In this document: piece after piece, positions 1 through 64,000 of the stretch
Layout: every line of letters begins with the position of its first letter
Numbering within the stretch: position 1 is the stretch's first letter
Source of the DNA: Prosopocoilus inquinatus
Taxonomy: Eukaryota; Arthropoda; Insecta; Coleoptera; Lucanidae
Direction: 5' to 3'
NCBI GenBank assembly: GCA_036172665.1
Contig: CM069873.1
Span: 50,219,909 to 50,283,908 of the forward strand
Length of the DNA: 64,000 nucleotides
Notes under the pieces: generated by a model
What the model saw: only the letters and a program-made list of their open reading frames with translations
What the model was told of the DNA's origin: nothing
The model's database searches: none
Program-made: the position numbers and the translations under genes

Positions 1-13
1 AAGAATTAAAAGT

Positions 14-656
14 ATGTTAGGACTACACTCTGCCAAATATGGCCGTGTATCACTTTGTTTCGACACGTTTGCAAAAACTAATGAGTGTGATGAAGTAAAT
101 AACATTAAAACAATAGATGATTCTGATTTTTTACATCATATACTGGATAAAGATTTTCTACAGGTAGTAGATCCAGGAAATTCCGCGTTATTGTATGTCT
201 GCGGATATTCTACTTTTAAAATGAAACACAATAAATTGTGATGTCTGCCTCAGTTTATTTTTATCAAGTAATGATATCAGTAGTCACTATTTTGACCAGT
301 TAAATAGAGGTGGCTTAAGTGTACCTTCTGAATTAGGGATAGGAATCGGGCAATATATATATGGTATCATGCAGTGTTTAATATCAAGGAAATTAGAAAA
401 TATGTTTATACTTTCTCCAAATCAGAAGCTTTTATTAATTAAATTAACCCTGAGGAGTTTAGAGCATAACAGTGTGTTAGCAGAAATTGTAGACTTAGAC
501 GAATTTTGTTCATGTGGAGTGTTGTTTAGGAATTTAATTATAAAATTTTTGGAACCAATAGCTAATATTATATTAAATAACTATTCAAAGGTCAAAAACG
601 ATTATTTCTCAAATGTATCGGTTTCAAAGAAAAGGAAACTTCAAACACTTTTGTAG
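14..656 (+). pseudogene. C-terminal remnant of a P-element/THAP9-like transposase
   Basis: Two reading frames (14-241 and 369-656) join into one protein-like stretch once a frameshift near 238 is allowed. Seen: a YVCGY motif, then a CxxC pair just past the frameshift, then LNRGGL followed by VPSE, and a basic tail. The order 'GY..K - CxxC - NRGGL - PS' is what I associate with the C-terminus of P-element/THAP9-type transposases, which excise and insert DNA in the nucleus. The N-terminus lies off the window. A hAT-type or other THAP-domain protein is possible. The frame break makes it non-functional. Confidence 0.45.
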
Positions 657-1037
657 ACCTTTTATATTATATGTACATATGTAAAAATATCAAATAAATC
701 GCTGTGTATTGTGTACTTACTTTTTGTTTTTATATCCCTACATGAGACCTTTTAAAAATATACGAATAAAGAAAAAGATAATGACACAGTCTGTAAAGAC
801 AGATTTTCGTTTTTCGTTCATACACGGTCCTGTTATCATTTGTGTCTAAGCTCGTTATTTATTTTAATCATAATTAATTAAAATATGTATTCACCGCACT
901 TTCGTTGTGTTATATTATATTCGTTGGAAATCTTTAGATTGTGTAATATAACAAAAGTGTTTTATAATTTCCTTTAAATAGTCGGCCGGCTACGATGACG
1001 TCATCCGACGTTGCCACAAAAGCTACTCCGGCCTGTT
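657..1037. other. Non-coding stretch, no gene seen
   Basis: AT-rich, with an AATAAA-like signal near 693 that could serve the preceding remnant. Around 897-959 there is an imperfect inverted repeat (CACTTT.GTT arms). A palindromic ATGACGTCAT lies near 993. No coding potential is visible. The missing left end of Harbinger-1 would be expected here, but nothing matches the terminal sequence at 12586. Confidence 0.4.
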
Positions 1038-1202
1038 AAATGAAGACGTGACTTACTCCAATGGAGATGTTATTACTAACATTGCGTTTTTTTGCGACTG
1101 GCAGTTTTTTAGTTGTAAGGGGTGATTTTATTGGTGTTCATAAAAGTACTGCAGGTAAAGTTATAAACAAAGTTAGTATTTTTGCATGATAAAATCTAGT
1201 AA

Positions 1203-1207
1203 GTTTG
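1203..1207. other. Copia-A target-site duplication, left copy (GTTTG)
   Basis: GTTTG lies directly before the 5' LTR and again at 10204-10208 directly after the 3' LTR. Five bp is the usual Copia duplication length. It fixes the outer limits of Copia-A to the base. Confidence 0.93.
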
Positions 1208-1347
1208 TGTTGACAATATAACAATAATAATATTTCTTGTTTCGTGTAATAAGTAGTTTAATGTTTGTACCGATATAAGTACTAATTAAAGACTGTAACC
1301 GTATTTTAAAGTGTTTGCATTGCATCCCATAACCACACTGCGCAACA
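1208..1347 (+). repeat. Copia-A 5' LTR with 80-bp internal deletion
   Basis: This LTR matches the 3' LTR except that 80 bp are missing after ATTTCTTGTTTC. The lost segment in the 3' LTR is bounded by two copies of TTGTTTC, so it was probably removed by slippage or end joining between these 7-bp repeats. The remaining bases look nearly identical between the two LTRs. Confidence 0.9.
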
Positions 1348-1361
1348 GGTTATCGGCCCAG
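1348..1361 (+). promoter_or_regulatory. Copia-A primer-binding site (internal initiator tRNA-Met type)
   Basis: GGTTATCGGCCCAG follows the 5' LTR directly. It differs by one base from the Drosophila copia PBS, which pairs with the anticodon region of initiator tRNA-Met rather than its 3' end (the half-tRNA primer mode). The match is visible; primer usage is inferred from the family. Confidence 0.75.
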
Positions 1362-1566
1362 TAAAGTATTGAATCAGAAAAATTGAGTTTAAAGTAGTTC
1401 CTTTTTTTTTGAGGTTAAGCGCAGAGCGCGAACAGTGACGGGCAGTGAAGCTGAGAATAATTGTGATCGTTTTAACTAAATACCCGGTTGTGGGGACAGT
1501 TTGCCAGGAAAGGTAGTTTAAATACCCGGTTTACAAGGGGACAGAATAAGCAACAAAAAAAAAACG

Positions 1567-2293
1567 ATGACATCATCAGGAGCAATACAAATTACCAAAT
1601 TAACGGGGGATAACTGGATAAGCTGGAAATTTCAAGCTCAGATAGCATTGAAAGCCCTGGGATTGTTCACGATAACCACAGGAGGTGCAGCCAGGCCAAC
1701 TTTAGGGTCAACGGATGATTGGGACCGGAAGGATGCGAAGGCACAAGAGGCAATAGTGTCAAGGTTGGAAGAAAAAATACTTAATCATGTTCTTTCTTGC
1801 ACCACAGCAGCAGAAATGTGGCAAAAGTTGAAATCCATATACGAACATCAGAGCCAGGTTAGTGTGCATTTACTGCAACAAAAATTCTTTAGTCTTGAAT
1901 ATAAGAATTGTGGCGTGGCTGATTTCATATCAAATCTAGAGAACATAAGGGGCCAGCTCAAACTTTTAGATGAAGAGTTAAGTGAAAAAGTGGTAATCAC
2001 AAAAGTCCTGATGTCCATTGACCAGAAAATTTAAAACATTTCATATCAGCATGGGAGTCAACAAGTAGTGATAATCAAAATTTAGCTCAGTTAACATCAA
2101 GGCTCATGATAGAAGAAGAAAGCCTTAAACAAGAGCCTCCTGCAGATGCATTATTCTCCAAATTTAGGAGCCAAGGTGATCTGAAGTGTTTTATTTGTAA
2201 AAAAGGTGGGCCATTTGAAGAAAAACTGTTCTCGATACAAGCCCAAAGAAGATGATAGAAAAACTAAAGTTAAATGTCATTATTGTCATAAAC
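1567..2293 (+). pseudogene. Copia-A gag, 5' part
   Basis: An intact start to 2034 reads as a Copia Gag (UBN2/DUF4219-like; GDNWISWKFQAQ near the N-terminus). The stop at 2032 comes from a one-base loss in a T run; the frame continues as HFISAW. A first CCHC zinc knuckle near 2190-2235 is broken by an extra base. A second knuckle begins at about 2275 (two Cys visible) and is cut by the Copia-B insertion; its His and last Cys lie beyond 6922. Gag would package the element RNA in cytoplasmic particles. Confidence 0.85.
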
Positions 2294-2298
2294 AGGGG

Positions 2299-2534
2299 TG
2301 AAGTTATTTGAGATTCGCTATAACTAAAACAAACACTTGTAACAATACCGTTTATTAACAAATAACTGTTAACAACAAACTATAATTCACCACGCTCTCA
2401 TCTTACAATTGGCTAGCTCTAATACCAACTCACTTGGCGCTTGTTTCTTGTAACTAACTACGCGCAAATGTTCATTCACAAAGAACTTAAGTAAAGGTTA
2501 TTTCACAATGTAGTTCAAATTGCATAACTCAACA
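2299..2534 (-). repeat. Copia-B 3' LTR
   Basis: On the minus strand it starts TGTTGAGTTATGC and ends CTTCA. It matches 6682-6917 over all 236 bp, with differences only at about 2311 (A versus T) and in CAATTGG versus CAATCGG. Confidence 0.95.
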
Positions 2535-2543
2535 CTCTCCCTC
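2535..2543 (-). promoter_or_regulatory. Copia-B polypurine tract
   Basis: On the minus strand GAGGGAGAG stands directly before the 3' LTR, the expected place for the plus-strand DNA primer. Confidence 0.8.
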
Positions 2544-2582
2544 AATTTGGCTGTTTTACATGCTAACAATTTTATATAAAAA

Positions 2583-3911
2583 TTAAACAAGTTTTTCTAA
2601 ACCTAATTTTAAACATATTTTCATAAATTTATCTGCTGGTAAGGCCTTGGTCATTATATCTGCAATCTGATCATGAGTGGGAATATATTGCACATTTATT
2701 ATTTTCTTTTCAACTAAATCACGTATGAAATTATACTTAACGTCTAAATGTTTCAAACGTTTATGCTCCCACTTTTGAAGCAGATGGATACATGACTGAT
2801 TATCCTCATACATTTTTAGTGAACCACTACAGTCAAAGTTAAGGTCTTGAACAAGTTGTTTCATCCAGAGAATTTCTGTAACAGCATTAGCTAAAGCTAC
2901 ATACTCTGCCTCTGTGGAGGATAAAGCCACGGTAGATTGTTTTTTAGTTCCCCAAGCAACAGAATTTCCGAACAGTTGAAGTACGTATCCAGACGTAGAT
3001 TTTCGGTCTTTGCTTCCAGCCCAGTCTGCATCAGCAAATCCCACAATGACTTCACCGGTCCCTTTATGAAAAACTAGTTGATAATCTAACGTTCCTTTTA
3101 TATACCGAAGGATCCTCTTCAGCCCTTTCCAATGCGATTCTTTTGCATCGTTCTGATACCGACTAAAATAATTTACCGCCATACAGAGGTCTGGTCTCGT
3201 TGTCTGCGTAAGGTAAGTAAGGCAACCTATTAATTCTCTATAAGGTTTGTCCTGTACGTTTGAAGTTCCACTGTCATCTTCTAGGAGTTTTGTTTCAATC
3301 GGCGTTTTAACAGCATTACATTCTTCCATGTAAAATCTTGTTAACATCCGTCGTTGGCAGGCTTCCTGACTTAGAGTCAGCTGATCTTGTTGTTTTTCAA
3401 TTTTTATTCCTAGGAATGAATAAAGTGTACCGAGATCTTTCATACAAAATCGTTGTTGTAAAGCAATCTTGACCTTATCCATTTCCAATTTGCTTTTGCT
3501 TGCTATGAGTACATCATCAACATACAGTAATAGATACAGTTGAACATCTCGGTCTTTGTGTTTATACAAACATTTATCCACCTCGGATCTAATTACGTCC
3601 AAACTTTGTACATAATTATCGAACATCTTGTTCCAGGTTCTAGGTGCCTGCTTCAGACCACAGAGGGTCTTATTTAGTTTGCACACACAATTGTCTTCAT
3701 TTATTATTGCAGGTGGTTCTTTCATGTAGATATCCTCAGACAAATCTCCATGGAGAAAGGCATTCTTGACGTCCATTTGACAAGTGTAGAGGTCATGTTT
3801 GTTTATTATTGCTAATAGAATCCGAAGAGTCGTTAAACGAGCAACAGGGGCATAAGTATCATTGTAGTCAAAACCTTTCCTTAATAGGGGCATAAGTATC
3901 ATTGTAGTCAA
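2583..3911 (-). CDS. Copia-B pol, C-terminal part: reverse transcriptase and RNase H
   Basis: The 442-residue frame continues the polyprotein after the duplication at 3846-3921. Seen: DVKNAFLHG and LCGLKQAPR (RT fingers/palm), LLYVDDVLIA (catalytic YVDD), the YLTQTTRPDL region, then RNase H with ADADWAGSKDRKSTSGY, SSTEAEYVAL and EDNQSC. Family function: copies the element RNA into DNA inside the particle. All catalytic motifs are present. As it stands it is read only if a frameshift bypasses the duplication, because the first residues are a second copy of the upstream RT segment. Confidence 0.9.
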   Translation of the reverse strand: MTTMILMPLLRKGFDYNDTYAPVARLTTLRILLAIINKHDLYTCQMDVKNAFLHGDLSEDIYMKEPPAIINEDNCVCKLNKTLCGLKQAPRTWNKMFDNYVQSLDVIRSEVDKCLYKHKDRDVQLYLLLYVDDVLIASKSKLEMDKVKIALQQRFCMKDLGTLYSFLGIKIEKQQDQLTLSQEACQRRMLTRFYMEECNAVKTPIETKLLEDDSGTSNVQDKPYRELIGCLTYLTQTTRPDLCMAVNYFSRYQNDAKESHWKGLKRILRYIKGTLDYQLVFHKGTGEVIVGFADADWAGSKDRKSTSGYVLQLFGNSVAWGTKKQSTVALSSTEAEYVALANAVTEILWMKQLVQDLNFDCSGSLKMYEDNQSCIHLLQKWEHKRLKHLDVKYNFIRDLVEKKIINVQYIPTHDQIADIMTKALPADKFMKICLKLGLEKLV

Positions 3912-3921
3912 AACCTTTCCT
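3846..3921 (-). repeat. Tandem duplication (period 40 bp) that breaks the Copia-B polyprotein
   Basis: 3846-3881 is repeated at 3886-3921, with TTAAT-type filler between the copies, so one period is 40 bp. Forty is not a multiple of three, so the reading frame shifts inside the RT. Both copies encode KGFDYNDTYAP. It could be a real replication slip or an assembly artefact. Confidence 0.9.
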
Positions 3922-6588
3922 CTGCGAACAGCCCTTCACTACTAATCTCGCCTTAAAACGCTCAATATTGTCATCTGCATCCCGTTTCACTTTAAAGACC
4001 CACTTGCAGTCAATTACTTTTCTTCCTTCTGGTAACTCACTCAACGTCCTCGTATTGTTTTCCTGTAACGAGGTAATTTCTTCTTGAACTGCACAAAGCC
4101 ATTCTTCTCTATCTTCTCTCTCTTCAATGTCTTCAAATTTCTGCGGCACATCTTCCAGAAATGTATCTGCACTCAATGCCAAGGTGGCATAGTCGTACAA
4201 GTATTTTGGTTTTGTTTTGTCTCTAGAACTTCTTCTCAGGGACAATTCTAAAGGTTCACTTTCTTCTGGTTTTTCTTCTTTTTCTTCTTCAGTTTTTCCA
4301 CGATCGTCTTCATATGATTTTTCTTCTTCGATCTGTTCTGCAACTTCCTTCTCATGTTTTTTCATGTTGAAGTTGGTTCCAAGCCAGTCGTTGTCAGTTG
4401 AATGTTCATTAATAAACTTCGTTTCATTAAATATGACATCTCTTCCCAAAATGATCCGTTGTTCTTCAGGACACCATAAACGATACCCATTGACGCAGTA
4501 CCCAACGAAATAGCATCTTTTTGACCTTGACTCAAACTTTCCTTGAATCAGTTCTTTTGGGATATGCAAATACGCAACACACCCAAATACTTTTAACTTT
4601 TTTACATCTGGTTGAATTCCAAACCATAAGGCTGCAGGTACTTCTCCATCAAGAGCATTCGTTGGACTTCTATTAATTAAATAATTGGCTGTGAGAACAG
4701 CTTCAGTCCAAAGATATTTTTCCAATTGTGATTCTTGCAACAAACAACGTGATGTCTCCAGTAAACTTCTGTTAAACCTTTCGGCTACACCATTCTGTTG
4801 CGGTGTGTAACGAATGGTACGTTCATACTGGATGCCTTTTTCTTCACAAAATTTTAACATTTCTGTAGACAAATATTCGCGACCATTGTCACAGCGAAGT
4901 CTACTAATTTTTGTTCCAAAATGAGACGTAGCCATAGCCTCATACACTTTGAAATGATGAAAAACTTCTGACTTGTTTTTCATTGCATATATAGTAGAAA
5001 AATGAGTGTTGTCATCTATGAAAGTTACTATATAATTTTTATTGTCGAACGATATTGGCGAAATAGGTCCGATTACATCACTGTGTACCAACTCTAGAGG
5101 TCTTTTTGCACGTGTTCGTGTACTTTTGTGAGGTAGTTGACTTTGTTTTCCTTGAATGCACGTTTCGCAAGGTTCCAAATCTATGTTTGTTGGCAATTTC
5201 ATTCCACTAACCTGACTTTCGAGTTTCTTTAAACTAGATAAAATTAAATGACCCATTCTTTTATGCCATAACTGTGCATTATCTTGTGCAACACATGCAT
5301 GCGATTCAGTAAAATTGAATTTAAAATTTAAAACATACAATTGTGTCTCATTCCTAACAGCAATTGCTATAATGCAATTTTTCCTTTTAATAACTGCGTG
5401 TCCATCCTTAAATGTAATTTGAAAACCATTCATTTCTAACCTTCGAACTGACAGCAGATTATATTCCAAGCCAGGAACAATCAAAACATTTTTTATTTTT
5501 ATTTGAATGTCCTTACCATTAATGTGACTCCAAACATTAACATATCCAAATTTCTTAGCAGTCAAAATTGAACCGGATTTTGCACTTTTTATTTTAATTG
5601 GTTCTTTTAATTGTTCAATTTGTTGTAGTGAAACTTTTTCACTTACCATATGTTCTGTGGCACCAGAGTCCAGAAACCAAGTTAATTTACCACTTACAGT
5701 CTCTCCACCGATAGCTGGGAAACTATAACTTTCATCTACGAACTCCGTTTTCGCTGCCACATTCACAGTTTTGAACTTTGCACCTTGTTTTTGATTTTTC
5801 TTTTTACCGTCCACTCGTTTGTGTCCAAGTTCGCCACAGTTATAACACTTAAAACGAAAAACATTTTTATCTCCGCCTCTTCCTGATTTCTGTTCAGCAG
5901 TAGAAGTCCCACGATGCAGTTTCATTGAAAAAGCAGTCGATGTCTGAGTATCGGCGCGATTTTTCCTTGTAGAATCATTACGTTTGGCTTCCTCATCCAT
6001 AAGCCGATTTTTAACAAAAGGTATAGTCACTTTATCTGTATACAATGTTTCTATTGCTGTCACAACATTGTCATACTCACTCGGCATCGTAAGTAAAAGA
6101 TGACAGACTACGTCACTCTCTTCTAAATTGACTCCGGTTGAACGCAGCTCACGTATTAGTTTGTCGAATCGTAAAAAATGAGCAGACAAAGTTTCTTTCG
6201 AGGGTATAAACTTCATCAATAAAAGCTTCTTTCGAATAAATAACTGGCTAGCAATACCTTTACGTTGAAACGTATTTATTAGTGATAACCAAATTTCAAA
6301 TGCATTTTCTTTGTCTTTTACATACTCTAAGTGACTATCAGCTACACGTTGTATTATTTGTGAGCAACATTTCCGATCTCTTTTACGCAATTTTTCAAGT
6401 TCTTTTTCTTTTTCCTTCCGAACTTCCGCTGTATCACTTTCAGCAATTTCTACTTTAGTTGTGTACGCAGTTTCCACAAAACTGAGTAAATCTAATTCAT
6501 TCAATAACGTATCGATACGAAATTTCCAGTTATCAAAGTTAGTTCCGTTGAAAAGTGGTATTTGATACTTTTCTACGCTTTCCGCCAT
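3868..6588 (-). CDS. Copia-B gag-protease-integrase and start of RT
   Basis: 906 residues. Gag occupies about 1-240 (N-terminal GTNFDNWKFR). A zinc knuckle at about 248-261 keeps CxxC and His but has Gly where the last Cys belongs. The aspartic protease active site DSGA is at about 307-310. The integrase has an HH-CC zinc domain (WHKRMGH ... CETC) and a DDE core (HSDVIGP, RCDNGREY, GVAERFNRSL), then a charged linker and the first RT block (CKWVFKVKRD, RFKARLV). The ATG follows the PBS by about 95 bp. It ends early because of the 40-bp duplication. Confidence 0.93.
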   Translation of the reverse strand: MAESVEKYQIPLFNGTNFDNWKFRIDTLLNELDLLSFVETAYTTKVEIAESDTAEVRKEKEKELEKLRKRDRKCCSQIIQRVADSHLEYVKDKENAFEIWLSLINTFQRKGIASQLFIRKKLLLMKFIPSKETLSAHFLRFDKLIRELRSTGVNLEESDVVCHLLLTMPSEYDNVVTAIETLYTDKVTIPFVKNRLMDEEAKRNDSTRKNRADTQTSTAFSMKLHRGTSTAEQKSGRGGDKNVFRFKCYNCGELGHKRVDGKKKNQKQGAKFKTVNVAAKTEFVDESYSFPAIGGETVSGKLTWFLDSGATEHMVSEKVSLQQIEQLKEPIKIKSAKSGSILTAKKFGYVNVWSHINGKDIQIKIKNVLIVPGLEYNLLSVRRLEMNGFQITFKDGHAVIKRKNCIIAIAVRNETQLYVLNFKFNFTESHACVAQDNAQLWHKRMGHLILSSLKKLESQVSGMKLPTNIDLEPCETCIQGKQSQLPHKSTRTRAKRPLELVHSDVIGPISPISFDNKNYIVTFIDDNTHFSTIYAMKNKSEVFHHFKVYEAMATSHFGTKISRLRCDNGREYLSTEMLKFCEEKGIQYERTIRYTPQQNGVAERFNRSLLETSRCLLQESQLEKYLWTEAVLTANYLINRSPTNALDGEVPAALWFGIQPDVKKLKVFGCVAYLHIPKELIQGKFESRSKRCYFVGYCVNGYRLWCPEEQRIILGRDVIFNETKFINEHSTDNDWLGTNFNMKKHEKEVAEQIEEEKSYEDDRGKTEEEKEEKPEESEPLELSLRRSSRDKTKPKYLYDYATLALSADTFLEDVPQKFEDIEEREDREEWLCAVQEEITSLQENNTRTLSELPEGRKVIDCKWVFKVKRDADDNIERFKARLVVKGCSQRKGFDYNDTYAPIKERF

Positions 6589-6667
6589 CTTCCTTTTATT
6601 TTTTTTCGGACCCTGTTTATTCCGCGGTGATTCCGTGCTGCTTTAAATTATTTCATAGAATCATACG

Positions 6668-6681
6668 CTGGGCACATAACC
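6668..6681 (-). promoter_or_regulatory. Copia-B primer-binding site (internal initiator tRNA-Met type)
   Basis: On the minus strand GGTTATGTGCCCAG directly follows the 5' LTR. It is one base different from the Drosophila copia PBS, at a different position from the Copia-A change. It is the same half-tRNA priming class as Copia-A. Confidence 0.75.
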
Positions 6682-6917
6682 TGAAGTTATTTGTGATTCG
6701 CTATAACTAAAACAAACACTTGTAACAATACCGTTTATTAACAAATAACTGTTAACAACAAACTATAATTCACCACGCTCTCATCTTACAATCGGCTAGC
6801 TCTAATACCAACTCACTTGGCGCTTGTTTCTTGTAACTAACTACGCGCAAATGTTCATTCACAAAGAACTTAAGTAAAGGTTATTTCACAATGTAGTTCA
6901 AATTGCATAACTCAACA
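6682..6917 (-). repeat. Copia-B 5' LTR
   Basis: 236 bp, the partner of 2299-2534. As the 5' LTR it should hold the promoter. I did not identify a clear TATA box in it. Confidence 0.94.
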
Positions 6918-6922
6918 AGGGG

Positions 6923-7240
6923 CATGTAATAGCCAACTGCTGGTTGAGAAAAAGGAATGGTCGAGAAACTGGTGGAAGTGTTGGTGGCACACAAGGTGGT
7001 ACGTCAAATGCTTTCACGGGTGTACTTGATATAATTAACACACCAGAGGCGTTACCTTTGTTTGAAGATGCCAAAATTGAATCCAAAGATTGGTGTTTGG
7101 ATAGCGGAGCCAGTGATCATATGAGTTATGATGAAAAACAGTTTGAATCTATAGAAAAGGTCAACGGAAGGAAGGTGAAAATAGGAGATGGTTCCTTCTT
7201 AGAGGTAAAAGGAGTCAGAAAAGTCAAATTGCAGGCATGA
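6923..7240 (+). pseudogene. Copia-A gag end and protease
   Basis: This resumes the Copia-A gag directly after Copia-B. The His and final Cys of the interrupted zinc knuckle appear in the first residues. The aspartic protease site DSGAS lies near 7107. An in-frame TGA at 7238-7240 ends it; the same frame continues to the integrase, so this is a simple nonsense change. Confidence 0.88.
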
Positions 7241-8632
7241 AGTGGCGTAGATTGGATAGACACAGAATTGAGCCAGGTGCTGTATGTTCCTCAGTTAAAA
7301 ATAAACCTTTTCTCAGTTGGGAAAGTGTTGGACAGAGATCTGGTTATGAAGTCGGACCGAGGCAAGTGTCAAATTTTTGACAAGTATGGACAAGTTAGAG
7401 CAGTCGCAGAAAGGCAAGGTAAACTATTTAAAATGATCTTTAAAAAAGAAAATTCTGGTTATGCTGACGTAGTAGAGAGTATACTAGATTGGCATAATAA
7501 AATGGCACATGTCAATTTACAACAAGTGAGATCAATACTAAGGCAAAACAACATTGTTTTCACCGAAGTTGATAATGTATTGTGTAAAGCGTGTCTTTCT
7601 GGAAAACAGCACAAATTACCTTTTGAAAATAGTAGTAGTAGAGCTTGTAAAACAAATGAATTGATTCATGCTGATTTATGTGGACCTTTTGAGGTTGAGT
7701 CTCTTGGAGGTTCTAAATATTTTCTGTTGTTGAAAGACGATTACTCTGGTTTTAGAATGGGTTACTTTCTAAAGCATAAAGATGAAACCAAGTTGCAGAT
7801 AGTTAATTTTTTGAAAATGTCAGAAAATCAAACTGGAAATAAAGTCAAAGTTTTTAGATCGGACAATGGACTGGAATTTGCAAATAAAGACATAAAATTA
7901 TTGCTGGATAAAAACGGTATAAAGCATGAAAGGACATGTGTTTACACGCCCCAGCAAAATGGGCGAGCAGAGAGAGAAAATCGAACAATTGTAGAAGCTG
8001 TAAGAACATTACTCCATAAAAGTGGATTACCCAAGAGTTTATGGGCAGAAACTGTTAACACAGTGGTCTATGTACTCAACAGAGTAAGAAAGTGTCCTGT
8101 AAAGAATAAAACATCCTTGGAACTCTGGAATGAAAGAAAGTTTAATTTAAATTACTTAAAGCAATTTGGATCAGAAATATCCGTTCATATTCCTAAAGAA
8201 AAACGAACAAAATTAGATGCAAAGAATGAAATTGGAATATTTGTAGGATACAGTGAAACAGTTAAATGGTATAGGGTGTGTTATCCAGATAAAAATAAAA
8301 TTGAAATACACCGAGATGTTGTATTTATTCCTCAAGGAAGCCACGTTAAACTGAAAGATACAGAAGATGTTGTGATTTTAGACATAAAAAATAAGTTAAC
8401 TGAAACCGAGTATCACGAGGAAGAAAACATTCCTGAAAATGTAGATTCTGTGGATCCAAAAGAACAGGAAGAGGCAGAGGCCAAAAATGAAGCAACAGTT
8501 CAGGAAACTGAAAGTGAGACAGCTGGTGAAGAGCAGAGCGAGACAGCTAGTGAAGAGCAGAGTGAACCTGGAAAAGAAGACGAACAGGTGTCAAGAGATA
8601 GAAAAGGCAGACCATTGAAGAGGCCAGGTTGA
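7241..8632 (+). pseudogene. Copia-A integrase
   Basis: Same frame as the protease. Seen: LYVPQLKINLFSVG (end of protease), WHNKMAH with CKAC (HHCC zinc domain), HADLCGPF (D), RSDNGLEF (D), GRAERENRTI (E), then YETVKWYRV-type C-terminal region and a long Glu-rich linker. The catalytic triad is intact, but flanking stops at 7238 and 8630 (TGA) mean it cannot be made from one polyprotein. The linker has a short SETAxEEQ repeat near 8515-8565. Confidence 0.9.
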
Positions 8633-9205
8633 ATGGACGACTATGGTATGACGGACACTAGCTTTCTCTCGTTGGAAGAGCCAACATCATTGGAAGAGGC
8701 CATGACTAGTGACTGTGCAGAAAAATGGAAAGAAGCGATCCAGAAAGAGTTAAGTATTTTGAAGAAAAATAGTGCGTGGTGTGAAGTGCCATGGCCTGTA
8801 AATAAAAAAGTGATTGAAAGCAAATGGGTATTTAAAATAAAAGGTAATGGTGAATATAAAGCACGTCTTGTTGCTCGTGGTTTTCAGCAAAAGTGTACTA
8901 GTATTTATGATATATATTCGCCTGTTGCAAAAATGAGTACGTTTAGAGTTTTCTTGATTGTTGCAAATAAATTGGGATTACAAGTTTTTCAAATGGATGT
9001 AAAAGGGGCATTCTTATATGGGGAAATCGATGAAGAAGTGTATATGTCTTTACCAGGAGTTAATAAAGAAAACAGTACATCCGTTTGTAAACTAAATAAG
9101 TCAATATATGGCTTAAAGAAATCCCCAAAAGGTTGGAATTGCAGATTTGATAGGCTTATGGTAGAATTAGATTTTAAAAGATCAGAAAATGATTTACCAA
9201 AGTAA
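8633..9205 (+). pseudogene. Copia-A reverse transcriptase, core deleted
   Basis: Same frame as the integrase after the TGA at 8630. RT fingers and early palm are present: ESKWVFKIKG, RLVARGFQQ, VFQMDVKGAFLYG, IYGLKKSPKGWN. The protein should next reach YVDD, but the sequence jumps from SEND to SKYLLQVL (thumb), so roughly 80 codons including the catalytic aspartates are missing. RT activity is therefore impossible. The frame after the deletion is shifted. Confidence 0.9.
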
Positions 9206-9893
9206 ATATCTGCTGCAAGTTTTGGAAAATTTTGGGATGTCAAATTGCAAACCAGTAAACACACCAACTGACAGTAACTTTGATTTCAATCTTGTTAAAG
9301 GTGCAAGTTGTCAGAATAGGGATAAGAAATATGAAAAGCTATGTAGACAAATCATCGGTTGTTTGATGTATGTAGTTCTAGGTACAAGACCCGATTTATG
9401 CCATAGTGTGACAATGTTAAGTCGTTTTCTTGAAAAGGCATCACTGGAATTGTATGTAGCATTAAAAAGGGTCTTACGTTATGTTAAGGGATCTTTATCT
9501 TTAAAACTAAGGTTTGAAACAAAGAGTGATAAAGTCTTATTAGGTTTTGTAGACTCAGATTGGGGAGGAGATGTAAATGATAGAAAGTCTACTATAGGTT
9601 TTGTTTTTAAAATGTTTGATTGTCCAGTATCTTGGACTAGTAAAAAGCAACAAACGGTTTCCATCTCCTCTACTGAATCTGAGTATATAGCTCTGTCTGT
9701 AGCAGTAACCGAGGCTTGTTGGTTGAGAAAACTACTAAGTGATTTTTCTTTTGACTTAAAAGAGCCAATATATATTTTCAAAGATAATCAATCAGCGATA
9801 AAGATAGCTTATAATCCTGAAAACCATAGACGTTTAAAACATTTGCCAAAAGCTAAATTGTTTAAATTTAGGGAGCAAGTCAATTTAGTTTAA
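9206..9893 (+). pseudogene. Copia-A RT connection and RNase H domain
   Basis: Continues in another frame after the deletion. Seen: IGCLMYVVLGTRPDL, then RNase H blocks VDSDWGGDVNDRKST, SSTESEYIAL and KDNQSAI, ending RLKHLPKAKLFKFREQ close to the normal Copia C-terminus. RNase H looks intact but has no functional RT upstream. Confidence 0.88.
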
Positions 9894-9970
9894 CAATGTG
9901 TTTATTTTTTCAGGGGGAGTAATTAAAGTAAATGTATTTATTACAGATATTAAAGAAATTAGAAATATTT

Positions 9971-9983
9971 TATTGAGGGGGAG
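9971..9983 (+). promoter_or_regulatory. Copia-A polypurine tract
   Basis: TTGAGGGGGAG stands directly before the 3' LTR, the expected primer for plus-strand synthesis. Confidence 0.8.
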
Positions 9984-10203
9984 TGTTGACAATATAACAA
10001 TAATAATATTTCTTGTTTCATCATCTTTTATATTGGTACCACTAAAGAGACCAATAAGAGCGGTAACAAGTCGCCATGTTGAATTATGCACGTTGTTTCG
10101 TGTAATAAGTAGTTTAATGTTTGTACCGATATAAGTACTAATTAAAGACTGTAACCGTATTTTAAAGTGTTTGCATTGCATCCCATAACCACACTGCGCA
10201 ACA
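9984..10203 (+). repeat. Copia-A 3' LTR (full length, 220 bp)
   Basis: TGTTG...CAACA. It retains the 80 bp missing from the 5' LTR. It is followed by TSD GTTTG at 10204-10208, then by the remainder of the Harbinger-1 intron. Confidence 0.93.
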
Positions 10204-11236
10204 GTTTGTATATGGATCAAAATTGTAGGTTATGAGAGCACTTGCTGATCTTAGACCATAATATATTAGAATAGGTGAAACGCAAAAGGAACGAACAATT
10301 ATACAGAGAGAATTTTATTCTATTGCTAAATTCCCACGAGTTCTCGGTGCTGTAGACTGCACGCATATTAAAATCAAATCACCTGGTATATTATTATTAC
10401 ACAAACTTGTATGAAAATTTTAAAAACTATGTTATTTAGGAGGACCAAATGCAGAAATATTTAGGAATAGGAAAAATTTTTTCTCAATAAATGTCCAAAC
10501 AGTTTCTAATAGTAATTTGGAAATAATGGATATTGTTGCACGGTGGCCCGGTTCTACACATGACTCAAGTATTTAGAAATTCAGCAATCTGTAGAAAATT
10601 TGAGAATGGGGAAATGGGAACATCAGTGCTGGTAGGAGATGCTGGGTATGCAGTGAAGAATTATTTATTAACACCATTAGGAAATGTTAACACACCTGGT
10701 GAAAATGTATATAATGAGGCCATTGTACGCACAAGAAATCCTGTGAAGAGATCATACGGACTGTGGAAACGACGATTTCCAATTCTAAGTAATGGCATTA
10801 ATTTAAGTCTACCGAAGGTAGTGGGTAATAGTGGCAACAGCTGTATTACATAATATAGCTGTGAGATGTAATGAAAAAGACCCGCCAGACTTAAGTGAAG
10901 ACGAAGAAAGAGCATTTGAAGCAGCTAATAATGTTCCTCAACAAGAGATTCCAAACGAAAATAATAATAATGTAATTAGAAATCAGTTGATCGAATATTT
11001 TTCCAATCTGTAGGATATTGTAAATTACTGTAAATCTTAATGCAATACTTTCCTCATTAAAAACCTAAGAAGCTACATTATTAAACTTATTATTAACTAT
11101 GAAGAAGTAGGCAGTACAAGCGTTCAATTCTCCAAACAGCTTTTGTATTTCTAATAGTGATTCCATTAATTAATAAATGGCAGAACATATTTTTAATAAA
11201 TATTGAAAATAAAATTGCAAACTTTTTAACAAACTT

Positions 11237-12325
11237 TTATTCTCTATTATCTGTACATCTAAAAATCCCGTTTTTTTCTATTTCTAACTGATGTTTTTCT
11301 TTTAAACTTTGCATTTTAAAATTATGTTCTTCTTCGCAGTGTTTCATTTTCAGGTTGTGCTCTTCTTTGAGCTGTGCTAACATTAATTCGTGGATTTCTC
11401 TCTTGTGTTGCTGGTCAGCCTTTATGCTTTCAATTTTGAGTTTTGCTCCGTCAATTTTCACATCTGCCAGATCAGACCATTTTTTATTAGTCATGCACCC
11501 TGTTACCTTTTCTATAAGAACAGAAAAAAAGACTAAATAAGTAAAGATGTAAATTGACATGCATTATATATTGTCATTAACGTTTTTGAAACATTACTTT
11601 TTTTCGCACTGATCTGTAGTTGTTTGGATGGTCCCGCCTTCAGCATTTGTGGAGTTTAGGCCTCCCAATTAATCGCTTAATTTTGCATTTTATCTGAAAC
11701 ACATTCACCTGGTCAGTTTACATTCAGCTTAATCAAAATTATTTCAGTAAATTATATAGATACCTTGTGAAGATGGTGTACTCAGTGGTGTGCCGTTTCT
11801 GGCAATGTGATGAACTGAACTGTTCTGTGCATCCACATTTTCTTCTGAATCGATACAATCTTTTTCTTCCTCTGCAAAATAAAAGATTTAAGCTGAATAC
11901 ATTTTACTAAAACAGAACATACCTGCTGGTTGTAAATCACTGTCACATTCTGACGGTAGCCCTGTCCGACGTTCGCCTAAAATGTCATTGACAATAGCAT
12001 CTGTAGCAGTTTCCTGTGATGGTTGCCTTGGGCCTCCGTCTGTACCTTTACAGTATTTTTTGTCAGCTGCATAATTTTTTACTGCATTACGTTTTATATT
12101 TGTCCATTTCTCTTTTAAAACCTTGGCCGATCGGTAGATGTTTTCTTGAGACACTGCATTAAATTTTGTTTGCAAAGCAATCCATGCGCCTGCCTTCTGT
12201 TTGTGTGAACAAACTCCAGTTTGTTTTGATTCCAAAACGTGCCGGGTTTCATTTACTGAATAAATTAATAAATTGATTTCAGCATGGCTGAAATTTTTAG
12301 AACGTGCTACTTTGTCCTTATTCAT
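11237..12325 (-). CDS. Harbinger-1 Myb/SANT-like DNA-binding protein, three exons
   Basis: Exons 12325-11923, 11871-11764 and 11511-11237, all with GT-AG borders, sum to 786 nt (261 residues plus stop). Exon 1 has a helix-rich Myb/SANT-like domain: FSHAEINLLIYSV near the start, then WIALQTKFN and KEKWTNIKR. The middle is acidic and Ser/Thr-rich. Exon 3 is a long charged coiled coil (repeats like LKEEHNLKMKHCEEEHN). Such proteins in PIF/Harbinger elements bind the transposon ends and bring the transposase into the nucleus. The gene is convergent with the transposase. It is intact although the transposase is dead, so it could still act in trans on relatives. Confidence 0.8.
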
Positions 12326-12426
12326 ATTTCACCGCAAAAAACAAAAATAGAACTATCCCAAACGCACACTATAAAGTGAGGTTATGCCTTGTACGCTTGA
12401 AACGTTAACTGGCGTATGCTCGTCTA

Positions 12427-12586
12427 ATACCGGTTAACTCGATAACCGAGGTCTCAGACATCGGTTAAGACTTTCGGTTATTTTAACCGCGATTAACGTT
12501 TAACCACGTACTGAAATACCACTAACCAAGCAATCGAAAGGTAACCGAAAATATTTCTGGTTAACCACGAACCGAAATACCGACCC
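12427..12586. repeat. Harbinger-1 right subterminal repeat block and end
   Basis: A dense set of short motifs in both orientations: CGGTTA/TAACCG and GGTTA/TAACC occur many times in 160 bp, with two copies of ACCACG-ACTGAAATACC/ACCGAAATACC. Such clusters near transposon ends are usually transposase-binding sites. The element ends in ACCGACCC at 12586, followed by TTA. Confidence 0.55.
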
Positions 12587-12589
12587 TTA

Positions 12590-13140
12590 ATGTTTTATTA
12601 GTTACGAGGTCAGAAAAGATTCCTCTTTTTCAGTGGCAAATACTACCTTAGCTCCAATCTGCAGCAATTAAACCTTGATATTAACATACACTTAGAACCT
12701 TGATTAACAATAATTTTGTTTCAACTGCCACGACCTGCTTCCCTGCAATTTATGAATTTTTTTCTGTTGCCTTGCGCTCCGTAAAATACTCGTAAAATAT
12801 TACTGTCAAATTCACAACATTGACCATAGTAACCGTAACAAGTTATTAATTTTTTTTTCAATCACAAATTAACTTTAAGTTAACATTAACCTTCAATTTG
12901 TTGCCCTGGAAACAATTGTCTTCGTACCTATTATCATGGAAATAAAGCAAGAGCTAGGGTTAAGGGTTAACCTGTGATAGAAAAACCGGGTCTAAAGCTA
13001 GAGGCGATTTTTCGCGACATACTTTTTTAGAGGTAACACATACCATTGTGTTTTCGCGACAAATAGGTATGTTAGGGGAATATCTTAAAACGTCATTCAT
13101 GACGTCGTTATTAGATACTACAACATACCTGCCTTTCGAG
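12590..13140. other. Intergenic, nothing recognised
   Basis: AT-rich sequence with no credible reading frame. A weak duplication of a CGCGACA-containing phrase occurs at about 13011 and 13056. Confidence 0.4.
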
Positions 13141-13145
13141 CCGGG

Positions 13146-13901
13146 TATGTTACGGGGAGCGTTTCGTTTGCGCGCTCATACGCTCCAAGCGCTTACGCTT
13201 ACAAGCGCTATTTTCTGCTGTTTCCTTTGGCGCTTAGTCGCATCGGGCGTTATAAACAAAAGTGTTTCTTTTGGCTATTGTGTGCGTAATAAATTCATAA
13301 CCTTTACAACTTGTGCGGTCCTGCAGTACTACAATTAATTATCGTTCTAAAGACCAACGCCATTTAAAATATGCATAGTTATATTTCACAAAAAAATGAA
13401 TAACAACAATATTTCAAAAGTAAATTTTGCAAACCTTTCGCTTGCAGAAAATTAAAATTTTAGGCAGAACTGTACCAGTTTAAGTTTTATATCATTTGAT
13501 CAATAATGGATATACAAGACAGGATCATTAGAACATATGGACACCTAAAATATCTGCTTGTCAATATTTTGAAACAAAAATGTAGTATGTGAGAAATAAA
13601 GTGCACAGTTTTTTAAAAATCTGCCACATAAAATCAGTTTCTATTATAACCATGAAAATTAACTTCATTAGTGAAATGTGTAACGATGATCAGCTGATTC
13701 CCTCATACGTTCCATTTGTGGCATAAGCGCCATTAAGCGCTCACGCTTTTGCTGCCCTACCTCGATGGAATAAGCGATTGTGAGCACAGGCTATGACGTC
13801 ACAATGACGTTTCCATATCGTCACCTAGTGCTTTGTGAGCGTTTGCAAAGCCAGAAGGAACAGGTTAAGCAATGCTTACAAGCGCTCAAAGCGTATAAGT
13901 G
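13146..13901. mobile_element. MITE-like repeat with clustered AGCGCTT motifs in inverted ends
   Basis: The left part (13160-13250) and the right part (13720-13897, reverse complemented) share an ATACGCTnnnAGCGCTT phrase, with multiple further AAGCGC/GCGCTT copies. There is no coding capacity. This resembles a non-autonomous DNA transposon with subterminal repeats. The ends are not sharply defined and no target duplication was found; the right end abuts the Polinton end. Confidence 0.4.
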
Positions 13902-13907
13902 AGTAGT

Positions 13908-13997
13908 AGGAATAGGCCGATTCTGGAACCTCCTCCGACCTTGACCAATAAAATTCAAGGTCAAGGTCGGAGGAGGTTCCAGAATCGGCCTATTCCT
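13908..13997. repeat. Left Polinton terminal hairpin (39-bp perfect arms, 12-nt loop)
   Basis: Arms 13908-13946 and 13959-13997 are perfect reverse complements, with loop AATAAAATTCAA between. The right end has the same structure at 41927-42016 with one base changed in the loop. Each arm contains ACCTTGACC/GGTCAAGGT. Confidence 0.93.
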
Positions 13998-14026
13998 GAC
14001 GTGACCCCACCAGGAGCTTCAAGGTC

Positions 14027-14462
14027 AAGGTCATGACCTTGAGGTGACCTTGAAATGACCTCGAGGTGACCTTGAAATGACCTTGAGGTGACTTTGAGAT
14101 GACCTTGAAATGACCTTGAGGTGACCTTGAAATGACCTTGAAATGACCTTGAGGTGACCTTGAAATGACCTCGAGATGACCTTGAGGTGACCTTGAAATG
14201 ACCTTGTAGTGACCTTGAAATGACCTTGTAGTGACCTTGAAATGGCCTTGAGGTGACCTTGAAATGACCTTGAGGTGACCTTGAAATGACCTCGAGGTGA
14301 CCTTGAGGTGACCTTGAAATGACCTCGAGGTGACCTTGAGGTGACCTTGAAATGACCTCGAGGTGACCTTGAAATGACCTTGAGGTGACCTTGAAATGAC
14401 CTCGAGGTGACCTTGAAATGACCGTGAGGTGACCTTGGGGTGACCTTGAGGCGACCTTGAAA
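14027..14462. repeat. 11-bp minisatellite (GACCTTGAGGT / GACCTTGAAAT)
   Basis: About 39 tandem units of 11 bp, mostly alternating GACCTTGAGGT and GACCTTGAAAT with scattered changes. Almost every junction creates TGACCTTGA, the reverse complement of TCAAGGTCA. It starts with the palindrome AAGGTCATGACCTT. It lies directly inside the left terminal hairpin. The long open minus-strand frame here is a by-product of the repeat lacking stops. Confidence 0.93.
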
Positions 14463-14558
14463 TCACTGAGGTGACCTCGTAACGGACCTTGAAGCGCGGT
14501 GACTCAAATGTAATTGTTTTGAAATAACCCTGACGCAACCTGTTATTGAATATGTACC

Positions 14559-14567
14559 TATTTAAGG
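14559..14567 (+). promoter_or_regulatory. Candidate TATA box of the Polinton PolB unit
   Basis: TATTTAAGG inside the left end resembles TATATAAGG at the right end (41518-41526, minus strand). It would have driven PolB before pogo (14620-18700) separated it from the ATG at 18754. Confidence 0.45.
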
Positions 14568-15153
14568 AGGTGTTTAATTTGATATCCGCAGACGACGGTT
14601 GACCCTCAGATTGAGTTTAGGGTCAAATAGCCAGTGAATGAACAAATAAGGCAATTTTTGATTTTCTGACCGCTGTAAGACATCACATTATTATTGCGAT
14701 AGTTATAAAATATAAAATAAGAAAGTTTTGACATTCAAAATTATAATGAACCAGATGAAATCATCTTAGCAATGTAACTTTTCTTACTTTTAACAATTTT
14801 TTCGTAAAGTGCTCAAAAACCCAGTGATTGAACAAGCCAACCCTTTAAATGAACAAAGAAAGACCAATGAATGAACACGAGATTTTATTTTAATTTAATT
14901 GGATGTTATAATTATCATTATAATTTGTGGGCTCCGATATCTTTTCCAGTACTTGTCTTCCTTTGTACCAAATTTGATCGGTGACTTTCGGCCACCTCCA
15001 AAGATTTCCTTTTATTTTTTCCATAACACTGATTTCATATTCCTGACTCTCCAAGTCAACATTTGTGATCAGTCCCGGATATTTTTTGTTTCGGTAAGAT
15101 ACAATTACATAGTTTCCAACGTCAAAACCTACAAATAATAATAAATAATATTT

Positions 15154-16022
15154 TCATAATGTTCTGAAATACATAGCCATACCCGTCTTTTCAACTTTAT
15201 TGTTTTCCTCAATTGTATTTGCATCAGCTTCTTCACTTTCTACTTCGACTATTACGTTTTTTTCCAATCTCTGTGTTTTCTTTTTATGACTACTTGGTAT
15301 TTCATCAACTTCAACTTCTACTCCCTCAAGTACTTGTGCAATACTTCCTGTTTCGTGTTTTGTCTGTGTTTTCAACGATCGTTTTTGTTTTCCCTTCTGA
15401 ATTTCCTTATTTTTCTTCTCAGCTACTGCTCTTTTCGAAATTTTTTCTAGTTTTCGTTTCTGTATCTTCTCTTCTTTGACTACTTTCTTTTGTTCTTGCT
15501 CTTTATGATATTCCACCCACTTATTCGACGTAATTGCGAATGGCATTTGTATATGAGAGTTGCGTTTTCTCTTTTTCAATTCGTCTTCTTGTTTTGGCCA
15601 ATGTAGGTGTTTCTCCCACAGTTTATTTACATCATTTTCACGTTTATCATTTACAATAATATTTGATATAATATTGATTCTCTTTTTATTGCATTCAGTT
15701 TCTAAAATTCTGTTCTCAACAATATCAAAAACCTTATCAACAATTATTTCTAGAAGTTCGGTGCACACAAGTTGTCTCTCAATGTCACAAGTCATGTCAG
15801 AGTTATCGTCAGCAGTAAACGGATTATTTTCTACTGTCAAAATTTCCGAAACAGGTTCATATACAATTCCGTCAATTTCCATAGGTAAATCATTTATGAA
15901 GGTGTCGGTGAAAAGTTCTGAATTTTCGGCATTAGTATCTAATACAGGAGCTAGGTTATTAGTTTCAATAAGTGTATTTTGTTCTCCTAAATTACTTTTA
16001 CAGAATTTCCAAAATAAGTATA
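15154..16022 (-). pseudogene. pogo transposase, C-terminal part
   Basis: This continues the transposase reading after the insertion. It contains an acidic stretch, WEKHLHWP, MPFAITSNKWVEYHKEQEQ, and a Lys-rich tail (KKRKRN, RKLEKISKR) that looks like nuclear-localisation signals, then an acidic end. The W..HL.WP...ITS.KW pattern is typical of the tail after the DDE domain in pogo/Tigger-like proteins. It is read with the upstream exon only if the insertion is removed. Confidence 0.75.
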
Positions 16023-16035
16023 TGTTGTTATTAAC
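16023..16035. other. 13-bp target-site duplication of the ribozyme insertion (left copy)
   Basis: TGTTGTTATTAAC at 16023-16035 is repeated at 16739-16751. Variable 10-15-bp duplications indicate target-primed reverse transcription rather than a DDE transposase. Taking out one copy plus the insert rejoins the pogo transposase. Confidence 0.88.
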
Positions 16036-16075
16036 AAAAATTTTGTGCAAATTGTTTTTGATTGCAGCGAGAACC

Positions 16076-16140
16076 TCGAGCAGCCTCTGGACAGCTGTTT
16101 CAGCCCTGCTTGGGGCTTCTTCAGCAGAGACGTAGCTCGA
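16076..16140 (-). ncRNA. Hammerhead ribozyme, type I, copy 1
   Basis: Minus strand, 5' to 3': outer stem I TCGAGC (16140-16135); inner stem I CTCTG (16129-16125); core CTGAAGA (16124-16118; U7 is a free position); stem II AGCCC, loop CAAGCA, GGGCT (16117-16102); core GAAA (16101-16098); tiny stem III around ACAGCTGT; cleavage triplet GTC (16092-16090); then CAGAG (16089-16085) and GCTCGA (16081-16076) closing stem I. Every conserved core base and all three stems are present. The cut is predicted between 16090 and 16089. Small palindromic stem III is typical of Penelope/retrozyme hammerheads, which act best as dimers. Confidence 0.88.
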
Positions 16141-16386
16141 CATTCCCGCTGCAAACAAAAACGACTTGCCCAATTTATTCGCATTTGCGATGTAAGAGTG
16201 ATGAACAGATAAAATAGCGACATCTTACTATCGCTTTTTGACCTGACATTGCAGTAGGGTGGACAAATTGAAGCGGGATTTGCTTCTAATAAGTTCCCCA
16301 TGCAAGGCGGCCATGCTTGCTGTCAAAGCATAATGAAAGATTTTAGAAAAATTTTGTGCAAATTGTTTTTGATTGCAGCGAGAACC

Positions 16387-16451
16387 TCGAGCAGCCTCTG
16401 GACAGCTGTTTCAGCCCTGCTTGGGGCTTCTTCAGCAGAGACGTAGCTCGA
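16387..16451 (-). ncRNA. Hammerhead ribozyme, type I, copy 2
   Basis: Same sequence as copy 1, 311 bp further on. The predicted cut lies between 16401 and 16400. Transcription from right to left across both copies would release a 311-nt unit with 2',3'-cyclic phosphate and 5'-OH ends, ready for ligation into a circle. Confidence 0.88.
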
Positions 16452-16751
16452 CATTCCCGCTGCAAACAAAAACGACTTGCCCAATTTATTCGCATTTGCG
16501 ATGTAAGAGTGATGAACAGATAAAATAGCGACATCTTACTATCGCTTTTTGACCTGACATTGCAGTAGGGTGGACAAATTGAAGCGGGATTTGCTTCTAA
16601 TAAAATCTTTCATTATGCTTTGACAGCAAGCATGGCCGCCTTGCATGGGGAACTTATTAGAAGCAAATCCCGCTTCAATTTGTCCACCCTACTGCAATGT
16701 CAGGTCAAAAAGCGATAGTAAGATGTCGCTATTTTATCTGTTGTTATTAAC

Positions 16752-18071
16752 GTTTTCTAAGTCATTATTGATAAATTCATCTTTGCCAAAATAATATTCC
16801 ATTACTTTTAGACACGATTTATAATCTTGAGTTGTTATTTCATTCATAGGTTCTTTTTGAAAAATTTCATTTCGTCTTGTGGATATACACTTGGAGAAGT
16901 CGACTGCGTCTGGATTTAATGGATAAAGCCCGCAAACTCTGAAACCGTTTATGATAGTATTTGGTTTGCAAGCTCTATCAAAAGCTTCTTTGAATAGAGG
17001 ACTGAAATTATGTCGCGTAATTGATGTAGATGTACGCTGTTTGTGCATTCTACAAACTGTTTTCCATTCTGATTTTAGAGGCCGAAAAATGCTGACATCG
17101 CAAGGCTGCAATATGTGTGTTGCATTTGGGTACAAACAGTAAAGGATAATTTTTTTCTCCACACAGAATTCATATAGTTCTAGATTGTAATGTGATTTAT
17201 GACCGTCTATAAAAAGGATGACTGGAAATGTAATACTCTTTTGGATGAGCCAAGGATAAAATAAATTTGCTACGTATTCAAAAAAAGTAGCGCTAGTCAT
17301 CCACCCAGAATCTGATCTTCCAATACCCCATCCTTCTGGTACAGAAAGACATAATTCTTTGGGAATCCTTTTATACGGAAAGACGATCATTGGCGGGACT
17401 GCAGAGCCATTTGCTGCATAATTGCAAAGGACGGTGATGGACTCTTTTTCGCTTCCACCTGCAATTTCATATAAATTTTTGAAGTTTTTTGACGGACGTA
17501 GGACCAAACTCGATTTCATGGAGGTTTTTACCCCTGTTTCATCAGCATTGAAAATACGAGAAGGATCAGTCATTATGTCTGACAAATTTTCGCTCTCCAA
17601 ATAGTTGGTCAATTCCAGAAACCATTGACGAATTGCCACTTCAGTGACAGAAGCACGAGATTTTGAAATGATTTCTGTATTTCGCTTAGAAATCTCGGGG
17701 TACCTTTGCATAAATAGTTTTAACCATTTATCTCCCGGTCGGTCATCGTTGAATTTATTTGGCCTAGGCGCACTTTTAAACACTCCTTGAACGGCGTCTT
17801 TAACTTCGTCCGAGTGCATTGGAAATCCCAATTTAGCTTTTGCCAAGATCCAGTTTGCCAATCTTTGTTCCTCTACATGCGTTAAGACGGGAGAAGGGCC
17901 CATCTTTCTCACATTTGGTACTTTCGCAGTTAATTTGTTATGCAAAGTAGATTTAGGGATCCCATATTTGGAAGACGCTTTGCTTAAAGTTATTATTCCA
18001 GCATTAATTTGGTTTAATGCTGTGGCCAATGTTTCTTCCGTGTAATTAAAGCGCGAGTATTTTTTATTCAT
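16752..18071 (-). pseudogene. pogo transposase, N-terminal HTH and DDE catalytic part
   Basis: Start chosen at 18071 (MNKKYSRFNYTEE), as the upstream extension enters the subterminal repeats. An N-terminal Psq-type HTH (about 10-55, YGIPKSTLHNKL) is followed by a CENP-B-like HTH region (RLANWILAKAKLGFP), then a DDE_1 domain with D177 (FNADETG), D289 (FIDGHKSH) and D325 (LQPCDVSIF), a DD35D spacing. It cuts at TA and pastes in the nucleus. The coding sequence is open up to the ribozyme insertion; the rest is at 15154-16022. Two inverted CCAGTAAATGAACA sites flank the region just upstream of the ATG. Confidence 0.85.
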
Positions 18072-18753
18072 CTGAAAAATAAGTATGCCTAGTTCACCAG
18101 TAAATGAACACCAATGAATAAACACTGTTCATTTACTGGCTTGCTCGCGTATATGATGAAATATTGTAATAGGAAATATTCGGTACTAATACAGCAAACA
18201 TTTAAAGTTGAATTTACCTTATTTCTCGTTTCTGCGCCAAATCCAGTAAATGAACACGCTGTTCATTCATTAGATTTTACGAAAATTTTCGAACCAGTAA
18301 TTGAACGCCTTTATATTTATTGAAACTATGTCGTTTGCATCACTTATTTAATTAAATATATTAAAGTCATGATTGTATTGATATATTATAAGAACAATTT
18401 GCAATTATTTTGAAAAATGTGAATATTACAAAACATATTCAGAGCACATGTCCTTACCTTAATACTATAATAAAATGACGTCGGAAGCAACTGGTGTCAA
18501 CATGTCTGCACAAGACCGATTTCATTGGTAGACAAAACACATTTGTAGTCTTGACAGTAAATAAGTAATATCGAAGAAATATTCATGCGTCATTAGAACA
18601 AGAGAAAGATACGGCTTTACTTAAGCTTTCCTTGTTTTTCACAAAAATATACGTCTCTGTTCATTCACTGGGTTGTGTTCACTTACTGGTCGACTGACCC
18701 TACCAACTTATTGAACGTAGTGAACGTGATAGTGCTTATTAAAATTATAAAAC

Positions 18754-21700
18754 ATGTTTGATTGCAATCAGTGTGGTAAACAATTTACGCGAATCGATAA
18801 TATGAATCGTCATTTGCGTACGTCATGCCAGGGAAAACGTTTGAAATTAGATGAAATTGCCGGACCGTCCAAAGTTGTTGACCAGGTGAACGTTATGAAA
18901 TGTGATGTGTGTGAAATATACGTCAGCAGAAAGTGTTTCTCAGCACATTTGCGTAGTAATTCACATAAAAGTAATGCTTTTGTGGTCGTCGATAACGGCG
19001 TGGAGAAGATAGCTGGTGCATTCGGAGACAAAATCGTAACGTACCGTATAACGGAACCTTACAATTATGTCGATGTCGAGGATTTTATGTACAATATTCA
19101 AGAAAAAGTACTAACTTTGGTTCAAAGTATATTAGACATCCATAAAGCATTAAAGTGGAATGTGGAAATTTTCGGAGTATATTTCTTAGATTCTAAAGAA
19201 AGTTCTGAGATAAAATCTTTTAACACCAAGAATAAAATAACTTGTTTTGGAACTGATATATACAATATATATCGTGATTTTGTAAACGAAATACATGTAA
19301 AAATGTCGGAATTTCAGGAGCGAGATTCAGGTAAAACAAATAATAGGTGCAATCGTTTAGAATAAAACTTAAAGTTGCAAATATTGTTACAGGATGGACT
19401 TTGTGCAGAATTTTATATATGGAAGTCAACATTAATAAATACAATCCACTGAAAGCATCCAGCTTCATGCCATTACCGTCTTCAATAAGTGCGAAGAAAG
19501 CTGTCATAAATGTTACAAATAACGACAACGCTTGCTTTGCCTAGGCGATAACGTCAGCTATGTGTCAACCGACAGGTCTTCCTCAAAGGATGTCTTCGTA
19601 TCCCCATTATAACACAGTAGCGGATTTCACTGACCTAGAATTTCCACTGAAAGTTTGTGACGTGAAGAAATTTGAAAGCAAGAACAATATTTCTATAAAT
19701 GTCTAAGGACTCGGTTCCCATTATAATGGTAAGGTTACGGTTGATGAAGTTGTAGGACCGTTACATTTTACTAAAAATAGAAAAAATATTCATATAAACT
19801 TATTATTAATTGATGACAACAACGGAAATACTCATACAATTTATCACGTTTAGTGTCAAAACAGACTTCACATCACGGTCACGAGAAATATATTTGTGAA
19901 GGATGTTTAGTGCATTTTCCATGTATTGAAAAATTGCAACGACACGAGAGGGAAGACTGTAAAGTTATCAAAACAGTTTTACCATCGACAGAGTTAAAAA
20001 TAAATAAGTATGGTGAATCTTTGCCAGAGAATATATTACAATTTGAAAATTTTGAAAAACAGTTAAAACTTCCTTTTGTTATATATGCCGATTTCGAAGC
20101 ATTGCTAAAACCACTGGACAGAGTAGAACCAAATCCAGATAAATCTTTCACTGTTAAGTGTTATGAACACGAACCTCATTCATTTGCATATTACATTAAG
20201 TGCAGTTTCAATGCAAATTTGTCAATGTTAAAGTTATATCGCGGAGAGAATGCCGCCACTGAGTTTATAAAATGGTTAGAAAAAGATATTAAAGAAATTT
20301 ACGATAAATATTTAAGTAAAATTGAGCCGATGACTGATTTAACACGAGAAGAAAAAGAGGCATACGACCGTGCAACAATGTGTCATATTTGTGAAAAACC
20401 AATATTAGATGTTAAGGAGAAGGTGCGTGATCACGAACATTTATCGGGAGCGTATAGAGGTGCTGCTCACTCTGTGTGCAACATTAATTTTAAAATACCA
20501 AAATTTATTCCAGTGTTTTTTCATAATCTTTCTAATTATGACAGTCACTTGTTTGTAAAGACAATGGCATTAGAAGCTGAAGATGTGGACGTGATCGCAC
20601 AAAATAAGGAAAAATATATATCCTTTTCGAAATTAATACACGTGGGGGATAAGACAGACTGTAAAGGTAAAAAGCGTAAAGTATATTTCAAAATAAGATT
20701 TGTAGATTCTTTTCGTTTCATGCAATCGTCTTTAGAGAAATTAAGTTCATACTTGGAAGATTGGCAATGTAGGGAAATTAGAAAATATTTTAACGATGAG
20801 GAGATGTTTAAATTAATACGTCAAAAAGGAATTTTCCCGTATTGTTTTATTGACTCACTCATGAAATTAGATTTTGCCACTTTACCTTCTAAGAATGATT
20901 TTTATGATGTGCTGTATGATGAACACGTAAGTGATGAAGATTATGAGAGAGCACAGCGCGTTTGGAATTTATTTAACTGTAAAACTATGGGTGATTACAG
21001 TGATGTATACGTAACATCTGATGTTTTACTGTTGGCAGACGTATTTGAAAATTTAAGAGACCTTTGTATTGATAATTACAAACTAGATCCTTGCCATTTT
21101 TTCACCGCTCCAGGATTAAGTTGGGATGCAATGTTAAGAATGACAAAAATTAAATTAGAGTTACTGCAAGATGTTGATATGCTACATTTTTTTAGAATGG
21201 GTATACGCGGTGGAGTGAGTATGTGCACTAAAAGAATCGAAAACGCTAATAATAAATTTGTGCATGGTTTTGACTCTAAGAAGGCAACTAAATATTTACT
21301 ATATCTTGATGCTACAAATCTGTACGGTCACGCAATGTGTTCCAGATTTCCGTGGGGAGAATTTACTTGGTTGTGTACAGAAGAGATTAACAATCTTAAC
21401 ATTTCAGAGTTAGAAGAAAATTCAGATGTCGGGTACATATTCGAAGTAGATTTGGAATACCCGACTCATTTACATGACAACCACAACGAATTACCATTTT
21501 GTCCGGAAAACATAATTCCACCAAATTCGAAATATGGTAAACTTATTCCAAATCTGTACAACAAAGGGAAATACATAATTCACTATTTAAATCTGAAACA
21601 ATGTTTGGAAAATGGTTTAATATTAAACCAAATTCATAGGGCAATTAAATTTAAGCAATCTCGTTGGCTAAAAATATACATAGATTTTAATTCACAAAAA

Positions 21701-22594
21701 CGAGCTGAAGCTAAAAACGAATTCGAAAATTTTTTTTACAAATTATTAAATAATAGTGTTTTCGGTAAAACTATGGAAAATGTTGAGAATCGCGTCGACA
21801 TTAAATTGGCCACCAGCTGGGAAACCCATAATCGAAGACCGGGAGCTGAATCATTGATAGCTAAACCAAACTATAAATCGAGTAAAATTTTTAGTGATCA
21901 CCTGGCCGCAATAGAATTATGCAAAGTACAAGTAAATTATAATAAACCTTTATACGTAGGGTTTTGTGTTTTGGAAATATCAAAAACAGTAATGTACGAT
22001 TTTTATTACAATTTTATAAAGCGAAAATATAACAATAGAGCAGCTTTATTATATACTGATACGGATAGTTTAATACTGACCGTTAATACTGATAATGTAT
22101 ACGATGACATAAAGCATAATTTAGATAAATTTGATACTTCAAATTACCCACCGAATAATGTACATGAAATGCCTCGAACTGAATCAGTTATTGGACGATT
22201 TAAAGACGAATACGCAGGACAGGTTATAGAATCTTTTATCGGGACCGGTGCGAAAGCCTACTGTGTAAAGCTTATTTCAAAATGTACTAAGAAAGCAAAA
22301 GGTGTTAAAAAATACGTTATAGATAAATACTTATCTGTAGATGACTACAAAGAAATCATTGAACGAGATGGTTTTATTTTTAAAAAGATGTACGTGTTTC
22401 ACTCAGATTTTCATACGGTGTATACAGAGTTGAAAAATAAAATTGCCTTATCATCTAAAGACGATAAACGTTATATTTTGGATGACAAAATTCATACTCT
22501 GGCGTGGGGTCACCATAAAATTGCTGATATAGAAAGAGATAAAACACTAAAAGAACTAATTGAAAAACTGGAAAAAGAATTAGAAAATAAATAA
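18754..22594 (+). pseudogene. Polinton protein-primed family B DNA polymerase
   Basis: Exon 1 18754-19330 starts with C2H2-like fingers (CNQCGKQF, HLRTSC; CDVCEIYVS). The intron 19331-19392 has GT-AG ends and restores ERDSGWTLCRIL. Then come two stops (19542 TAG, 19702 TAA) and a frameshift near 19850; from 19853 a 913-residue frame is open. In that frame: ExoI YADFEA (about 80), a CxxC/HNH-like block VRDHEHLSGAYRGAAH, ExoII NLSNYDSHL, ExoIII YSDVYVTSDVLLLAD, palm A LDATNLYGH (about 483), palm B NNSVFGKTMEN (about 631) and palm C YTDTDSL (about 733). It replicates the element. Exonuclease and polymerase motifs are intact, but the full protein cannot be made. Confidence 0.92.
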
Positions 22595-22705
22595 AGTATG
22601 TTTTATTTATAAGTTCTGTTAGAAAGTAAATAAATTAATTTGTAAAATTCATTTATTGTGTATTGTGAGTATTGTATGTTTACAGTTGTAGTTAATAAAT
22701 ATTTA

Positions 22706-23650
22706 TTATAAAACATTGCGTTTTGGTATCCATGAATCATGTTTAGAACTCAATCCTAAATAACTTACGAGCGCTTTATTACCTTTTTCTCTCAATACAT
22801 TAATTAAATATATATCTGGATGTTTTACTTTTTGTAACTCGTACTCATAAAACCCACCAAGAATGGCTTCACCATCAGCGTCTTTAATTAGATATGTTCT
22901 GGGATTAGTATTCTGCACCGACGAAATGGTAAATATTTCGTTGGACCAATTCGGAGTGTACATCTTCGAAAATGCTTGTCTGTATTTACTGATGCGCACA
23001 TGATCTCCAATTTTAAATTTTGCAATTCTTGGATCCACAATTTTAAGGTTGCTGTAGACGGACTGTAAAATACTTTGCGCATTTCTTTGATTTATCTTGC
23101 TGGGTTTGTAACCCGTCGTACTGTGAACAGTGTTATTGTATTCTTCAATTAGCCTTGGTAATAAATTGAACCATCCGAAATTTCCTTGCATGCTAAATTC
23201 TTTCCACATTTTTTGTTTTAGGGTTCTATTAAATCTTTCGACTATCGAACTTTTTAAATTAGAGTATGCGCTATAGTGATTAATTCTATATTTCTTCATT
23301 AAATTTTGGAACTCTGCATTGTAAAATTCCTTTCCGTTATCTGTTTGTATATTTTTCGGTACAGAATTTCTACCTTCAGATAAAATCGATTGAAAAGCTT
23401 TGGTTACTTCTTTACCTGTCTTATTTTTTATTGGTATTCCCCAAGCATACTTGGAAAATGCGTTGATTACTGTCAGAATGTATTTGTATCCTTTGTTTAT
23501 CTTGGCATAAGGTAGCATTTCAATTAAGTCTGCTTGGAAGAGATCTCTGAGTCCTTTTATTATTACTCGACGACGGCGAAAGTTTTTCCTTGCTGGTTTG
23601 TGCAACTCATTAACAACATCACGTTTCACATTAGAAGATAGATTAGACAT
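22706..23650 (-). CDS. Polinton retroviral-type integrase
   Basis: 314 residues, intact. The RVE core has D41 (FQADLIEM), D104 (QTDNGKEF) and E138 (SSIVERFNRTL). The C-terminus has an SH3/chromo-like part (RISKYRQAFSKMY, then a KALVSYLGLSSKHDSWIP motif). It inserts the Polinton, normally making a 6-bp duplication. It is convergent with PolB (112-bp gap) and overlaps the previous minus-strand gene by 8 nt. The ATG is the only start that includes the basic N-terminal segment. Confidence 0.93.
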   Translation of the reverse strand: MSNLSSNVKRDVVNELHKPARKNFRRRRVIIKGLRDLFQADLIEMLPYAKINKGYKYILTVINAFSKYAWGIPIKNKTGKEVTKAFQSILSEGRNSVPKNIQTDNGKEFYNAEFQNLMKKYRINHYSAYSNLKSSIVERFNRTLKQKMWKEFSMQGNFGWFNLLPRLIEEYNNTVHSTTGYKPSKINQRNAQSILQSVYSNLKIVDPRIAKFKIGDHVRISKYRQAFSKMYTPNWSNEIFTISSVQNTNPRTYLIKDADGEAILGGFYEYELQKVKHPDIYLINVLREKGNKALVSYLGLSSKHDSWIPKRNVL

Positions 23651-24026
23651 TTTCAGTTAGAACTCGTTTTCTTACGATGAATTCAACAAATAATGGAACT
23701 GCACAAACTAAAGATGTGCAAGTAAACGAGATTTGATCTCCCACATTCAACGTTCTTCCAATTAAAGTATCAGTACAATTTATAGCGTTGATGGATACTG
23801 TAATGTTGACAATAGTAGGTTGATGAATAAGTACTTTTTTAACAACGCAAGTTTCTTGGATCGTATACGTCGTTTGGTGACCTCTATTTGAAAGCAAATA
23901 CACACTTTCGGCGTTAAGCTCTTGACTCTGAAAGTCTAATAATGTTTCGTAAAATAATGGTGTAGCAGCAATGTGTTTGAAAACTGTGTGTTTATGAACG
24001 TGTCTTCCAAACTTATCAATAGTCAT
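23643..24026 (-). CDS. Polinton small protein, function unknown
   Basis: 127 residues, intact, mostly beta-prone with alternating hydrophobic strands and repeated Thr/Val. No signal peptide or membrane helix. It ends 8 nt inside the integrase gene and starts 66 nt after the DUF8207-like gene. Its position in the ATPase-to-integrase cluster and its strand-rich character would fit a small virion component, but I recognise no family. Confidence 0.75.
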   Translation of the reverse strand: MTIDKFGRHVHKHTVFKHIAATPLFYETLLDFQSQELNAESVYLLSNRGHQTTYTIQETCVVKKVLIHQPTIVNITVSINAINCTDTLIGRTLNVGDQISFTCTSLVCAVPLFVEFIVRKRVLTENV

Positions 24027-24094
24027 TGTGAATCAATCAACAACTATGTGAAACTGAAATGTGTGCTCGCTTGCACTCCACTAAATACTACAAT

Positions 24095-25321
24095 TTACAA
24101 AATAATTTTAGCCTCTTTTAATTCTTCAATGATCGCTATGATTTCATTGTTATGTGCGGAGTGACCTGCTGATTTGGATGCGTTCAATAAACGCAATCGT
24201 TCTACTAGTTCGTTAGGATCATCCCAGTATTGATACTGCAAACATTTGTTAGGTACAAGCTTTTTCTCCAAAGCTCCACCTGTTTTCCAGCTTCGCGCCC
24301 ACCAAACGTTTGGTGGTTTTCCCTGAATTATTGGTTTTATAATATTCACATATTTAAATCCTCTGCTTGCAGATATTCGCCCTGAGGGATTATAATTAAC
24401 TTTAAACGCACTAGTTCTTCTCAATATATCTCTATAGTCTCGCACATCGTGAAACGTAAATTTCTCTGGATTTTTCTTAAAAACCAGCTCGTATAAACCT
24501 TTAGTACCCTTATACGCCAAGTCTCCAATTACAAGATCGGGACCGTCAAACTTAAGCTCCTGGTTCCCAACAAACAATCTCTCATCTTCTTCTCTTACAC
24601 CGTATTTTGTATCGAATTCATTTTCTACATCAGTTTCAAATCGTGTAACATAATCACGTGCTAACGGATGATACGATTCTAAGGCAGCTTCCACCAGCGG
24701 TGATTCTAATCTAGTCCGAAGTAATAATTTTCGTTCTTCTAGAAGTGTACGAGCATGAGTCAGGGATTCGTCCGCAGGGGGGTTACTGCTTTCGGTGTCA
24801 TATTCTTCTGCTTCTTCATAAACAGATTTTGATGTTGGAGATGTGGACTTTTCATGAGGAACCTCAAGAATTTCTTCATCTTCTAAGATGGAAGGTTGTT
24901 TAATTTCACGTCCAAGTGGCGTTGAAGTACCCACATCATGCTCCTCTGACAATCCAATTCGCGACGAAGGATCGGATTTTAATTTATAACTCGGTCTTCT
25001 TCGTATGAAAGAAGGATCAGATCTCAATTTATAAATCGGTCTTTTTCGTAGGAAAGAACTCTTTGGCTCCTCTTTCAATCTCTTTTCACTGGCTTCGTAT
25101 GACTGTTGCTCCTCTTTCATAGGTAATACGCTGCGAACAACATCTAGCTTATTGACAATATCTCGGAGTGGCTCTACAATAGGTGAATAAGTTGTCTGCA
25201 GATACTTTTTTGATTGCTCCGCATGATGTTTTGCTTGTGCAATATCGGATTTAAGTGTTTTTAATTTAGTACGCAAACTTTCGCGCGCAGTGGCTAATTC
25301 TGCTTTAAGTTTGTTACTCAT
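24095..25321 (-). CDS. Polinton DUF8207-like protein
   Basis: 408 residues, intact. The N-terminal about 75 residues form a coiled coil (LKAELATARESLRTKLKTLKSD), followed by a low-complexity basic part with twice-repeated RRRPSYKLKSDPS-like phrases, then an acidic region. A C-terminal globular domain at about 215-370 (FDTKYG, GPDLVIGDLAYKGTKGLYEL, FKYVNIIKPI) resembles what is called DUF8207 in insect Polinton-type proteins. Role unknown. It lies between the ATPase and integrase, 90 bp after the ATPase stop. Confidence 0.75.
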   Translation of the reverse strand: MSNKLKAELATARESLRTKLKTLKSDIAQAKHHAEQSKKYLQTTYSPIVEPLRDIVNKLDVVRSVLPMKEEQQSYEASEKRLKEEPKSSFLRKRPIYKLRSDPSFIRRRPSYKLKSDPSSRIGLSEEHDVGTSTPLGREIKQPSILEDEEILEVPHEKSTSPTSKSVYEEAEEYDTESSNPPADESLTHARTLLEERKLLLRTRLESPLVEAALESYHPLARDYVTRFETDVENEFDTKYGVREEDERLFVGNQELKFDGPDLVIGDLAYKGTKGLYELVFKKNPEKFTFHDVRDYRDILRRTSAFKVNYNPSGRISASRGFKYVNIIKPIIQGKPPNVWWARSWKTGGALEKKLVPNKCLQYQYWDDPNELVERLRLLNASKSAGHSAHNNEIIAIIEELKEAKIIL

Positions 25322-25410
25322 GGTGCATCCGCATCCTTTATCGTCTGTTACAGTACTGAAGAACTGTAGAACTATGTAAAAATGAAAGAACTATGTAAAA
25401 TGTAGTGGTT

Positions 25411-26118
25411 TTAAAGATATATGTACGTGTCGAATCCTTTACGATATCTCCCTGCGTTTATGGAACAATCGGTATCAATAACTAATAAACCAAACGGTTC
25501 CTTCCAACAAGCGTAACAGATATTACGAAACTGGTCCATAGTCATATCTCCGCTGACGTAATCATCGTAAACGTGTTTCAAATTTGTGAAATCTTGACGA
25601 AATAGTATTAAGAAATTACAATTATCACGAATCATTTGTTTGGATATTGCACTGTAAGTTTGACTTAAATAAAAGCAGTCAACATTTCTACGACGTCCAA
25701 AGGAGAAATATTCTTTAATTAAATTTTGTGTAGTACACTGAACATCATCAAAAACAACGACTGAATATTCTTTTACATTTGTAGGTGACACCATTTTTTC
25801 AATATCGGAAATTTCAAAGTAACCTATTTCGGGCACTGTTGATAGCAAATGTCGGAGAAATTTATACTTCCCCTGAGATAAGGTCTTACAGCAGATGTAT
25901 AAATTTTGGAAACGTAATCCGTTCGGATGGGTTAATAATGTCACTAAGGAATTACTTTTACCAGCCCCTGCGCTCCCGCTAATGATAACGCGTTTACTTG
26001 ATCCTCCGAAGAGAACACTGTGACGTTTAAAGGTTTCATTTGCGATTGCATCGTCGAAATTTTGTACGGGTAACTTTAAAGACTGTTGTTGAAACTTCAT
26101 ATTTAAAATATTTTTCAA
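25411..26118 (-). CDS. Polinton genome-packaging ATPase (FtsK/HerA, A32-like)
   Basis: 235 residues, intact. The Walker A loop GSAGAGKS is at 48-55; the Walker B strand VVVFDDVQ is near 119-126, followed by a sensor-type Q/N region (YLSQTYSAI). Small P-loop ATPases of this type pump DNA into double-jelly-roll capsids. It is the first gene of a minus-strand cluster running to the integrase. It reads as full length for the Polinton family. Confidence 0.9.
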   Translation of the reverse strand: MKNILNMKFQQQSLKLPVQNFDDAIANETFKRHSVLFGGSSKRVIISGSAGAGKSNSLVTLLTHPNGLRFQNLYICCKTLSQGKYKFLRHLLSTVPEIGYFEISDIEKMVSPTNVKEYSVVVFDDVQCTTQNLIKEYFSFGRRRNVDCFYLSQTYSAISKQMIRDNCNFLILFRQDFTNLKHVYDDYVSGDMTMDQFRNICYACWKEPFGLLVIDTDCSINAGRYRKGFDTYIYL

Positions 26119-26269
26119 AAATATTCAAAATATTTTTGCTCCTTACAACACGTTATTAATTTCCTCTTTACCAAACGCGATACTCTATTACTGTGTTGTA
26201 GTTATCAATATCAACTGCTATATAAACACTCTTTAAAACTCATAAATTATTTATTTAAATAAATATAAT

Positions 26270-26388
26270 AAATTAATGTTCCTAACTAAATTAATATTTC
26301 TAACTAAATTAATATTTCTAACTAAATTAATATTTCTAACTAAATTAATATCTCTAACTAAATTAATATCTCTAACTTAAACTCTGAT
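26270..26388. repeat. 18-bp AT-rich minisatellite
   Basis: About six tandem units of TTTCTAACTAAATTAATA with small changes (TTC/CTC). It lies between two minus-strand Polinton genes and downstream of the 137-residue gene. Confidence 0.9.
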
Positions 26389-26397
26389 TAATGCTCC

Positions 26398-26867
26398 TCA
26401 CTGTAAAAAATAAGATGTTATTAAAATGTTGAAAGGTAATGAACGATAACGAACCCAAGATTCATCCATCGTGGATTCCACTTCCACCTCTCCCCTTTCT
26501 TCCTCCACCTCCACCTTTAGTGGTAAAGGTCGTGGTAGAGGCTCCAACACTGGCGGCACAAACACCCTCCTTTTTAGGCGGATGCGTTGAGGCGCCGCCA
26601 CTTGCTGCACCGGCGGCCTTCGTTCAGGTGTGGCCGCCGCTAGCGGCGTTGGAGTGTAGCTGGGTGAAGGTGACCGTTCGAGACGTGGATGAACCATGCG
26701 ATAATTCACTACCGCCGTTTCTGCATTAATCAGAGTTCCGTCCGTTAACTGAAAAAGTAAATAATCACATATGTAAACCGTAAAATACAAATTAGATTAC
26801 TCACTTTCAGTTCCACTTGCCTCATGAAAAGTGACTTCACAAGAGGCACGTTTGGTGAAGAACTCAT
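26398..26867 (-). CDS. Polinton small spliced gene, basic/Pro-rich protein
   Basis: Exon 26867-26805 (MSSSPNVPLVKS...) plus exon 26748-26398 gives 414 nt (137 residues plus stop); both junctions are canonical. The ATG directly follows an AG acceptor, so a 5' non-coding exon is likely upstream. The protein has a short N-terminal segment, a Pro/Arg-rich middle (RLERSPSPSYTPTP, APQRIRLKRR), an acidic stretch and a hydrophobic C-terminus (FNILITSYFL). Function unknown. Confidence 0.6.
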
Positions 26868-27062
26868 CTGTAAAACGAATAACAATTATTAAAAATTGTA
26901 CAAAGAAAAATAATTTTTTATATCCTCGAAAACATACCTAATACCTCGACAACATTTCCAACTTCATGTGAGGAACAAACCATTGAACAACAATATAATT
27001 CACAGACATATCTACTTAAGAGAAGAAGTTAAATCTTAAGACACTAAATCAAACTTAATCTT

Positions 27063-28754
27063 TTAAATAGATATGTCTGCGACAAGATTATGAAACAAAT
27101 CTTGGATCAGGCTCAGACGGTTGTGAATGAGGGAAATTTTGTCATATTGTTCGTTTAAAGCCTGGTCAGTCGGAGACCTTAAGCGAACTGTACGTAAAAT
27201 TTCACGACAAGATTGCAACTCATCCGTGACTTTTCTAAGATTTTTCTCACCCTCTAGACAACAGTTCCTGACTTCAGGCATAATTCCGTCATAATAATTT
27301 TGGACTGCTGTTGAGATAACTCCCACTAAATTGGGAGAGGGTGAAGGAAGGGGTATAACATGTTGTGATGAGGAAAGGGATCGAATAGGTGTAGAGGTTC
27401 GGACACTAGGAGAGGATATTTCAAGCCGAGAAGGTGAAATCTGAAGTCGAGAAGGTGGAATTTGAGAGGGTGGGATAAGTAGTTCCGGTTGTGATTGTGA
27501 AGATGACATTTTCTGAATATTGGATATAATATTAGCAGATTCACTAACATTAGTCCTCGGTAGATTAATAGTCCTCGGTCGACGAACAGAAGGAGAATTA
27601 TTAATCATTACTGGATTAATATTAATTGATGAGTTCGTGTTATTATTATTCCCAATTGGTGATAATTGAGATATCTCCATTGAACGGTCTGATATATCAA
27701 TTATTTCAGAAACTGAGTCATTAGGATTTAGCGGGATATTATCTGCCACAACACGGGGTTGCGACTGACTCAGTTGACCTTGCAACTCCGCACTATGCAT
27801 CAAGTCATCATTTGAACGCAAAGAAAAAAGAAAAACTCTTTCATTAGCAATTCTTTCCAATCTACGTTCCATTGTGCGTTCCCTTCTGCGTTGCAAATAT
27901 TCTGCTTTCGGCAACCACACTCTTTCATACTTGTCGCTAACGGTCCTTAGACGAGAATATTGGTTGCCACGTAGGGTGCGTAAATATTGTGTGGGTTCAC
28001 GAGTATTAGAAACGGATTTAGAAACAGATTTAGAAATGGAACTCGGAGTTTTTGATTTAGAAATAACAGATCTAGAAATGGCACTCGGTGTTGTAAAGAC
28101 GGATGTAATAGGAACAGTTTCCGATGTAGCAATAGGAACGGATGTAACAGCAACCAAAGTAGTAGAGGCTGATGTGGATGTTACAATAGGAGTAACTATT
28201 GACTGTTGAGAAATGAGGGGTTGAGTAGGTTTGGTTTGCGTAAGGAAAGAAGAAATAAGGGGTTGAGTGGGTTGTTTAAGAATGGGAACTGATTTATTTG
28301 ATGGGGAAACTGGTTTATTTGGTGGTTTCGAAGTTTGAGGTGGTTTCATTAAAGAAGAAGTAACGATTAATTGTTGTGGAATAATAAAAGGAGGTTGGGT
28401 AGATTGCTGATTAAGAATAAAAGGGCTAGGAACCAGCAATTGGTTAACAATTGGTTGACTGGAATGAATGTCTCGAGAATCCACACGATCTATTACGTCA
28501 CCAACTGCGTTCAGTGTAGAATCATTGATAATTCCTTCTTGCAACAGGAAAGATGAATTATCAATTTCATTCCACCATGAAGGCGGCACATTTGCTTGAG
28601 TGGTAAATGCACTCTGAGAAACATTTACTTGAGCAGTACTTGCCACACCTGTCTGTGTTTCTCTAAATGCAGATTCCACGCTAGTAGTTACTGTTGAAGA
28701 AGGATTTCCTTGTAAATATTGCTGTAAAATTGGGCGTTCATTTCCAAAGGACAT
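27063..28754 (-). CDS. Polinton large Ser/Pro/Gln-rich protein, function unknown
   Basis: Start chosen at 28754 (MSFGNERP), just after a splice acceptor; an in-frame ATG at 28763 would fall within the presumed intron. About 563 residues: low-complexity Ser/Thr/Pro/Gln over most of its length, a basic helix near the middle (LPKAEYLQRRRERTMERRLERIANERV), and a helical C-terminal 100 residues that could form a coiled coil. Such proteins may tether or organise virions, but I recognise no family. A TATA box at 28976-28984 and a 5' intron precede it. Confidence 0.65.
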   Translation of the reverse strand: MSFGNERPILQQYLQGNPSSTVTTSVESAFRETQTGVASTAQVNVSQSAFTTQANVPPSWWNEIDNSSFLLQEGIINDSTLNAVGDVIDRVDSRDIHSSQPIVNQLLVPSPFILNQQSTQPPFIIPQQLIVTSSLMKPPQTSKPPNKPVSPSNKSVPILKQPTQPLISSFLTQTKPTQPLISQQSIVTPIVTSTSASTTLVAVTSVPIATSETVPITSVFTTPSAISRSVISKSKTPSSISKSVSKSVSNTREPTQYLRTLRGNQYSRLRTVSDKYERVWLPKAEYLQRRRERTMERRLERIANERVFLFSLRSNDDLMHSAELQGQLSQSQPRVVADNIPLNPNDSVSEIIDISDRSMEISQLSPIGNNNNTNSSININPVMINNSPSVRRPRTINLPRTNVSESANIISNIQKMSSSQSQPELLIPPSQIPPSRLQISPSRLEISSPSVRTSTPIRSLSSSQHVIPLPSPSPNLVGVISTAVQNYYDGIMPEVRNCCLEGEKNLRKVTDELQSCREILRTVRLRSPTDQALNEQYDKISLIHNRLSLIQDLFHNLVADISI

Positions 28755-28975
28755 TACTAGCATGCAAAAATACGGAGTATATTAAAACATTAAAACGTAA
28801 ATCTTACTTAATAATACTTAGAGTTAAATTGTTAAAAACAATTAAATATAGAAAAGATATATCTGGAAAAAATAGAGTATCATACTATAGATCTATTAAT
28901 GAATTAAGAAGTAAAAGCACTTACCAGTAGATTCACAGTACAAATAACTTGTGAGTTTATTCGAACTAAATGCCT

Positions 28976-28984
28976 CCTTTTATA
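28976..28984 (-). promoter_or_regulatory. TATA box and 5' intron of the Ser/Pro-rich gene
   Basis: TATAAAAGG on the minus strand, with a TCAC initiator-like site about 25-30 nt on, then a short exon ending in CTACTG before GTAAGT (28924 downwards). An acceptor CTAG just before TAATG at 28756 would place the start codon two bases into exon 2. Confidence 0.6.
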
Positions 28985-29260
28985 CTCGAAAAGTTGAAGG
29001 TAAACCTTCTAAAACTGCACGTAAGAAATTATGTAATATGTTATTCAAAATTAACATTATAAAAGGTCACATAACAAACACGCGTAACCGGAACATCGAA
29101 AAGTGAAAGAACACCTTGCTCAGAAATGATGCAATACGTATTTTGTATTACAACATCCTGAACATAATGTTATTCAAAACTAAAGTTGTATAAGGTCAAA
29201 CCGAACGCGCATAATAAATTTTTTTTATTATTTATTTTATCCTGTTTCCATTTGCAGTAT

Positions 29261-29490
29261 GGGGGGGGGGAGAAAGCCCTCTCCCCACTCCCATCCCTAC
29301 TCTTCTCTTTCCATTTTCTGGGCGTCACGAAGGCGTAACGAAGGCGTAACCACGGCCCACTAGAACTAACCTTTCCTCTTTTCTTCTTTCCTTTCTTTCC
29401 TCCTTTTTTCCTTCCTTTCTCTTCTTTTTTTCTTTCCTTCTCTCCTTTTTTTTCTTTCCTTTCTGTCCTTTTTTTCTTTCCTTCTCTTTT
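29261..29490. repeat. G10 run and polypyrimidine (CTTT/TCC) tract
   Basis: Ten consecutive G at 29261-29270, then from about 29370 a C/T-only low-complexity tract (TTCTTTCC-type) to about 29490. These are simple repeats inside the Polinton non-coding middle. There is no gene between 28990 and 30290 that I can support. Confidence 0.85.
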
Positions 29491-30295
29491 TTTATTCTTA
29501 CTTGCAGTTATTTTGAAAAAATTTCAATAACTAATTATTCTCTCTAACGACTTTACAATTTGAATAACATTTACGAAGTTTAATAATAATCTTATTATAA
29601 CCAAGTTGAATAGCAATTCTAATCTTATTATTACCAAGTTTATAATAATCTTTATTCAAATGAATGTAAGGAAAAAGTGTATCTGTCGAATAATAATGTT
29701 TATTCGCAAAAATTTTCCTAAATCAAACTTGCAAGTGTCACACAGTTTAACGATACACATTACACACACGAGCACTCATCTTCTAGAAACCACGATTTCA
29801 TCGAACAGTCAGCCCCTAATCTTTATTTGTAAGAATCGTGTAAATTTAAATTACATTCTTAAAAATATTCTCTTACTTATATTCTCTTAGTAAACACGCA
29901 CTAAGCTTTGTGAAAGACCGATTAAGACTGGTGTGTAATAACAATATATTAGTTAAACGATTTCTATGCAAAATGAATTTGAATTTTAAATCGACGGTGA
30001 ATGCTCGTAAATATGTTAATTTACTATTATGCAATTCTTGCTAGTATGGCTCGCTTTAAAACGTGCTTGTTTTTATTTATTTAAAACGGTATTTATATTC
30101 ATTCACAACTCGGAATACATATTGCTGTGTTATTTGGGAGGAAGTAAAATTGTACTTACGGTTGAATCCCGTACATAGCATTCTGGATAACAATAATCAC
30201 TTTATTTTGTTTATTATAATATACCAAGTATCTTTCTTTGATTTCTTGATTGATTTCTTGCCTAAAAATGAGAATTTTATTATGTTATATAGGAT

Positions 30296-30676
30296 ATGCC
30301 TAACCTTGTTGACACGACGGATGTTGTCGAGGTATCCTGTAGTGCAACCCAGGTTTGGGTTGATGAAAAGCTGGTGGAATTTGGGGGACATGTTTCGTCC
30401 ACAAATGCAGCGCTTCAACGCCCAAAAACGCCAGATATTTCTGACATCGGAGCACCTGAGTCGGCTCAACCTACTCCATCGACTTCTGTTAGCCTTCCAG
30501 AGTTCATGTCGGACGAAGACTTCAATAAGGCCTTAAAGTCTTTGCCGAGGGGCTTTCTGAAGAATAAGAAGGGCGGCAGGAGGCGGTTTTTGTTGAAATT
30601 GCCGGATGGTAGTCGGCTCAAGATGTGGAAATCTGAAGCACTCCGTATCGGGCTGTTGAAGTGGCCTGTTCAATAA
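30296..30676 (+). CDS. Polinton plus-strand 126-residue basic protein, unknown
   Basis: Open frame of 126 residues, GC-richer than its neighbours and on the opposite strand to the surrounding Polinton genes. The ATG follows a TATAG acceptor-like site by a few bases. The N-terminal 80 residues are acidic/Ser-Thr-rich. The C-terminal part is basic and compact (FLKNKKGGRRRFLLKLPDG then KMWKSEALRIGLLKWP), like a nucleic-acid-binding tail. No family recognised. Composition and strand suggest a regulatory or DNA-condensing role, which is inference. Confidence 0.55.
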   Translation: MPNLVDTTDVVEVSCSATQVWVDEKLVEFGGHVSSTNAALQRPKTPDISDIGAPESAQPTPSTSVSLPEFMSDEDFNKALKSLPRGFLKNKKGGRRRFLLKLPDGSRLKMWKSEALRIGLLKWPVQ

Positions 30677-30807
30677 GAACATGTTTTGTTATTAGTGGGC
30701 AATTGTACAGTTATGTTCTGAGTATGTTTTAAGTTGATTTTTGATAATTTCATTTTTTCAAAGTAGGTTATGTTATATTGTTTGGTTTTTCTGTATAGAA
30801 TTTAGGG

Positions 30808-30902
30808 TATATAAAGGCGGCGATTTTCGTTTGTCAGAAGTCTCCATTTCGTCTTCAAGCAGCTAAGACTTATAGCTGTAATTATTCTACAAGATGGTAA
30901 GA
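30808..30902 (+). promoter_or_regulatory. Plus-strand promoter and first exon ending at a start codon
   Basis: TATATAAAGG at 30808-30817, TCAG initiator at 30834-30837, then an ATG at 30894-30896 followed at once by GTAAGA, a strong splice donor. The coding exon would hold only Met. The expected downstream exon is not found: Harbinger-2 begins at 31057 inside the presumed intron, and nothing clear follows at 34604-35891. Confidence 0.55.
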
Positions 30903-31440
30903 ATCATTAATAAAATATTAAATTGTCATAATACTTTGTAATATGTTGAATGTGGTTTGTAAGTGTGGTAAAAGATCCATGTTACGTTACCATGTCAATG
31001 TATTTATTTGCACTTTGAAACAATTCCATTATTTTTATTAATATTTAATATTTTAAGGGCCGGTCTTTCCATTTGCTAATAAAGCAGCTTATAACTATTT
31101 GTCGAATAAACTTATTAGCTACTTTTATTAGCCGCATTTCTTGCGCGCGTCTTTCCATCTCTACTTATTTGGTAAATAACTGTTGGGCGAATAAAGGTTT
31201 GAGTAAATGCTGTTGTTATGTTGGCAATGAAAAGTACCGCGAAGCAACTTCGGTGCATTATAATAGATAAAGACAACTGTTTCAGTAGTTAAATAAGTAA
31301 GAGCAGGATGACAAAAATATTTCAAGGAAAGGCGGTAAATTTGTTTGCCAGATGTTACCATAAAATTTAATATGACATTTGCGTTTTCCCGCATTCTTAC
31401 AGAAAGAGTAGTGTGTGTAAGGTGTATTTGTGTCGTGAAA

Positions 31441-32558
31441 ATGAATTCATTGGATAAGAAGAAAAGAGAAAGAGCTGTAAATTTTACAGAATTAGAGATT
31501 CGTTTATTAATAGACGTTGCGGTTCAATACATGCATATAATTGAAAATAAGAAAACAGATGCAGTTAGCTGGAAAGACAAAAATCAAGCTTGGGAGAAGA
31601 TATCTCAAAATTTCAATGCATTAACAGGGTCAATAAATAGAAATGCTAAAGTATTGCGTTTAAAGTATGACTGCATAAAACGAAATTTAAAAAGTAAGCA
31701 GTCCAAAAATAAATTGGAAATATTTAAAACCGGAGGAGGTTGTCCTAATCCAGAGCCCCTTACGGATTATGAAGAAGAATTGTTGGCTTATATATGCTTA
31801 AGTGTAGATGGATTACCATCGGAAAATGATTCAGATTTTTTGCTAGAGACAGGTAAGTTAAATATATTTTAAATTATACTAACATTTAATAAGAATATTT
31901 TTCTTTGTGATAGTAGCTAGTTGTAGTACAGATAAAAATAAACAATCTGAAGAACCAGGTTCTGTACTATTCGAAATTGTAACAGATGAAACTGAGGTCA
32001 GCCAAGAAACAAATATTGAAGTGGAGGAGGAACCACAGTGTGTTGCAATACAAGACGATACAATTAGAAAGTGTGATGAGGTATAAAATATATTTAAAGC
32101 TGAATTTTATTATAAATAAAACGTTTTCAAATAAAAACATGTTATTTTACAGCCTTCCACATCTCATTCAAAATGGAAGCAATGGAATCCGAAACAATTA
32201 AAAGAAAGGAAACATAGTGCACTGTTAACCAGCACTTCTAAAATCATTGAATCATAAAATTGATTTGTTAACTGATTCTCGTTCTGAGCTTATACAACTA
32301 CAAACCCAAATAGCTGAGCAGGAAATTAAACAGAAAGGAGAACAATCAGAAGCACAAAAGCAATGGATAAAAAAATCAAGATGATAGACAACAAGAACAA
32401 AATGAACAATTAATGATAAATTTGAAGATTCAACAGGAGTTAATGATGGAAATGCGAGACAGACAAAAACGAGAAGGCAGTTTAAGAGAACAATTACTTT
32501 TATTAGAAATAGAAAATAAAAAATTAGAAATATTAATTAAAAAAAGGCAATTACAGTA
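31441..32558 (+). pseudogene. Harbinger-2 Myb/SANT-like protein, three exons, frameshifted tail
   Basis: Exon 1 31441-31852 (MNSLDKKKRER; WEKISQNFN; LRLKYDCIKRN) is the DNA-binding helix bundle. Exon 2 31914-32080 and exon 3 from 32153 join in frame by canonical sites. A stop is met at about 32258; the coiled-coil tail (QIAEQEIKQKG ... LLLLEIENKKLEILIKKRQLQ) continues in other frames, so two frameshifts (about 32240 and 32375) have broken it. It would normally help the transposase bind the ends. Same layout as the intact Harbinger-1 protein but clearly divergent. Confidence 0.75.
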
Positions 32559-33003
32559 ATTACAATTCTTACAAAATATGTTTCTTTAATATAACATTGT
32601 ACATAAACACTATACAATAATTATACATAAATATACATATTTCAGGTTTTAAAGAACAATTCTTTGTATTATAAATTGAAAATGAACAATTAGATTAATG
32701 AATTATTTACTAATGTCATTTAGATTATCTGTAAAGCAGTCACAAGATAATTAAGGTAAAAATAATAAAAACAATTACAACCTATTACAATTTTTTTATA
32801 TGTAATTTAAGTTTCTATAAAGTAACACTGTACATTTCACTTTTCACCATTGATCAATTGCGAGGTATTTTGTGTACCCAATCATAAATTTTATTGCAAA
32901 GATACTAGCTTTGTATTAATTTACACTAGAAAATTTAAAATGTTAACTGTATTGGTTCCTCAGCTATACATAAATGTTATTAAGGTATGAAGGTACATAA
33001 AGT

Positions 33004-34344
33004 TTACAATAAAGTTTGAAAATAATTAACCAAGAGTCTGCGTGTTGCATTATCATGACGTCGTCTCGGCAAGGGTTCATTATCGTGCCCTTCAAGTCCT
33101 ATATTTCCAGCTGCAACTTCTTCCCCTTCTACTGGCAACTCGTCATGATTTCTACGTGCAATATTATGTATAATTGCACTAGCAATTATCACTTCCTGTG
33201 CTAACGGTAATCGACACCTAATTCCTAATGACAGAATTGGAAAACGTCTCTTCCAAATTCCAAATGTTCTTTCTACCAAATTTCTTGTCCTTATATGTGA
33301 TTCATTGTACAAGTTTTCTGCTTCTGTTACTGGCTCGTCAATTGGTGTTAGTAAATAACTTCGTAATGGATAGCCACTGTCTCCTAACAACAATTGATCG
33401 CCCATTTCACCACTTGCAAATCGCATCATTATTGCGGAACTATTAAAAATATGCGTATCATGAGCAGCTCCAGGCCATCTAGCAACTACATCTGTTATGC
33501 ATAGATTTGCATCACAAATTACTTGAACGTTCAAGGAAAAATATCCCTTTCTGTTTCTAAAATTTTCTGCATTTGGTCCACCTAAAACGAAGTAAAAAAT
33601 ACAAGGTTATTGTATTGGAAAATAAGTTTAAAATTTATATTAACGTTAAATAATTAGCGATTTAAACTTTAAATTGAAAGTATTTTAAAATGTTTTGTAC
33701 AATCCTAAATGTATTTTTATATCACTATAAATAATGCATATAACATTATTATTCATAGCTAAAATAAATACTAACCTGGTGATTGTAGTCTTACATGTGT
33801 GCAGTCAATAGCTCCAATAACTCTTGGAAATCGAGCAACTTGTGAAAATTGTATCACTGCTGTATTTCTTTCTTCGACAGATTGAGGAAATTTTATGTAT
33901 TGTGGCCTTAATTCAGCTAATGCATTAATTACACGCTGAATAATAATTCCTGCTGTTGATTTGTGTATACCACAAAAATCTGCAATTGTTACATAAAAAC
34001 TTCCAGATGCTAGGAATCGTAATGTCAGCAACAATTGCTGTAGTGGTGAAACGGCATGATTTCTACAAATAGGTATTATTTAGATGAATTTATAGAATCA
34101 ATTAAAACAATTAACATTGTTACCTTTGAGTCCTAGGATTTAAGTTATCTTGTATTTCAGCCAATAATTGTCTGGCTGAATCTTTTGATATTCTGAATCT
34201 TGTGACAAATTCTTTGTCATTCCACAGATCCATATTATCTGGCCGTTCACGCACTGTGTATTTGTGGCGATCAGGATTTACGAACTCAACAATATCAATC
34301 AATTCTTGATCCGCTAGCTCTTCAAAATCTTCGAAAATGTCCAT
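33004..34344 (-). CDS. Harbinger-2 DDE transposase (HARBI1-like), three exons, intact
   Basis: Exons 34344-34124, 34062-33776 and 33581-33004, all GT-AG, sum to 1086 nt (361 residues). The N-terminal helical region (RFRISKDSARQLL) is followed by LTLRFLASGSF and HKSTAG, the first Asp in AIDCTH, a second Asp in the PGAAHDTHIF segment, and Glu in RNLVERTFGIWKRRF, ending close to the normal family C-terminus. No stop or frameshift seen. It catalyses excision and insertion at TWA sites. The neighbouring Myb gene is broken, so mobility would need one in trans. Confidence 0.92.
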
Positions 34345-34603
34345 TTCGATTGTATAAACAAATTTTGTACTTGTGCTTTTTACAAAGAAAAATCAGCTGA
34401 GATAGTAGGCGCACGCGCATTTATAATTTGAGGTTATTAGGCACTGCTATTTGGTAGTTCAAGTGCCAAATAAGTTATGCAGCTAATAATCCGACTTAGT
34501 AGCTAAATAAATGCTATTAGGAGGTGGAAAGACGCTTCATTATATTTATAAGCCAAATAGATTATTAAGAAGTTTATTAAGAGATGGAAAGACCGGCCCT
34601 AAA

Positions 34604-35891
34604 ACACATACACAATCTCACACTTTGCTACACATAAATGAACTGACATGTTACATAATTTTAATTGTTTTTTTTTTTCATGGTCAATAGATGTCGCACT
34701 TGTTTTAAGTAAATGTGATATATGGCGTTGTTGCGTAAATAATTCTAGAGCATAATTATCTGGAATATTTGCGGAAAGCGTTATATAACGATAAACACGT
34801 ACACAATCCTAATTTCTGTGAGGCATGAGTGTCAATTTGCATTATTGCGCTTGCGTTACGTAATTAGGATATTCATAGCGTTACCGCATAGATATGTCTG
34901 GAGAATAATTATCTAGTATATTTGTGGGAAACGTTACCCGACAACGAACATATACACGTTAATAATTTACTGAGAATTTGAATGTTGATTGTCATTGCGA
35001 TAGGTAAAAATTTTAACATCACATAACCCAGTAATATTTCATATTTTGAAGAGTGGTACAACTGTATTATTTTTCGTGTGTTTAATAAATGTATCATAGA
35101 TGTCAAAAGCGTTTTACTTACCTTAATCACATAAGTAGAGGAGTCAATGAGAAAACAATAATTAATTTCACTATCAATTTTCAATACAAAAGGCGCCCAA
35201 CTACACAGAAAATCGTACATGAACCCCGTGCAGTTTTCTGTTTTAAAAAGTATAAATCAATTTCATTTTCGTAATCATCTCAGGCCCTGGGTAGAGATTA
35301 TCAATTTTAGAGTTTCATGTTCTGAATTTTGCGTGTATTTTCCTTATTTAAAAAGGAAAATCCATAACAAATATGTAAATTTTATAGTATTTGTATATTT
35401 AATCGACGTTCGCCTTCAAACATGTTTATTTTTTCTATGCCACTTAATTTATTATACGACGGTGTGTGAATCTAAATTCTTAAATTTTAAATTGATCGAT
35501 TAAAATTAATAACGTCTCCTTTCTGATTTAGTTTATTATAATTTTTATACAGATCACTTCTCGCTATGAAATTTTTAACGCTGCACAGTGAAAACCATTT
35601 TTGTGACTTTTACATCGTAGAAAATTCGTAAATTTGACAACGTTTGAAATTTCAATCGAATAAAGCGATACTTTCAAAGACAATAAAAATCTGTCAAGCT
35701 AAATTGCTCATCAAGAGTTAATCTAAATAATTTAATAACGCAATGTATTTCTAAATTCTTTCTTAAATCCTTAAATTAATTTATTAAAATTAATAACGAA
35801 TAAAATAACAACTCCTTTCTGATTATAGTTTATTGTATAATAATATATTATTAATAACAATATTTAATAATTAATATTTTAATAATAATAT
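34604..35891. other. Polinton non-coding segment
   Basis: Resumes the Polinton after Harbinger-2. AT-rich, with no supported gene on either strand. Confidence 0.5.
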
Positions 35892-36227
35892 TTAAGAATA
35901 AGTACACAAATAGCAATTCTTCTTCCGTGGAGGTGGACCATCTATTTCATCCAAAGAAAATTCGGTTTGATTCCAATGTTGGTGACAGAGTCTCTGACTT
36001 TGTAGATATTTACAGCGTTGATAATGAATCGGCAACTTAGGCCAGATGTATTCTAGATCTACGGCTGTGACTCTGGTACATAGATACGATTTTGGAAAGT
36101 ACTTCAAATCCTTATCTGGTATACTACTGAACGAACAATCTTTTTCGTACTGGTCAATAACTTCGCCAACCTTCTCTACAACATGCTTTATAATGTTCTT
36201 GCAAAATAGACGGGAGAAGAAATCCAT
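35892..36227 (-). CDS. Polinton small Cys/His-containing protein
   Basis: 111 residues, intact. The N-terminal amphipathic helix (MDFFSRLFCKNIIKHVVEKVGEVIDQYEKD) is followed by a region with several Cys and His (YQRCKYL, RLCHQHW) and a basic/Cys end (PPRKKNCYLC) that might bind metal. It is the last gene of the minus-strand capsid cluster, 46 bp after the previous stop. No family recognised. Confidence 0.6.
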   Translation of the reverse strand: MDFFSRLFCKNIIKHVVEKVGEVIDQYEKDCSFSSIPDKDLKYFPKSYLCTRVTAVDLEYIWPKLPIHYQRCKYLQSQRLCHQHWNQTEFSLDEIDGPPPRKKNCYLCTYS

Positions 36228-36272
36228 TGCGAAGCTGAACTTTTCTTATACTAACTAAGAACCAAAGTTTCC

Positions 36273-36803
36273 TCATAATATATCACAAATGTTTAGTGTA
36301 AAAAATCCTTCATATAACTTTGTTTGAATAAATTTATGTAAATCAAACACGTTCGATAAAGCACACATGCAATTTTTTCTTGAGTGAAATGGACACTTGG
36401 GTTCGGATTTTTGCAATTTTTGTACATCTTCGTAAATTTCACCCAAATCTAACACAGGTACACTTTCACCATTGCTTTTCGCTAGAATTTCACATAGAAA
36501 TCGAGACTTCTCCACTCCTTTAACGTAAACGACTTTGGCTGTACAACATAAAAAGGTGATGATTGCGTCAAACTCAGATAAGGGGACGAATCCTCTATTC
36601 CAATCAATGCAATGGTGATTGGTCATTAACCAGTTTGCAACATTTTGAAATTTTCTGGGGACCATTGACAAACTTGTGGGTGGTTGAAATAAAAAATGAC
36701 TCACTTTTCTTTCACTATCGTAAGAAGCCAACTCTTTTGGTATAAACTGATTATTTTCCACTTTAAATCCTTGAATGTCAATGACAATAAATCGTTTTTT
36801 CAT
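36273..36803 (-). CDS. Polinton conserved-looking protein with N-terminal VIDIQGF motif
   Basis: Start chosen at 36803 (MKKRFIVIDIQGF); an upstream in-frame ATG at 36845 adds 14 residues. About 176 residues. The beginning (strand VIDIQGF, then FIPKELA) resembles the first strand of RNase H-like/DnaQ folds. Near the C-terminus CPFHSRKNCMCAL gives a C-x3-H-x4-C-x1-C cluster that could bind zinc. Function unknown. It sits between the capsid gene and the 111-residue gene. Confidence 0.6.
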   Translation of the reverse strand: MKKRFIVIDIQGFKVENNQFIPKELASYDSERKVSHFLFQPPTSLSMVPRKFQNVANWLMTNHHCIDWNRGFVPLSEFDAIITFLCCTAKVVYVKGVEKSRFLCEILAKSNGESVPVLDLGEIYEDVQKLQKSEPKCPFHSRKNCMCALSNVFDLHKFIQTKLYEGFFTLNICDIL

Positions 36804-36883
36804 GGTTCGGTTGATGTTGCTTCTTATAAAATCAAATGAAATCAAATAGTTTTAGCTTCTCTGTTAATACTGCCATTCACGGT

Positions 36884-38104
36884 TTACATCAACTGACGGA
36901 CAATTTTGGTGAGAGGTGAATAAGAGAACGCTTTGTCATGCAGAATTAAACAGTAAGCAATAGTATCAGCTTTAATATTTTCTTTAGTTGTAAACTCAAT
37001 TCTTATTTCTACTGCACTTTTATGCATTACATCTCTCTGAAAAGTGCAGTCGATTCCTATTAATGGGCAACTAGTTAATCCTTTTGGATTGAACCAAGGT
37101 TGACTGCTTTCACGATGATAATAATTTTCCTGAAATCTAGAATACATGTCGTATATAACGGCGTATTTGTTATTTTCAATATCAATTTCAATATTGTCGT
37201 ACGGATAGCGTTCGCCATTTAGAAATACCGTTAATGATTTTAACTTAACGTCATCAAACAGACTCATGTTTGCATCGACGACACCCTTTCGCTTAGTTTG
37301 GAAACCGATGATTATGTACCTTGGCGTTTCCAACTGCGGAGCCGTTTTTACTGTCCAAGAATGACTTGTCGTAGTTGGGAGCGACGGATACTCGTGCAAC
37401 TCCCAGCTTCTGAAAGGAATTTGTATTTCAACATCTCTGTCTGTCACTCTCGTTAAAGCCAATTGCTCACGTAGTCTAACAGAAATATGAGGTATACGCC
37501 ATACAATTGTGTCAATTATTAATTTAATCTTTTCCGTCTTGTTTGTTTCCACAACTGCATCAACGTCATCATTTGCTCTGATCAATACTAATTCTTGCCT
37601 CATATTCAAGACGATCTTTTTATAATCTTCCCCAAAACAAAATAATGTCTTTAAAGGTACACTTGCTGAGAAATCTCCCTTAACGTTGAGTATATCGCTC
37701 ATTTTATCATTCTCCTGGATCCATCCTGCATTTTCCAATTTTACTGTATCGTTGCGAGTAAAAGAAAAATACCCTTTCATTGTTGATGTTATGCCAACAT
37801 TTCTTACCGAATCCACCTGTACTCCGTTCAGAAGATATCTAATCTCGCTAAACATATAAGCTACCGGATTATTTATCAATTGTGCCGTCGCACTGTGTTT
37901 AGTATTATCACTAACCAAACGCAGTCTTCCCTCTACGTACAAATAACTTTCGCAAGGGAGGGTGTAATTGTCGATCTCAGGTACGGTGATACGCACTTCA
38001 TCGTTATTACCAAATGATGAACTGAATGGTAAGTGTGAATGGAACTCCATACTGGTTATTGAAGTGTCCAATTTAATTTTATCAGTTACTCCCAAAATAT
38101 CCAT
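36884..38104 (-). CDS. Polinton major capsid protein (double jelly roll)
   Basis: 406 residues, intact. Long beta-rich protein with two halves: TSITSMEFHSHLPF at the start, YLYVEGRLRL, then NKYAVIYDMYSRFQENYYHRE, a FNPKGLTSCPLIGIDCTF segment and a C-terminal VEIRIEFTT strand. This matches the insect 'double jelly roll-like' proteins I know from Polintons, which form hexagonal capsomers. Position next to the minor capsid and protease genes supports it. It is shorter than many Polinton capsid proteins. Confidence 0.78.
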   Translation of the reverse strand: MDILGVTDKIKLDTSITSMEFHSHLPFSSSFGNNDEVRITVPEIDNYTLPCESYLYVEGRLRLVSDNTKHSATAQLINNPVAYMFSEIRYLLNGVQVDSVRNVGITSTMKGYFSFTRNDTVKLENAGWIQENDKMSDILNVKGDFSASVPLKTLFCFGEDYKKIVLNMRQELVLIRANDDVDAVVETNKTEKIKLIIDTIVWRIPHISVRLREQLALTRVTDRDVEIQIPFRSWELHEYPSLPTTTSHSWTVKTAPQLETPRYIIIGFQTKRKGVVDANMSLFDDVKLKSLTVFLNGERYPYDNIEIDIENNKYAVIYDMYSRFQENYYHRESSQPWFNPKGLTSCPLIGIDCTFQRDVMHKSAVEIRIEFTTKENIKADTIAYCLILHDKAFSYSPLTKIVRQLM

Positions 38105-38364
38105 GTCGTTCTGTTTAGATGATGATTGCCTTACGTGTAATGATGGTGTTCACCCTTTGACGGTTACGTTTCTTCTACAGAATAATTCCCCCTATGTTAG
38201 CACCTTATAACCTAAACTCTCTAAATATATTCGATTTCTCTGTGTCAATTTCAGTTTTTTTTGTCGACAACAGTTCAGTATCTGTTTCCGTGGTTTAAAT
38301 AATACATTACGTCTAATTCTGCTACACTCTTTCCGTTTCGAATAATTGCTATCGTAAATAATCA

Positions 38365-39099
38365 TTATGTGAATCTTCTCAAATGAAGTCTTAGAGTAAT
38401 TACTTCGTTTCTAAAATTTACTAATCGATTCTCTTGATCTAATAGTCGAATGACTATTCTCGTAATCACGTTCACGGTCACTGGAAGATAAATAGCTTGA
38501 AGAGGGGATTCTATTATTTTAAACCCTGGAGGTACATTTGGAAAGAAATGATACAAAACATGACCGGGTTCTCCGTTGTTATAAGATCCACCGGTTAGAT
38601 TACATTCTATTCTTATAGCATTTACTTTATTTATTTCCACCGGAAAATCACCAATGTTATTATCGTTTACTTTCAACGTTCGCGGTTTAAAACCCAACAA
38701 TTTTCCCAATGAATTTGGTTTACTAAAATCGAGCTTAACCGAACTGTGTATGGTTGCCTTTAAAGTATTATTATTTCCTTTAATGTTTATATAATCAGGG
38801 ATATTGTTATTTTGAAAATAATCTTTCAGATATTGGTTGATATCGTCTAGTTCATATGTACCTGTAGGTATAACGATAGTTTTCCAAACCGTCGTTTTTC
38901 CTGTTTCTTCATAATGTATCAAATTATTACTTTCATCTATGTTAGGTATTGCATTAAACGTTTCAAAATTTAACAAGAACATTTCAAATGTTGCCTCTTC
39001 ATCGAGGTATAGTGGTGGATTCAATTCACAAAATAAAACTGATTCAGTTCCCGTAAGAGTGAATGTACACGCAACGGGTGAAGATTCCATGTTGACCAT
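38365..39099 (-). CDS. Polinton minor capsid protein (penton-like)
   Basis: 244 residues, intact. Beta-rich: FTLTGTESVLFCELNPPLYLDEEATFEMFLLNFE region, GTYELDDINQYLKDYF, then a C-terminal jelly-roll-like half ending VITLRLHLRRFT. By size, strand content and location directly after the protease gene it is the single-jelly-roll penton protein. Assignment rests on context as much as on sequence. Confidence 0.68.
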   Translation of the reverse strand: MVNMESSPVACTFTLTGTESVLFCELNPPLYLDEEATFEMFLLNFETFNAIPNIDESNNLIHYEETGKTTVWKTIVIPTGTYELDDINQYLKDYFQNNNIPDYINIKGNNNTLKATIHSSVKLDFSKPNSLGKLLGFKPRTLKVNDNNIGDFPVEINKVNAIRIECNLTGGSYNNGEPGHVLYHFFPNVPPGFKIIESPLQAIYLPVTVNVITRIVIRLLDQENRLVNFRNEVITLRLHLRRFT

Positions 39100-39121
39100 C
39101 TTTCAAGTACTACATTCTTAC

Positions 39122-39529
39122 TTAACTTGTAAAGGACTTTAAAAACTGTAGACATAAGTGTCCACAATTTTGTGTATTTTGTTTCTGATACCTTTCATAA
39201 TTATAGTTAATAACTCCCAATCCGTTCGATAAAAGATATTTCTCTACTTCAACTGGAGGTCGTAGATCTCCATAGCTGTCAAAATATTTTACGATTCCTC
39301 CTCTCTTATAATATGCCACCCAATGCGTTCCTTCACCAGAATCGCTATCTAAATTCACTACTCCACTTTCATGCTTCCATATCTTTTTAGGTAAAGTATC
39401 TCTCATAAACACACCTCGAAAGAAAGGTAATTTCCATATTTTAGCATATTTCAGTATGTCAATGTTAGTCAACGGTCGCCGAGGCAAATATTTCAGTTTT
39501 TTGGATTGGATCGTAAATATAACCCACAC
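39122..39529 (-). CDS. Polinton adenain/Ulp1-like cysteine protease
   Basis: 135 residues, intact. Catalytic His69 (GTHWVAYY), acidic Asp84 (KYFDSYG) and Cys122 (QNCGHLC), the order and spacing of the adenovirus protease family, which matures capsid proteins. It overlaps the end of the preceding PLA2-like gene by 37 nt in another frame. It is shorter than adenain, as usual for Polintons. Confidence 0.88.
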   Translation of the reverse strand: MWVIFTIQSKKLKYLPRRPLTNIDILKYAKIWKLPFFRGVFMRDTLPKKIWKHESGVVNLDSDSGEGTHWVAYYKRGGIVKYFDSYGDLRPPVEVEKYLLSNGLGVINYNYERYQKQNTQNCGHLCLQFLKSFTS

Positions 39530-40305
39530 CCTGTTTTGTAAGGTTTTATATAGAATCCGCTTCCCACTGCTTTTGTTTCCATAGCGCGATTATGTCGCTC
39601 TGCCTCTTTCAGTTGCTCTTTCGCAGCTTTTGCATCGTTTACCGCCTTAGCAATTGCAGCTGCACCGCCGCCGAGCGATCCTATTGCGCCCAAAGCCGCA
39701 AATAATGGAATTAAAGGTAAAAACCCTCCTCTCTTAGGAATTGGTATCACTCTTTGACGTGGAGATCTTATTTTCTTGTGGTCCTCCTTTAAAACAGCCT
39801 GCGCCAATTTCACATTTTCTAACAGACTCTTGTTACCATTACGTGAAATTGCATGTTGTGCTTTCCTTACAGCTTGTCGAAATGATAATTTACCATCACG
39901 CTTCTTCCTTTTACTACGCTTTCTCTTCACTCCGTTTCCCATTCCAAGCTTTGTCTTAGCTTTCATTAAGGCGGCTACAGATAACGCAGATGCTTTTTCA
40001 CCAAATCCCGCTTCTGTACTCTTCACTCTTTTCACTGCCGCTTGATACAATTTTTTATCTGCTTCGTGACGTTTTTCTAAATCGCTACTTACAGAATATG
40101 CGATATCGTGTTGCTTGCACGCCTCATCCAACGCATTCACACCTCTTTTAAGTCGAACGTCTAATTTTGTGCCCGGACCGCAGTAATTGTAACCTGGTAA
40201 GTGTAACTCTACTGGTAGTTTATTAATTAACGTATTAAGTAAACCACGATCTTTTCGTTTTAAGGTGCTTCTCGCAGTGTAATCTGTTTTGACACGACGT
40301 CGCAT
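39493..40305 (-). CDS. Polinton virion protein with phospholipase A2-like domain
   Basis: 270 residues, intact. A PLA2-type calcium loop YCGPGT (41-46) and catalytic helix LDEACKQHDIAYS with His66-Asp67 resemble the PLA2 of parvovirus VP1, which opens endosomal membranes. Two basic stretches follow (KRKRSKRKKRDGK), then a Gly/Ala-rich hydrophobic segment at about 190-215 and a C-terminus with a twice-used G.G.Y.-type phrase (GSGFYIKPYKTGCGLYLR). It probably sits inside the virion and acts on membranes at entry. No activity can be claimed from sequence alone. Confidence 0.78.
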   Translation of the reverse strand: MRRRVKTDYTARSTLKRKDRGLLNTLINKLPVELHLPGYNYCGPGTKLDVRLKRGVNALDEACKQHDIAYSVSSDLEKRHEADKKLYQAAVKRVKSTEAGFGEKASALSVAALMKAKTKLGMGNGVKRKRSKRKKRDGKLSFRQAVRKAQHAISRNGNKSLLENVKLAQAVLKEDHKKIRSPRQRVIPIPKRGGFLPLIPLFAALGAIGSLGGGAAAIAKAVNDAKAAKEQLKEAERHNRAMETKAVGSGFYIKPYKTGCGLYLRSNPKN

Positions 40306-40517
40306 TTATGGCTTTTCTTTCTAACAGTCAACGATGTTACATGTGTACTACTTCAATACTCACTGCTTATCTTTATATAGCGTAAAAATTTCTCTTAATT
40401 TTTTGGTTAAGTATCGTTAGTTTATTAAATAAAGGATCAAACAGTGTTCTTAGAAAATTTTATTTATAACTGACAGTGTCATATCTAGAAATATATACAT
40501 ATTAAATCACATAACAT

Positions 40518-41437
40518 TTACATATTAACAGCTTTATGCATACTTATATCAAAAATTAATTTACTAATTCCAAACATCATTAATTCATTTGTAATTGCTC
40601 CTTTCTCAGATATTTCATTATTGAGAAATGATTTAACATTTGTCTTCATATCACTTTCCATAACACTCAAGCATGGAATCATGTTGCTGTAGAATGATTT
40701 ATAGTTCATTTGTTTCAAAACTTCTAAACGATATAATACAATATCACACAATTTCCAGAGTTCCAATAGACCTTTATAAGATATATATAATGTCTCCACT
40801 CCTCTTTCTAATTTCAGTATTTTCGTTCCTTCGATGCGTTCGAAAGACGCCTTTACTGAGCTGATTTTCATTACCGGATAAATAGTTTTCTTCTCAGTAA
40901 AATACGACTTCAAAGTGTAGTTATAAGAACAAAATTCTTTCCATTCCTCTTCTAAAAACGATATGCTCTGCCTTTTGGAACCCATAATACGTATTATCGG
41001 ATCAAAAAATGTTTCGGTACACAGTCCGACACAAATCCACTTCGTACGGCTCTTATTTAGAAAATATACACTTTGAGCTAAAAGTGGCAACTGATCTACG
41101 TCAGTCACCTCTCTTGCTTCTGAAATCTCGGAAGGTGCTGTCTCATTAGTATCACATTGACGAAAATCTTCATCTGTGAAGTAAGGCTGGGAGAGTATTT
41201 CAAATTGAAACTCGTTTCGAACTGAGGGCATATTCAAACCGTGCTCATCCGGCTTTTCTTCTTTTGGTTTGTCAACGTTTTCAGTCAGAAGTCTTTTCTT
41301 CTGTACGTCATCAAAAGGATCGTTCACGTGCCTTCTCTTTTGCTTCAGGAAAAAATCTACTTGTTTAGATGTCACTGTTAAATACAATAAAAATATACAA
41401 ATTATAAATTATTACAATAAGATGACTTAAACTTACT
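40518..41437 (-). CDS. Polinton right-end protein, unknown, start codon made by splicing
   Basis: The exon ending at 41437 gives A and the exon from 41374 begins TG, so removing the 62-bp GT-AG intron (41375-41436) creates ATG followed by ACATCTAAACAAG; the spliced frame is 858 nt (285 residues). The protein has a basic/acidic N-terminal third, then two similar units, each with strands followed by an aromatic-anchored helix (ISFLEEEWKEFC and LYISYKGLLELWKLCD). This recalls PC4-like single-strand-binding folds in duplicate, which is only inference. A TATA box (41518-41526) and initiator precede it. Confidence 0.65.
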
Positions 41438-41491
41438 TTTATGTATGTAGGTAGGTGATTAACTTAACAACACAACTCACAGTTCTGTAAC

Positions 41492-41526
41492 AACTGAATT
41501 TATTCCCAAATGAAGAACCTTATATA
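41492..41526 (-). promoter_or_regulatory. Right-end Polinton promoter
   Basis: TATATAAGG at 41518-41526 and TCAGTT at 41497-41492 on the minus strand, about 25 nt apart, the spacing of a TATA-initiator core promoter. It points into the 285-residue gene and lies just inside the terminal repeat. Confidence 0.7.
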
Positions 41527-41539
41527 ACAAGATTTTAGG

Positions 41540-41926
41540 TGGGGGTCCCTACCTCCTCCAACCTTACGGTCGTATTCAAGATAAACCGTTTTTGGATCCT
41601 CCGTCAAGTTAAGGTCACGTCAAGGATAGATAATTTTTGGAACCCTCCTCTGACCTCGCTTTTAGAGGTAATGATGAGGTCACGTCAATGACATTGAAAA
41701 TTTTGCAACCTCCTCTGACTTGATCCTTAACCTTGTAGTTACATCGGCACAAAGCAAATTTTAGAACCTCCTCCGATCTTAACCTTGAACCCTCAAGGTC
41801 ATTTCAAAGTTACCTCTCGGTTACGTTAGGAACAGGTCGATTCTGGAACCTCCTCTAATCTTGACCTTGATCGAGGTCACCTCAAGGTCATGGCCTTGAA
41901 GTTTAAGGTCATGGTGAGGTCACGTC
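41540..41926. repeat. Right Polinton terminal region with degenerate hairpin-arm copies
   Basis: Repeated, diverged copies of the hairpin-arm phrase (GGAACCTCCTC, GACCTTGA, AGGTCACGTCA) about every 75-110 bp, on the same strand as the 41927 arm. It corresponds to the left minisatellite region but is not a neat 11-bp array. Confidence 0.75.
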
Positions 41927-42016
41927 AGGAATAGGCCGATTCTGGAACCTCCTCCGACCTTGACCTTGAACTTTATTGGTCAAGGTCGGAGGAGGTTCCA
42001 GAATCGGCCTATTCCT
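41927..42016. repeat. Right Polinton terminal hairpin
   Basis: Perfect 39-bp arms 41927-41965 and 41978-42016 with a 12-nt loop. It is the inverted counterpart of 13908-13997, near-identical to it. Confidence 0.93.
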
Positions 42017-42022
42017 ACTACT

Positions 42023-42342
42023 TCCACTGCCAGCTTTACAAGTGCAATTATTTTGCCTTCTGGTGTGCTCTTTATATTAATATTTATTTCATGTGGTGTA
42101 CCAAAGACCTGTGAACTTTGAAGGCACAAAGCGAGGATCTCAACTTCATTATCCATTGTACTGGTTTTTAAAATTCCACATTCCACAATATGTTTGGCCT
42201 TTAAAACGGCACTTCCCTCGATAAATGGTCGTTTAAATTCACCCACCAGCTCCATAATATCATGCATTTCTATGCACGGTTCAAACATTGTCGAAATTGC
42301 TTGTTGAACTTGCAATTCTGTACCACTTCTATACAAATACAC
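42023..42342 (-). pseudogene. Fragment of a SWIM-zinc-finger-type protein cut by the Polinton end
   Basis: About 107 residues read cleanly on the minus strand (VFGTPHEININI, PEGKII). A small frameshift later the sequence gives CTCKAGSG, the first half of a CxC...CxH SWIM finger, and stops exactly where the Polinton begins. The continuation is not found beyond the left Polinton end. It could be a host gene or part of another element. Confidence 0.4.
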
Positions 42343-42550
42343 ACAACACCGTATTATTGTATACTAACACGTGGTTTTTATCACCATTTCGCCGCCATAT
42401 TGCCACATTTTGTAGCGCCATCTAGCGGGAACCGAAAATGCGAAATCGTGGTTAGGGCGTTCTGTTACAAACGGTCAGTTGATTATAGTCAATCTGTCAC
42501 CAACACCACAAATGAAATGACCGATTGTAGCGATCGCACCGAGTCGCTTC
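42343..42550. other. Unassigned sequence
   Basis: No gene recognised. Contains GCGCCATCTAGCGGGAA, a phrase of the kind often found near transposon ends. Confidence 0.35.
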
Positions 42551-45421
42551 CAGTGGCGGTTTCTCCATTAGGTCATTTGGTCAATGACCTCCCAAAGAAT
42601 TTTTGTGTTATGCTAGAATTTTGTATTAGCTGTAGTAATTTATCGTTTCCATTCTACTCCACAACTTTTTGTTCGTATTCGTCAATTTTCATATTTTGCG
42701 CGCGATTTCCGCCGAAACAAATCCCATTCACACTTCAAGCACCAGCCGAGCAAGGCGAATTTGCCCGGGTCAGCGCTAGACACCGCCCCCGTTGTGTTAA
42801 ACAGAACCGAATCGTAAATGCAAACTGCAATGAGTAAGAGAAAACAAATATATGGCAATTTTACATGTGTTGAAGAAAGATAATGCAGGTCCTAGTCCTG
42901 GTGTACGGTCAACAGCCGGGCAGAGGGTAGAAGCTTAACTATTCGCACCATCTGTAGTTGCCACATGGTAAAGCGTTAGCTGTAAAATAGAAATCAGCAC
43001 CGCATGTGCTGCTTATTGTCCAATAGGTTATTTACATATGTCTAGTGACTACTGTTCGGTGATTTTTTACGTTTCAAATTATGGGCGTTTAGTTGTGTTT
43101 TTAAATGAGATCATGTTGTGTATGTACCACACTGCAATGTCAAAGATGTTCCTAGCCTAGATAAGTACGTACTGTTCAATTTAATTAAAGCTATTCACTA
43201 ATTTTGGTCAATTATTGTAGATTTGCATTTCTGCCAAGTGGTGTGGTAGTTGGAATCAAGAGAAAGTTTGTGTACACTGTTTGGATTTTAAATTCCAATT
43301 ATGTCGGTTTCGATAGTTTAAAGAATAAAAGAACTTAAACCTAGCAACAGTTTAAATTTTGAAAGACGTTTGGATTTTAAAGAAAGTGGTCGTCCTCGTC
43401 CACAACTGCAAATCAGACAAACTAGCAAAGACAAAAACAAAGAGGTGCATCGCAATTTCCGGATGTGTATGTACGATCTAGCGGAATGGATTTGTGGATG
43501 TGAAGTGAGTAATGCATTTTACTGTTACGTGTGCTTGATTTTTTTCTGATGATTCGCTGTGGTGTAAACACGGGGTTACCGATTTGAAACATTTAAAAGA
43601 AAAAATTAAAAAACATTCTGTATCAGCAGACCACATGAAAAGTTCAGTGGATTATGCTACAGTCGGGCGTGTTGATATTCGATCACAACTGGACGGTGCA
43701 TATAGGCAATCTGTAAAAGATTTTAACGAAAATGTGTCAAAAAATACACATACATTTTGTGTAAATTAATAGACTGTGTTAAATTTTGCGGTGCATTCGA
43801 GTTAGCGCTGCGAGGGCACGACGAGACTCTGACGTCTGAAAACCCAGGTGTATTTCGGGGACTGGTAGACTTCATTTCGGAGCTGGACTCGATTTTTAAA
43901 GAATATTTAGAGAAGACTACCGTTTTCAAGGGTACATCCAAAACCACACAAAATGAATTACTTGAGTCGATGCTAGCGGTCGCCCAAGAAAAAATTAAAA
44001 TTGAAATTAAATTAGCGGATTTTGTCGCTATACAAGTAGACGAAACTACCGATAGCTCGAATAAAACTCAAATGGTTTTTGTAATACGTTATGTATTAAG
44101 AGGTATTGTTCATGAAAGGTTTTTAAAGTTTGTAAATCCTCTAGGTACTACTGCTGAAATCCTGACACAAGTAAGACTTAAAGAATTGGAAAATTTAGGA
44201 ATAAATCAAACACCAGAAAAATTAATTGCACAAAGCTATGATGGAGCCTCTACTATGAGTGGCAGGTTAGGAGGTGTGCAAACAAAACTTAAGAAACAAT
44301 ATCCGACCGCAAATTTCATACATTGTTATGCACATCAACTAAATTTAATTCTGCAGAAAGCGGCAAGCCAAGATAGAAACATTAAAATATTTTTCGCTAA
44401 TTTGCATGGCTTTTCAACATTTTTTAGTCGATCTCCGAAACGAACAGCAGTTCTTGCTGAATTTGTTAAAGTTCGTTTACCTAGAGTTGCACCGACAAGG
44501 TGGTATTTTAACACACTTGTGTGGAAACAGTATTTTTATATCAACATGACATCCTAGCTTGTTTAGAGAAAATAATTGCTACTGAAGAAGACTCTAACAC
44601 CATTAACCAGGCCGTTGGTGTAAATTTTTTTTTACAAAGCGAAGATTTTTTATATTGGCTGAACTTTTTTCATCTGATAATGCCTAATTGTGAGATTCTC
44701 TTTAATCAACTTCAGAAACGTAGAATTGATGTGATATCAGTTAAAAACTGCATAGCCTCTTTCAAAACGTCAATAGAAAACTTAAGAAATAAAATTTTGA
44801 ACGAAGCACCTTTGCAAGTATCTGAAACGTCCGCAGTCAGCGCCAGAACTAAAAGACAGAGAAACGAAAATTCTAAACGTCGTATGTCTCTGGAAGTGTG
44901 TGATATAATAGTTTCTGAAATTAGTAACCATTTCAGCTTTAGTGACCACTTAATAACAGCGCAACTTTTTTTCAATGAACAGTTTGAAGAGTATAAAACA
45001 AAATTTCCAACCCATATTTTAAAACTGGTTAAAGCATCATTTCCTTTTATTAATAACTTAAAATTAAAAACTGAACTAGACGTAATTTATGAGCGCCCTG
45101 ATTTTCGTGAAAGTGTTGGAGCTATTGCAATTCTCCAAGTATTTATTAATAACAATCTTTGCGATACATTTTCGGAAAGTGTTAAGTTATTAAATATACT
45201 GTGTACGTTGCCCATGACAACAGTCGAGAGTGAACGGTGCTTTTCAGAGGATTAAAACATTTTTGCGCAACACCATGGGACAAGAAAGATTGTCCGCGTT
45301 GGCCATGCTAAGCATAGAGAAGTCCTTCATTAAGAATATTGAAAATTTCAATGAACTTGTTATTGACCACTTTGCAAGTAGTAAGGACAGAAGAATAAAC
45401 CTGCAGTTCAAAACTGTTTAA
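42551..45421 (+). mobile_element. hAT-type transposon remnant
   Basis: CAGTGGCGGTTTCTCC at 42551 resembles the CAGTGGCGG ends of one hAT lineage and precedes a ZMYM1-like transposase reading. No matching right end or 8-bp duplication was found; GCGCCACTA near 45671 is only a weak candidate. Confidence 0.5.
43321..45421 (+). pseudogene. hAT transposase (ZMYM1/DUF4371-like), multiple frameshifts
   Basis: Reading across frames: TTF-type zinc finger region (SGRPRPQLQ, AEWICGCE, FYCYVC), frameshift in a T run at about 43545, DLKHLKEKIKKHSVSADHM, another near 43760, then a 266-residue block with IQVDETTDSSNKTQM (first Asp region), SYDGASTMSGRLGGVQ (second Asp) and NFIHCYAHQLNLIL, a break near 44540, an alpha-rich part, and the C-terminal dimerisation motif LCTLPMTTVESERCF with a last break near 45245, ending LSALAMLSIEKSF. 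The order is that of hAT transposases. Four or more breaks make it dead. Confidence 0.85.
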
Positions 45422-46240
45422 GTACGTAACCATGTAAACACAATTCCTTTTTAGTTAATACCTTTTTGTTCTGTTTTTTGTGTTTTTGTTTGTTTTTGAG
45501 TAATTCTGTAATTCATTATTTTTGTAGTTAGTATATTCTCTGTAAATTCATCCAAACGGTAACACAACTTCCCCCTAACGGATTTAAGTTTTTTTTTTCG
45601 GACGTTACATGTACGAGATTCTGAAAAATTTGAATATTTTAGTACTGATGGTTGCCACTTTGGCTGATTGGCGCCACTATAGCGTATATTTGATATATAT
45701 ATTTTGCTCTTATTCCACGGTTGATGTGGCATCTTCTCCAATGGCAACGTTTCATCTTTTTAAATCGTAGTCTTCGTTTTTGGGTGAGTGCTCATACGCC
45801 TTGTTTGTACGGTAAGTACTATTTAATAAAGTAGTTATTAAGCTAGGATTATTATTACTATTAGTTATTTCAATAAAGTTAATTAAAAAGGATATTGTCA
45901 CCGGCAATACGTCATATTTAGAGAAGGTTAAAAAAGGTTATTTAATTCAGTTTGATCGCTTGAACATGTTGAATTAATTTAATGGAAATTCAAACGATTC
46001 ATTGCATGCAGAATTCAAATATGCTTCTCATTAAATTGAAAAACTAACGCGTTATAAAAAATATTTTCCAGTTTTCAAATTGATTAACGTAATAATTAAA
46101 AGGGAGGAAACAATTCGAGTTATATGTTTATACCGTTTCTGTTCAATGATAAAATTTATATTAAATGTTCAGGGATCTTGAAATCAAATCAACTGCATCC
46201 TGAATAGAACATGTTTCAAACGTCTAAAACTTTATTTTAT
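45422..46240. other. Unassigned AT-rich sequence
   Basis: No gene or repeat recognised on either strand apart from simple T-rich runs. Confidence 0.4.
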
Positions 46241-46780
46241 TAGAGGCCTTGCCACTAACATATTTTGCGGGTGGCTTCTAGGGAGCAACTGAAAAGACAA
46301 TTCGGGCCCGAATTCGTTTTATCGGCATTGGGGGCAGCGCGGTACAGGGTGACTTTTTCATTAGAGATCCTGCCATTTATATATTTTTCAGGTGGTTTCT
46401 GGGAAGCAACTGAAAAGACAATCCGGGCTCGAATTCGTTTTATCGGCGTTTGGAGCGGCGCGGTACAGGGCAAGTTATTCATTAGAGATCATGCTGCTTA
46501 CATATTTTGTAGGTGTCTTCTAGGGAGCAACTGAAAAAATAATTTGGACCCGAATTCGTTTTGTCGGCGTTGGGGGCGGCGCGGTACAGGGAACTTTTTT
46601 TATCAGAGATCCTGCCACTTACATATTTGTGCCCGAATTTTATTTTAAGTTGCTTTTTAGAAGCTACCTGAAAAATATTTACACAATTTGCAGGATCTCT
46701 AATAAAAAAGTTATCCGGTACCGCGCCGCCCCCAACGTCGATAAAACGAATTCGAGCCCGGATTACCTTTTAAGTTGCTG
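46241..46780. repeat. 121-bp tandem repeat (three copies) followed by an inverted copy
   Basis: Units start at 46241, 46362 and 46483 and share TAGAG..CCTGCCA, GGAGCAACTGAAAA, CCGAATTCGTTTTATCGGCGTT and CGCGGTACAGGG phrases (diverged by roughly 10-15 percent). A partial fourth is followed by a reverse-complement copy at about 46662-46780. The GC-rich core stands out from its AT-rich surroundings. No coding capacity. I looked for a hammerhead core on both strands and did not find one. Confidence 0.85.
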
Positions 46781-47529
46781 CCTGTGAGTATTATTCAAAA
46801 TGTGTATTGCTAGAGTAACAACGCTGATATCACTAGCGCTTAATCTGCGAAACTGTTGAATGAATTATATCTAAAAGTCTAAATAATATAAACTAAATGG
46901 CTTCAATGTTCTTTTAAGGGAGTGAGCTATAATTTCTGCAAGAAAATCGGAACGCTAATCAATGGCTGGAAGGAATCTGAATATATTTCCCGACGATTAT
47001 GTAAAATATGAAAATTCTTATTAATTATTATTAAATAATGGTAACATATTTATAGTATAGTGTATGTAACTCTCAGCATCAGAAGAGACCAAACGGATGG
47101 TTTTGTCAGTCGCAATGGAAAAAATACAGGACAGCACAGTGACAACTTCAGATGAATCTACCCAAAATGTCGAGTCCTTCGAGACAAACTCTGCTTCTAC
47201 TTCAAGAGGAATATTCAAAGAGGTAAAACCACTGCTACTCGCTTTTTGAAAAGCGAAAATACATACTTATCAGACGGTAAACTATTACATTAACAACTCA
47301 TTTATTTTAGTCAAGATGATATAAATTCTGTAAAAGTCAACAAAAGAAATTCATAAGAACTGTTGTGGAAGTGGCTCAAAAATTAATCATTTAATTTTTT
47401 TTCAAATTCTGTTCTGAATAAAAAATGTAAACAAGGAGTAATTTTCAGCGGTAAACAACCAGTCATAATTACCATTTTTTCAAGTAAATATTCGTATGCA
47501 AATTTTAATTTTGAATATTCCATATTTAC
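46781..47529. other. Unassigned sequence
   Basis: AT-rich. An acidic/Ser-Thr-rich plus-strand stretch near 47100-47220 (after ATGGAAAAAATACAGG) could be an upstream exon of the next gene. Nothing else recognised. Confidence 0.35.
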
Positions 47530-47682
47530 TTCGGGTTTTATCTTTTCAGATAACATCCGAATCAGAAACTGAATCTGTTACATATGACTGATGCTGACCC
47601 AGAATACATACCTACCTCTGATGTTTCTGTGGTGAGTCTGTATTAATTTATTGGAAAATATTAACTGTAAATTTAATTCATA

Positions 47683-49654
47683 GGACGAGTCTCCGTCAGA
47701 AGGTGAGTCTGTAGATTCACTTGTAGTTACCTTGCAAGAAGAAATAGAATCAGATCATCTTCTAGACACTCCTCCTGTTAACGAAGCATTCGATACAGTT
47801 TCGAAAAAACGTAAACGTGATTTTTGTTTTTTCTGTGAATCTTCTGTCTTAAATTTTGCAAGGCATTTATTCCGTAATCATAAGTCAGAAATTGTAAGTA
47901 CAAAAAATACTGTCATTTCCGGTTAAAAGCAAAGAAAGAAAAGAATTACTTACAGTATTGAGAAAAAAAAGGCAATTATTTAGGTTATTCTGAAGAAGGA
48001 AGGCCTATGCGCCAAGGTACAGAAAATACCAATTATCTGTCATGTATTCATTGCTTAGGATATTATTCGTCAAAAAAAGATTTGGAAGCACAGAAAAAAT
48101 TGTGCAGATGTTGCAAGACGAATTTAAGAAATTATTTTGGAAATTAAAAAAACGATTAAAAATTTATTGAATTATAATTTTAGTTGAGCTTTTAAATTCC
48201 AATCATTACTTTAGAGCTTTAACCTGAGTAACTCGGGTATTTGGCAATTAGCAACGAACAGAGTTCAAGTAATAATTGATGATTCGGCTTGCAATAATAG
48301 GTGTAACCACGGGAGGGGACCAGAAGTTTTATAAACTGCAAGAAATCAAAAAAAGGGTCATTCATCGATTCAGTGTCATTAATAGTCAAAGGCCCAGTTA
48401 CTGTTTTAATATTCTTTTGAGTGATCGTTAATTGTACAAATGATGTGTAAGTAGAATTTTATTAATATATTTATTTTAGTTTAAGAGTCGGCTATTTTCT
48501 CTGCTCCTGCACCGCACCCTATGAACCCCTTTTAGGCTCCCCAGAACCGCTTGCTTGACACGGTATGCTCGGCCAAATGGTTTCACCAAGCAAGCGAGTT
48601 CTAAAATCATAAGTAAATCGGAAGTCAACAAACTGCAATCTACAGGAAAGTTTTCGCATAAGTGCGACGAGTGCCACGCACAGTCCTGTGGATTCGCAAT
48701 ACGCCTTGCGTTAACCTAGGCAAGGTAACACAGAAAACCCAGATACTAAAAATTCAACGGTGCGATCAACTGTAGAGTCCCAGAATTCTCTAATTCGTCA
48801 TTTAAAGATAGACCCTCAGTTGAGAGAGCGAGTATTTCCTCATATGAGAGCTGATAAAGTTTTAATGGTTGCTAAAAAAGATTCTCTTATTTGTGCATAC
48901 GGAGCACGTTACATCAAAATACACAGAGAAAAACATTTTATACCTGTAACTTCCAGAAAAATGCGAGAACTCTGAAAACTTCTCATTGAAGTGAGAAAAT
49001 TGGAACCCTCCATTAAAACTATCTTTGACGCTCTAAAACCTCAATATTTTGATCTACTGGTTACAGCAACTAAAAGTGTTGCCAAATATGATGTCGAGAA
49101 AGAATATTATGAAGCACCGACGTATGCAATTAATATGAGAACTACGTTGAAGCAATGTTGCGATATAGCGTTGATGTATGCCTTGAAAAGAAAAGGCGTG
49201 TGCTCTACAACACCAGCAGCAGAAGCTGAAGCAGATTTAAAGACTATGATTCAATTGATAGAAGCTCACTGGAAGTTTGATATTACCAGTCAAGCTTGCA
49301 GTGATTTAAATACTCAAAAATGGAATAAAGTTACACTTATTCCACTGGCGAGTGATTTAAAATTATTAAAAAATTATTTAATAGAAACAGCCACTTCTTG
49401 CCTTGCCTTTCTAGAGAATGACAATACAAATCAACGAGCCTATACCAGATTACTTGAAACAATATTTTGTAGATTAGTTTTGCTGAACCGGAAAAGGCCC
49501 GGTGAGTTACAAAGATTCTTACTGCGCACTTATAATACTGAGGAAAACAAACAGACTTATGAAGAATTTACTGAAGTTGTTTCAGAAGCAGAAAAATTTT
49601 TAATGAATTTTAAAAGAATTGTCATTCGAGGAAAAAGGGGACGAGGTGTTCCAG
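47683..49654 (+). pseudogene. Crypton-like/tyrosine-recombinase-related gene remnant, cut by BEL
   Basis: Pieces in order: acidic exon with KKRKRDFCFFCESSVLNFARHLFRNH (C2H2-like), a second piece near 48000-48150 with GRPMRQ, CIHCLGYYS and KLCRCC, then after an unclear gap 48760-49654 with SLIRHLKI..RVFPHMRADKV, LICAYGARYIKIHREKHF, one in-frame stop at 48973, and a helical domain ending NRKRPGELQRFLL and KRIVIRGKRGRGVPV, where BEL/Pao is inserted. I recall similar multi-insect proteins suspected to be Crypton-derived; the tyrosine-recombinase core would lie beyond the cut. The family assignment is tentative. Confidence 0.45.
48151..48480. other. Gap within the Crypton-like remnant
   Basis: No reading continues here; AT-rich, possibly intron or decayed exon. 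Confidence 0.35.
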
Positions 49655-49890
49655 TGTTGTGTTTCACTTGATTTGATTGTTTGTCTTGGTGTTGAACACT
49701 TATTTTTGGGTTTGCTGGTCGATGATTGAAATAAACCCCTAATTACAATTGAACCTTTATTTTTCGTTCATTTTGTCACGCATACACAATCGTAATCTTA
49801 CGCGCATGTGTTTTTAATCAGTGTTACCAACTTTGTTTTTCGCGCATTGTGACAAGTGTTTCCAACTTACAAATAATACATAATCGAACA
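49655..49890 (-). repeat. BEL/Pao 3' LTR
   Basis: On the minus strand it starts TGTTCGATTATG and ends ACACAACA; 236 bp. It is preceded on the minus strand by GGTGGGGAGTA, a polypurine tract (about 49891-49901). Without the 5' LTR the outer limit at 49655 is deduced from the TG..CA rule and the break in the host frame. Confidence 0.7.
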
Positions 49891-50116
49891 TACTCCCCAC
49901 CGTTGAAAGTCTAACTTTCAACAATATCAAATAAAAGGCAAGTATATACAGTTAACAATTTGATATCCATTAACAAGCCTTATTTATAGGTTGAGGCATT
50001 GGGAGAGGGCAAATTTTGGTGACTGCATGCTTGGTGATTCCCTTGGATGTCTTCAGAGACACAACATGCACAATACCGTCCTTCCCGGGATGGACCGCAA
50101 CAACTCGTCCCAACAT

Positions 50117-53100
50117 TCAGCAAAGAGGCGGTAAGTTGTCTTCCTTTATTAACACAAGGGAATCCATTTCAATGTTTCTTGTAGGTAAATTCCACTTGCT
50201 TCTCTGTTGAACCTCTGCGAGGAACTCTGTAGACCATCGATTCCAAAAGTGTTGTTGGATCTTCTGAATCCTCTGGTAAACTGACAGCCTGTTGTCGGGA
50301 ATCTCTGGTACGTCAGGGTCAACTATTGACGTCAACGAGCTCCCAATGAGAAAATGAGCGGGTGTCAAGGGACTTAGATCATTGGGATCGGACGAAAGAG
50401 GGCAGAGAGGGTGAGAGTTTAACACCGCTCCAATCTGAGTAAGTAGCGTTAGCTTCGTTTGCAAAGCAACCTTCTAAGTCATCCTTGTTTTTAACCATAA
50501 ATTTGCCTAACTCTGCTAATTCATTATTGGCTCCCACAAAATTTGTACCGTTGTCGGAGAACATCTGAGAGGGCTTGCCACGGCGCGCAACAAACCTTCT
50601 AAAGGTAGCAATAAAGGCATCTTTGGTTAGGTCAGTAACCGGTTCAAGATGTATCGCCTTTGTGACAAAGCAAACAGAGCGACAAATAACATTTGAATGT
50701 TTCTGATCCACGACCATGTTTGGTTTTGAGCAAAAATGGACCCGCGTGGTCTACGCCTGTCCAACATGCAATAATGCCTTGTGCTCAGATATGAACAACA
50801 ATTTCGTGAAGTAGTGATTCGGCGGTAACAAAATGGGATGCTTATTGTCAACTGAAAAATTTGAAAACTTCAACCTGCCGCCTACTCTTAGAATGCCTTT
50901 CGAATCGAGGAAAGGATTTAACTTTATAAGTTTACTTCCTTTGTAAACGGAGTGATGTTTACTAAGCTGACCAATTTCTTCATGGAAGTATTCCTGCTGC
51001 ACTTGCTTAACCAACAATAGAACTGCATTGTCTAGTTCATTTTTGGAAAGAGCACCATGATGACGGGATTCTAGCGATGTTCTTAAGTTGTAAATAAATC
51101 TCAAGCAGTACGATGTAACTCTGATTAGCTTACCAAAACTAGAATAATTCTCAATTTCCATGAATTGCGAATTCGACTAACTAGTAAAATTTTGCCTTGA
51201 ATTTTCATTTCGGACATAGTTGAACTTAAAATATTTGCGGGGCACTGAGGCCAATTCGACGAATCCTCCTTTAACCACTGAGGGCCCTTCCACCATAGAT
51301 TTGAGTCTTTTAGTAAAACAGGATCTAACCCCCTAGATACGAGATCCGCCGGGTTTTCCGTTGTTGGCACATAACACCAATTACTTGTTTCTGTTAAAGC
51401 CTGAATTTCTGCAATTCTGTTTCCTACAAATATTTTTAACAAATTTGCACAATTTATTCAACTCAGAACCACTGTGGAATCGCACCAGTAATAGCAAGCA
51501 TGGACATTTGTGTGCAAAGACTCACGTACCTTATTGCACAATCGAGCTAAAGTTAAAGCTCCACAAAGTTCTAGGCGGGGTATCGTTAACGTTTTTAAAG
51601 GTGAAACCTTTGATTTAGCACACAAGAGTCTTGTATGAATTTTGCCTTCAGTATTAATACTTCTAAGATAGACACAGGCTCCGTAAGCACTATTAGAGGC
51701 ATCCGAAAAGCCATGAAGTTCTACCCTAATTGCACTTGCACGCACAACAAATCTGGGTACACGAAGATTGTTCAACTCAGTGATTTGTGTTTTGAAATGA
51801 AGCCATTTGCTATGAAGATAAGTTGGTACGGACTCATCCCATGACAAGTGTTACATCCACAGTTTCTGAATGATGATTTTTGCAATGATGGTACAAGGTG
51901 CGAGTAATCCCAAAGGATCATACATCTGTGCAATGCATTATAAAATTGTACGCTTTGTGACTTGTGTAGGTAGTTTATCGACATTGATATTGTACAGTGA
52001 GCAATCGTCATTGTACGACCAAAGTAATCCCAAAGTACGAGCGTTTCCATTAGAACCAATCGTTAACACAGAAGAATTTACGTTGGAGTCGGTGAAAACT
52101 TCAGTGATCCTTGCATTATTCGAAACCCACTTCTTGAGCTCAAAACACCCTTTACTTAAGACCTGAGATATTTGCGAACAAATGGCTTGCGCTTCCCGAA
52201 TTGACTGAAAACCTGTAAGCAAGTCGTCTACATAGAAATCCTTCAATATCACCTTAGAAGCTTTAGGAAATTCCTCTGAATTTTCATACGCCAGCTGATG
52301 CAAACAACGAATGGCTAAATATGCGGCTGACGCAGTATCGTACGTCACCGTATTAAGCTCATATACCGCTATTTTTTTCTGAGGGATCACTACGCCAAAG
52401 AATGCGCTGTAAGGATCTTTGTTCCGCGTCAATAATGACCTGGTGGTACATTTTTGCTATATCCGCTGAAACAACATACTTACTTTCCCTAAATCGAAGA
52501 ATAATTGACTGCAAGTCACTCTGTATTGTGGGACCTACCATTTGAATGTCATTGACGGAGATACCTGTGGTCGTTGGACAAGACCCGTCGAAGACGACCC
52601 TTAACTTCGTTGTTAGACTTTCCTCCTTCAAAACCCCATGGTGAGGTAAGTAAAAAGAAAAACTTGTTTGATCAGATGCCTTAGTCATATGACCTAATGA
52701 CTCATATTCGCTCATGAACTGAATATAACGTTCCTTGAAGACTGACTTTGTTTGAAACTTGCGTTCAAGTGTGTGAAATCGACTTAAAGCAGATTGCATT
52801 GAGTCACCCAATTTTTCTGGAGAATCTTTCAGAGGAACCTTCACTACGAACCTGCCGTTGTCATCGCGCTTTGTGTTTTGAACGAAATGTAATTCACAGG
52901 CCTCTTCCTCCGAAGAAAGAACCCGTTCGTTTGGAATTTCTTCCAATTCCCAGAACCTTTTTCACTGATTGTGGATGTCATTTGTGGCTGTGGACAAATT
53001 GCAAAATACAAGTTTAACCTTTTGTTCATGTAAGGGACCAGCTACAATCCAACCGAATTTGGTTTTCTGTAGAGTGGCAAGACCGGTACCTAGCTTAATT

Positions 53101-53543
53101 TGACCCACGCAGATGAAATCCCAAAAGCATTCAGCTCCGAGCAACAATTGCACATCAGAAGGTTTGTAAAACTTAGGATCCGCCAGTTTTATATTTTCTG
53201 GAATTTTGAGATGCTCAGTGGAAACAAACGTCGCAGGAATTTGTTCCGTTATTTTGTGTATGACGTAACAAGATACTGAAGTAGAAAACTGATTTACACA
53301 TGAATTTAATTGTAGGCTACACTTTGCCTTTATTGTGGACTATACTTGATTTATACCAACAATGGAAATATTTGTGCTTGTTTTGTCTAAACCTAGCCTT
53401 TTGCAAAAAACTGTTGTTACAAAATTGGATTGCGACCCCGAATCCAAGATAGCACGACAATCGCGAGGGATACCACGTTTATCTAATATTTTGACACACA
53501 AAGTGGATAACAACACTTGAGGAGTACTTGAGATACTTGACAT
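50117..53543 (-). pseudogene. BEL/Pao pol: protease, RT, RNase H, integrase
   Basis: Reading from right to left: DSGSQSNFV (protease, about 53440); LLGAECFWDF and FGWIVAGP; RT with YHQVIIDAEQRSLQRILWR and FYVDDLLTG (about 52220); RNase H with HGFSDASNSAYGACVYL and IPRLELCGALTLA; integrase with GRLKFSNF, FSDNGTNFVGANNEL and a C-terminal DSLVLIKEDNLPP (DUF5641-like). The frame is broken by at least seven stops or shifts. Order and motifs are diagnostic for BEL/Pao. It is not functional. Confidence 0.9.
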
Positions 53544-54010
53544 TGAGATTGTTTGAAGATTTTCAAAATGTAATAATGTATTGTACTTAGTTTGGCACCT
53601 TTTGCAATTTTCGGACTAGCAATTTTTCGAGAAATGATCAAACCTAAGACAATTTAAACAAAGCCCTTTCGCCTTTACTTGTTTTATTCTCTCATTGATT
53701 GCTAATTGAAGAAAAGAATTGCATTCCGAAATCCAATGTTCACCTTTACAGAACACACGTACCGTTGGTTACCACAAATGTTTTTGAAAGTTTTGCTTTG
53801 TTGCCGCCGCAGACTGAAATGTTACAGAATGTATGTTTGTTTTAGAATTTTCTAAGGTTTCTAACAATTGTGCACGATTATGCAAAAAATTCTCAAAATC
53901 AGCAAATGTGATTTCGGCCTTTATATTTGACGCGTTTTTCTCCCACTCGTTGTTGTCGTACTTAAAAAAAATCTAGTTGTTTCGAGATATCATTCTGTAC
54001 ACTTTCAGGT
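53544..54010 (-). pseudogene. BEL/Pao gag remnant
   Basis: The minus strand shows a zinc knuckle CLNCLRFDHFSKNC near 53620-53680, then the DFENFLHNRAQLLETLEN-type Gag phrase near 53880-53930, interrupted by stops. 5' of this the element is missing. Confidence 0.7.
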
Positions 54011-55543
54011 AATTTATAAAATTAATACACTGAGAAAAATATTAAGGGACACTTTCGTTTAAAAACCGACTCAGTGTACTACTGCGAAATTAACAGTTTA
54101 GAATAGTTTTTCTTGTGTGTATCGCTGAAAAAAAAGCATTCTCGTACTGTAAATTTTGCAGGTCAGTACGCTCAGTCGTTTTTTAACACGAATCCGAATA
54201 AAGCGTTCGTACATTTTTCTCAATATAGAGTCACTTCCAAAAATTCTTTGATAAAAATTTTTAAGATAGTTCTGATGAAGGTCAACTAGCCTGAAATACA
54301 TGTATAAACTCTTTTCTAAAACTTTCCTGTTGCAAGACACACAATTTCAGTTATATCTAATCACAATTTTATAAAATTCTGATCGTAGAGAGTCGCTCTT
54401 TAAGCTACAAGCTAAGGCTGCAAGAGTACCCGTCGTAAATAATTCTAGGTCGGTCGGATTAATATAGTCGAGCGGTAAAGTAGTGGGCAGGGGTTGTAAA
54501 GACCTGGGCGTCTTTAAAGTCCATGACTGTACATGCAAAGCAAATAGTTATAATTTAATAAATTGCGTTTTCGGAAAATTTGACAACATTATGACGACAT
54601 TATGACGAATTTATTTTTGAATTTTGAATTGCATACAAAACCGTCAAGTGGTCGAAAAGTCGGAACAGAAAAATCCCTCTATGGCTTACCGCAGCCTTAA
54701 TTTAATCTCTTCTGCTACCGGTGTGCCCCTTTTTCTCTCGAGTTTCGAATTATTATCAATTTTATTTCATAAAGTTTCTACGAGAAAAGAAATCCTGCAC
54801 AAATTATAAATAAGGTCGAGCAGTAGCACTATTATACCCATAATGTGCCGAGACTTTTTGGTGGATATTTGCATATGGTGCCGCAGCGTGAGGTGCTCCC
54901 CGCATGCATAACATCCAAAATACAGAGTGTGTACAACATAACAGATGGCAAAGGAGGAGCCCGCAAACCCAAGTGTCAGTTTGAAAAAGAAGGAGGTGAA
55001 CGCCTGTCGTAGGAATGTCCCGGTCACGTAGGTTCGTTCAGTATATACTGGTAACTTGGTTGCAAACTGTAAAATTAAATTTTTGACGGTAGTACATACT
55101 TTATTTCCGAGTGATTAGACTTAAAAGTTTCAGGATGTGATCAATATTTAATTTTAATAATAGCAAGTCAACTTCAACTAAACTTTTTAATATTTTATTT
55201 CCCTTATTCACTAAAGTTTAGAAGCTTGTTGCTTTAATTCAATGTAAAATAGATGACGATGAAAAATGTTTATTTAAAATTGTTATTTTTATAGTTTATC
55301 ACTTACGATGCAACCGTTGGTAACAGGCCATACATCCTGAACGAACTGCTTCCACTTGTATTGTGAGCAGTACCGCGCTGACAAACTGTTCGACTCCGAC
55401 TATGTTTGCGAAGCGTGTGGAGCGACGTCGATCACTTGGAATACCATGGCTATATAGCAGTCTCTTGTGCGCTTTTTCCGCTCTATTCACGATGTAGTTG
55501 AAAAAAAATTTATGTCCAGAGGATCGGGCACACCTTAAACATA
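54011..55543. other. Unassigned sequence between BEL and Harbinger-3
   Basis: A small perfect inverted pair TACACTGAG...CTCAGTGTA occurs at about 54030-54080. A minus-strand frame at 55299-55595 (FFNYIVNRAEKAHKRLL...) is open but unrecognised. I can support no gene. Confidence 0.4.
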
Positions 55544-55761
55544 AAGGATGATTTACATTATAAGACAACGACACGACACGTAGCGTAACAGACACGACAC
55601 AAAAATATTATTCAATGTAATTCAATGATATCATGCACACCATCCTGCAACGACACGTATCGTCTCAGACAAGACGAGACGACAATCTGACCGGGAATGT
55701 TTTACGTGTCTGCGCGTGTCGTTGAAGGATAGTGTATTTTGCGAAACCGACCGACAACACC

Positions 55762-58190
55762 ATGGACGCTGAAAAATTGATTGAAATCGTGCGAAAGTAT
55801 CCGGAATTATATGATTTATCAAGTGCGAAATATAGTGACAACGCTCACAAAGACAGTTTATGGAGAAAAATTGGTGAAGATTTGGGTGAGTCAGGTAAGA
55901 TACGACGAACTTAAAATATTTTTATTTAGCTACTAGAAACAAATTGCACAATTTTAAAATCAGTTTTCTAAATACACCGTGTCCTGTCCCAATGTCACCA
56001 CTTCACCCACATTATATTCAACTCAAATTGAGTAAAAAAGTCTAATAAAAATTTTTTCTCTAAAGTAAACAATTTCAGAGTTCACCTAATCATTCTCTGT
56101 TCACCTAATAATAAATTCAAATTAAAAAAAAAAAACTAATTGAGTAAACCGTTTTTCAAGAATACGACGTATTTTTTTTTAATTATCCAAAAAATTTAAA
56201 TAAAATTTTATCTATCAGCATTGTTAGTGTGTTTTCAAAAACGAAAATTACAAATTACAAAACACGTCAGATTCTTGAAAAAGGTTTGCTTTAATAGTTT
56301 TTTCTTTTAATTTGAATTGATTATTAGGTGAACGGAGAATGATTTGGTGAACTTTGAAATTTTAAAAATACTTGAACATTTAACACCCAGTATTTCTGTA
56401 ACGGTTTACTTTAGAAGAAAAATTTATTATAGTTTTTTACGTGAACTGATAATCACGTGGGTGAAGTGGTGATATTACACCGCGGACATCCGGTATACGA
56501 TTAAACAACATTTTCTTGCCACTCTACACGACCATTTGCAGACATGAAAAATGCTTTGAATGCCTCGCGGATGTGAAACGCCGCACCTTCTGCACTTCCC
56601 CCTTGTCTTCTAATATTTACTAAATTGTGTTGCTCCAGATTAGGTTGTGGGTCGGGTTGATCTTTGATAAAATTGTGTAGAACACAATTCGTTAAAATAA
56701 TTATATCAGCATTTTTTGGGTCCAATTTTAGTCTTCTGTTATAGAGTCGAAATTTTTGGGCCAGTATTCCAAAGGCATTTTCAGACACCCTTCTAGCACG
56801 CGAATGTCTATAATTGTAAACTTGTTTGTCCACATCTCCGTTTATCTGGGATCCTGGATATGGCCTTAATAAGTACGTTTTTAAAGGGAAAGCCTCATCT
56901 CCCACGATGACGTAAGGCATTACATCATTCGTTCCCGGAAGGGGTCTATCATCAGGAACATTTAACTGTCGTTTTTCCAGCGCTTTTCCCAATTTTGAAT
57001 TGGCAAAAATACCGCCATCGCTGTTTCTGCCACGAGATCCGATGTCTACAGCAATGAATTTATATTGTGCATCAACTAAGGCCATTAATACAACAGAAAA
57101 TGTCTTTTTATAATTAAAGTATTCAGAGCCACTATTATGTGGGGCTTCGATAATGACGTGTTTCCCATCCAGTGCCCCTAAACAGTTTGGAAAGTTCCAA
57201 GTGTTCCAAAATTCAGATGCAATACTTTTCCAATCATTCTCTGTAGGCATTGGCATTGTTTCTTCTTGCATTTTGTTATTTATCGCTTGACATACTTCCA
57301 CTACTATTTTCTGTACGGTACTATCTCCAAGACGGTAACTAGAGGCTATAGTTGTGTAAGCATCCCCGGTGGCTAAGAATCTGTAAAGATATGAAATTTT
57401 AGTTAACTGATAGTTAATGCTTAATCAGGACCGCTGCAAACGGTCAAAACTGTTTTAACAATATTGTAATGCCCATTGTTTGGTGCAGGGAACAACTGCA
57501 AAAAGAAATGGATAAATTTACGAGATTCCTTTAGGAGGTCTCTTAAGAAGAAAAAGGACACGAAAAGCGGACAGGCTGCCACGAAAATTAGAAAATGGGC
57601 ATACGAAGAAGAAATGTCATTTTTAATTCCGTTTTTCCAAGACAGGCCAACAGTGACCAATATCGATGTGGGAGGTGATACAGAAGATAGCTTGGGTACC
57701 GATCAACAAGATAAGGCCGATCAAACTGAAGCCACGGCGCAAAATTCTGACAGACTGGAAAGACCACGAATCATGTCAAAGAGTAGCACTTGTTTTAAGT
57801 CTAATCAACGGAAATCCACCGGTAAAGGAACTGCAGCCCCAACTGCATCTGCAGAACTTATGAAATATATTTTGAAAGAAAAGGAAGAAGAAAAAAGTCA
57901 AAAGCCAAACCAAAACCGTTAAAACATTTAGTGCCATAAATCAAAATGTTATTAAATCTAAAATTTTTGCACTTGTTTCCGCGTGTGAATTGAAAGAAAT
58001 TCAAACCAAGCAGACCACCCTTATTGAACAATCGGTACAGCCTTCAGCTTTTAGCCAATCTAATCAATTTAATTACCCCTGTAACTACAATATATCCCCC
58101 GCACCACATCATCAACCATTCTCGCCAGGTCAGCAGTCATCTTCATCATATTTTGGGCAATATTCTCCCGAGGATCAAGGTGGAAATTAA
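55762..58190 (+). pseudogene. Harbinger-3 MADF-domain protein, two exons, late frameshift
   Basis: Exon 1 55762-55894 (MDAEKLIEIVRKYPELYD) and exon 2 from 57489 join by GT-AG to give GESGNNCKKKWINLRDSFRRSLKKK, a complete MADF fold (Myb/SANT-like DNA-binding). The frame stops at 57922 after 188 residues. A one-base shift near 57900 lets it continue FALVSACELKEIQTKQTTL and a Gln/Ser/Pro-rich tail to 58190, as in MADF proteins with a C-terminal BESS-like helix. So the tail is probably frameshifted. The 1.6-kb intron contains transposase exon 2 on the other strand. Confidence 0.8.
55995..56472. mobile_element. Foldback MITE inside Harbinger-3
   Basis: The two halves are reverse complements over most of their length: outer 16 bp TCACCACTTCACCCAC (55995-56010 / 56457-56472), inner TTCACCTAATAAT and CAAATTAAAAnAAAAAACTA stretches. 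About 478 bp. It lies between MADF exon 1 and the transposase stop, in the MADF intron. Confidence 0.75.
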
Positions 58191-58763
58191 CTTTAGTGTG
58201 AAGATTTTCGTGTTAGAAATTATAATAATACCTATGTGTACTATATTTTAACGTAATAAATAGGCCTGTTCCTTTTACCAGAATTTCAAGTTCTGAACTG
58301 TCTAAATCATGCGCAGTGACGAAATTGTATCTAAATTCCTGCAGTGCGGTTGCTTAGTATGGATTTGAACGGTTCAAAATTTGAAATTCTGGTAGAAGGA
58401 ACGAACCTATTACCTTACTTTAACTTTACTTGTAACTTTTAATAAAACTTACCTTAAGCATACAGCAAGTTTTTCTTTTGGGGATATGGCTTCTCGAAAT
58501 GTGGTGTTTTGTTTCTTTATATCATATTCAATGTTTGTTAAGAGATAATTAAACTGATAAGTAGACATTCTAAAATATCGGTAAAATTTTGTTTCGTCAT
58601 CCACCAACTGTCTACATAATGTATAAAACTCTCCTTCTTCTTTCCTTGTTTTTAGAGTGCTGTGAATCCATACACGTCGTTTTCTTTTCTTCTTTGCGTC
58701 ATCTTCATCAAGTAATATAGCAATTAACGCCAGATCTTTCTTTTCAAAATTTCGAAACATCAC
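56501..58763 (-). CDS. Harbinger-3 DDE transposase, two exons, intact
   Basis: Exon 1 58763-58453 and exon 2 57380-56501 (GT-AG) give 1191 nt, 396 residues. Exon 1 is an N-terminal helical domain (RKRRVWIHSTLKTR, FYRYFRMSTYQFNYLL) and runs to AVCL; exon 2 resumes RFLATGDAYTTIASSYRLGDSTV, then ALDGKHV (Asp 1), GSRGRNSDGGIF (Asp 2), RARRVSENAFGIL (Glu) and a normal C-terminus. It cuts and pastes the element. The intron holds MADF exon 2 (plus strand) and a small MITE. Confidence 0.92.
58263..58407. mobile_element. 145-bp MITE with TA target, inside Harbinger-3
   Basis: Inverted ends beginning GGYYCGTTCCTTYTACC and continuing AGAATTTCAA (left 58263 on, right 58407 back), flanked by TA (58261-58262, 58408-58409). 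Tc1/mariner-type. It lies between MADF exon 2 and transposase exon 1. Confidence 0.82.
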
Positions 58764-58888
58764 TTAAAACGTGCCACTACGCTGAGGTCTGTCTGATGTG
58801 TGCCTGATAATGTATACGGTCCGTATTTTTCATGTCGTGTCTGTTACGCTACGTGTCGTGTCGTTATCTTATAATGTAAATCATCCTT

Positions 58889-60375
58889 CACACGTTTTGC
58901 TGTGCATGTATGTACTACTGTTCTCGCAGTTGTTTATATACGGTAAAATCAAAAGTACAACTCAATTTAACACCGTTATTTTGTTTTCAGAGGCCTCGCG
59001 TGTGCAATTAATTTTATATTTTATTTTACACTTAAGAATAAGTTTTTTTTTTTTAGTTATAAATAAAATATGGCGTTTAAGTTTTAGTTTTGTATAGCGG
59101 GGTTGTACAATATTTTAGTAGTTTTTGGCCGTTTTCTTAAAAGTATAGTATAGAAGGGCTGAGGTTTGAACGAAATTTTTGCTTTTATTTTGAACATTTA
59201 TGGGGTAGCATATCTTTGAACTCGATGAGGAAGGCTGATGATACAAGTTTTGCCCTGGGGAGGTACACAGAGGACGGCGTATTGTAGACTCCTTTCAGCA
59301 TAAGAAGAACATGATGACTCATCGAAATCTGACCGGAGGGGTACGAACAGCTGATGAGCAGTGGCATACAGATTTCCATGTGAAGTGTAGGGACAGGAAA
59401 ATAAATAAAAATATATTTTTGTATATTAAATGCAGCATATTTAAGCAATATAAATAATAATCATTATTGTGGACAGTATCAATAACATGCCGAACGTTGT
59501 TTATCAGACTACTATATATTTGTTTTCGAGCGAGAATGTTTCCAACATTAAATTTTTAAGTAAATATTTGACTTTAATAAATGAAGAGTTGCGAATTAAA
59601 TGAGGTGTACTATTAAAAAAAAAAAATTGTCATAGTTTTTTCTAACAATTATTAATTTACAAAATATTATAATTAATTACACCTAATATTCACACACAAG
59701 CATTGTTGTTTAATAGTGGTGAAGAACTACAATTTCGATGTTCTCGGTTAATAGCGTTCACCATCTTCTTTATCGAAAAGCAAATAATCTTCGTCATTCA
59801 AATCACCTGTGTCGACCGTGAAGGTAAGATTGTCGGTGGGATTAACAACTTTTCGATAGCTTTTGTCACTGATCTTAGTAGCCGTTAGCAGTCTTAGATT
59901 TCATTACAGGAATTGTTATACAATATTCAGCTTCGTCTTTCGTGAATTCCAGCACATTAGCAGTGATTTCAGGTGCCTGGCTGTGAATTATTTATCCCTG
60001 TTCGCCGATCGTTTTCTTTTTGTCCATGATAATATATTGTTGCCATTAAATAACAGTACCAGACTCACAACTGCAAATTTCAGAAAACAATATTTTCAGA
60101 ATTGTCAGGAAATAATTGAAAATAATTTCTCACCTCTAACAAGTAGGAATAAACAATTTGCTGTGAGGAGAACACTAATTTGAAAACATAACAATTAAAA
60201 CCACAACAAAGGAACACAAGAAATGTGCAAGAAACCTAACCACTAACGCTAAATCTGGGGGCAGCTGGAGGTAACTACTGTCACTGCGTATGCCGCGCTC
60301 CTGGACTCCGAACTCGCCTAAATTTTAAAAGTAGACTTGTCGCACAAAAACTCGTCTCTGCGCATTATGTACTTC
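58889..60375. other. Unassigned sequence between two Harbingers
   Basis: About 1.5 kb, AT-rich, no gene recognised on either strand. Confidence 0.45.
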
Positions 60376-60519
60376 TTAAGGCCGCTACACACGGACGTTG
60401 ATGTCTTAATACATCTACGTGCATTCATTAACGCGCGAACAATAACGTGCATTCGATTTGTCTACAGACGCACGAACATAATCCATAGTTTCTTGGTCTA
60501 GCTGCTGGGATTTCGCAAA

Positions 60520-62517
60520 ATGTTTTTAAATGACGATGATTTGGCTGTAGTGGCAGTGGCGTGCACATATGTACTAAAAGAAAAAACCAAGAAAAAGGAT
60601 AAACGTCGTCGCATATGGTCTAAAGGATGGCTGTTAAAACGACAAGCATTTTCACATGCTAACCTATTAGAAGAATTGAGATTAGAACCAGATGATTGGC
60701 GGAATTACCTCAGGATGAATGAAGAAACTTATGTAGAACTCTTAAATCTTGTGACACCTTTAATTGAACGTCAAGATACAATCATGAGATCTGCAATAAC
60801 TGCACACGAACGGTTGACTGCAACACTTAGATTTTTAGCGACTGGAAGAAATTATCAAGACTTAAAATTCTCCACTGTAATTTCTCCGCAAGCTTTAAGT
60901 CAAATAATTCCTGAGACGTGCAAAGCTATATATCAGGTACTACAGGAAAAATACATGAAGGTAAGAAAAAACTATATTTTTAATTTTTTTTTACAATAAA
61001 CTAAAAAAAGAACACAGCGTTTTGGTAAAAAGTAAAAAAAAAATAAAACACAAAAGGAACTCTATAACAACACTAAACTAAGAATGCTTATTACTGAACA
61101 ATATAAAATAATAATAAATTATACACCTGCATTGGGTGAGGGATTGTAAGTAGCAAAATAATTGGAAGTCAAACTATTGGAAGAGCTTGCATCGAAATTA
61201 TGTAACTGATAATTGTTATTATTTATTGTTGATCGATTCCAGTTTGATTGCGGAGAAGCTATGGGCTGAGTCTGTTCCGAAATAATTTTAGTATATTGGC
61301 CGATTTGCCCAAGCTCGGCTTGAAATAATATATCATTAATTAATTTTTCAGTATACAATTTCGTCTCTCTTGGCAATCGTCGCAGTTTATGAGCTATGTT
61401 CTTTCCGATGACAGTACACTCGTCTTCAGGATTATTGAGCCTTGCATCCACAGCATTTAATATTCGATCTGCTTTATCTATACTTTGCGAAGGAGTTTTT
61501 CTTTTTCTGGGTCCCTCTCTATTTAACACTGAGCGAGTTGTTGGCGCAACTAATGTTGACGACGATTGGGTGCTATCACTCATTGCTATTGTATTAGAAT
61601 CATTTGTTGGAGAATTCGATTCCAAATAACTTTGAGTTTCATTCTGTATTTGTTCAGAATTTTCATTTATCTGTAACAATGAAATTATTTTTGTACGTTA
61701 TTTTCAGTTTCCTACAACTCAGGCAGAATGGAAAAATATTGCTCAAGAATTTGAAGCACGTTGCAACTTTCCTAATTGTGTGGGAGCGGTGGATGGCAAG
61801 CACGTCAGAATAATACCGCCAGCAGGCAGCGGGGCATATTATTATAATTACAAGGGCTATAATAGTTTAGTTCTCATGGCAATTTGTAATGCAAATTACG
61901 AATTCATAATGTGTGATTTTGGTATCAATGGCCGCCTGTCAGATGGAGGAGTAATTGATTACACTCCTTTTTATAGGAAGTTAAAAAATGGAACTTTACA
62001 TTTACCACCCCCATCGCATCCACAAAACAGTGAAAGACATCTACCGTTTGTGTTCGTTGGGGATGAGGCCTTTGCTTTACGTCCTGACTTTTTAAAACCC
62101 TACAACCAGAAAGAACTTAACCACGACAAAAAAATATTTAATTACCGATTATCACGGGCAAGATGCAAAATAGAAAACTCATTTGGAATACTAGCAGCAA
62201 GATTTAGAATATTCCAAACGAGTATTGGTGTAAATTTGGAATCAATAGACAAAATGGTAATGGCTTGCTGCGTCCTTCACAATTTCTTAAGAAGGAAGTG
62301 TACTAATGCATACACACCAATGAATTCTTTGGACCAGGAAAATGTAACCGACGGAACAGTGGATTTGGGACTTAGAGCAAATACTAATCAATTAGCAAAT
62401 CTGCAACGTAGCTACAGTAGACGCTTTAGCACTGATGCAAATCAGACGCGGCAAGCATTTATGGAATATTTTAATGAAGAAGGGACTGTATCTTGGCAAG
62501 AACGAATGATACATTAA
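60520..62517 (+). CDS. Harbinger-4 DDE transposase, two exons, intact
   Basis: Exon 1 60520-60960 and exon 2 61708-62517 join in frame (KYMK then FPTTQAEW), 416 residues. N-terminal domain (RRIWSKGWLLKR, WRNYLRMNEETYVELL), LRFLATGRNYQDL, then the DDE core: D176 (VGAVDGKH), D226 (GRLSDGGV), E303 (RARCKIENSFGIL). The C-terminus is of normal length. Catalyses excision and TTA-targeted insertion. The 747-bp intron holds MADF exon 2 on the minus strand. Confidence 0.94.
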
Positions 62518-63093
62518 GTGCTATTATTGTTAGTTTCCAAGTTTGTGTATTATTAGCCTTTTTTATGAATCATTAAAAAGTCAATAATTATATAGTTACA
62601 TGTGTTTTATTCTTCGGAATTTTCACAAAAATTACTATATTTACTGATTACTTACCTGTTCCTCACTCTCAATCGGTACATCATCAGCTTCTTCCTGAGA
62701 GTGTTCTTCAAAATCATCCTCTTCATCAGTTTGAATATTTGAAGTAGACGCTCTTGGTGTTTCTTGGTCCTTAACAAATAGCAGTAGTTCATAATACCAT
62801 AATGAAGGTACGTAAATATCATCTGATCCAGAACTACTTTTTCGTGAATTTTGCACCTTTTTATATTCTCTTCTAAAACCGCCACGCAGGGTGTTAATTT
62901 TATTTATAACAGTATTTTTTGTAGCATCAGGTTGAACAGTTTGTAACTTTTTCATCAATATTTTATATGCCTCATTTTTTTTATTTCTATCCAAATATTC
63001 TTTTGATTTGGTTTGCCAGAGACAAGTGTGTGCCCTGTACAATTCAACAAATTCCCTGATAAAATTACGTGAAAATGTTCTCACGTCAGACAT
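61119..63093 (-). CDS. Harbinger-4 MADF-domain DNA-binding protein, two exons, intact
   Basis: Exon 1 63093-62656 and exon 2 61670-61119 give 329 residues, phase 0 at both GT-AG borders. The MADF domain is at about 10-105 (FIREFVELYRAHTCLWQ, VINKINTLRGGFRREYKKV, VPSLWYYELLLFV); then an acidic stretch and a C-terminal region with a basic patch (REGPRKRKTPSQ), a helix (NIAHKLRRLPRETKLYTEKLINDILFQAELG) and an Asn/Ser-rich end. Likely binds the element ends and delivers the transposase. The intron (61671-62655) contains transposase exon 2. Confidence 0.92.
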
Positions 63094-63388
63094 GTTAAAT
63101 CTTAGTATAGAATCTAATATCTAATAATCTGTATCTTCCAAAAAATTAACTTAAGACGCCGCTGACGAATGTACGTGCAAAAGCCTCCACACGTCTAGTC
63201 TTGTACGCACGTTGATGCACGTACGTAGAAGATTTCTGGCGAAAACAGATAAATTAACGCGACGTTTCTCCTGACTGCACATTCAAAATTGTGACGTTAT
63301 TTTGCATCCACACCGACGTTATTGCCCGCGCGTTAATGAATGCACGTAGATGTATTAAGACATCTACGTCCGTGTGTAGGGGCCTTTA

Positions 63389-63828
63389 TAGTAAAAGCAG
63401 TCTACGTGTGCAAGGCGAAATGCGTTAAACACGCTGACAAGGGAATAACTAAAGGTAAAAAGAGTAAATAGGTAAGTAAAGTGATGCAGGTAAAACATGT
63501 TTTACATAATTCTAGAGGAAGATCTGTCCATCACAAAGAGGCAGCTGGAATATTGTGCCGGTACAATTACGAAATCGACTACACAGGAGTTCACTGTCGA
63601 CAACGTACCGCAATCGTCTACCGGAGAACCCGTCGACAATGCACCGGAATCGTATATTTTCCTTACTGCCCTCGATTTTCAAGACGTTAGTTTGCCGCCC
63701 GACATTTTTACGGCTAGCATCACCTCTTCACAAGAATTGGACATCGTACTTGCTGATCCATTACAATCGTCAGCAAAGGACGAAAAGGCGATCGGAATCA
63801 TGTTTCATTCGTAAATTACGTGTTAATA
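63389..63828 (+). other. Unassigned sequence with an open frame (63497-63814)
   Basis: A plus-strand frame of about 105 residues (FTVDNVPQSSTGEPVDN..., Ser/Thr/Asp-rich) is open but matches nothing I recognise and may be chance or a decayed piece linked to the LINE. A GTNGACAA phrase recurs inside it. Confidence 0.3.
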
Positions 63829-64000
63829 ATGTATGCTGATGATGATACAACGGCGGTTTTTTCTGGCACGGATTTTAGAGATTTGGTAATTAAAGAAACT
63901 TAGTTACTGCAAGAATTAAGCAAATGGTTTAATTTAAACAAACTTTTCCTAAACTCCAGCAAAACAAACTTAATTGTTTTTCGTTCAGCTTACATTCAAT
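63829..64000 (+). pseudogene. Non-LTR retrotransposon (LINE) reverse-transcriptase fragment
   Basis: ATGTATGCTGATGATGATAC reads as the catalytic YADD motif (with one extra Asp), followed by TAVFSG, a stop at 63901, then LSKWFNLNKLFLNSSKTNLIVF, the helix and strand after YADD in Jockey/I-type LINE RTs. It continues off the window. The stop marks it as dead. Confidence 0.75.

Follow-up and report, generated by a model that had tools for sequence, protein, structure and literature searches.

The insertion at 16036-16738 of the window (the whole stretch of 64,000 nucleotides of Prosopocoilus inquinatus DNA that was analysed) is, judged from its architecture, probably a metazoan non-LTR retrozyme. 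It would travel in the form of a 311-nt RNA circle, with an enzyme of the type of Penelope-like elements (PLEs) as its mover, priming on both strands of a staggered break. The inverted piece that closes the insertion, accident-like at first sight, is its informative part: the two arms end at two different fixed positions, one each, and a PLE of the same genome follows the same end rule.

The features of the insertion and of the interrupted gene are listed in Table 1. Unit positions are numbered U1-U311 on the minus-strand unit (U = 16347 minus the window coordinate). The tandem repeat was detected by TRF (period 311, 1.8 copies, at 16036-16603), and its partial second unit (16347-16603) was 100% identical to the full unit over 257 nt. 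The inverted copy (16601-16742, 142 nt) was 100% complementary to 16204-16345; it overlaps the A-arm by 3 nt at the junction (16601-16603) and runs 4 nt into the duplication. The direct repeats offset by 311 bp, the inverted copy behind them and the 13-bp target duplication (TGTTGTTATTAAC at 16023-16035 and 16739-16751) had been described in the first-pass annotation, and all three were recovered. No PLE open reading frame (ORF) lies inside the insertion, whose unit is 311 nt long, and no LTR arrangement was seen in its repeat layout.

Table 1. Features of the retrozyme insertion and of the transposase that it interrupts (window coordinates)
Feature	Position	Strand	Remarks
Target-site duplication, left copy (TGTTGTTATTAAC)	16023..16035	.	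Five empty paralogous sites
Target-site duplication, right copy (TGTTGTTATTAAC, then GTT)	16739..16751	.	
A-arm	16036..16603	-	Complete 311-nt unit (16036-16346), then a unit truncated at its 5' side (16347-16603); sense on minus; its outer 3' end is site A (U311)
B-arm	16601..16742	+	Inverted head-to-head piece, unit positions 2-143, sense on plus; its outer 3' end is site B
Type I hammerhead ribozyme 1	16071..16142	-	Unit positions 205-276; core CUGAAGA, start 16124
Type I hammerhead ribozyme 2	16382..16453	-	Core start 16435
Pogo/Tigger-like transposase frame, 3' part	15154..16035	-	Open across the joined empty site
Pogo/Tigger-like transposase frame, 5' part	16752..18125	-	HTH_psq, DDE_1

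For the reconstruction of the empty site, the flanks were joined with a single copy of the duplication (300 bp). The joined sequence matched end to end at five other places of the genome; all five matches were printed at 100% identity, one of them scoring slightly lower. These five uninterrupted target copies prove the insertion, and the transposase frame is uninterrupted once the flanks are joined in this way. Among its named relatives the beetle Rhamnusium comes first, ahead of bean weevils and further insects; one bracovirus record is also included, with an ORF42 that is 52% identical over 90% of the interrupted transposase (16737-18125). Elsewhere, at C4:22145238-22148361, the pogo-type transposon is present in two pieces that overlap by 15 bases (query 161-175), and a GIY-YIG hit lies within it at C4:22145669; a PLE has likely inserted into this copy.

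The window contains further repeats and mobile elements, as follows: Ty1/copia-type ORFs on both strands (2583-9893; the ORF tested, 2586-3911, matches RVT_2), a 22/33-bp tandem array of TGACCTTGAAATGACCTTGAGG with about 21 copies (14034-14492), a tandem repeat of 121 bp with 3.3 copies (46235-46628), and a DDE_Tnp_4 transposase (56504-57301) with similar-looking ORFs nearby (56501-63093). By reading of the ORFs, a Polinton/Maverick-like gene set occupies 19853-41387, with a double jelly-roll domain (PF21738, 339 bits), an rve integrase, ATPase-like and protease-like ORFs, and a large ORF that resembles a protein-primed polymerase (sub-threshold Pfam hit only).

For the detection of hammerhead ribozymes, a strict descriptor was used: CTGANGA, stem II of at least 4 bp, GAAA, stem III of at least 2 bp, a loop of 3-6, and stem I of at least 5 bp. 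Exactly two sites were found in the 64-kb window, both on the minus strand with core starts at 16124 and 16435, and 300 first-order Markov windows searched on both strands gave 0 matches. In unit coordinates the core starts from U223 and the predicted cut follows U257 (between 16090 and 16089 in ribozyme 1, between 16401 and 16400 in ribozyme 2). Both the presence of two minus-strand type I hammerheads and the cleavage site 16090/16089 agree with the first-pass annotation. Its word 'perfect' holds for the core and the three stems, which are intact, but not for the Rfam score, which stays below gathering, nor for the monomer fold, which is disfavoured in prediction.

A covariance-model search had been named as the check on these ribozymes, with the lack of a hit counting against them, and at the Rfam gathering thresholds the insertion indeed had no match. 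When the list was extended to E <= 10, RF02275 was the sole hammerhead family in it (16.3 bits, against a gathering score of 52) and RF00163 was absent. The best Rfam rows, MIR4245 and MIR396 (E about 1e-5), were also below gathering and were rejected as fold-back artefacts because they span the head-to-head junction. Among the descriptor matches in the fetched loci, 99/108 were identical over the ribozyme; copies without the paired stems, which had also been named as counter-evidence, are thus not the norm. We judged the failed Rfam check to be outweighed by the descriptor control and by these identical ribozymes.

Fold prediction was applied to single molecules and to pairs. The hammerhead fold of a single molecule (-19.5 kcal/mol) is predicted to lie about 11 kcal/mol above an inactive hairpin in which the core is sequestered (-30.6). 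When two copies were cofolded, stems I and II were restored in the prediction, together with an 8-bp intermolecular stem III formed by the palindromic sequence ACAGCUGU (-65.1, against 2 x -30.6). Nascent multimers may be cut more readily than finished circles. The hammerhead-like motif of the PLE described below was predicted to cofold alike (-33.9, against 2 x -11.6). A variant hammerhead (CTGATGA, GUA cleavage triplet, stem II kept through a wobble pair) was seen at L073:237. Genome-wide, RF00163 was over its cut-off at at least 7 places among the 74 of 83,220 candidates that were scored (e.g. C4:54091586-54091631), and the 35-mer core had 0 exact matches in IMG/VR.

The family is young, mobile and present in many copies. 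A 35-base core, allowing up to 3 mismatches, occurred 9,086 + 9,126 = 18,212 times in the 649.6-Mb assembly (reversed-pattern control: 0), and a DNA search with the unit gave at least 159 matches, 40 of 1,375 candidates being scored; the full-length matches among those listed were 98-100% identical to the window unit. The mobile family that had been suggested at first pass is borne out by these occurrences and by the empty site at five places. For the study of insertion structure, 33 clusters were fetched from the match list and combined with the window (34 loci). Structure was disregarded in the choice; the sampled insertions are the closest relatives of the window unit, and older copies are under-represented. 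The sampled arms measured about 520 nt on average.

In 29/34 loci the arms meet 5'-to-5' with their sense 3' ends outward, and the insertion has one A end and one B end. The A ends of these 29 loci lie at U311 or at most about 7 nt beyond it, the B ends at U140-154 in 29/29 (U140-148 in 27/29). The A end is the left one in 18 loci and the right one in 11, and no B/B insertion occurs among the 34 loci. Under random and independent choice of A or B by the arms, the probability of 29/29 would be about 2e-9, the five other loci being ignored. A further, unselected copy (L043:2006-2456) also carries one B end, one A end and a duplication. For the 100 exact cores listed on contig 1, neighbours within 1 kb were oriented '-+' 19 times, '--' 5 times, '++' 3 times and '+-' 0 times.

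The five loci outside the rule are as follows: L017 prints as A/A and is nested among older units; L028 also prints as A/A and is a perfect palindrome with flanks of at least 990 bp on each side and 0 mismatches (C6:43468046-43470657), either an assembly artefact or a very recent large palindrome, and assembly-like in appearance; L020 and L029 consist of a single arm, and a duplication was not found; L040 has an odd left end and is not clearly A/B. Within the 29, L019 is A/B by its outer ends, yet has more than two arm segments between them.

The inner ends of the arms are scattered round the unit, in unequal pairs in most insertions (U55/U2 in the window, U193/U89 in L009, U134/U180 in L024) and nearly equal in a few (U281/U281 in L030, U214/U209 in L015, U249/U244 in L033). 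All A-arms (29/29) cross the hammerhead cut site, and the inner ends do not cluster at U257/258; the template was therefore not an RNA cut there.

The length of the target-site duplication, taken as that of the longest string common to the two flanks, was as follows for the 29 A/B loci: 12 bp in 15, 13 bp in 9, 14 bp in 3, 15 bp in 1 and 8 bp in 1 (12-13 bp in 24/29; 12-15 bp in 28/29). The bases after the duplication are most often G (13), then T (26), then T (17), and those before it A (19), A (21) and C (16), n = 29 for each. The A and T excess is in part local AT-richness, and G and C are the telling bases. From these flanks the target looks symmetric, AAC[N12]GTT-like, which would suit a pair of equivalent subunits that each cut one strand ahead of GTT and leave 3' overhangs as primers for both arms. 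At the junction between the arms (n = 29), the overlap is 2 nt in 12, 1 nt in 4, 3 nt in 2, 4 nt in 1 and 9-35 nt in seven, and three have filler or complex joins. Zero-overlap junctions number 0/29, where blunt joining would give roughly half (an estimate, not computed).

The units of an insertion were compared at five variable sites. Insertions with at least two covered units were counted, using matches of at least 60 nt and at least 93% identity; excluded were L028 and, in L022, an older insertion beside the sampled one. Units were uniform within insertions at site 20 in 31/31, site 62 in 31/32, site 86 in 32/32, site 181 in 27/27 and site 294 in 30/30. Where both arms were covered, the counts were 26/26, 27/28, 28/28, 22/22 and 25/25, respectively. 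The observed uniformity was reached in 0 of 5000 permutation trials at each of the five sites. The sole exception (L036 at site 62) adjoins a deletion, and at sites 20 and 181 the minor allele was confined to L039 (8/8 and 9/9 units). Site 307, in an A/T run near site A, was left out of the five-site test: its variant was present in 4/4 units of L031, whereas L010, L019 and L033 had it in one unit each. In L019, 2/9 units carried a deletion at position 8, and existing arrays often hold variants private to one unit. Units that largely agree across both arms are as expected if one circular monomer had been copied repeatedly, and we infer from this a 311-nt circular RNA.

For the PLEs of the same genome, a PF01541 profile search was used (150 scored hits of 2,232 candidates, most sharing one identical score). 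A PLE frame from this common-score class encodes 787 aa with RVT_1 and GIY-YIG. Its named relatives come from mosquitoes and beetles, and the highest identities (Tribolium 51%, Molorchus 49%) cover a part of the protein. Together with the relatives of the interrupted transposase, they make an insect host likely and a beetle plausible, although mobile elements are poor guides to the species. In the list of 150 GIY-YIG hits, neighbours no more than 10 kb apart were '-+' 47 times, '--' once and '+-' 0 times. When 20 '-+' pairs were fetched, picked by short spacing and not by their ends, 20/20 had one tailless (A) and one tailed (B) end: an end near ...CTATTTATTT on one arm is paired with an end about 37 nt farther along on the other. 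The duplications of these 20 pairs measure 11-16 bp, a range that overlaps that of the retrozyme; the target motif is weaker and somewhat different. Among variants from the common sequence, 13 were shared by both arms and 8 were on one arm (19 pairs, without L081), and one segregating site was split in L070. The hammerhead-like motif lies about 48 nt before PLE site A (read by eye), against 54 nt in the retrozyme.

A second PLE family with a different GIY-YIG domain (L044, L046, L047, L052) was searched by coordinates only, 40 of 212 candidates being scored. Its 3' ends fall into two classes (about query 754 and 767-782); three pairs could be formed, of which two are A/B, while in the third both arms seem to end at 754. 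A hammerhead-like motif is present in L044 and L052.

The insertion had first been classed as 'retrozyme or Penelope terminal repeat'. The first half of this statement holds: the hammerhead repeats are tandem, of type I and within the published size range, the duplications are long, the copy number is high and the units are uniform. The second half was rejected: the insertion has no PLE ORF, and the similarity of the 3' 600 nt of the PLE to the retrozyme unit is at chance level (best E 0.23). The link of the retrozyme to PLEs is the insertion architecture, which is invisible from a single copy. The mover proposed here is a PLE-type enzyme and is not claimed to be that of the PLE examined; it may belong to another PLE.

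Metazoan non-LTR retrozymes are described as tandem 150-450 bp type I hammerhead repeats with longer target duplications, and PLEs are named a strong candidate mover (PMC7229834; Cervera and de la Pena 2020); the published grounds are co-occurrence, tandem copies and shared hammerheads. The present family resembles them in its 311-bp tandem unit (within 150-450 bp), type I hammerhead, long duplications (8-15 bp in the 29 A/B loci, where more than 4 bp is characteristic), many copies and co-resident PLEs. It differs from the tandem copies described in PMC7229834 by head-to-head arms with two fixed 3' ends in 29/34 loci, by largely uniform units across both arms, by a symmetric target and by short copies instead of long arrays. 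Plant LTR retrozymes (PMC4918200) have type III hammerheads, LTRs and 4-bp duplications; they share with the present family its non-autonomous, hammerhead-bearing nature and, as far as it can be deduced here, an RNA-circle life cycle, unlike the type I layout and the duplications of 12-13 bp (24/29) seen here. Amphibian hammerheads with a very short palindromic stem III cut much better as dimers (PMC7229834). The short stem III, the palindromic tetraloop and the predicted preference for the dimer are alike in the present ribozyme, whereas the sequence and the dispersed two-armed insertions are different. This parallel is uncertain because coral and mussel retrozyme hammerheads cut well as monomers (PMC7229834).

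Penelope/Poseidon-type PLEs share with the retrozyme the head-to-head arms, an optional 3' tail on one repeat and a hammerhead in the repeat, as well as AT-rich targets and, as proposed here, cutting and extension of both strands and two RT start sites, which are adjacent in the PLEs; the arrangement of a tailless and a tailed 3' end on head-to-head arms was found in 29/34 retrozyme loci. The retrozyme differs in lacking an ORF with RT and GIY-YIG, the PLE of the genome being a separate element, and in its 'tail' (A to B) of about 143 nt versus 30-40. Arms that share source variants, a comparison introduced in this analysis, are found in the retrozyme, with exceptions at sites 307 and 8. Head-to-head pLTRs with an optional tail on one of them have been reported, with self-priming as the suggested origin (PMC3846280). 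The Anolis PLE enzyme cuts and extends both strands, is predicted to dimerise, and starts at two adjacent internal sites, which define the tail (PMC11167929). In the same in vitro work no strand difference in the start site was seen and the hammerhead was not needed; this result counts against the retrozyme model. In the passages of PMC7761336 and PMC4918200 that were consulted, the word 'inverted' occurs once each, on other matters. No report of a one-A-one-B rule for retrozymes was found in the literature searched, most subscription papers and preprints being outside it. The novelty is the insertion rule and its link to PLE integration, not the ribozyme.

The proposed reaction would proceed as follows: a tandem array would be transcribed, and the hammerheads would cut the transcript to 311-nt monomers, perhaps best when neighbours pair via the palindromic stem III. 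A host ligase would close the monomer into a circle. A Penelope-type RT/GIY-YIG enzyme, probably as a dimer, would cut both strands of the symmetric target and leave 12-nt 3' overhangs. Both overhangs would then serve as primers for reverse transcription of this one RNA, starting at site A (unit 311) on one strand and at site B (about 143) on the other, and each copy would run round the circle for a variable distance. Finally, the cDNA ends would be joined 5'-to-5', mostly through about 2 nt of microhomology, and filling in would produce the 12-13 bp duplications.

A wider reading seems plausible to us, although we stop short of favouring it. Penelope-type integration would be a paired reaction, with a dimeric enzyme, a symmetric 12-nt staggered cut, a single RNA circle and two strand-assigned start sites, so that every insertion would carry exactly one end of each kind. 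Retrozymes, as minimal parasites in the form of circular RNA, would have kept only the two start signals and a dimer-favoured hammerhead, which would cut nascent multimers and spare the finished circle. The dimer part of this reading is weakened because published invertebrate hammerheads cut well as monomers.

Four other origins were weighed. An uncut, linear multimer transcript of an array, and not a circle, could have been copied from internal sites by the same type of enzyme. This would suit the Anolis PLE, of which hammerhead mutants still insert in vitro with unprocessed RNA as the dominant substrate (PMC11167929). Since arrays are largely uniform, their transcripts would be so too, and a few variants (sites 8 and 307) do occur in only some units. 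We nevertheless regard it as unlikely: private single-unit variants are common in arrays, yet the five tested sites are almost never mixed within an element, and the frequent source arrays of one or two units could not yield the L039 arms of 1316 and 1490 nt. The smaller probability that we allow to LINE twin priming makes it a poor candidate. In this scheme the 3' end of the RNA is the first priming site of an L1-like enzyme, and priming of the second strand at a random internal position gives a 5' inversion; LINE insertions are likewise known to have inverted 5' pieces, duplications of a similar kind and microhomology at the inversion point. LINEs are also left open as movers of animal retrozymes in PMC7229834. 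Twin priming was rejected on the fixed site B, which varies little in any of the A/B loci where a variable position is expected; moreover, a poly(A) tail was not seen at the printed retrozyme ends, and the PLE of the genome shows the same two-end rule.

Very little probability is given to fold-back self-priming, in which a single cDNA (or antisense transcript) serves as its own primer after folding back and so yields a head-to-head repeat, as proposed for the inverted PLE repeats of rotifers with palindromic junctions (PMC3846280). The nearly equal inner ends of L030, L015 and L033 would suit it, but the inner ends differ between the arms in most insertions, on which ground it was rejected; overlaps are 1-4 nt in 19/29, and one A plus one B end is not predicted. 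A DNA transposon, foldback element or satellite array that merely contains hammerhead sequences is the least probable of all, barely worth considering, in spite of inverted repeats, target duplications, tandem units and foldback-like head-to-head arms. The outer ends are different, fixed parts of the unit and so make no matching terminal inverted repeats, the centre is variable, and units are largely uniform within insertions and different between them; empty sites with a duplication fit insertion and not satellite growth. These elements were rejected on the different fixed ends, the uniform units and the empty sites.

Movement of the retrozyme as an RNA circle by a PLE-type enzyme is the reading that we retain. 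The one-A-one-B signature, shared in one genome by a non-coding hammerhead element and a PLE, is a structural link between the two, and it bears on two questions: which enzyme moves animal retrozymes, and how PLEs finish their insertion. The link gives exact predictions on start positions, strand assignment and target. With thousands of hammerhead copies, the sampled ones nearly identical, the genome of this beetle is a clean natural record of the reaction.
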